Origin: Myxococcota bacterium
Lineage (GTDB): Bacteria; Myxococcota_A; UBA796; UBA9615; JAKLKC01
Assembly: GCA_023150875.1 (NCBI GenBank)
Contig: JAKLKC010000065.1
Coordinates: forward strand, 1-32,588
DNA length: 32,588 bases
Direction of reading: 5' to 3'
The position numbers and the translations under genes are program-made. Position 1 is the first letter of the stretch. Every line of letters starts with the position of its first letter. Below are positions 1-32,588 of the stretch, piece by piece. The notes below the pieces were generated by a model. The model made no database searches and was not told the origin of the DNA. It saw only the letters and a program-made list of their open reading frames with translations.

Positions 1-68
1 GAGCCGGCCCGGGAGGGAGGGGCCAGGACGGCCCCGACCGGACGGGGCGACCCCCATGCGCTTCCGCC
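1..68. repeat. 68-bp direct repeat, copy 1
   Basis: This segment recurs at 165-232 with only two differences, both near position 45. The window begins inside or at the edge of this copy, so the unit may extend further left. Positions 48-60 also form a perfect 13-bp inverted repeat with 92-104, which could fold into a stem with a 31-nt loop. I see no convincing gene in 1-362: open frames there lack a good ribosome binding site and are cut by the repeats. Confidence 0.8.
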
Positions 69-164
69 ACCTTCCCGCCTTCGGCCCCTCTCGCATGGGG
101 GTCGAACGCGAGGGCGGCGCGGCCTGCGGCCGAAAAGCGCGCGGGACGCGCGCGTCAGCCGCCC

Positions 165-232
165 GAGCCGGCCCGGGAGGGAGGGGCCAGGACGGCCCCG
201 ACCGGACAGGTCGACCCCCATGCGCTTCCGCC
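165..232. repeat. 68-bp direct repeat, copy 2
   Basis: Second copy of the unit at 1-68, offset by 164 bases. The end of each copy contains an ATG followed by similar bases (CCCCATGCGCTTCC), a 14-mer that also occurs at the start of the MopE-like gene near 13848. The units may therefore be relics of a 5' gene end, but this is a guess. The rest of the gap up to 362 shows only GC-rich sequence and the ribosome binding site of the next gene. Confidence 0.8.
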
Positions 233-362
233 CCTGTCCCAAAGCCCCCTCGTGGTCTCCGTCCGCCGGCCCGCCGCCGGTCGCCGGCCCGTGGTACCTT
301 GTGAAGGTCTCGGGAGGGGGACCCGGTCCTGCTCCTCCCGGGCCCGGCATGACGGAGGTCCC

Positions 363-1019
363 ATGCCCCACGCGCTCCTGCCCACCGCCGGCCTGTCCCT
401 GTCGTTGCTCCTGGTCCTGCCCATGTGGACCTGCGGGCCTCACGGGGGGGACGACGACTCCGCCGACGGGGATGACTCCGCCGACGGCGACGACACCAGC
501 GCCGGGCCGGCGGCCCAGTGGTGGCTGACCTGCGGGGATCCGGTGTGTCACGGCTGGTCCCCCTCGGGGAACCCCGACTGCACGACCGAGGTGGCGGGGG
601 ATCCGTGCGGGGACCTGGGGGCGCTGTGCGACCCCCACAACGACTGCAACGCCCAGCTCCTGTGCGCCACCGAGGACCCCACGGCGGGCCCGGGGGGCTG
701 CCCGATCTCCCGCGCCCGGTTCAAGGAAGACGTCTCGTACCTGGACGGCGGCGACGTCGAGGGGCTGCACCAGGAGGTGCTGGGCTTCCGCCTGGCCACC
801 TGGGAGCCCACCCTTCCCGGCTCCGCCCCCGGGCGCCGGCTGGGGATCGTGCTGGACGACGCCCCGGGCAGCCCCGCCGTCGCCGGGGACCACGTGGACC
901 TCTACGCCTACGCCTCCATGACCGTCGCCGCCGTCCAGGCCCAGCAGAGGGAGATCGACGCCCTGCGGGCCGAGGTCGCCGCCCTGCGGGCCGCCTGCGC
1001 CGCCGCTCCGCATCGCTGA
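363..1019 (+). CDS. Exported Cys-rich protein with S74-like intramolecular chaperone domain
   Basis: A 218-aa protein starting at ATG 363, placed 4-8 bases after a GGAGG ribosome binding site. A hydrophobic signal ends at Cys24 (PMWTC), which would be an atypical lipobox, and is followed by an Asp-rich linker (30-44) and a region with nine cysteines (57-113). The C-terminal 100 residues resemble the Peptidase_S74 chaperone domain of phage tail spikes and bacterial surface fibres: S116 and K121 keep the Ser-x4-Lys spacing of the self-cleaving dyad (ISRARFKEDV), followed by LGIVLDDAP, VDLYAYASM and a terminal coiled coil (QREIDALRAEVAALR). Family knowledge says such domains trimerise a protein and may cut themselves off. 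Lipid anchoring and autocleavage here are inferred. The next gene converges with only 9 bases between stops. Confidence 0.75.
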   Translation: MPHALLPTAGLSLSLLLVLPMWTCGPHGGDDDSADGDDSADGDDTSAGPAAQWWLTCGDPVCHGWSPSGNPDCTTEVAGDPCGDLGALCDPHNDCNAQLLCATEDPTAGPGGCPISRARFKEDVSYLDGGDVEGLHQEVLGFRLATWEPTLPGSAPGRRLGIVLDDAPGSPAVAGDHVDLYAYASMTVAAVQAQQREIDALRAEVAALRAACAAAPHR

Positions 1020-1028
1020 GGGCCCCGG

Positions 1029-2807
1029 CTACTCCACCGCCGGGAGCCGCGAGGAGCATCGGGTGGTCGCCGCGCGGCCCTGGATCTCCCGGAGGGCCTC
1101 CTCGGGCAGCGGGAACCAGCGCAGTCGCTCGGCGGCGCTGCCCGGGTCCAGGGGGCAGAGATCGGACGCATCCGGGGAAGGGTCCGTCGACGGCGCGGAG
1201 CGGAACTCCTCGATGGCCTCGGCGACGATGCGCTCCGCCTCCTGGAGGTAGCCCGGCAGGACCCACTCCGGTTCGGTGCCGCGGCGGGATCGATACTCCA
1301 GCTTCCCTGAACGATACGAGACGTCGGACAGTCGCATGGCGGTCCCGGGGCGGCCCCGGCGGTGGCGCCACTCCCCGGTCCGGAGGTCGAAACGGTAGTG
1401 GGGCAACAGCTTCCACCCGTGCTCCGCCACGAAGTGGACGGCGTCCAGGAGGAACTGGAACACGGACTCGGAGATGAAGTAGTTGAAGTTGACCCTCACC
1501 CAGCCCGGCTTCACCCCCTCGGCGCCCGCCACGATGGCACACGCGAACTCCCGGGAGGTCGTCAGGTCGATCCCCAGCAGGCGGTGGCCGTAGGGGCCGG
1601 CGCAGGAGCACCCTCCCCGGGCCTGGATCCCGAACAGGTCGTTGAGCAGGGCCACCACGAAGTTGTGGTGCAGCCAGCCGTCGCCGTGCCGCACCACGAA
1701 CGAGACGATGGAGAGGCGCCAGGCGCCGCGGTTGCCCAGGATCCGGATGTTCCGGTCCTGGCCCCAGGAGGCGATGGCCCGGGAGATCAGGTGCTCCTCC
1801 CTCTCGCGGATCAGGTCCGCGCCCACCGCCTCCTTGAGCTGGAAGACCAGCCCGGCGCGGATGGACTCCAGGATCGCCGGCGTGCCCCCCTCCTCGCGGT
1901 GCTCGGGATCGGCGAGGTAGCGGTGCTCGGCGGGGTTGACGAACGCCACCGTGCCCCCCCCGGGCTGGCTGGGCACCCGGTTGCGGAAGAGGCTCCGCTT
2001 GGCCACGAGAACCCCCGGCGTCCCCGGCCCGCCGATGAACTTGTGGGGCGAGAGGAACACCGCGTCCTTCCATCTCTTGCCATCACCGCCCGGGGGGTTC
2101 ATCTCGATGCGCACGTATGGCCCCGCCGCGGCGAAGTCCCAGAACGAGAGGGCGCCGTAGCGGTGCAGAAGCGAGGAGACCTCGTAGGTCGCCGTGCCGA
2201 TCCCGGTGACGTTGGAGGCCGCCGAGAAGCTCCCGATCAGCAGGGGACGGTCCCGGTGCCGGACCAGCTCCCGCTCCAGGTGCGCCAGGTCCAGGTGGCC
2301 GTCGGAGTCCTCGTCGATGGTGACGACGTCGGCGACGGACTCCCGCCAGGGCAGCTCGTTGGAGTGGTGTTCGTAGGGGCCGATGAACACCACCGGCCTC
2401 TGCTCCGCGGGGATCTGCTCCGAGAGTCGCCAGCGGGCGTCCAGGTCGGCGGGGAGGCGGAGGTTCAGCACGTCCACCAGCTTGTTGATGGCCCCCGTCG
2501 CCCCCGATCCGCAGAAGATCACGCAGTCGTCCTCGGTGCCGCCGACGGCCCTCCGGATCAGCTCCCGGGCGTCCTCCCGGAACCGCGTGGTCTGCATCCC
2601 CGTCCCCGACGTCTCGGTGTGGGTGTTGGCGTACAAGGGCATGACCTCGGCCCGCATGAAGTCCTCGATGAACGTCAGCGAGCGGCCCGAGGCGGTGTAG
2701 TCGGCGTAGGTCACCCGCCTCGGCCCGTACGGCCCTTGCAAGACCTGATCGTCGCCGATGACGGACTCCCGGATGGTGTCGATCAGGCGCCGACGGGGAT
2801 CGGTCAT
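1029..2807 (-). CDS. Class V aminotransferase, SufS/NifS cysteine-desulfurase-like
   Basis: A 592-aa PLP-dependent enzyme of the class V fold. The start is the ATG at 2807, preceded by CGGAG; longer in-frame extensions enter the intergenic gap. Visible landmarks are the stacking His in YEHHSN (146-150), the pyridine-binding Asp in WDFAAAG (D224), the Schiff-base lysine in SPHKFIGGPG (K256) and a Cys-containing loop ARGGCSCAGP (C400, C402) where desulfurases carry their persulfide cysteine. Typical SufS proteins have about 410 residues; this one has a C-terminal extension of about 130 residues (460-592) of unknown role. No suf or isc partners are nearby, so it may use another substrate than iron-sulfur assembly. 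Cytoplasmic: no signal peptide. Confidence 0.85.
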   Translation of the reverse strand: MTDPRRRLIDTIRESVIGDDQVLQGPYGPRRVTYADYTASGRSLTFIEDFMRAEVMPLYANTHTETSGTGMQTTRFREDARELIRRAVGGTEDDCVIFCGSGATGAINKLVDVLNLRLPADLDARWRLSEQIPAEQRPVVFIGPYEHHSNELPWRESVADVVTIDEDSDGHLDLAHLERELVRHRDRPLLIGSFSAASNVTGIGTATYEVSSLLHRYGALSFWDFAAAGPYVRIEMNPPGGDGKRWKDAVFLSPHKFIGGPGTPGVLVAKRSLFRNRVPSQPGGGTVAFVNPAEHRYLADPEHREEGGTPAILESIRAGLVFQLKEAVGADLIREREEHLISRAIASWGQDRNIRILGNRGAWRLSIVSFVVRHGDGWLHHNFVVALLNDLFGIQARGGCSCAGPYGHRLLGIDLTTSREFACAIVAGAEGVKPGWVRVNFNYFISESVFQFLLDAVHFVAEHGWKLLPHYRFDLRTGEWRHRRGRPGTAMRLSDVSYRSGKLEYRSRRGTEPEWVLPGYLQEAERIVAEAIEEFRSAPSTDPSPDASDLCPLDPGSAAERLRWFPLPEEALREIQGRAATTRCSSRLPAVE

Positions 2808-3056
2808 GGGGTGCTCCGTGGGGGTCGGGGGCCGGTGCGGCCGGGGCGCGCCCAGGATCCCACACCGCGGGCCCGGACTGGAACCGCCGGGGCACGATCC
2901 GCCGTCCTGGTCGGGCCCGAAGCCCGGTGAGCCCCGCCCCGAGCCGGGTTGCGAGCGTCGCCGCCCCCCGGTACGTTGATCCCGTCGCCGCGCACCCAGG
3001 GTGCGGGGGCAGGCCGCGGGTCCGGCCGCCCCGCCGACCCGTGACCGGGAGTCCCC
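2808..3056. other. Divergent intergenic region
   Basis: This 249-bp gap separates the divergently transcribed aminotransferase-like gene and the Asp-linker lipoprotein gene, so it must hold both promoters. I could not pick out a credible -35/-10 pair on either strand; the sequence is almost uniformly GC-rich. Confidence 0.4.
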
Positions 3057-4769
3057 ATGTCCCCCAGGTCCTTCCTCGCCCCGCTGCTGGCCGCGGGCCT
3101 CCTCGCCGGCTGCACCGGCTCCGACGAGGCCGACGACGATGACGTCCTCACGCCCGACGACGACACCTCCCTGCCCGACGACGACACCCACCTCCCCGAC
3201 GACGACACCACCCCTCCCCCCGATCCCGTCACCTACGTCGAGGACTTCGTGGACACCGCGGACGTCGAGTCCGCCGACGCGCCCTTGGAGACCGGGGACG
3301 GCGGCTGGGCGGTCGCCCCCGCCGACGAGACGCTGGAGGATCCGGGCCTCGGGGAGGGGGGACCTTGGCAGGTGCTGGTGGACGAGGTCATCTCCCCGGG
3401 GGAGTACCACCTGTCGTCCTTCGAGATCGCCCCGGGGGTGAACGTGGAGACCCAGGGGAACGTGGTGCTCCGGGTCGCCGGGCCGTTCACCATGGGGGCG
3501 GGCTCCTCATGGGTGATCGCGGGCTCCCTGACCGTCGCCGCCCGGGGAGCGGTGTCCATCGGGGGCCAGATCGTCTGCTTCGGGACCCTGGAGGTCCACC
3601 AGACGGACGCGGCCGGCTTCGACCTGCCGAGCGAGTCGGTGCTGCTGACGAACCAGCCCAACGACGCCCCCCCCAACCACCTGCGGCTGTGGAGCCGGGG
3701 CCCCATCCACCTGGACGACATGGAGGCCCTGGTCCTCACCGACGGCACGACGGTGGGACCCCGGTCGGGGGACGCGGAGGTGAGGGCCTACGGCGACGTC
3801 ACCCTCACCGCCGGGGCCTACTTCGGCGCCGACTTCACGCAGCCCTTCCAGCCGGGGGACACGCGGATCTGGACCGAGGGGAGCCTGGCGGTGGACGACG
3901 GGAGCTACGTGACGTCCGGGGGCGGCGAGGTCCCCGGCGGGGGCAGGGTGGACGTCCGGGCCCAGGGAGACGTCAGCTTCACCCAGGGCTCGTGGATCAT
4001 CGCCGAGTCCGGGGGAGGGGTGCTCACGCTCCGCTCCGAGGGGAGCGTCCGCCTGGACGACTCCACCTGGGCCTCCAACGGCGGGGGCGGTGTCGTCAAC
4101 GAGGCCCTGGTGGAAGGGGCCTCCGTGGAGATCGTGAATTACGGGTACCTGGTGGGGCTGGAGGGGGACGGTCCGACCCGTTCCTCCCTCACCGTCCGCT
4201 CCGCCGGCTCCGTCCTCGTCTCCACCGAGGGAGGGCTCCACGCCCCGGACGCCGTGTGCGGCGACGCGGGGGACGTCCTCATCGAAGCGGCGGGGGACGT
4301 CGAGGTGTCCGATTCGGGGTACGTGGACGCCGGCCAGGCGGGGACCGGCTGCGAGACGCCGTCCTCCGGCGGGAACATCTTCCTCCGAGCCGGTGGGACG
4401 GTGGACACCGCCACGGGCTGGCTGTCGCCCGGCGTGGGCGACGTCCCCGGCGCCGTGGACGTCTCCGAGGGAGCCCCCGTCGAAGTCGTGCCCGACGCGG
4501 GCCTGCGCTTCCCCTCCGTGGTGACCAGCCGGCCCCTGCCCATGGAGGGGACCACCGGCGAGGTCCTCTCCTTCCAGGTCTACGCCACCGACCCCCCGGG
4601 CGCCCGGGTGGACCTGTGGATCTCCCCGGATGGCACCGAGGACGCATTCGTCCCCGCGGACCAGGCCATCGGCGCCCTCCTCGGGGAGGGCTGGCGCTAC
4701 CGGCTCGTGGTCCACGGTCGCATGTTCGACCCGGCCCGGGCGGATGGCTTCGAGATCGTGTATCAGTGA
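3057..4769 (+). CDS. Lipoprotein with Asp-rich linker and beta-rich repeat domain
   Basis: A 570-aa protein with GGGAG a few bases before ATG 3057. The signal ends in a clean lipobox, LLAGC (Cys19). Residues 22-58 are an acidic linker built of DDDT units. The rest has many short segments of the type GSLTVAARGAVSIGG, VRAQGDVSFTQGSWI and LRSEGSVRLDDSTW, each about 20-30 residues, as in right-handed beta-helix or filamentous surface proteins. A short terminal segment (about 490-570) looks like a separate beta domain. I do not recognise a catalytic site. It is likely a lipid-anchored outer-surface protein; adhesion or polymer binding is only a possibility. It converges with the DUF445 gene, 57 bases away. 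Confidence 0.8.
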   Translation: MSPRSFLAPLLAAGLLAGCTGSDEADDDDVLTPDDDTSLPDDDTHLPDDDTTPPPDPVTYVEDFVDTADVESADAPLETGDGGWAVAPADETLEDPGLGEGGPWQVLVDEVISPGEYHLSSFEIAPGVNVETQGNVVLRVAGPFTMGAGSSWVIAGSLTVAARGAVSIGGQIVCFGTLEVHQTDAAGFDLPSESVLLTNQPNDAPPNHLRLWSRGPIHLDDMEALVLTDGTTVGPRSGDAEVRAYGDVTLTAGAYFGADFTQPFQPGDTRIWTEGSLAVDDGSYVTSGGGEVPGGGRVDVRAQGDVSFTQGSWIIAESGGGVLTLRSEGSVRLDDSTWASNGGGGVVNEALVEGASVEIVNYGYLVGLEGDGPTRSSLTVRSAGSVLVSTEGGLHAPDAVCGDAGDVLIEAAGDVEVSDSGYVDAGQAGTGCETPSSGGNIFLRAGGTVDTATGWLSPGVGDVPGAVDVSEGAPVEVVPDAGLRFPSVVTSRPLPMEGTTGEVLSFQVYATDPPGARVDLWISPDGTEDAFVPADQAIGALLGEGWRYRLVVHGRMFDPARADGFEIVYQ

Positions 4770-4811
4770 CAGCGCTGCCGGGTCCGCTCCCCACGCCGGT
4801 CCCCTGAGACA

Positions 4812-4836
4812 TCCCGGGCCCGTGCGCTACCCGGGA
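4812..4836. terminator. Hairpin between convergent genes
   Basis: The 7-bp arms TCCCGGG (4812-4818) and CCCGGGA (4830-4836) form a stem with an 11-base loop. They straddle the stop of the DUF445 gene and lie just after the stop of the plus-strand lipoprotein. There is no T-tract, so a terminator role is tentative. Confidence 0.3.
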
Positions 4837-6164
4837 AGGAGCGCCGAGACCGCCGCGATGACTCCGCCCACCGCCGCGCCCACCAGGGTCCCGTTGATCC
4901 GGATGTATTGCAGGTGGTCCCCGATCTTCTCCTCGATGTTCTTCGACATCTTCCCGAGGTCCCAGGAGCCCATGGTGGAGACGATCAGGCCGCGGATCTC
5001 GGGGTACATGGCTCCGACGGCGCCGGGGACGGCTTCGGCGAGCACGGCGTCCACCCGGGCGCAGAACCCGGCGTTCCCCCGCAGATCGCCCGCGATCCTC
5101 CAGAGCGCGTCCGCCAGCCTCCGGCGCAGGGATGATTCCGGGTCCCGCGCATGTCTCAGGATCCGCCCGCGGACCTGTCCCGAGACCTCCTTGGCGTAGT
5201 CCCGCAACCCGGCGCTCAGGACCTCCCGCTTCAGCTTCTCGCCGGCGCGGCGCCACTCGGGATCGTCTCTGAGCTTCGCCACCACCTCGTCCATCAGCCG
5301 GCGGGCGCGGCCGTGCCAGAGGTGGAGGGGATCCCCGGCCATGGCCCGGAGATCGGCCACCAGCTTCTCCCTCTCGGTGTCGGCGAAGTACGCCACCACG
5401 TAGCCCTTGAGGCTCGCCAGGATCCCCGAGTCCTTGCGCCGGATCGCCCCCTCCATCCACTTCTGGAACTGTGGGTCCTCCAGGACGTCGGCGAGGATCC
5501 GCGCCCCCTCGGCGGTGACTCGGCCACCCAGGTCCTCCTCGGTCAGCCCCTGGAGCACCCTCCCCGCGAGGGGGGCGAGGTCCAAGGAGTCCAGGACCGG
5601 GTCGACCTGCCGGAGGATCGCCTCCTGGAGGTCCGCGTCCCCGAGGAGCTCCAGCTCGCCCGCGATCATCCCCGCGGCGAGGTCCACCACCCGCCGGGCG
5701 TTGTCCCGCACCCCAAGCCAGTCGAGGGCGTGCCGGGTCAGGGCCCGCCCGGCCAGGTAGCCGCGGAGGTTGTCCTCCTCCACGAAGGGCTCCAGGAACG
5801 ACGAGAGTTCCGACGCGATCCGTTCCCTGGATCGGGGGATGATGGCGGTGTGGGGGATGGGAAGCCCGAGGGGGTGCCGGAAGAGGGCCGTGACCGCGAA
5901 CCAGTCCGCGAGCCCTCCCGCCAGTCCCGCCTCCGCCATGGTCCCGACGTGGCGGAGCCAGGGCCACCGGGCCTGTCCCAGGTGAGCGGCGACGAACAGC
6001 ACGGCCATGAGGAGGAGCAGCAGGTGGGCCCAGAGTCGCTCGCGGCCCCGGCGCTCCCCGCCCGCCCCGGTGCCCCCCGGCCGCCTCACCCCTCCGGCGG
6101 TGGGGCGGCCCTCTCCGCGGTCCAGATGGGCGCTGGTCTTCTCCGGCGTCATGGTCGCGGTCAC
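4827..6164 (-). CDS. DUF445 family membrane protein
   Basis: A 445-aa protein that starts at GTG 6164, overlapping the stop of the upstream gene by four bases (GTGA), with GGAGG seven bases before it; an ATG at 6152 is a weaker alternative. A basic N-terminus is followed by a membrane segment (WAHLLLLLMAVLFVAAHLG, about residues 45-63), then AGLAGGLADWFAVTALFRHP, a signature of DUF445, then a long helical, charged middle and a final hydrophobic segment ending in GGVIAAVSALLPG. Both ends are therefore anchored with a large helical body between. The family (YjiN/YheB type) has no agreed function. Coupling to the exported GH94-like gene suggests both are made together in the cell envelope. Confidence 0.88.
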   Translation of the reverse strand: MTATMTPEKTSAHLDRGEGRPTAGGVRRPGGTGAGGERRGRERLWAHLLLLLMAVLFVAAHLGQARWPWLRHVGTMAEAGLAGGLADWFAVTALFRHPLGLPIPHTAIIPRSRERIASELSSFLEPFVEEDNLRGYLAGRALTRHALDWLGVRDNARRVVDLAAGMIAGELELLGDADLQEAILRQVDPVLDSLDLAPLAGRVLQGLTEEDLGGRVTAEGARILADVLEDPQFQKWMEGAIRRKDSGILASLKGYVVAYFADTEREKLVADLRAMAGDPLHLWHGRARRLMDEVVAKLRDDPEWRRAGEKLKREVLSAGLRDYAKEVSGQVRGRILRHARDPESSLRRRLADALWRIAGDLRGNAGFCARVDAVLAEAVPGAVGAMYPEIRGLIVSTMGSWDLGKMSKNIEEKIGDHLQYIRINGTLVGAAVGGVIAAVSALLPG

Positions 6165-8839
6165 GGCACCGCCTCCACCACGAACTCCACTTCCTCCCCG
6201 GCCTCCAGGTCGATGGGGAGCCGCACCGCCGCTGCCCCATCGGCCACATCGACGGGGACGTCCCCCACCCGGGCGGTCCACACCCCCTCGCCCAGCGCGA
6301 CCTCCAGGGTCGTGGTGGCGGCGGCGGCGGCGCGGTAGGTGCCCGCGATCCGTCCCGGTCCCACGTCCAGGGAGATCAGGGGCGTCTCCAGGGTGAACCT
6401 CCCCCCGGGGACCCGCGGGGCGATCTCCAGGCCTCCCCCCTCGGCCGGCGAAAGGCCGGCGACCCGGAGCAGCGCCAGCAGGGGCATGGCGTGGGCGTTG
6501 GAGTTCTGGACCGGCCAATCGGTCATGGGGGTCGCCTCGCTGGACCAGGTGCCCCCGTCCACCCCGATCCCGTCCGGGCCGGACCAGATCCCGTACCACT
6601 GCCCGGGGTTGTGGTCGGCGTAGGCCGCCAGCGTGTGCCGCGCCAGGGAACCCCAGGCCCGGTCCGGGTCCCGGGCGGAGTAGCCCCAGGTCAGCAGACC
6701 GGTGACGGCGTGCCAGACCTGACCCCCGGCGGTCAGGGGCGCCCCCACGGGGGAGGGGGCGTCCAGCTCCTGGTACACCGTGTCCGCCAGGGTCGCCCGC
6801 CGCTCCTCGCCGCCGATCCCCGCGATGAGGGCCCAGACCTGCGCCTCCAGGTCCAGGTGGCCGTCGCCGTAGGGCTCGTCCTCGGCGAACCAGGCCCGCC
6901 GGTACCAGCTCCCCGTCCACTCCTCCGCCGCCTCCGCCGCCATGCGCGCCCCGATCTCCCGGGCCTCCGCCGCCAGGTCCGGATCCATGTCGTCGAACAG
7001 CGCCGCGGCCCGGGGGAGGACCCACGCGGCCATTTGTGTGTTGGGGACCGATTCCCCCTCGGCGACCGCCGTCGCCCGGCTGGCAGCCTCGAAGGTGATC
7101 CCGTCGCTCCAGTCCCCCGTCCCCAGGCGCACCAGGCCGTGGTGACCGGTCCCCACCCCGTCCACCAGGTGTCGGAACGCGGCCCGGGCGTGGTCCCGCA
7201 CCGGCGCCGGGGGCACGGTCCCTTCGGGCCAGTAGGGCTGCTCCTCCTCCAGGAACGCCCGGTCGCCGGTGGCCGCCACGTACTCCGCCAGGGCCCACAG
7301 GAAGAAGAGGTCCAGGTCCGACGGCGCGGAGTGGATCAGCGCGTCCTCGGCCATCCCGAACCCCTGCACCGCGTAGCTGATCTGGAAGGTGTCGGCGTGG
7401 GTGGCCCGCATGACGGTGCGGAGCGCCTCCCGGGCCAGATCGGGGCGCATGTAGGCGGCGGGGACGGCGAACAGGCAGAAGTCCCGCGCCGCCCCGTCCA
7501 GCCCGTGGAGGAAGAGGTAGGCCGATCCCTGGGCCAGGGTGTGGGCGGAGAAGCCGTCGTCCATGACGGCGGCCTGGAGGAACTGGGCGGCGTGCCACGC
7601 CTTCTCCCGGGGCAGCGTCCCAGCCCCGTCGGCCTCGAAGCGGGGGAGGACCCTCCCCCACTCCGCCGCGGTGGCCGCGCCGGGATCCACCTCGGGGTCC
7701 CGGAAGGCGTCCAGGGAGTCCAGGGTGAAGCCCTCGGGGAGGCTGCCGTAGGCGTACCGCAGCCGGGCGCACCCTCCCGCGGGCACCAACAGGTCCACCT
7801 CGTCGGCGAGGAGCGCCGGCTGTCCCGAAGCGGAGACGGGCCCCAGGGGCGGCCCCGGCGGCGTCCCGGCGGAGGCGGCGGCGGGGGAAGCGACGTCCCC
7901 GTCCCCGAGGAAGGCCGAGCGGTCGGTGTGCATCGCCAGCGGCGCGGCGGCGGGGTCCGGGAGGAGGCGGGCGAGGAAGATCGGCGCGGGGAAGTAGTCC
8001 CGGGACCCGGAGTCCTCGGCCCCGGCGGGTGCGTCCCCGCCGGTGTAGGTGTGGTGGACCAGCCCCACGCCCCGGGCGTCGTCCAGCTTCACCTCCACTT
8101 GGAACAGGTCGTTCACCGCCTCCCGCTCCGCGTCCAACATCGCCGGGATCCCCGGGTCCAGGGTCCCCGACCGCACGAGCTGGAGCTCGACGGGGTGGCG
8201 GTTCACGTCCCAGGTCTCGTAGTGCCGGAGCGCCCGGGGCACCGTCCCCTCGTTGGCGATCTCCACGTCGTCCACGACGAAGGGCAGGTCCCCGTAGGGC
8301 GCCGTCACCCGGTGGGTGATCCGCCAGCCGTCCCACCGGGTCTCGTAGGCGGCGTACCCGATCCCGTGCAGCCGCTCCGCCTCGGCGCCCGGGGGACGCA
8401 GGGCGTAGGCGCTGGCCCACGCCTCCCCCTCCTCCGCCACCACGCTGTATCCCCCACCGGCGCGGCCGTCCTCCAGGTCCACGCGGTTGAGAAAGGCCGG
8501 GCCCCTCTCCCGAGTGAAGACCTGCACGAAGCCCTGATTGGACGCGGTGGCGATCAGGCGGTCGTTGCCGAACGCGAACCAGTGGTCCCGGCGCGTCGCC
8601 CCGTCGGAGGTCACCCACTCGGCCCGGGGATCCTGGTCCTGGTCCAGGGTGTACCGGTAGGCGGGCAGGCCCGAGGCGTCCTCGACCCACGCGCCGAAGT
8701 CCCCGGCGCCGGAGGGATCGTCTTCGCCGGCGAAGAGATCGGGCTGACAGGCGGCGGGCGGGGCGGGCTCGCCCGGATCGGCGCACCCGGCGAGCATGGC
8801 GAGCAGCAGCCCAGGGATGTGAGACCCGAGTCGGAGCAT
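6161..8839 (-). CDS. Exported GH94/GH36-clan-like glycoside enzyme, lipoprotein
   Basis: An 892-aa protein from ATG 8839, behind a strong GGAGGAGG site. Residues 1-19 (LLLAMLAGC) form a lipoprotein signal with Cys19. Layout follows the cellobiose/chitobiose phosphorylase (GH94) type: an N-terminal beta-sandwich (about 60-370), a helical linker, an (alpha/alpha)6 barrel (about 400-760) and a C-terminal beta domain. The motif TGDWSDGITF (574-583) corresponds to the family's ADWNDCLN, whose first Asp is the general acid, here D576. Family members are usually cytoplasmic phosphorylases of beta-glucosides; a lipid-anchored form is unusual and might act as a periplasmic or surface hydrolase or phosphorylase. 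Substrate unknown. Its stop overlaps the DUF445 start. Confidence 0.75.
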   Translation of the reverse strand: MLRLGSHIPGLLLAMLAGCADPGEPAPPAACQPDLFAGEDDPSGAGDFGAWVEDASGLPAYRYTLDQDQDPRAEWVTSDGATRRDHWFAFGNDRLIATASNQGFVQVFTRERGPAFLNRVDLEDGRAGGGYSVVAEEGEAWASAYALRPPGAEAERLHGIGYAAYETRWDGWRITHRVTAPYGDLPFVVDDVEIANEGTVPRALRHYETWDVNRHPVELQLVRSGTLDPGIPAMLDAEREAVNDLFQVEVKLDDARGVGLVHHTYTGGDAPAGAEDSGSRDYFPAPIFLARLLPDPAAAPLAMHTDRSAFLGDGDVASPAAASAGTPPGPPLGPVSASGQPALLADEVDLLVPAGGCARLRYAYGSLPEGFTLDSLDAFRDPEVDPGAATAAEWGRVLPRFEADGAGTLPREKAWHAAQFLQAAVMDDGFSAHTLAQGSAYLFLHGLDGAARDFCLFAVPAAYMRPDLAREALRTVMRATHADTFQISYAVQGFGMAEDALIHSAPSDLDLFFLWALAEYVAATGDRAFLEEEQPYWPEGTVPPAPVRDHARAAFRHLVDGVGTGHHGLVRLGTGDWSDGITFEAASRATAVAEGESVPNTQMAAWVLPRAAALFDDMDPDLAAEAREIGARMAAEAAEEWTGSWYRRAWFAEDEPYGDGHLDLEAQVWALIAGIGGEERRATLADTVYQELDAPSPVGAPLTAGGQVWHAVTGLLTWGYSARDPDRAWGSLARHTLAAYADHNPGQWYGIWSGPDGIGVDGGTWSSEATPMTDWPVQNSNAHAMPLLALLRVAGLSPAEGGGLEIAPRVPGGRFTLETPLISLDVGPGRIAGTYRAAAAATTTLEVALGEGVWTARVGDVPVDVADGAAAVRLPIDLEAGEEVEFVVEAVP

Positions 8840-8999
8840 GGCCCTCCTCCCCGCGGGGCCGTGGGCACCGCGACGGTCCCGTGGTCCTACCACACCTCCG
8901 GGCGGGGGCGCGCGGTGGGTCGCTTCGCGGGAGGATCCGGCCGAGGTCGACCAGGGGTCGGGACGGACCGTCGCGGGGCGGAGGGACGGGTCACGGTCA

Positions 9000-9080
9000 C
9001 GATGGCACGATCACGTTCACGATGGCACGATCACGGCGGCACCATCACGACGGCACGATCACGACGGCACGATCACGTTC
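9000..9080. repeat. Tandem CACGATCACG-type repeat
   Basis: Degenerate tandem units of about 15-18 bases built from GGCACGATCACG with alternating TTCACGAT and ACGGCACGAT. Unit length varies and there are no unique spacers, which speaks against CRISPR. It lies in the long gap in front of the GH94-like gene. The stretch 8840-9000 upstream of it shows nothing else I can name. Confidence 0.7.
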
Positions 9081-9206
9081 ATGTGTCTCGTGCTTCGTGC
9101 TCGTTCTTCGCTCCATGCCTGTCCGTTTGCCGCCCAACGACACCGGCCCGCCCAGGCGACTTCTGGTCGCTCGTGAGCAGGATGGGGCCCAAGCGGCCAT
9201 GCAGGG

Positions 9207-9269
9207 AACTACGAAACACGCGAAAGGCGCGAAACATGACCTTTCGCGTGTTTTGCGTATTTCGTAGTT
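9207..9269. repeat. Nested palindrome of ACGAAA/TTTCGT words
   Basis: The outer arms AACTACGAAA (9207-9216) and TTTCGTAGTT (9260-9269) pair perfectly. Inside them ACACGCGAAAGG (9216-9227) pairs perfectly with CCTTTCGCGTGT (9240-9251), leaving a 12-base loop and an 8-base bulge on the right side. The AT content is well above the surroundings. It could be a bidirectional terminator or a dispersed palindromic element. Confidence 0.75.
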
Positions 9270-9320
9270 ACAACGTTGCCTATCCGTTTGCCACCCACAA
9301 CTCGGGGCCTCCCCGCCCTT

Positions 9321-9371
9321 CCCTCTGTGTTCTCTGTGGGCCCCGGACGGGCCGCTCTGTGCCTCTGTGGG
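9321..9371. repeat. CTCTGTG direct repeats
   Basis: Two blocks, CCCTCTGTGTTCTCTGTGGG (9321-9340) and GCTCTGTGCCTCTGTGGG (9354-9371), repeat the heptamer CTCTGTG four times. They flank a short GC-rich core (CCCCGGACGGGCC). The composition differs from neighbouring genes. No coding potential is seen. Confidence 0.65.
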
Positions 9372-9449
9372 CGAGTCAAGGACGGCGAGCCATTTACTCC
9401 GGCCGGCAGTCGTCACGATTCACCCTGGGTGGCAACCGGATGGGCATGC

Positions 9450-9545
9450 TTCGTTCTTCTTCGCGCTCGTGTCTCGTGCTCGTGTCTCGTGTCTCGTGTC
9501 TCGTGCTCGTGTCTCGTGCTCGTGCTCGTGCTCGCGCTTCGTGCC
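9450..9545. repeat. CTCGTG hexamer repeat array
   Basis: About a dozen units of CTCGTG, often as TCTCGTG, in tandem with slight variation. Related words (TGTCTCGTGCTTCGTGCTCG) occur again at 9084-9103. It looks like a simple intergenic repeat expansion and forms a strong sequence bias of pyrimidines and G on the plus strand. Confidence 0.7.
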
Positions 9546-9570
9546 GCGGTCAGGACGCCTCACCCCACCC

Positions 9571-9786
9571 TCACCCCTCACCCGACGAGTCCGCCCCCCT
9601 CCCCCGCCCGATCCCCAGGATCCGCGAGAACCACGAACCGGACTCGGGCGCGCCAGCCCTCGTCCCGTCCTCGCGGCAACGGCACCGCTGGTCCTCCGGC
9701 ACGCCCCGCAGCACGATGTCTCGATGGGCGCCACAGCCGCTCCAGTCGGGCTTGCCGCAGGCGCGGCAGGTGGTCCGAACACACAT
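9571..9786 (-). CDS. Small Cys-rich putative metal-binding protein
   Basis: A 71-aa protein from ATG 9786, with GGAGG five bases upstream. The first 40 residues look conserved in style: TTCRACGKPDWSGCGAH, then VPEDQRCRC. Cys7, Cys10, Cys18, His21, Cys35 and Cys37 could bind zinc. Similar short proteins with TTCxxCGKxxWxGCGxH followed by RCxC occur widely in high-GC bacteria without assigned role, as far as I recall. The C-terminal 30 residues are low-complexity. It lies 17 bases after the stop of the flavoprotein gene on the same strand and could be the last gene of that operon. A different frame over the same bases was rejected because it lacks this pattern. Confidence 0.65.
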   Translation of the reverse strand: MCVRTTCRACGKPDWSGCGAHRDIVLRGVPEDQRCRCREDGTRAGAPESGSWFSRILGIGRGRGADSSGEG

Positions 9787-9803
9787 GTTTCCTCCAGTGG
9801 AGT

Positions 9804-11147
9804 TCAGCTCGCCGCGCGAGCCTGAAGCTGTCGTGAGAGGTCCCCGAGGGCGGACTCGACGCCCTCCTCGAGGACGGGATGGTAGAAGGGCATGTCCAGG
9901 GCCTGGTCCACCGTCCACCCGGCCTGCACCGCCCACGCGATCAGGTGCCCCAGGTGCTCGGCCCCAGGACCGACGATGGCGGCTCCGGTCAGCCTGCCGT
10001 CCCGGTCGGCGTGGACCTCGATCCTCCCCGCCGTCTTCGCCATGACCTTCGCGCGGCTCTGGAACGCGAAGTCCAGTCCCCCGGTCAGATCGCCGGGGCG
10101 CCCGACCACCGCCACCTGGGGATCGGTGAAGACGATGGCGAGGGGGACCTTGCGCTCGGCGGGGACCGGGTTCGGGTGGGCCGCGGCGCTGGCCCCGGCG
10201 ATCCGGCCCTCGTGGGCGGCCTCGTGGAGCAGCATCGGCGCCCCTCCGGCGTCCCCGGCCAGGTAGACGGCGCTGTCCCCCACCCTGCCCGTCGCCGGGT
10301 CCACCTGGGGCAGGGGGTCGAGGCCGGCGGCGGCCAGGTCCAGGCCATCCAGGCGAGGCTCCCGCCCGACGGCCACCAGGACGTGCTGCCAGTGGTCGTC
10401 CCGCTCCCGGCCGTCCTCACCGGTGAACGCCACCCGCACGCCGCCGCCCGGGACCGGGGTGACGGACCGCAGCGTGTGGGTGAGGTGCAGGTCCAGGCCC
10501 AGCGAGGCGCGGAGCGCGTCGGACAGCGGGGATCGGGGCAGCCCGCCCAGGGTGCCGGCCACGTCCAGCACCGCGACCCGAACGCCGAGGCGGTGCATGG
10601 CCTGGCCCAGCTCCAGCCCGATGGGACCGGCCCCCACCACCAGGAGCGACTCCGGCAGGCGCTCCAGCTCGAAGACCTGCTCGTTGGTGAGCAGTGCTTC
10701 CCCGGCCGCTCTCCAGGGCGCCGGGATCCGGGGCCGGGAGCCGGTGGCGAGGACGACGGCCCGCGCCTCGACCCGCCGCTCCCCCGCCAGGAGGGTCGTG
10801 GGACCGACGAAGCGGACAGCCTCGGGCGTCGGCGCCCCCAGCCGGTCGATCCCCTCCCGGGTCTTCTGGACGAAGCCGTCCCGCAACCTCCGGACCCGGG
10901 CCATGACGGCGACCGGGTCCACCCGGACGTCCACGTGGAGGCCCATCTCCCGGGCGCGGCGGGGGGAGTCGGCCAGCTCCGCGGCGGCCAGGAGCAGCTT
11001 GCTGGGCATGCAGCCCACCCGCGCGCAGGTGGTCCCCAGGGGGCCGGGATCGAAGATCTCCACCCGCGCCCCCGCCGCCCGCGCGGCGCGGCGGGCGTGG
11101 AGCCCCGCGGTGCCCGCGCCGACGATGGCGACGTCGACCCGGCTCAC
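9804..11147 (-). CDS. Dihydrolipoamide-dehydrogenase-like flavoprotein disulfide reductase
   Basis: A 447-aa FAD/NAD(P) protein of the class I disulfide reductase family. It starts at GTG 11147, overlapping the DUF302 stop (GTGA). The FAD-binding GAGTAG motif is at 10-15, the redox pair at C41 and C46 (CARVGC), the second Rossmann motif is VVGAGPIGLELG, and the second FAD motif is VYLAGDAGG. The dimer-partner base and its Glu sit in FYHPVLEEG (H423, E428). The set is complete, so activity is expected. No 2-oxo acid dehydrogenase genes are near, so it may reduce another thiol or act with the DUF302 protein; the substrate cannot be read from sequence. Confidence 0.88.
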   Translation of the reverse strand: MSRVDVAIVGAGTAGLHARRAARAAGARVEIFDPGPLGTTCARVGCMPSKLLLAAAELADSPRRAREMGLHVDVRVDPVAVMARVRRLRDGFVQKTREGIDRLGAPTPEAVRFVGPTTLLAGERRVEARAVVLATGSRPRIPAPWRAAGEALLTNEQVFELERLPESLLVVGAGPIGLELGQAMHRLGVRVAVLDVAGTLGGLPRSPLSDALRASLGLDLHLTHTLRSVTPVPGGGVRVAFTGEDGRERDDHWQHVLVAVGREPRLDGLDLAAAGLDPLPQVDPATGRVGDSAVYLAGDAGGAPMLLHEAAHEGRIAGASAAAHPNPVPAERKVPLAIVFTDPQVAVVGRPGDLTGGLDFAFQSRAKVMAKTAGRIEVHADRDGRLTGAAIVGPGAEHLGHLIAWAVQAGWTVDQALDMPFYHPVLEEGVESALGDLSRQLQARAAS

Positions 11148-11572
11148 TTCTCCCCCTTCACGGCGTCCAGGGCCGCCTGCAGCAGGACGCGGACCTCGCG
11201 GGCGAGGGGCTCCAGATCTCCGGCCCCGACGACGGAGAACATCGCCAGGGGATCGATGGCGGCGAGGGTCGCCCCCCCCTCGTCGTCGGCCGCCACCACG
11301 ACGTTGCAGGGCAGCAGCGAGCCGATCTCGGGGATCGCCTGGAGGGCGCGATGGGCGAGTGGAGGGTTGCAGGCGCCGAGGATCCGGTACGGGCGGGTCT
11401 CGGCGCCGAGCTTCTTCTTCAGCGTCGCCTGCACGTCGATCTCCGTCAGGATCCCGAAGCCCCGCTCGGCGAGGGCGGCGGTCACCCGGGCCACGGCGGT
11501 CTCGAAGTCGACCCCGGGCAGGTGCCGCGTGAGGGTGTAGGTGGACGGCTTCAGGGGGGGGATGGTGGACAT
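11144..11572 (-). CDS. DUF302 family protein
   Basis: A 142-aa cytoplasmic protein starting at ATG 11572, with CCGGAG five bases before it. The DUF302 pattern is clear: GFGILTEIDVQATLKKKLG, then PYRILGACNPPLAHRAL and SLLPCNVVV, with the conserved Cys68 and Cys89. The family fold is known, the role is not; members often sit beside redox and sulfur genes. Here it is the first gene of an operon with the disulfide reductase and possibly the small Cys-rich protein, divergent from an ECF sigma factor, which suggests a stress- or redox-induced unit. Confidence 0.88.
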   Translation of the reverse strand: MSTIPPLKPSTYTLTRHLPGVDFETAVARVTAALAERGFGILTEIDVQATLKKKLGAETRPYRILGACNPPLAHRALQAIPEIGSLLPCNVVVAADDEGGATLAAIDPLAMFSVVGAGDLEPLAREVRVLLQAALDAVKGEK

Positions 11573-11600
11573 GGGGACTCCGGAGTTGCTAGAAAGACGG

Positions 11601-11661
11601 GCCATCATCGGCCTTCCGGGGCGGGCGTGCGCCCCCCCTTCACGGCAAAGAGCCATCATCG
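11601..11661. promoter_or_regulatory. Direct repeats in the DUF302/ECF sigma divergent promoter region
   Basis: GCCATCATCG occurs at 11601-11610 and again at 11652-11661, each preceded by AAAGA (three bases away in the first copy, directly in the second). The 51-bp period equals about five helical turns, as expected for a factor binding one face of DNA. The 123-bp gap between the divergent genes must contain both promoters. A GGAAC word at 11666-11670 resembles an ECF -35 element, but no matching -10 is evident. Confidence 0.4.
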
Positions 11662-11695
11662 CCGAGGAACGTGACACCGGCGCGCGGAGTGCCCC

Positions 11696-12247
11696 GTGGA
11701 GCCATGCGAGCCCGAAGTCCTGGCCGTCCTCGCCCGCTCCGGGGATCCCGCCGCCCTGGACGAGGCGACCCGCTGCTACGGGGATCGCCTGCTGGTGGTG
11801 GGGCGGCGGGTGTGCGGCGATCCCGTGGACGCGGAGGACGCGGTCCAGGCGGCCCTGCTGAGCGCCCGGGAGCACATCGGGGAGTACCGCGGTGACGGCA
11901 GGCTGGAGGCCTGGCTCCGCCGGATGGTGGTGAACGCCTGCCACCACATGCGGCGGGGGCGCAAGAACGATCCGGAGTGGCACGACACCGAAGCCGAGCC
12001 GCCGGACCCGACCCAGGACCCCGAGGTCCAGGCGGCCCGGGGCGAGCTGGCCCGCGCCCTCGCGGCGGCCCTGGCCGAGCTCACCCCCCGCGACCGCGCC
12101 ATCGTGCTGCTCTCCGACGTCGAGGGCTGGACCGGTCCCGAGCTGGCGACCCGCCTGGACGTGAGCCCGGCCTCGATCCGCACCCGCCTGGCCCGGGCCC
12201 GCAGGCGCCTGCGGGCGTCCATCGAGTCCGAGATCGCGGCGGGCTGA
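11696..12247 (+). CDS. ECF-type RNA polymerase sigma factor
   Basis: A 183-aa sigma-70 family protein from GTG 11696, six bases after GGAG. Region 2 covers about 20-92, with the core-binding and -10 recognition helix (DAEDAVQAALLSAREHI, then LEAWLRRMVVNACHHMRR). After an acidic linker, region 4 (about 124-178) carries the helix-turn-helix LTPRDRAIVLLSDVEGW, GPELATRLDVS and PASIRTRLARARRRLR. Both regions are intact and there are no regions 1 or 3, as in ECF factors. No anti-sigma gene follows; the next DNA is a pseudogene. Divergence from the DUF302/reductase operon makes that operon a likely target, which is inference. Confidence 0.9.
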   Translation: MEPCEPEVLAVLARSGDPAALDEATRCYGDRLLVVGRRVCGDPVDAEDAVQAALLSAREHIGEYRGDGRLEAWLRRMVVNACHHMRRGRKNDPEWHDTEAEPPDPTQDPEVQAARGELARALAAALAELTPRDRAIVLLSDVEGWTGPELATRLDVSPASIRTRLARARRRLRASIESEIAAG

Positions 12248-12254
12248 CGCGAGG

Positions 12255-12500
12255 GCGGGGTCCGCCACCCGTGGGCGCCCCCGGCGGTCGGCGTCGGATC
12301 GGACGGTCACTCCCCGGTCCCCCCGGGGAGCCGGGCGGGGGTGACGCCAGCGTCCTGGACGCCGAACTCGACGGAGTCCGCCCCGGTCTCGGGCGTCCGC
12401 GGCGGCACGCTCTCGCCGTCCGCGAAGCGCTGGAAGCCCGCGTGCAGCGGGCCCTGCTCCGGCCCCTCGTCGCGCCCGACGACCCGGTACCCGACACCCC
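12255..12500 (-). pseudogene. Decayed copy of an LTD-domain lipoprotein gene
   Basis: Read on the minus strand, this matches the 3' part of the LTD gene at 16640-16860, with about four bases in five identical by eye. The shared stretch runs from the codons for YLVVWCDE through LHAGFKLSADGES, DSVEFGAQD and LPDGTGE to NGWRTP. An extra C near the PLHAG codons shifts the frame, and the Trp codon after GTGE has become TGA. No start or signal sequence remains. The remainder of the gap to 12679 holds no gene that I can support. Confidence 0.85.
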
Positions 12501-12679
12501 CCTGGACATCGCAGCTTCGTCCGTCCTATCCTCTCCTCGCGCCTGCGAGTGGGCGCTTGCCTCGCAGACGCGCTCCCGCGCCGCGCACCGGGCGAGGGCG
12601 CCCGTGTCATGGCTGGCCGAAAGGGTAGCCCATGCGAGTGGGTTTCGGGGATCATTAGGAGCAGCGCCGGAGGAGCCCG

Positions 12680-13588
12680 ATGGCGAGTCGCGTGAATTGG
12701 ATCCTGTGCCTGGCGGCGGGCCTGCCCCTCCTCGCGGGATGCCCGGGCGCCGAGGTGGCGGACGACGACGGGTCGAGTACGGACGACGACGCCACCGCGG
12801 GTGACGATGACTCGACCCCGGCAGACGACGACACCACCCCGGGTGACGATGACTCGACCCCTGGCGACGACGACACCGCCCCGGACGACGACACCGCCCC
12901 GGACGACGACACCTCGCCGGACGACGACACCGCCCCGGACGACGACACCGCCCCCGACGACGACACCGCCCCGGACGACGACACCGCGCCCGACGACGAC
13001 ACCGCGCCCGACGACGACACGACACCCGATCCGGGCGGCCACGCTGCCGAAGGCCACACCTTCCACCTGGAGCTGGGCGACGGCACCATCACCGAGCCGA
13101 TGGGACTCGGGGCCCTGTCGACGTACTTCGACCTCGTCCACCCCCTGGTCCAGGTCTGGGACATCACGGACGTGGACCTGGACATCATGGTCGGTGACGG
13201 CGATCGGGTGGGGCCGACCTTCGTCCAGGACCTCTCGGGGTCGACTTCCGAGCGCAACGACGTGCCCTTCACGGATCCCCACTTCGACATGAGCGGCGCG
13301 TTCGACATCTCGCTGGAGATGGGCCCGGATACTCTCATCCTCCATTCCGCCACCTTCGGCGGCGACCTCGACCCCACCGGAGAGGCACTGGAGTCCGTCG
13401 TGCTGAGGGCGCAGCTCGACGTCCGGGGCCTGGGCTTCGACGCGGACGAAACATGCTGGTTCCTCGCGACCCTCGGATCTCCGTGTTTCTCGTGCCCCAG
13501 CGACGGCGACGCCTACTGCGTCTCGATCGAGGTCGCGGACATCCCCGGGACCTGGGTGCCGGGCCTGGACCTGGTCTCAGTGCCTTGA
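12680..13588 (+). CDS. Lipoprotein with long DDDT repeat linker
   Basis: A 302-aa protein from ATG 12680 behind GGAGGAG. The signal ends in the lipobox LLAGC, Cys21. Residues 27-114 consist of about 14 repeats of DDDT/S plus two or three residues (TP, TAP). The C-terminal 185 residues contain a Cys cluster near the end (ETCWF, SPCFSCPS, AYCVS) and hydrophobic beta-like segments (FHLELGDGTITEP, LDIMVGDGDRVGP). I recognise no domain. A lipid-anchored surface protein held off the membrane by the acidic spacer is the simplest reading. The neighbour downstream is another exported Asp-rich protein. Confidence 0.8.
   Translation: MASRVNWILCLAAGLPLLAGCPGAEVADDDGSSTDDDATAGDDDSTPADDDTTPGDDDSTPGDDDTAPDDDTAPDDDTSPDDDTAPDDDTAPDDDTAPDDDTAPDDDTAPDDDTTPDPGGHAAEGHTFHLELGDGTITEPMGLGALSTYFDLVHPLVQVWDITDVDLDIMVGDGDRVGPTFVQDLSGSTSERNDVPFTDPHFDMSGAFDISLEMGPDTLILHSATFGGDLDPTGEALESVVLRAQLDVRGLGFDADETCWFLATLGSPCFSCPSDGDAYCVSIEVADIPGTWVPGLDLVSVP
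12782..13025 (+). repeat. 18-bp in-gene tandem repeat
   Basis: Tandem units close to GACGACGACACCGCCCCG code for the DDDTAP linker of the lipoprotein. Later units are almost identical at the DNA level and earlier ones more diverged (GACGATGACTCGACCCC), so the array has probably grown recently by slippage at its 3' side. Length should vary between strains. Confidence 0.85.
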
Positions 13589-13794
13589 TACACGCCCGGC
13601 TGATGGCGGTCTGGCCCTGAGACGGCGCGCCCCGACCTTCCCAGATCTGGAACTCCCTCATCCTCAGCGCGGCGCGCGGTTCCGGCGCTCCACCCGTCCC
13701 GGCGGCGGGGCCGGCGGACTTCTGCTCCAGCCCGTCCACCGCCAGCCTCGCCGCCTGCGGGGGTCTTGCCGGAATCGCCCAGCGGAGGGCGGAG

Positions 13795-13822
13795 TTGACG
13801 CGGGCTCGCGCGTGTGAATAAT
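13795..13822 (+). promoter_or_regulatory. Sigma-70-type promoter of the MopE-like gene
   Basis: TTGACG (13795-13800) and AATAAT (13817-13822), each five of six matches to consensus, are separated by 16 bases. The expected start of transcription near 13829 lies after an upstream in-frame ATG at 13821 and 20-25 bases before ATG 13851, which supports the latter as the start codon. Confidence 0.6.
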
Positions 13823-13850
13823 GCAACGAGGCCTCCATGCAAGGTGCCCC

Positions 13851-14825
13851 ATGCGCTTCCCCACCTCCCTGCTGATCTCCTCCCTGACTCTGCTCGCGTG
13901 CGGCGCCCCGGGCTTCGCCCATGCCGCCTGCACCGTGACCCTGCTCAGGCCGGCGAACGACGCCACCGTCACCGCACCGCCGACCTTCCGGTGGTCCGCG
14001 ACGGAGGACTGCCAGCGGTACCGCGTGCAGGTGAACCCGACCATGGAGTTCGGGCCTGCGGCGACGGGTCTCGGCTGGAAGCCCACCACGAGGACCACGA
14101 TGACACAGGCCACCTACGACGCGCTCACCGCGGAGGGCACGGCGACCTGGTACTGGCGCGTGCAGGGGCGAGACGCGGCCGGGACGACGACGAACACCGC
14201 CCCGCGGGCGATCACGCTGACCACCCAGGACGCCGACGGGGACGGGTACGTCGACGAGGGATACGGCGGGACCGACTGCGACGACGCGGACGGGGCCATC
14301 CACCCGGGCGCGGCCGAGGTGTGCAACGGGTTCGACGACGACTGCGACGGCGTCACCGACAACGGAGGCGGGACCGCCTGGTATGACGACTCCGACGGCG
14401 ATGGGCACGGGCACCCGTCGGTGATGGTCCTGGCCTGTGATGCACCCGCGGGCTTCGTCGCGGTCGGAGATGACTGCGATGACTCCTCGGCGTCGATCCA
14501 CCCGGGCGCGACCGAGGCTTCCTGCTCCGACGGCGTCGATCAGGACTGCGACGGGAGCGATGGAGAGTGCGAGGGGTACCGGTGGAACTACGTGGGCGTC
14601 GGCGACTGCTCCGGGCACGACATCACCCAGACGGCTCCGTCCCCGGAGCCCGACGTGGGGCAGTGTTCGGAGTCCCAGCTCGGACTCGCCGCGGTGTGCT
14701 GGGACAACGCCGCCTACTACAACGTGAACCTCCCGACCGGGGGCTGCACGTACAAGACGCTCAGCCCCGAAGCCTGCGTCGGTGGGGCCAACCCGGGCTT
14801 CATGTACGTCTGCGTCGCGAACTGA
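13851..14825 (+). CDS. Exported protein with MopE-type Asp/Cys metal-binding repeats
   Basis: A 324-aa protein from ATG 13851, chosen by the promoter position. The signal could end at AHA-A (after residue 25) or be a lipobox at LLAC (Cys17). Residues 27-125 form a beta domain resembling Ig/fibronectin-like modules (LRPANDATVTAPPTFRWSA). Two copies of the putative metal-binding motif follow: DADGDGYVDE, TDCDDADGAIHPGAAEVCNG, DDDCDG (127-167) and SDGDGHG, DDCDDSSASIHPGATEASC, DQDCDG (181-235). This motif (PF11617) is common in myxobacterial and other surface proteins and likely binds calcium or copper. The last 85 residues are Cys-rich. It is not an enzyme as far as can be seen. Confidence 0.88.
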   Translation: MRFPTSLLISSLTLLACGAPGFAHAACTVTLLRPANDATVTAPPTFRWSATEDCQRYRVQVNPTMEFGPAATGLGWKPTTRTTMTQATYDALTAEGTATWYWRVQGRDAAGTTTNTAPRAITLTTQDADGDGYVDEGYGGTDCDDADGAIHPGAAEVCNGFDDDCDGVTDNGGGTAWYDDSDGDGHGHPSVMVLACDAPAGFVAVGDDCDDSSASIHPGATEASCSDGVDQDCDGSDGECEGYRWNYVGVGDCSGHDITQTAPSPEPDVGQCSESQLGLAAVCWDNAAYYNVNLPTGGCTYKTLSPEACVGGANPGFMYVCVAN

Positions 14826-15078
14826 CGGCGGTACCCACCGCTCCCGAGGAGCGCACCCCGGATCACGCCGGCCCGAGGCGGAACCAGGGGGGAGGCGGAG
14901 TCGAGGAGGCGGTGTCCGGATCGACGGGGCCGGGCCGCCACGGGTCGCTGGCAAGGCCCCATCCATCGGCCCCGCGCCGTTCGGGACGCGTCCGCATGGG
15001 CGGGTGCATCGTGTCGTTCATCGTGCTGGCGACGGACCGGTGGCCGGAGCCGGTGCGGGGGGGCGATGGTCCTGGAGG

Positions 15079-16638
15079 TCAAGGGGCAGCCAGCGCCGCG
15101 TCCAGCACCCCTCGCTCCGCCTGGGCGGGCGCACCCACCCCGAGGAGCCGCCCCAGGGTCGGCGCGACCTGCCGGGGATCGGCGAGGCCCCCGGGAGCGC
15201 CGGACCGGATCCCCGCGCCGAACGCCAGCAGGGGGACGTCGGTGTCCGCCGCCCAGGGGGCGCCGTGCTGCGTCCCCTGGTGGGGGATCTCCTCGTCGAA
15301 GAAGGAGGCTCCCTCGGAGGGCACGACGTAGACGTCGGGGGAGCGGCCCGGTGAGGCGCAGGCCCCCACCAGCGCGTCCAGGGTGGATTCCGGAGCCACC
15401 GGGCCGCCCGGGGGCGGGAGCACCAGGGCGGCGTGGACGTTTGCGGTGGCCGCCGCGACCGCCCGGACCGCGCGGACCGCCTCGGAGCGCCTCTCGGCGG
15501 GGATCTGCGACGGGAGCCAGAGCCCCGGCACCGCGAAGTCCACGTCGCCGTCGATGCCCGCCTCCCGGAGGGCGCGTGACGCCCGGAGGGCGAGGTCGGC
15601 GCCGTCGACCCAGGCGTGCAGGGCCGGGGGAGCGCCGTGGTCCGACGTCAGCACGACGGCGTAGCCGCTCCGCCCGAGGCGGCCGTCCAGGGCCTCGAAG
15701 AGGCGGCCCAGGTCGGCGTCGAGGCGCAGCAGCGCGTCGATGGACTCCCAGCTCTCCGGCGTGAAGGCGTGGCCGGCCAGGTCGACGTGGGAGTAGCTCA
15801 GGGTCAGCAGGTCGGCGGATCCCGTCTGGCCCAGGCGCAACCGCTCCACGGCCTCCACCGCCAGGTCGGTCAGGAGGCTCCCCGCGGCCGGGGTCGCCAT
15901 GAAGGCCCGGGCCGAAAGGTCCCGGGTCGCGGGGTGGGGGAACGTCCGCCCGAGCCCCTGCCAGTCGGCCTCGTGGGCCGCGTCGTCCGGGCCCCGGGTG
16001 CGCGCGTACAGCTCGGGCATGAGGGCGGTCCAAGGCCGGGCCCGGTGGTCCGCCAGGGCGCCCTCCCCCTTCCAACCGCCCGCCCCGACGAGGGTTCCGG
16101 TCCGGGCATCGAACCACACCGCCACGTCCGGCGCCCGCCCACCCAGGAGGACCGCGCCCCGGTCCTTCAGGGACAGGGAGGCGACCCGTCCGCCCCGGGC
16201 GCGGACCCGGTCCGCCAGGGCCTCCCCCCGCAGCCGGCCCGGCTCACCCGCGGAGATCCGGACGCTGCCCTCGTACCAGGCGTTGCCGACGATGCCGTGG
16301 ACGGCGGGGGACGCGCCGGTGGCCAGCGTCGCGTGGCCGGGGCCCGTCAGCGTGCAGGCGTGGGCGTAGCGGGCGGTCGTCCGGAACGCCCCGTCCCCGG
16401 CGAGGCGGGCGAGCCCGCCCGCCAGGTGGGGTCGGGCGGCCTCCAGGAGGCGGACCGGGAGCTGGTCCACCACCACCAGCACGGCGAGGCGAGGACCGGG
16501 CGCCGACCCCGGCCCCGGCGGAGGGGCCGAGGAGGCCACCGCGGCCGCCGCGGCGAGCGCCCCCGCGAGGGCCAGGGCGGCGAGGAGTGGCCGCGCCCAC
16601 CCGGGTGGCGGACCGGAGGGACGGCGTGCGCCACCCAT
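15079..16638 (-). CDS. PafA-like alkaline phosphatase / type I phosphodiesterase
   Basis: A 519-aa exported enzyme from ATG 16638, with GGAGG six bases upstream. A basic start and an Ala/Leu-rich stretch (about 17-36) form a signal peptide. The alkaline phosphatase superfamily landmarks are in order: VVVDQLP (metal Asp58), TLTGPGHATL with the likely nucleophile T98, SPAVHGIVGNAWYE as in PafA-type enzymes, SYSHVDLAGH and TSDHGAPP for the second metal site. It probably hydrolyses phosphomonoesters or diesters in the periplasm. It is the last gene of a four-gene operon; its first 395 bases overlap the open frame of the LTD gene. Confidence 0.87.
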   Translation of the reverse strand: MGGARRPSGPPPGWARPLLAALALAGALAAAAAVASSAPPPGPGSAPGPRLAVLVVVDQLPVRLLEAARPHLAGGLARLAGDGAFRTTARYAHACTLTGPGHATLATGASPAVHGIVGNAWYEGSVRISAGEPGRLRGEALADRVRARGGRVASLSLKDRGAVLLGGRAPDVAVWFDARTGTLVGAGGWKGEGALADHRARPWTALMPELYARTRGPDDAAHEADWQGLGRTFPHPATRDLSARAFMATPAAGSLLTDLAVEAVERLRLGQTGSADLLTLSYSHVDLAGHAFTPESWESIDALLRLDADLGRLFEALDGRLGRSGYAVVLTSDHGAPPALHAWVDGADLALRASRALREAGIDGDVDFAVPGLWLPSQIPAERRSEAVRAVRAVAAATANVHAALVLPPPGGPVAPESTLDALVGACASPGRSPDVYVVPSEGASFFDEEIPHQGTQHGAPWAADTDVPLLAFGAGIRSGAPGGLADPRQVAPTLGRLLGVGAPAQAERGVLDAALAAP

Positions 16639-17254
16639 TGGGGCCTCCGGGGGTCGGCGTCGGATCGGACTGCCACTCCCCGGTCCCGTCGGGGAGCCGG
16701 GCGAGGGCGACGTCGGTGTCCTGGGCGCCGAACTCGACGGAGTCCGCCACGGCGCCGTCGGGCGTCAGCAGCAGTACGCTCTCGCCGTCCGCGGAGAGCT
16801 TGAATCCCGCGTGCAGCGGTCCCTGCTTCGTCTCTTCGTCGCACCACACCACCAGGTAGCCGCCCGGCGGAACCGCCGTGCCCTCGGGGAAGGTGAAGCC
16901 CGCGGGGCCCTCGGGATCGTCCGCCAGGCCCCAGCCCGAGAGGTCGAAGGGCTCGACGCCGCCGTGGAACAGCTCCACCCAGTCGTCGAACTCCCCGCCC
17001 TCGTCGGCGGCGACGGAGTCGTTGTCCGCCATCAGCTCGTTGAGCACCGGCGCCCCCGGAGCCGCCGCGCTGTCGTCGTCCGCGGCGGTGTCGTCGTCCC
17101 CGGGGGTGGTGTCGTCGTCCGCGGGGGTGGTGTCGTCGTCCGCGGCCGTGGTGTCGTCGTCCCCGGGCGCCGCGCCGCTGCAACCGGCGAGGGCGGCGGC
17201 GACGGCGGCGGCGGCGAAGGCGGGGCGTGGGAACAGGGCGAACACGGGGCGCAT
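16244..17254 (-). CDS. LTD (lamin-tail domain) lipoprotein with run-on C-terminus
   Basis: A 336-aa frame from ATG 17254, with AAGGAG in front. The signal ends at the lipobox ALAGC (Cys25), then DDDT-type linkers (29-61), then a lamin-tail domain (about 66-205): PVLNELMADNDSV, DWVELFHGG, PFDLSGWGLADD, GGYLVVWCDEE, SVEFGAQD. The domain ends at TPTPGGPNGWRTP near base 16630. After this the frame stays open for about 125 Arg/Gly/Pro-rich residues that lie inside the phosphatase gene and look non-functional, so the original stop is probably lost. Bacterial LTDs accompany secreted nucleases, phytases and phosphatases, which fits the neighbour. Only 10 bases separate it from the barrel gene. Confidence 0.82.
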   Translation of the reverse strand: MRPVFALFPRPAFAAAAVAAALAGCSGAAPGDDDTTAADDDTTPADDDTTPGDDDTAADDDSAAAPGAPVLNELMADNDSVAADEGGEFDDWVELFHGGVEPFDLSGWGLADDPEGPAGFTFPEGTAVPPGGYLVVWCDEETKQGPLHAGFKLSADGESVLLLTPDGAVADSVEFGAQDTDVALARLPDGTGEWQSDPTPTPGGPNGWRTPSLRSATRVGAATPRRPGPRGGARRGGRGGLLGPSAGAGVGARSSPRRAGGGGPAPGPPPGGRPTPPGGRARPPRRGRGVPDDRPLRPRLHADGPRPRDAGHRRVPRRPRHRRQRLVRGQRPDLRG

Positions 17255-17264
17255 GGGCTCTCCT

Positions 17265-18415
17265 TCAGGGGAGGGAGGGGGGTGCCGCCCCCCGGGGGCG
17301 GCTCGGATCGGACGGCGTGAAGGGGAAGGCGGCGGACAGGTCGACGCCCACGAGCAGGAAGGCGCGGTGCCAGGTCGACAGGGCCTCCGCCCCGGCGATC
17401 TCCGTCGCGTCGGGCCCGGCCCCGCCGCCCTCGTACCCGCCGGCGACGAGGACCGGGGGGGCGCCCCGGAAGGGGGACCACTCGACCCCCGCGCCCCCCC
17501 GGAAGGTGAACGCGACGGCCTCGGGGTTGCCCGGCTCCTCCGAGACGACGTCCAGGCGGCCCCAGGCGACCAGGGGGCCGACGGGGCGGAGGACCGCCCA
17601 GGCCGAGCCCCCCACCGGCGTCCGCGCCGCGTCGCCGCCCACCCCCCACGCGCCCAGGGCCTCCACGCCTGCCCGGACGGGGCCGGCCCGCACGGCGATC
17701 CGCGCGCCCGCACGGTGGTCCCGGGCGCTGTCCAGGCCGCGGGACCCGTCCCGGGCGAACAGCGAGACCTCCAGCGCGCCGGGATCTCCCCCCCGGGACC
17801 GAGGGGCCGGACGACCAGGAGCCCCGCGAGGTCCTTCCCGTCGTTCCGCTCCCGGGAGCGGGCGCCCTCGCCGGAGGTCAGGGAGGCGGTCAGGGTCAGC
17901 AGGCGCCCGGGGGACGCGAAGGTGAGCACCATCCCCAGGTCCGAGCGGTCCAGCCAGCCCCGCTCCTCGGCGAGCGAAGGGGCCACCGCCCGCAGCGAGA
18001 ACGCGGCCTCGGAGCCGGCGGCGAAGGGATCGTCGATCAGCCCGGCGACGAAGCTGAGGCCGGCGGGGGCGAGGGTGGCCCGCGCCTCGGCCACCTGGAA
18101 CGCGGGCACGATGGACTCGCCGTCGACGCCGATGTACCCGGCCTCGCCGCCCGAGCGCACCGCCACCAGGGCGACCCGCCCCGACACCGCGCCGCCGACG
18201 TCGATCCCCCCTTCGACGCGGGCCTGGGGCAGGTCGAAGAGGCGCGACACCCCCTCCTCGGGGAACGCCACCCCCAGCCGCCCGGCCAGCGCCAGCCGGA
18301 GCCCGAGGCACGCCGGATCCGCCGCCGACGGCAGGGGCGATCCGGCGGGCGGGGGTCCGGCCGGGGCTCCGAAGCCCAGCAGGCCGCAAGCGAGCAGCAG
18401 CGCAGGCGGGCTCAC
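17265..18415 (-). CDS. Predicted outer-membrane beta-barrel protein, interrupted by a one-base frameshift
   Basis: The gene starts at GTG 18415, overlapping the DUF2252 stop (GTGA), and ends at 17265. Upstream of about 17795 the good frame gives a signal sequence (PPALLLACGLLGFGAPA) and alternating polar/hydrophobic strands (YIGVDGESIVPAFQVAEA, LTLTASLTSGEGA); downstream the good frame is one base off (ALEVSLFARDGSRG to the stop). The switch lies at a run of seven C (17788-17794, G on the coding strand): one more G would restore a 383-aa protein through GPGGGDPGALEV. It resembles porin-like proteins of 14-18 strands without being assignable. A sequencing slip, a real mutation or phase variation are all possible. 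Confidence 0.7.
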
Positions 18416-19902
18416 GGCACGTCGTCGGGGAGGGTGTCGGCCCCGAGGAGCTCGCCGTGAATGGCGAGGAGCCCCGGAAGGAGCGCGAAGTCGCCCAGGG
18501 TGAGGGCCAGGTCCTCCTCGGCGTCCCGGGCCCGCTCCTCGGCGAAGGCTTCCGTCCGTCCCCCGATGTCCCGGTATATGGCCCCGGCGGCGTCCCCTCC
18601 CTCGGCCGTCCCCCCTCGCCCGTGGGCCGCGGCGAGGGCCCGCCCCAGCGCGCCCCCCAGGTCCCGGGCGGCGTCCCCTCCGCCCTCCCCGGCGAGGGCC
18701 GCCTCGGCGATGTCGCCGTGGTCCAGCTCCTGGAACCACGAGGACCCGCTCACGACCTTGAACGCCTGGCCCCCGTCCGAGAGCCCGGCGAGGCGGGCGT
18801 CGGCGTCCGGCCTCGACCACAGCCGCTGGGACGCCCCCACGATCCGGGCGGCGTTGTCGGGGAAGAGGCCCGGCACGAGGGAGATCAGGCCGGGGGGCGG
18901 GGGCGGATCCACCACCTCGCGGAAGGTCGCCAGGTCGTCGTCGTCGGGCCCGGGATCCCCGCGGTCGAACAGGACCAGGAACCGGACCGCCGGCAGGGAC
19001 GCGACGCCCTTGCCGTAGAGCCGCACGCCGTCCAGGAAGCGCAGGCCGGGCTCCCCCGCGGGGTGCCAGGAGGCCACCAGGCGTTGGAGCTGGTCCCGCT
19101 CGGGGGCGGTGGGCTCGAGGGCGCCGCGCCCGTCCGCCGTCAGGGCGTCGTCGCGCCGCAGCCGCCGGACATCGCCTTCGAGGACGGTGGCGTCCTCCCA
19201 CTCCTCCCGCCCGAGCCCCTCCTCCCACGCCTCGTCCAGGAGCGCCTGGACGAGGGCCCCCCCTTCCGGCGCTCCGACCTGGGGCGTCCACGCCTCGTCC
19301 TCCCCGGTCCCGCCGGTGGCGAGGAAGGAGATCCGGTCCGCGTAGCCCTCCGCCAGGGACCGGATGGCCGCGCTCCGGCACGCCGCGTCGCACCCGGGGG
19401 CGCCAGCGAGGGCCATCGCCAGCCCGAGGGCCGCGCGCCGGACGTCCAGGAGGTAGGGCCCGAACGCGGCGCCGTCGAGGTCGACCCACTCGAGGGTCAG
19501 GGAGGCGGTGTCCGCCGCCAGGGCCCCGCCGCCCGGCGCGCAGGTCCCGAAGTTCTCGGGGTGGGGATCGCCCACCAGCAGGACGGCGCAGGCCTCGGGC
19601 TCGGCGAGGAACCCGGTCCGCCCCCGGCCGCCCACCCGGGCGACGTCCTCCAGGAACAGCCCCACCGTCCCCCGCATGAAGTCGTAGGGATCCGCGGCCA
19701 TCCGCGCGTACTTCTCGGCCACCCGCCGGGGATCCCGGCCGAGCCACCGCTGGTTGTCCCGCACCAGGAAGTCGCGCAGCACGGCGCCCCGGTCCTCGCC
19801 CGCCCCCGCGCCCGAACACGACGGCAGCCCCCCGGCGGCGAGGGCCATGGCGACCGAGAGGACGGCGGGGGTCGCGGGGGATCCGAGGGTACGCCAGCGC
19901 AT
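18412..19902 (-). CDS. DUF2252 family protein with lipoprotein signal
   Basis: A 496-aa protein from ATG 19902; GGAGG lies about 11 bases upstream, rather far. DUF2252 signatures are plain: KYARMAADPYDFMRG (64-78), GDPHPENFGT (111-120), LEWVDLDGAAFGPYLLDVRR, LYGKGVASLP and FKVVSGSSWF, in a kinase-like (aminoglycoside phosphotransferase-like) fold. Unusually, residues 1-29 form an export signal ending at LPSC (Cys29), so it should act outside the cytoplasm, where ATP is not available. Its function is unknown. It is the first gene of the operon with the barrel, LTD lipoprotein and phosphatase, and its stop overlaps the barrel start. Confidence 0.85.
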   Translation of the reverse strand: MRWRTLGSPATPAVLSVAMALAAGGLPSCSGAGAGEDRGAVLRDFLVRDNQRWLGRDPRRVAEKYARMAADPYDFMRGTVGLFLEDVARVGGRGRTGFLAEPEACAVLLVGDPHPENFGTCAPGGGALAADTASLTLEWVDLDGAAFGPYLLDVRRAALGLAMALAGAPGCDAACRSAAIRSLAEGYADRISFLATGGTGEDEAWTPQVGAPEGGALVQALLDEAWEEGLGREEWEDATVLEGDVRRLRRDDALTADGRGALEPTAPERDQLQRLVASWHPAGEPGLRFLDGVRLYGKGVASLPAVRFLVLFDRGDPGPDDDDLATFREVVDPPPPPGLISLVPGLFPDNAARIVGASQRLWSRPDADARLAGLSDGGQAFKVVSGSSWFQELDHGDIAEAALAGEGGGDAARDLGGALGRALAAAHGRGGTAEGGDAAGAIYRDIGGRTEAFAEERARDAEEDLALTLGDFALLPGLLAIHGELLGADTLPDDVP

Positions 19903-20112
19903 GGGACGGCGATCCTCCCCCGCCGACGGGGCGACGCCGTGCCGCCCGCGCGAACACTCGGTGACGGAGCGGGCGCGGGACGGGGCCTCACCCGCGGCGG
20001 AGCCCGTCCCCCGGGGGGCCCTGGCTCGGCTCCCCGGGCGGCGTGCCGCGACTTCTTGGGTGGGGGCCGTCGCCGAAACGGGTGCCGGCGAGCGCCCGGT
20101 CGTCGCGCTCCC

Positions 20113-22896
20113 CTACTTCCTCTCCCAGCCCGCCGCGAACCCCGCGAGGCTTCCGGCCTCGGTGATGGCGTCGTCCGGAACCAGGAGGTAGCGCCACGGC
20201 TTCCCGTCCGTCGTCCGGGTGTGCTCGGTGGCGTGCCGGCACCAGGCGACGGCCGCCCGGGCCTTCTGCTGGACGAGGTCGTCGTCCATCTCGTTCCGCG
20301 CCTTCACCTCGCAAAGGAAGCGGGCCTCCCGGATCTCCACCACGAAGTCCGGCTCGTATCGCTCGCCGCCCTCGAGGTGGATGGGAAGGTTCCCCGCGGC
20401 CGGCTTGAACCACTTCAGGACCTCGTCGTCGTTCTCGAGCACCACCGCGAAGCGCCGCTCCGGGTCCGAGTCGAACCGTTGGAGGGGGAAGAGGCACTTC
20501 CGGAACCCCTCGAACAGCATCCGCCGGATGTTCTTCTTGTCCTCCACGGGATCCCGGAACGGGCGGGCCGACTCGCCGCTCGCCACCGACCACGTGGCGG
20601 CCTTCAACGTGCTGAAACCCCGAGTGACCTTCGCCTCGTAGCCGGTCGCGTACTCCCGGCGGTGGCGTGCCATCTGCGCGTGGACCAGGTCGCCGAGGCG
20701 CTTCTGGTAGTAGAGCAGGACGTTGCGCACGTCCTCCTCGGACGCGAGGTAGCTCCGCAGGTGGCCCACGAGCCGCTCCGCGAGCTTGTAGAGGAGCCCG
20801 GCGTTCGCGTCGTACTCCACGTCGTCGAATTCGATCAGGGCGCGGACGACGTAGTCCTCCAGGCGGTCGTCGGCCGGCCCATCGCCGACCACCGAGAGCC
20901 TCTCCTGGTGGTGGCTCTGGAGGTGCTGGATGAGGATGTCCTCCCGCACCGGCTGGAGGTGGACGCCCGAGGTGTCGAGGTCGAAGTCTTCGAACTCGAT
21001 GGTGACCTCCCCCGTCGGCACCACGACCACCGTGGGGACGTCGATGGAGAGCGCCTCGTAGGCCGCGGTGGTCCGGGCCACGATCTCCTCGACGCTCGGC
21101 GCATCCTCGGCCCCCGGCGACTCTCCCTGGGCGGGCAGCGAAGCCTTCACCTCCTCGACGATCCGCGCCTGTACCTCCGGCGTGTTGAGGTCCGCCGCGG
21201 ACCGCAGCCCCTCGTGGCCGGGGATGGCCTGAGCGACGGCCCGGGCGATGGCCTGGGCCGCCGGGGTCGAGAAGGGGGACAGGCGGGCAGGGAGCGCGGC
21301 CGCCCCCGGGTCGTGCCGCGGCGCCACCCCCGTCCCGCCCGCCGCCGGCCCCGACAAGCCGGGGATCTGCACCGGCGCCGGGTGGGGGAGGCCGGCGAGC
21401 ACGGTCTCGAACACGGGGGGGACGTGGGTCGGCCGCTCGGGCTCCCCAGGGCCATCCGGGTCCAACTCGATGAGCTGGATGCGCCGGATGATCGAGTCTC
21501 CGCGCCTGGCCTCGTCCACGATCTCCTGGAACTTGTCGTGGGCGACGATGGTCAGGCGGTCCACCGCCGGCACCCCGGTCCGCCGCCCGTAGGGCAGCCG
21601 GAGCCCCCGCCCGATGGACTGCTCGATGAGGGTCCGGGCGTTCGCCGCCCGCAGGGGGACGATGGTGTAGAGGTTGGTGACGTCCCACCCCTCCTTCAGC
21701 ATGTTGACGTGGATCACGATTTCCGTCGCCTCGTCGGGGCTCTCCACGGCGAGGAGGCTCTTGACGGTCTCCTCCTTCTCGTCGCCGGAGAGGGCCGAGT
21801 GGACCTCGATCGTCTTTCCGGCGTAGCGCCCCCCGAAGAAGGTCTCGGACTTGAACCGCGCGACGAGCTGCCCCGCGTGCTCGGTGTCCCGGGCGATCAC
21901 CAGCATGAACGGCTTGACCGCCCTCCCCCCGCGCTGGGCCGCGTAGATCTGGAGATCGGTCTTCACCTGCTCGTGCAGGCGCACCCCGTCCTCCAGCTTG
22001 ATCCGCTCCACCTGCTCCTCCCCCAGCTTCCGGACGTCGAAGTCCCGGCGGGTGGCCACCGCGGGCTCCTTCACGAAGCCGTCCCGGATGGCCTCCGCCA
22101 GGGGGTAGCTGTAGGCGACGTTCTTGAACGCCACCGGACCCCTGGGGGACTCGGTGAACGGCGTCGCCGTCAGCTCCAGGCCCAGGATCGGCTTCAGCTC
22201 GTTGATGGCCCTCGTGCCCGCGTCGGCCCGGTAGCGATGGGACTCGTCCATGAGCAGAACCAGGTCCGGCAGGCGGGCCAGGTACTCGAAGTAGCTCTCG
22301 CCGATGTACTCCGCCAGGCGCTTGATCCTGGGCGGCTGGTTCCCCCGCTGCGAGGCGCGGACCTCGGTGTTGATCTTCGAGATGTTGAAGACGTTGACGT
22401 GGACGGCGTCCTCGCCCCCGGGTTGGAAGAACCCGAGCTGCCCGCGGCGCTGGTCGTCCCGGACGCCGATCCCGCTCTCGTAGTTCTCGCCGGTGATGAC
22501 GACGGGGGGCGCGGTGACGAACTCGGACAGTCCGTTGAAGACGTACTTCGGGGAGCCCGGCGTGAAGTCGGCGATCAGCTTGTTGTAGATGGTGAGGTTC
22601 GGGGCCAGCACGAAGAAGTGCCGGCTCCGGCCGGTCAGGTAGAGGTAGGCGACGAACGCCCCCATCAGCCGCGTCTTGCCGACGCCGGTGGCCAGGGCGA
22701 AGCAGAGGGACGGGAACTCCCGCTCGAAGTCGGTGACGGTGGGGTACTCGGCCGCCACGGCTTCCAGCGCCCGGGGCAGGTCCACGTCCTTCGACGGCGC
22801 CGCGACGTCGAGCACCCGGGCGAGGATCTCGAGAGACGTACGCTGGGGGGGCCGCAGGCTCAGCCGACCGGCGATCCCGCTGACGTGGCGGTTCAC
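20113..22896 (-). CDS. res: Type III-like restriction subunit (helicase-nuclease)
   Basis: A 927-aa protein starting at GTG 22896, coupled to the methyltransferase stop by a GTGA overlap. The SF2 helicase core shows ATGVGKT (Walker A, 69-75), LMDESHRYR (DExH box, 217-220), LTATPF (242-247) and IGRGLRLPYG (motif VI). The end has a PD-(D/E)XK nuclease site: YEPDFVVEI (D850) and CEVKAR (E863, K865). All motifs are present, so it looks functional. Res needs Mod for DNA recognition, cuts after ATP-driven sliding and is expected to restrict phage DNA lacking the modification. A 210-bp gap with no visible gene separates it from the DUF2252 operon. Confidence 0.9.
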   Translation of the reverse strand: MNRHVSGIAGRLSLRPPQRTSLEILARVLDVAAPSKDVDLPRALEAVAAEYPTVTDFEREFPSLCFALATGVGKTRLMGAFVAYLYLTGRSRHFFVLAPNLTIYNKLIADFTPGSPKYVFNGLSEFVTAPPVVITGENYESGIGVRDDQRRGQLGFFQPGGEDAVHVNVFNISKINTEVRASQRGNQPPRIKRLAEYIGESYFEYLARLPDLVLLMDESHRYRADAGTRAINELKPILGLELTATPFTESPRGPVAFKNVAYSYPLAEAIRDGFVKEPAVATRRDFDVRKLGEEQVERIKLEDGVRLHEQVKTDLQIYAAQRGGRAVKPFMLVIARDTEHAGQLVARFKSETFFGGRYAGKTIEVHSALSGDEKEETVKSLLAVESPDEATEIVIHVNMLKEGWDVTNLYTIVPLRAANARTLIEQSIGRGLRLPYGRRTGVPAVDRLTIVAHDKFQEIVDEARRGDSIIRRIQLIELDPDGPGEPERPTHVPPVFETVLAGLPHPAPVQIPGLSGPAAGGTGVAPRHDPGAAALPARLSPFSTPAAQAIARAVAQAIPGHEGLRSAADLNTPEVQARIVEEVKASLPAQGESPGAEDAPSVEEIVARTTAAYEALSIDVPTVVVVPTGEVTIEFEDFDLDTSGVHLQPVREDILIQHLQSHHQERLSVVGDGPADDRLEDYVVRALIEFDDVEYDANAGLLYKLAERLVGHLRSYLASEEDVRNVLLYYQKRLGDLVHAQMARHRREYATGYEAKVTRGFSTLKAATWSVASGESARPFRDPVEDKKNIRRMLFEGFRKCLFPLQRFDSDPERRFAVVLENDDEVLKWFKPAAGNLPIHLEGGERYEPDFVVEIREARFLCEVKARNEMDDDLVQQKARAAVAWCRHATEHTRTTDGKPWRYLLVPDDAITEAGSLAGFAAGWERK

Positions 22897-24581
22897 TTGC
22901 CACCTCGGGACGAGAAGAGGGGCAGGGACTGGACGGGGGACGCATCCCGCTTCCGCGTCTTGCCCGGAGCCCCGCCGCCCCCCGGCCCGGGCTCCGGCTC
23001 CACCTCCTGCCCCATCACGGCGGCGACGTTGAGGCTGTAATCGTCCTTGCCCCACTCGCAGCGGGCGAGGACCGCGGCGGGGATCTTCTTGATGGTCAGG
23101 TTCGGGAACGCATCGGCCCGGGCCGTGAACGCGGAGCAGCAGATCACCAGGTGGCGATCGGGCCCGACCTCGTCACTGAGGGCCTGGAGCTGTTCGTGGG
23201 TCAGGGTCTGGGTGGTGGCGTAGAGGAAGGCGTTCTCGGTGGCCTGCCCGTGCTGCCAGAAGGTCGTGGGCGACGGGGCATAGCGGTAGCCCTCCAGCTT
23301 GCAGAGGGCTTCGGAGAGGCGTTCGGCGTTGTAGACGTCCCGGTTGATGACCCAGTTGCCCCAGTGATCCTTCTTCAGGAGGGAGGGAGCGAGGCGGTAA
23401 AAGCGGAAGCCGCCGCCGCCGGGCCAGTTCACCTCGGAAGAGACGCCTCCCGGATCGTCGCCATTGACCACTTTGATCAGCCTGGGCTGAACAAATGCGA
23501 CAGCATTGCTACCCAATTCCGCCATAATCCACCGTCGCCCCATCTTGTGCGCCACGGCACCAGTAGTGCCGGAGCCCGCGAAGGAGTCGAGGATGAGGTC
23601 GCCCGGCGCGGTGGCGATCTGGAGCACACGCTGTATCAAGCGTTCGGGCTTCGGCGTGTCAAAGGAGGTCACGCCAGGGAACAGGCCGCGCAGCTCGTTC
23701 TTTGAGGTCCGATTGCTGCCCACCTGGTCCTTCGTCCAGAGTGTCCGCGGTACCAAGTCTCCAACGTCTGTCACGTACCGCTTGATGCTCGGGCGGGCAT
23801 GCCCGGTCGGCCCCCACCAGATGCGGCCCTCTTCATCCAGTTCACGGAGACGGTCTTCGGACACTCTCCAGTAACGTCCCGGCGGTGGTGAGAACGAGCG
23901 GCCGGTTGGCCCTGTTATGGAGTAGCGGCCTTTGGAGTATGGCTTATTCGCATAGGGATCGCCTGGTAGCCAGGGCCCACGCGGATCCGAGTCAGGGTTC
24001 GAGTAGATGGAGTTGGCCTCTTCAGTCCTAGGCAGCTTGTTCGGTACCCACTCCGGATTCCGGGAGTACACCAGGATGTAGTCGTGATCGGTGGAGAACT
24101 GCCGTGCGGAGTTGCGCGGTGAGTCCGCCTTCTCCCACACGACGGTCGCAACGAAACACTGTCGGCCGAACACCTCATCGCAAAGGACCTTCAAGTAGTG
24201 AAGCTCATTATCATCAATGGTGATCCAAACAGACCCGTCAGCCGTCAGAAGGTGCCGAATCAGTTCGAGCCGATCACGCATCAGTGACAGCCAAATCGAA
24301 TGCTCGATGCCGTCATCGTAGTGTTCGAACGCAGTCCCCGTGTTGTACGGCGGGTCAATGTAGACACACTTGACTCTGCCCGCGAACTCCTGCTCCAGCG
24401 CCTTCAACGCCAGCAAGTTGTCCCCCTGGATCAGGATGTTGTCGAAGATGTCGTGGTCCGTGACCCGCCGCGGCGCGTGGTAGGACAGCTCGGGATCCTC
24501 CAGCAGGATCCGCGGCTCCAGCCTGGGGCGGTTCTCCTTGCCGATCCAGGTCAGCTCCAGCTTCGTCTTCCCGTTCGCCAT
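22893..24581 (-). CDS. mod: Site-specific DNA methyltransferase, Type III Mod-like
   Basis: A 562-aa adenine-type methyltransferase from ATG 24581, with AGGAG seven bases before it. Motif IV DPPY (76-79, in VYIDPPYNTG) comes before motif I DSFAGSGTT (332-340), the beta-class order of Type III Mod proteins. The stretch between them (about 140-310) should contain the target recognition domain. The DNA of this part (roughly 23480-24330) is noticeably richer in A and T than its surroundings, a usual sign of transfer or swapping of the specificity region. The C-terminal part (about 375-562) likely contacts Res. The gene is followed directly by res. Confidence 0.92.
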   Translation of the reverse strand: MANGKTKLELTWIGKENRPRLEPRILLEDPELSYHAPRRVTDHDIFDNILIQGDNLLALKALEQEFAGRVKCVYIDPPYNTGTAFEHYDDGIEHSIWLSLMRDRLELIRHLLTADGSVWITIDDNELHYLKVLCDEVFGRQCFVATVVWEKADSPRNSARQFSTDHDYILVYSRNPEWVPNKLPRTEEANSIYSNPDSDPRGPWLPGDPYANKPYSKGRYSITGPTGRSFSPPPGRYWRVSEDRLRELDEEGRIWWGPTGHARPSIKRYVTDVGDLVPRTLWTKDQVGSNRTSKNELRGLFPGVTSFDTPKPERLIQRVLQIATAPGDLILDSFAGSGTTGAVAHKMGRRWIMAELGSNAVAFVQPRLIKVVNGDDPGGVSSEVNWPGGGGFRFYRLAPSLLKKDHWGNWVINRDVYNAERLSEALCKLEGYRYAPSPTTFWQHGQATENAFLYATTQTLTHEQLQALSDEVGPDRHLVICCSAFTARADAFPNLTIKKIPAAVLARCEWGKDDYSLNVAAVMGQEVEPEPGPGGGGAPGKTRKRDASPVQSLPLFSSRGGK

Positions 24582-24934
24582 CTGCCGCTCCTGAGTCCCG
24601 CCGGAGGATCCGTTGCGCCGCGCCACGCGCGCGGTGGGTGTGGGCCGTCGCCATCGGCCCCTCGATGCAGGCGGGTGGGCCCGCCCCGCTCCATCCGCTC
24701 CCACCCCCCGCCGCCCCTCGGCCCCCCACGGATCGTCGGCCGCCCGGGGGCTCCCCGGGGGAGAGCCACCGGGCGGACCCCGCCCGAGGAGGCGGGAGCA
24801 TACCTCGGCGGCGGGGGGACTGTCGCCGCCCGCCGCCCGAATAGAACCCCATCGACGCGGGAGTCCGGCGTCGCCGTCCCCGTCGACTCGGACAAGGCAC
24901 GCCGCCCGCCTGCCGTCGGGAACGCACACCGCGT
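24582..24934. other. Non-coding gap with GC-rich hairpins
   Basis: A 353-bp gap between the PD-(D/E)XK gene and mod, both on the minus strand. It has an inverted repeat CCGCCCGG (24740-24747) with CCGGGCGG (24769-24776), and a tight hairpin CCCGCC (24779-24784) with GGCGGG (24791-24796). These could end transcription of the upstream gene, though no T-tract follows. I see no gene and no clear promoter for mod. Confidence 0.45.
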
Positions 24935-26020
24935 TCAGCGCCGGATCGCGGCCACCCGGGACACGATCCCCGCGTCGATCCACTCCTGGGCGCGGGCGGT
25001 CATCCACGCGCGGAAGGCCGCCCCCTGGTCGCTCGCGGCGACGATGCTGACCAGGGACTCCCTCGCCTGGAGGACGTGCCACCACCCGAGGTCTCGCTGG
25101 CGGACGACGGGGCCGCCGCGGGCACACCACACCTCGGACGCGCCGCCGAACGCCTCGTCGGCGCGGAGGGCGGCGGCGGTGGCGCACTCGGGGTTGACGT
25201 GGAGCATCAGCGACAGGTCGGGCACGCCGGGGACCAGGAGCGGGCGCCGGTCGGTCCCCCGGGACACCCCCACGAACACCCCGAACCGATCCGCCTCCAC
25301 CCATGGGGTCGGCCACGTCCACAGGCCGAACCGTTGCGCGTAGTCCTCGGGCTTCGCGCCCCTGCCCTCCTTGATCCCGCACGGCAGACCGGCCGCCTCC
25401 AGCAGGTCCCGCACCGCCCGGACGGCGTCCCACGACCATGTCGTCAGCACGTCCCGCGCGTCCCACGCGGGCAAGATCCCCATGACTGCGGGCAATTCCA
25501 GGCGACTCACGGCAACCCCCACGGCATCGATCAGGTGGCAGAACTGGCGCCATTCGAGCGGCGCGTCCGGCCAGGCGATGCGCCGGAGCCGCGACCACGT
25601 CGTCATGGGAAGGAAGGGCTCGGGAAAGGTCGTCGGGTAGGCGGCGATGGCCGTCACCCATCGACGGTCTTGCCGACGCTTCTCGAGCCCGTGGGCGGCC
25701 GGCGGCGCCCCCGGCTCGTTCAGGTACTTGCCGAGCTGCTCGACATCCGGCGGTGCGCTCCGCTTCAGCTCCAGGACGAGCGACTCCCCCCGCCAGCGCA
25801 ACACGATGTCCGTCCGCCCATCCGGCAGGACATCCTGCACGTCCACGCTCGGGGTGGCGCCCGGAAGGTCGGACCACGCGGCGGCCTCCCGCACCCTCGG
25901 CCAGACCAGGGGATGCTCCAACGCGGCGGCGAGGGCATCCTCCAGGAACCCCTCGTGGGGCACGTTCCGGTGGAGGGCCCGGCGGTAAAGGCGGGCAGCG
26001 AGCTGTTCGGCGCGGGGCAT
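24935..26020 (-). CDS. PD-(D/E)XK nuclease-like protein
   Basis: A 361-aa cytoplasmic protein from ATG 26020, with only a weak ribosome binding site (GGAG about 15 bases off). The N-terminal 100 residues carry a nuclease-type core: E27 in a first helix (HEGFLEDAL), then DGRTDIVLRWRGESLVLELKRS, where D71, E84 and K86 form the D...ExK triad, and an Asp/Gln helix after it (PDVEQLGKYL). The rest (110-361) is Trp-rich and unassigned. It precedes mod-res on the same strand and may be a third part of that defence unit or an independent nuclease. The family assignment rests on this motif alone. Confidence 0.65.
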   Translation of the reverse strand: MPRAEQLAARLYRRALHRNVPHEGFLEDALAAALEHPLVWPRVREAAAWSDLPGATPSVDVQDVLPDGRTDIVLRWRGESLVLELKRSAPPDVEQLGKYLNEPGAPPAAHGLEKRRQDRRWVTAIAAYPTTFPEPFLPMTTWSRLRRIAWPDAPLEWRQFCHLIDAVGVAVSRLELPAVMGILPAWDARDVLTTWSWDAVRAVRDLLEAAGLPCGIKEGRGAKPEDYAQRFGLWTWPTPWVEADRFGVFVGVSRGTDRRPLLVPGVPDLSLMLHVNPECATAAALRADEAFGGASEVWCARGGPVVRQRDLGWWHVLQARESLVSIVAASDQGAAFRAWMTARAQEWIDAGIVSRVAAIRR

Positions 26021-26161
26021 CGGGACGGGACCCTACTCCAGTCTCGGGTTCCAGGGCAAGGGCGGGATGCGGCCCCACGCGGTCCCCCGTCGTTGTCGGG
26101 AACGGGGATGCCATTCACCCAACCCCCGGGGGGAACTCCGCCTCCTTCCGACCCCGGGCCC

Positions 26162-27223
26162 TCACCCCTCGGGGACGACCGCCCCTCCCGATCCCACGGG
26201 GCCGAGGACCGACAGGTTCACCTCGGGGGGCGGAGGCACCCCGATCCACAGGCCCGCCTCCCCCACGGGGCCGTGGTCCTGGAAGACCGGGTCCTTCCAC
26301 TCGAAGTCCTGCCCTGCCGGCACCATGGGGCGGATGCGGAGTCCCTTGCGCCCGCGGCGCTCGACGACGGTGACGTAGCCCCGGTGGCTCCCCTCCGGCG
26401 TGTTGACCACGGCGGGATGGGTCACGGCCATGGCGTCCACCGGCCCCTGGGCGGCGATGGACCGGAGCAGGTCGTCCAGGGGGCACGGCAGCGGCCCGGA
26501 CACCTCGTAGCGCTCCAGGGTCCCGGGGCGGGCGGCGTAGACCCACCAGCCGCCGGGTTTCCGCTGGAGAAGCTCGGCGTCGAAGAGGTTCCCGAGCACC
26601 TGGGCGACCTCGCAGGGGTGCTCGGGCAGCTCCCCGTTCACGGACATCATCCCCATCCGGATCTCGGGCTGGGGGCCGGGGCCGGTGACCTCCTGTCCCA
26701 TCTTCTCGATGCTGGCGGTGCCGGGATCGAGCCACTCCCCCAGCCCCTCGGGCATCGAGTCCCAGCCGGCCCCGGTGGCCTGGTGCCAGTCCTCCCGGAA
26801 CACCCCCACGTTGGCCTCGCCGGTGCCGACCCGCCTCCAGGCCGCCCACCACCCCACCGGGCCGTCGCCCTCGGGGGCGACCCGCTCCACGGCGGCGAGG
26901 GCGCGGGTGAGCCTTCCGTCGCCGTCGCTCACCAGCACCTCGCCGATGCGGAACGCGCGGCGTACCTCGGGCCGGGACGCGAACTGGTGGATGGCCGCGG
27001 CGAGCATGGCCTCCTCGCCGGGGTCGATGGCGCTCTTCAACACCATGTTCTCGTGGAAGCCGTCCCCGAAGAAGAGCAGCGAGAAGGGGCAGGCGCCCGC
27101 CAGGGCGAAGGCGTCCTCCACCCCGGACATCACCCCCTTCCGGAGGCCTTCGACCGCCGAGCAGTCCCCGGTCCAGGGGATGCGCTGCATGTGGAAGTTC
27201 AGGCGACGGGTCTCTGCGGACAT
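26162..27223 (-). CDS. Hypothetical protein
   Basis: A 353-aa protein starting at ATG 27223, with GGGAGGG about nine bases before it. I do not recognise the family. No signal peptide or membrane segment; composition is that of a soluble globular protein with many Trp and Gly, and motifs such as ACPFSLLFFGDGFHENMV (43-60), GWWAAWRRVG and QGPVDAMAVTHPAVV. The coding frame is supported by length, ribosome binding site and normal amino-acid mix. It is divergent from the VOC gene and lies 141 bases before the PD-(D/E)XK gene on the same strand. Confidence 0.7.
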   Translation of the reverse strand: MSAETRRLNFHMQRIPWTGDCSAVEGLRKGVMSGVEDAFALAGACPFSLLFFGDGFHENMVLKSAIDPGEEAMLAAAIHQFASRPEVRRAFRIGEVLVSDGDGRLTRALAAVERVAPEGDGPVGWWAAWRRVGTGEANVGVFREDWHQATGAGWDSMPEGLGEWLDPGTASIEKMGQEVTGPGPQPEIRMGMMSVNGELPEHPCEVAQVLGNLFDAELLQRKPGGWWVYAARPGTLERYEVSGPLPCPLDDLLRSIAAQGPVDAMAVTHPAVVNTPEGSHRGYVTVVERRGRKGLRIRPMVPAGQDFEWKDPVFQDHGPVGEAGLWIGVPPPPEVNLSVLGPVGSGGAVVPEG

Positions 27224-27375
27224 GGTCGGGCCCTCCCCCGGGGGTCGCGCCCCCGCGCCCGATGAGTCTACACCATGGGGGAGCGGGCGTCACCGGCGGG
27301 GCGACGACCGTCGCCTGGCGCCCGGGGGCCGTTTGCGGTACACAGAGGTCCGAACTCGTGCGTTGGAGGCGGACG

Positions 27376-27762
27376 ATGCCGGTCCTCGGAATGGGCGGCT
27401 ACTTCTTCCGGGCCAAGGACCCCAAGGCCCTGAAGGCCTGGTACCGGGACCACCTGGGGGTGGGCGGCGGGATGGGCACGGACGAGTCGGGCCGGAGCAA
27501 CGAGTGGGTGTGGTTCACCCAGGGTGGCCCCATGGTCTTCGAGCCCTTCTCGGCCGACTCCGACTACTTCGCCGCCGACAAGCAGGCGATGATCAACCTG
27601 CGGGTCTCCGACATCGAGGGCCTGCTCGCCCGCCTTCGCGCCGCGGGCATCGAGGTGATCACCAAGCCCGAGTGGGACGTCCCCGAGCTCGGCCGCTTCG
27701 CCCGTGTCCACGACCCCGAAGGCAACGCCATCGAGCTCTGGGAGCCCGCCCCCCGGCCGTGA
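27376..27762 (+). CDS. VOC superfamily (glyoxalase/bleomycin-resistance-like) protein
   Basis: A 128-aa protein from ATG 27376, six bases after GGAGG; an upstream in-frame ATG at 27262 would add 38 residues of poor quality. The beta-alpha-beta-beta-beta pattern repeats twice: YFFRAKDPKALKAWYRDHLGV, then INLRVSDIEGLLARLRAAGIEV, with the typical ending FARVHDPEGNAIELWEP. The Glu near the end (IELWEP) is a usual metal ligand of the family. Members range from dioxygenases and epimerases to binding proteins; the actual reaction cannot be deduced. Monocistronic by appearance. Confidence 0.88.
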   Translation: MPVLGMGGYFFRAKDPKALKAWYRDHLGVGGGMGTDESGRSNEWVWFTQGGPMVFEPFSADSDYFAADKQAMINLRVSDIEGLLARLRAAGIEVITKPEWDVPELGRFARVHDPEGNAIELWEPAPRP

Positions 27763-27813
27763 CTCGCCCCAGGACGACGGCGGCCCGAGGCTGATCCGGA
27801 GGCGCGGATCCGT

Positions 27814-27849
27814 CCCCCTCAGGGGGCGACCTGCCCCGCTGGCAGCGGG
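27814..27849. terminator. Two hairpins between convergent genes
   Basis: CCCCC-TCA-GGGGG (27814-27826) and CCCGCT-GGC-AGCGGG (27835-27849) lie in the gap between the VOC gene and a hypothetical gene that face each other. Stems are short and perfect but without T-tracts. A bidirectional terminator is plausible. The remaining bases to 27971 show nothing. Confidence 0.35.
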
Positions 27850-27971
27850 CGAAGCTCCGTTCCGATGGGTCGATCCGGGTCGGGCTCGACGGCGGAGAGC
27901 TGGAGCCAGGCGACCATCCGCCGGCCGCCCTGGTCCAGGGCCAGGGCGCGCTCCTCGCCCAGCCCACGGGA

Positions 27972-28436
27972 TCAGTACTCCCCCTTGATCACGAAGAACG
28001 ACCCGCGGATCGTCCCGGCGAGCTTCGACTTCTGGGTGGCGAACCTGAAGCGCGAGGCCAGTTCGGCGGGGACCTCCATGCCCTCCGCGAGCTTGAAGCC
28101 GACGGCGCGCTTCTTGGGGTCGTCCACCGCGTACATCACGTTGACCGAGAGCCCGCTCTCATAGAAGACGTAGGCGATCCGCAGGTGCTCGACCTGGAAG
28201 GCCGTCGCCTCCAGCGGACGGGACGCGATGGCGAGCTTGCGCTCTGCCTCGAGGATCCCGTGCACCCACTCGATGGTCGCCCTCGCCTCGCTCGCAGGCT
28301 CGACCACGAACGTGTGGGCGTACCGGGTCCTGAAGTAGCGGGCCTCATGCGCTCGCAGTCCTGCGAGGGCCGCCGCCACCGGCGACGACTCCACTCCGAC
28401 GGTCGAGACGGTGTTGAAGTCCACGGCGTGGGACAT
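27972..28436 (-). CDS. Hypothetical protein
   Basis: A 154-aa soluble protein from ATG 28436, with GGAG eight bases in front. No family recognised. It has a charged helical middle (IEWVHGILEAERKLAIASRP, about 54-73), followed by strands (VEHLRIAYVFYESGLSVNVMY) and a Lys-rich end (FATQKSKLAGTIRGSFFVIKGEY). Base composition is less GC-rich than most neighbours. A -10-like TATCAT on the minus strand (28490-28485) lies 49 bases upstream, without a good -35. It sits next to the repeat-flanked AbiE unit, so it may be part of an accessory segment. Confidence 0.7.
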   Translation of the reverse strand: MSHAVDFNTVSTVGVESSPVAAALAGLRAHEARYFRTRYAHTFVVEPASEARATIEWVHGILEAERKLAIASRPLEATAFQVEHLRIAYVFYESGLSVNVMYAVDDPKKRAVGFKLAEGMEVPAELASRFRFATQKSKLAGTIRGSFFVIKGEY

Positions 28437-28642
28437 GGGGCACTCTCCGGGCCGGCTTGCCCGCTGCATCTCGGATACGGGAGAATGATAAGGCATTCCC
28501 TCCCGCGAAAGGGACGCAAGGACCCGGCGTCTGTGGCGGCACGCGTTCCAGCCCATTCGGCTTGCGCCGGACCGCTGGCGCGACCAGATATTGCAGGTAT
28601 TTTGATGAGCCCGTCCTGGAGTCCGAACAGTGGAAGCAGCTT

Positions 28643-28729
28643 GAATCCCGCTGGGACTCGACCTCGCAAGTGCGCGGAGTCACAGGACGGACAGCGGTGG
28701 TGACCCTGGCGGGACGAGTTTCGAACTGG
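28643..28729. repeat. Imperfect direct repeat, left copy, beside the AbiE operon
   Basis: This 87-bp segment corresponds to 30416-30501 on the other side of the AbiE operon. Three parts can be aligned: 28643-28671 (23 of 29 identical, the last 14 perfect: TCGACCTCGCAAGT), a poorly matching middle of 24 bases, and 28696-28729 (31 of 34 identical, ending GGGACGAGTTTCGAACTGG). The surrounding gap 28437-28811 has no gene that I can support. Confidence 0.8.
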
Positions 28730-28791
28730 TGCCGCGCTGCGGTCGCGGAAGACTTCCTCATCCTGAATGAGGGACGCTGATCGGACATACT

Positions 28792-28820
28792 TGTAGCCAC
28801 ATAAAGCCTGTATGGCTACA
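28792..28820 (+). promoter_or_regulatory. AbiEi operator: perfect inverted repeat
   Basis: TGTAGCCA (28792-28799) and TGGCTACA (28813-28820) are perfect reverse complements, 13 bases apart. A -10-like CATACT (28786-28791) lies directly before, so the palindrome would cover the start of transcription. AbiEi proteins are known to bind inverted repeats at their own promoter and repress it, which matches this layout. Confidence 0.65.
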
Positions 28821-28829
28821 TTACGGACC

Positions 28830-29435
28830 ATGACTACCGACGAGGCCCTCCCACCGGACACCGACATCGGGCGCTTGCCCCTCGCGTTCACGGCGACGGC
28901 TGCGCAACGCGCTGGGGTCTCCCGACGCCGCCTTCGCGCCCTCCTCGAGTCGGGCGCCGTGGTCCGCTCCCACCGCGGGCTATACCGCCGCGTCGACGCC
29001 CCCCTGGGCAATGAGGACCTCCAGACGATCACGCTGCGCGCGCCCGGTGCAACCCTCTGTCTGCTCACCGCGTTGTCCCACCATGACCTGACCGACCAGA
29101 TCCCGACGCGGATCGACGTCGCGCTACCCCGTCAACGCCGGCCCCCGAAGGTCGGCCTCCCCATTGCGTGGCATCGCTTCGACGCCGAGACCTACGACCT
29201 CGGCCGCGGCATCCTCGACCTCGGAGGCGGGCTGTCGATCGGGCTGTACTCGCCCGAGCGATGCATCGCCGATGCGTTCCGCCTGCGTCACCTCCTCGGC
29301 GAGGAGGTCGCGGTCGAGGCGCTCAAGCGCTGGCTTCGGCGGCCCGGCTCGACGCCGGGTGCCCTGCTCGCCCTCGCGAAGGCGTTCCCCAAGGCCGAGG
29401 CATCTCTCCGCGACACCCTGCGCGTGCTCCTGTGA
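28830..29435 (+). CDS. abiEi: AbiEi-family antitoxin
   Basis: A 201-aa protein. ATG 28830 is preferred: the alternative ATG 28812 sits inside the operator palindrome, has no ribosome binding site and would leave a very short leader. The N-terminal winged helix (about 18-54; ATAAQRAGVSRRRLRALLES, then GLYRRVD) binds DNA; the C-terminal antitoxin domain includes YSPERCIADAFRLRHLLGEE (140-159) and VEALKRWLRR. Family knowledge: AbiEi counters the AbiEii nucleotidyltransferase without binding it (type IV toxin-antitoxin) and represses the operon. Coupled to the toxin by a GTGA overlap. Confidence 0.9.
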   Translation: MTTDEALPPDTDIGRLPLAFTATAAQRAGVSRRRLRALLESGAVVRSHRGLYRRVDAPLGNEDLQTITLRAPGATLCLLTALSHHDLTDQIPTRIDVALPRQRRPPKVGLPIAWHRFDAETYDLGRGILDLGGGLSIGLYSPERCIADAFRLRHLLGEEVAVEALKRWLRRPGSTPGALLALAKAFPKAEASLRDTLRVLL

Positions 29436-30337
29436 CGAGCCGCCCCACCCACGGCACCGCAGCCGGGTCCGCGTACCTCGCCCTGCGCAAGAAGGCGTCC
29501 GAGCAGGACCGCTCCACCGCCGAACTCCTCCAGCTCTACGCGTTGGAGGGGTTCCTGGCGCGCCTGGCCGTCTCGCCGCACCGCGAGCGGTTCGTGCTCA
29601 AGGGCGGCGCGCTGCTCGCCGCGTTCAAGGCGCGCCGGCCGACACGAGACGTCGATCTCCTCGCCCTGCGCGTCCCGGACGATCCCTTCGCCGTAAGAGA
29701 CCTGATCGTTTCCGTCGCCTCAACCACGCTGGACGACGGGCTGGCGTTTGCCCTCGACGCGACGACGGTGGAGACCATCCGATCGGAGGATGTCTACCCC
29801 GGCATCCGCGTGACGCTGCACGCCACGTTGGCGACCGCGAAGCTCGTCTTCCACGTCGACGTCAACGTCGGCGATCCCGTCTGGCCCGGCCCGGCCGACG
29901 TCCGACTCCCTCGCATCCTGGCGTCGGAGCCGCTCGTGGTCCAGGGCTATCCGCTGCCGATGGTGTTGGCCGAGAAGATCATGACCGCCGTGGAGCGGGG
30001 TGCCGCGACCTCCCGCTGGCGAGACTTCGCCGATGTCTTGCTGCTGACCCGCCAGAACCCAATCGACGGGGAGGCGCTCCACGGCGCGCTCGCCGCGGTC
30101 GCGACGCACCGCGCCCGGACGCGGATCCTGCTCGAGTACGCGCTAGCGGACCTCGCGGAGGTCGGACGACACCGGTGGCGCAGGTGGAGACGCGCGCAAC
30201 GCCTGGAGGATCGGATCCCCGAGGCGTTCACGGACGTGCTCGACGAGGTCAGCGCGTTCGCCGATCCAGCGCTCGCGGGTCAGGTCCAGTCGATGGTGTG
30301 GAACCCGACCGGGCGAGCGTGGGAGCCCAAGAGGTGA
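29432..30337 (+). CDS. abiEii: AbiEii/AbiGii-family nucleotidyltransferase toxin
   Basis: A 301-aa protein from GTG 29432, four bases overlapping the antitoxin stop. The nucleotidyltransferase core is present: VLKGGALLAAF (55-65), then PTRDVDLL with the two metal Asp (D73, D75), and the typical later motif AEKIMTAVERGAATSRWRDFAD. Members of this family transfer nucleotides, in some cases to tRNA, and stop growth upon phage infection (abortive infection). All key residues are kept, so it is probably active and held in check by AbiEi. The C-terminus (about 225-301) is Arg-rich and helical. Confidence 0.9.
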   Translation: MTSRPTHGTAAGSAYLALRKKASEQDRSTAELLQLYALEGFLARLAVSPHRERFVLKGGALLAAFKARRPTRDVDLLALRVPDDPFAVRDLIVSVASTTLDDGLAFALDATTVETIRSEDVYPGIRVTLHATLATAKLVFHVDVNVGDPVWPGPADVRLPRILASEPLVVQGYPLPMVLAEKIMTAVERGAATSRWRDFADVLLLTRQNPIDGEALHGALAAVATHRARTRILLEYALADLAEVGRHRWRRWRRAQRLEDRIPEAFTDVLDEVSAFADPALAGQVQSMVWNPTGRAWEPKR

Positions 30338-30340
30338 GCG

Positions 30341-30399
30341 GTCACGAGTCGTTGTCACGAGTCGTTGTCGGTCCACGACGCGCCGACCGAAGTCGGTCG
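30341..30399. repeat. 13-bp tandem repeat and hairpin after the AbiE operon
   Basis: GTCACGAGTCGTT occurs twice in tandem (30341-30353 and 30354-30366), directly after the toxin stop. It is followed by a hairpin CGACCG-AAGT-CGGTCG (30384-30399) that may end the operon, although no T-tract follows. Confidence 0.5.
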
Positions 30400-30415
30400 C
30401 CGCGAGCGCGAGTCC

Positions 30416-30501
30416 GAGTCCCGTGGCGCGTCGACCTCGCAAGTAGTTGAAATCACGGAATTGTGAAGGTGATGACCCCGACGGGACGAGTTTCGAACTG
30501 G
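30416..30501. repeat. Imperfect direct repeat, right copy, beside the AbiE operon
   Basis: Partner of 28643-28729, in the same orientation and 1,772-1,773 bases away. Both outer parts match strongly while the middle 23 bases (30445-30467) differ and are AT-rich. The two copies enclose the AbiE promoter, both genes and the tandem repeat. No integrase or transposase is present between them. The rest of the gap up to 30621 holds nothing else that I can name. Confidence 0.8.
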
Positions 30502-30621
30502 ATCGTCGAGACCGGGAGCGAGTCGATGCGGCTCAGTGCGGCGGCGGGAGCGGGGCATTCCGCCGGTCGTCATCGCGCCCAGCATCCCGCCGGGCAGGTC
30601 GAGTCGGGATGGCGCGATCGC

Positions 30622-31104
30622 CTACCGACCGACCTTCCGGACGAACTCCGCCACCACGGCGGCGCTGACCCAGGGGTTGCCCGCTGAGATCCGCGTGGCG
30701 ACCGAGATCGCCTGCGCCGCTGCCATCCGCCCAGCCCACACCAGCTCAATCATCAAGGCCAGTCCACGCATCGTAGGCACCCCGGCCGACGCGCAGGCAC
30801 GAAGCAGCGCGCCGTCGTTCGAAACGCATGTACAGCCCCGGTCCCGCGCAACGATGAGGCACACCCGGTCAGGGAACGAGAGCCCCCTCTCCTTGCCGGC
30901 GCCCGCCTCGGCAAGCTGCTCGGCCGTGGGCTCCACCACGCCGATGCCCAACTCCTCGCAGCCCATCTGGTCGAGCTGGTCGACCTCGTCGAGCACGTCC
31001 CGGGCGACCATCAGCGGGCCGAGGTGCCTCGCCGCCAGGGCGAGCACGCCGCGTTCCGCGTTGGCGTAGTCGATCAGGACGTTCGCGTCGACGACGAGCA
31101 GCAT
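30622..31104 (-). CDS. PIN-domain ribonuclease-like protein
   Basis: A 160-aa protein from ATG 31104, eight bases after the stop of the XRE-ImmA/IrrE gene; GGGGCCGGG before it is a weak ribosome binding site, so it may depend on coupled translation. The PIN acidic residues are in place: D6 (VVDANVLID), E40 (VLDEVDQL), D79 (SFPDRVCL) and D97 (VSNDGALL). PIN proteins of this size are mostly VapC-like RNases acting as toxins. The C-terminal 45 residues are helical and unassigned. Together with the upstream protease it forms a probable toxin-antitoxin-like pair. Confidence 0.82.
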   Translation of the reverse strand: MLLVVDANVLIDYANAERGVLALAARHLGPLMVARDVLDEVDQLDQMGCEELGIGVVEPTAEQLAEAGAGKERGLSFPDRVCLIVARDRGCTCVSNDGALLRACASAGVPTMRGLALMIELVWAGRMAAAQAISVATRISAGNPWVSAAVVAEFVRKVGR

Positions 31105-31112
31105 CCCGGCCC

Positions 31113-32273
31113 CTACCCTACCCAGGAAGCCCAGCGTTCGCGCATTCCGTTCAGCGACAGCCCCAGGATCTCCGCCGCCCTGGAGAGCGTGATGACGTCG
31201 CCCTCGACGGCCTGCCGGACCATGCGTGCGAGGCGGTCCCCCTGGAAGTCGTGCTCGTCCAGGCTCGCGGGCTCCGCTCCGGCGAGCGCGCTCGGGCGCG
31301 GCGCCCGGAAGACCCCGGCCGGGGAAGCCTCCGGCTCGGCGAGCTTGAGCAAGGGGCGCCCGTGACGCCGCTGGTACTCGAAGTTCATCCGCGACCACAG
31401 CGCAGGGCGCTCGTCCTTGGGGAGCCGCTCCGCCACGCGGAAGAGCACGGTCCGCCAGCTCACCCGGAAGACGCGCTTGACCTTCAGCACCCGATCCAGG
31501 AACGCGAGCCCCGCAGCGTCGGCCCACTCCCGCCGGAAGACTCCATCGGGCATCAGGAAATGCGACGCGAACGCTTCGGCCTCCCGCTCCTGGTCCTCGT
31601 CCTCGTCCTCGGCGAACACGTCGAACGACGCGAGGTGCAGGAGCAGGTGTCCAAGCTCGTGGACGGCGGAGAAGATCCAGTGCTCCACGGCCAGGCGGTC
31701 CCAGGTGTTGACGACGACCGCGGGCCCCCCGTCCTCTTCCGCAACGGAGAGCCCCAGGAAGGCGTCGGTCGCGACCTGGACGGCGAAGACCTTCACGCCG
31801 ACGGACTCCAGGAGGCCGCACACGTCGTGGACGGGCTCCCTCTCGTTGAGGCCGAAGTGCGACCGGGCCAGCGCCGCCACTGCCGGAATGCCGGTCCCGC
31901 GCGCGCCCTGCACGGCCTCGCACAGGGGGCCCAGCCGGTGGGGTATGCGGTCACCGAGCAGCTCCTCCAGCTCGTTCCAGTCCTGGAGCCAGCAGGACAC
32001 GGACGCGAGCACCTGGTCCCGGCTCTTGAGCCGCTTCAACGAGCGGAAGCGCACCCGCTGGAGCCGGCGGACCGGGGTGACCAGGTCGCGGACGGGCACC
32101 CCCAGCGCACCGGCGATCGCGCGCAGGCTCTCGACGCGGGGCGCGGATCGGCCCTTCTCGATGGCCCGGTAGGCGGCCCGGGACAGGCCAGCCGCCTCCG
32201 CAACGGCCTCCTGAGACTTGCCCCGGTCGTGCCGCACTCGGACGAGGTTGGTTGCTAGCACGCGGTTGTCCAT
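31113..32273 (-). CDS. XRE-family regulator with ImmA/IrrE metalloprotease domain
   Basis: A 386-aa protein from ATG 32273, with GAGGAGG five bases upstream; a longer frame to 32360 would pass over the promoter. The N-terminal helix-turn-helix (about 5-62; KSQEAVAEAAGLSRAAYRAIEKG) is of XRE type. The metalloprotease domain has VHELGHLLLH (H205, E206, H209) and the following EAEAFASHFLMP with the third ligand Glu. The C-terminal 30 residues look like a second helix-turn-helix (LSRAAEILGLSLNGMRERW). Proteins of this type are repressors or antitoxins that cut a partner or themselves upon a signal. The PIN gene follows directly. Confidence 0.9.
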   Translation of the reverse strand: MDNRVLATNLVRVRHDRGKSQEAVAEAAGLSRAAYRAIEKGRSAPRVESLRAIAGALGVPVRDLVTPVRRLQRVRFRSLKRLKSRDQVLASVSCWLQDWNELEELLGDRIPHRLGPLCEAVQGARGTGIPAVAALARSHFGLNEREPVHDVCGLLESVGVKVFAVQVATDAFLGLSVAEEDGGPAVVVNTWDRLAVEHWIFSAVHELGHLLLHLASFDVFAEDEDEDQEREAEAFASHFLMPDGVFRREWADAAGLAFLDRVLKVKRVFRVSWRTVLFRVAERLPKDERPALWSRMNFEYQRRHGRPLLKLAEPEASPAGVFRAPRPSALAGAEPASLDEHDFQGDRLARMVRQAVEGDVITLSRAAEILGLSLNGMRERWASWVG

Positions 32274-32281
32274 GTCGGCCT

Positions 32282-32327
32282 CCTCGACTGTCGAGGCAAT
32301 TATAGCCATTCCGACGGATGCTGCACA
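32282..32327 (-). promoter_or_regulatory. Promoter and palindromic operator of the XRE-ImmA/PIN operon
   Basis: On the minus strand TGTGCA (32327-32322) and a consensus TATAAT (32304-32299) are 17 bases apart. Two bases after the -10 begins the perfect palindrome CCTCGAC-A-GTCGAGG (32296-32282), which covers the expected start of transcription and ends nine bases before the ATG. It is the natural candidate for binding by the XRE domain. Confidence 0.7.
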
Positions 32328-32435
32328 GATGCCTAGTTGCTGGTGCACGGTGAGCCCCACCGACCATATCCTGGCCGCCGGGCTCGAACCCGAGACGGCG
32401 GCCGAAGTCGCCGCGGGGGGCTACGGCAAGCGCCA

Positions 32436-32588
32436 GTGTCTAGCGGCTGTTGGGAGAACTGGCCGGGGCCGCGATCCTGACGGGGCACCGTCGCGGCAAC
32501 CGCATCAACTACCGATCCCGACATCCGGCATTGCTCGGGCGCCTAGTACGTCGTTCCGAAGGTTCCTCCCCAGTTTCTCCGTTCCCAG
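32436..32588 (+). pseudogene. Possible fragment of a winged-helix regulator, running off the window
   Basis: The frame reads ASASV, a TAG stop, then RLLGELAGAAILTGHRRGNR and INYRSRHPALLGRLVRR. The part after the stop resembles the wing of ArsR/MarR-like proteins (L-x-ELxxAGLL, RRxGNRxxYR). A single base change at the TAG (TCG to TAG) would restore a typical SVSRLLGEL helix. No start codon is found upstream in this frame. It may be a remnant or a coincidence; the right end lies outside the window. Confidence 0.3.

Follow-up and report, generated by a model that had tools for sequence, protein, structure and literature searches.

A divergent S74/ICA domain, predicted to cut itself free, on a small cysteine-rich exported protein of Myxococcota

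The 32,588-nucleotide stretch of Myxococcota DNA analysed here (the window) carries near its start a gene for a 218-residue precursor whose C-terminal ~100 residues, as profile comparison and structure prediction suggest, most likely form a divergent S74/ICA domain whose passenger is cysteine-rich and not a beta-fibre. We consider it probable that the precursor is exported and that a predicted cut by this domain leaves an eight-cysteine module on the envelope. Domain homology, predicted fold, invariance of the Ser-Lys dyad and pairing with the eight-cysteine passenger were computed directly; from these we infer the trimer, the cut and the anchor. A sequence-only reading of this DNA had proposed that a small exported protein carries an S74-like chaperone domain with its Ser-Lys dyad, and family-level profile alignment, Pfam scans of family members and the predicted fold bear this out. 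It had overlooked that eight of the cysteines make up a single conserved module, which ends three residues ahead of the serine, and that the architecture is that of a whole family.

The open reading frame at 363-1019 on the forward strand is a genuine gene, recognized by its reading frame and its homologues. It is preceded by a probable ribosome binding site (GGAGG, 354-358, forward strand, read from sequence) and faced by a class-V aminotransferase gene on the opposite strand; promoter and terminator scans found none. The protein, all of whose parts are likewise encoded on the forward strand, begins with a hydrophobic signal peptide (363-434) that closes with Cys24 in a lipobox-like, non-canonical MWTC motif. 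An Asp-rich linker (residues 25-52; 435-518) and the eight-cysteine passenger module (residues 53-115; 519-707) come next. The S74/ICA core (residues 116-179; 708-899) opens with the predicted nucleophile Ser116 (708-710) and contains the predicted general base Lys121 (723-725) and the invariant Gly161, and the C-terminal helix and coiled coil occupy residues 180-214 (900-1004). The predicted cut falls between Ile115 and Ser116, at the boundary 5' of 708-710. The length, the Asp-rich linker, the positions of S116 and K121 and their Ser-x4-Lys spacing agree with the sequence-only reading, and K121 is the sole lysine of the protein. The nine cysteines that it reported are in fact ten: one at the lipobox position (Cys24), eight that lie between residues 57 and 113 and belong to the module, and Cys212 in the tail.

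The signal and linker segment matches unrelated proteins of the same genome, so the Asp-rich linker looks like a genome-wide, local lipoprotein style. Within the window, other lipoprotein-like frames with a D-rich linker behind a lipobox-like cysteine lie at 3057-4769, at 12680-13588 and within 16247-19957 (reverse strand), and one of them carries a lamin-tail domain (PF00932). The residue before the lipobox cysteine is Gly, Ala or Ser in most relatives, and lipid anchoring is plausible across the family; for the window protein itself, with MWTC and no Lys or Arg ahead of Cys24, it is weakly predicted. Ahead of the gene, window positions 1-76 and 165-240 form a direct repeat of 76 nt whose copies are 93% identical; a query with positions 1-220 found one further match in the genome, covering query 87-214 at 78% identity, so the repeat is not high-copy. 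Elsewhere the window encodes a protein with MopE-type putative metal-binding motifs (13821-14825, forward strand; PF11617), apparent type III restriction-modification genes (20113-26114, reverse strand; res subunit PF04851 and DNA methylase PF01555), an AbiEii-type nucleotidyltransferase toxin domain (29168-30337, forward strand; PF08843) and a protein combining a helix-turn-helix (PF01381) with an IrrE-like peptidase domain (PF06114; 31113-32360, reverse strand).

The family is widespread in Myxococcota and apparently undescribed. A protein search of 142 relatives returned many full-module homologues, at roughly 40-52% identity over full-module matches, and a profile match was found in 93 of 379 sampled genomes of the phylum, some of these matches covering the S74 part only. 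Contigs with a match from named genomes belong mostly to Myxococcota or deltaproteobacterial MAGs, along with two Polyangium isolates. One member with Cys module and dyad lies at 5900-6510 of an AT-rich contig labelled Euryarchaeota (L152). The gene is under purifying selection and both halves are constrained: in one close homologue pair the whole module has a dN/dS of ~0.08, its Cys part 0.06 and its S74 part 0.10. No conserved gene neighbours were found around the family loci, and none that would suggest a partner. The largest neighbour cluster after the family itself consists of opposite-strand frames, which are probably shadow ORFs of the gene, and the remaining clusters cover 11 of 81 loci or fewer.

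Alignment of 30 members read in frame, later enlarged to 85 unique full-length modules, showed which residues are fixed. Ser116, Lys121, Gly161 and Tyr181 are invariant in 85/85, and all eight module cysteines are kept throughout, save for one sequence in which Cys73 is replaced by Ala; the first 30 members have exactly eight cysteines ahead of the serine. At position 149 the window protein carries Pro, against Tyr in 84 of the 85, which counts against the mechanism favoured below. Tight pairing of the eight-cysteine module with the S74 domain is equally apparent at the level of loci. In 135 relative genomes, matches to the eight-cysteine module share their loci with full-module matches, apart from the fragments described below, and the motif Cys-x-x-Ser-x4-Lys is present in 88 of 91 unique ORFs carrying the eight-cysteine module.

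Of the other three, one is cut short by its contig end and two, L162 and L164, have their stop precisely where the Ser codon would be. L161 and L163, both truncated at a contig end, were disregarded as carrying no information. In L162 no S74 sequence follows the stop, and in L164 a decayed, frameshifted S74 remnant does. L164 may also be a gene in decay, or reflect an error in the contig. The two look like separate events, because their nearest relatives belong to different subclades. Both genes read as if they encoded directly the C-terminus predicted to remain after cleavage.

Upstream of the S74 domain there is no beta-helical or fibrous passenger, only the 63-residue Cys-rich module preceded by linker and signal. 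Modelled alone, this module is predicted confidently (AF2 pLDDT 91.6) and contains hardly any strand, and a Foldseek search of it against the PDB gave no match at E up to 10. The relatives of family f13 carry Kazal-type inhibitor domains (PF00050, best E 3e-21) in front of it, a hint of a surface protease-inhibitor or binding role.

In the mechanism that we favour, the precursor would be exported, and probably lipid-anchored in most relatives, and its C-terminal coiled coil would bring three chains together. The eight-cysteine module would fold and oxidise, and the Ser-Lys dyad would then cut between Ile115 and Ser116. The chaperone would be shed, while the linker and the eight-cysteine module would stay on the envelope as the mature protein.

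A descendant of S74 that no longer cuts, and serves only as a trimerisation or folding module still joined to the eight-cysteine module, would account for part of these data, and we regard it as unlikely. The Asp of the SDxxxK motif is missing at column 117 in all 85 modules (Arg117 in the window protein), the small passenger lacks a beta-helix and with it the usual trigger of folding, and, as MYRF shows, such a domain need not pack on its stalk in order to trimerise (PMC8326128). On the other hand, Ser and Lys are invariant although the four residues between them vary, and the reading frames of two relatives terminate right where the Ser codon would stand. Furthermore, a cysteine at P3 is kept with different passengers. 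Among further Myxococcota loci, it stands three residues before the serine in 20 of the 23 S74 proteins with a Cys-rich passenger (at least six cysteines within the 60 residues ahead of Ser) and in 0 of 24 fibre-type ones (two or fewer), and the passengers that have it differ in their Cys pattern. The Fisher p of 1.8e-10 for this contrast overstates the case, since the grouping was made after the table had been seen and the sequences are related. The pairing does not depend on the divergent subfamily alone, since several of the Cys-rich proteins carry an SDxxxK S74 domain that clears the Pfam cut-off by a wide margin.

Continuing from self-cleavage as the preferred reading, the restriction of the P3 cysteine to Cys-rich proteins suggests that cleavage may serve as a folding check on the last cysteine of the passenger. 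A bolder and rather doubtful extension is that S74/ICA domains of Myxococcota have been taken over to mature small Cys-rich surface proteins, with the cut gated by oxidation. The last passenger cysteine, at P3 (Cys-Pro-x|Ser), would then allow the dyad to act only once it sits in a disulfide.

Membership of S74/ICA emerges from the family as a whole. A search with PF13884, by which the sequence-only reading expected the domain to be recognized, fails with the single protein, and the likeness is significant only via the family. The window protein alone gave no match in the Pfam scan even at E 10. Searches with it against Pfam, NCBIfam and PHROGs returned nothing or weak tail-fibre matches mostly over the coiled coil, and a profile search against PDB sequences gave weak unrelated matches only. 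Among the 30 family members, 21 match PF13884 (E up to 10; best E 6.5e-6), and three relatives found in the genome search pass its curated cut-off. Aligned by hhalign with seven canonical Myxococcota S74 C-termini, the family profile matches with a probability of 98.7 and an E of 1.6e-16, Ser falling on Ser and Lys on Lys; with the S74 part alone, E is 2.2e-16 and the alignment begins at the dyad and spans the core.

The predicted structure agrees. The AF2 model of a single chain has a pLDDT of 91.4, and its four best VIA-align matches are all solved S74 chaperones: MYRF 7dc3 (Z 7.0, 86 residues, 1.8 A), K1F 3gw6 (6.2), T5 4uw8 (5.7) and GA-1 3gud (5.0). As these Z values are all below 8, the match rests more on which structures rank first than on Z. 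The S74 chaperone core that the sequence-only reading looked for is present in the single-chain model. Similarly, a search of a viral fold library with the model returned S74 tail fibres. The structural matches cover model residues 73/74 onwards; module residue 74 pairs with MYRF 597, and extending back without gaps puts S116 and K121 on S587 and K592, an extrapolation that is off by one when the same step is taken on K1F. Mutation of S587 or K592 of MYRF to Ala abolishes cleavage (PMC8326128). The trailing helix, a single one at module residues 128-162 in the model, acts as a heptad coiled coil, as had been read from the sequence. Its hydrophobic fraction at a/d positions is 0.63 in the best register compared with 0.27 overall, a value somewhat flattered by taking the best of seven registers per sequence, and the register is identical in 72 of 85 members.

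An ordinary coiled-coil lipoprotein whose S74 likeness is compositional is therefore already contradicted, and very improbable. The weak PHROGs and single-sequence matches do fall mainly on the coiled coil, but the hhalign alignment starts upstream of it at the dyad, four S74 chaperones head the structural matches from model residues 73/74 onwards, and the PF13884 cut-off is exceeded by three members. Taken alone, a Ser followed five residues later by a Lys would say little; the dyad rises above chance because it is invariant in 85/85 and accompanied by the profile and fold matches. With the Ser-x4-Lys dyad, profile-level homology, the core fold and the C-terminal coiled coil all present, the window domain most likely works like S74/ICA. 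We file it as a divergent S74/ICA relative and not as a PF13884 member, because the SD Asp is missing and the Pfam cut-off is not reached.

Least probable of all, and already unlikely on the searches made, is a prophage tail-fibre remnant that has lost its spike part: canonical S74 domains are abundant in phages (973 phage records match a canonical query), but no phage, viral-contig or plasmid relative of the window protein was found, the rest of the genome gave no PF13884 match, a scan of ten window ORFs revealed no phage structural family, and a single module is conserved across many families of the phylum under purifying selection.

S74 domains are already known at work in cellular proteins, namely MYRF (PMC3742443, PMC8326128) and the MAT fibres of Bdellovibrio (PMC10769870), and in the open-access literature searched we found no paper that pairs such a domain with a Cys-rich passenger in Myxococcota. 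The window protein shares with the phage domains of Peptidase_S74 (PF13884; K1F 3GW6, T5 LTF 4UW8, GA-1 gp12 3GUD) the Ser-x4-Lys dyad, the core fold, the invariant Gly, the coiled coil at the end and the C-terminal position directly behind the passenger. Unlike them, it has no SD Asp, no single-sequence Pfam match and no phage context, and its passenger is a ~63-residue eight-cysteine module instead of a triple beta-helix. MYRF ICA (7DC3) is its best structural match and likewise belongs to a cellular protein associated with a membrane, and its S587/K592 dyad is essential for cleavage (PMC8326128). However, in MYRF, a transcription factor of eukaryotes, it is the N-terminal part that leaves the membrane, whereas the N-terminal part of the window protein is predicted to stay anchored while the chaperone is shed. 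The Bdellovibrio MAT fibres resemble it in being cellular bacterial surface proteins with a terminal S74 domain, and Bd3182 cleaves itself unless blocked by S782A; in contrast to the window protein, Bd3182 has an SDxxxK motif and forms a long fibre, trimeric and beta-helical (PMC10769870).

Closest in design are seven short Myxococcota proteins (L165, L166, L168, L220, L224, L225 and L227), exported precursors with a Cys-rich passenger, a P3 cysteine and a C-terminal S74 domain that in several of them exceeds the PF13884 cut-off. They differ from the window family in their Cys pattern, SD motif and GPMAQDF-type core, and constitute a second Cys-rich/S74 pairing in Myxococcota; we found no description of such short Cys-rich SD-type proteins in the open-access literature searched. 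Self-cleavage by S74/ICA has so far been described for phage spikes, MYRF and Bdellovibrio fibres. If the proposed reading is true, pairing with a compact Cys-rich domain shows that S74/ICA can also mature non-fibrous passengers, and the fixed cysteine three residues before the cut offers a specific, testable prediction of what the domain senses before cutting.
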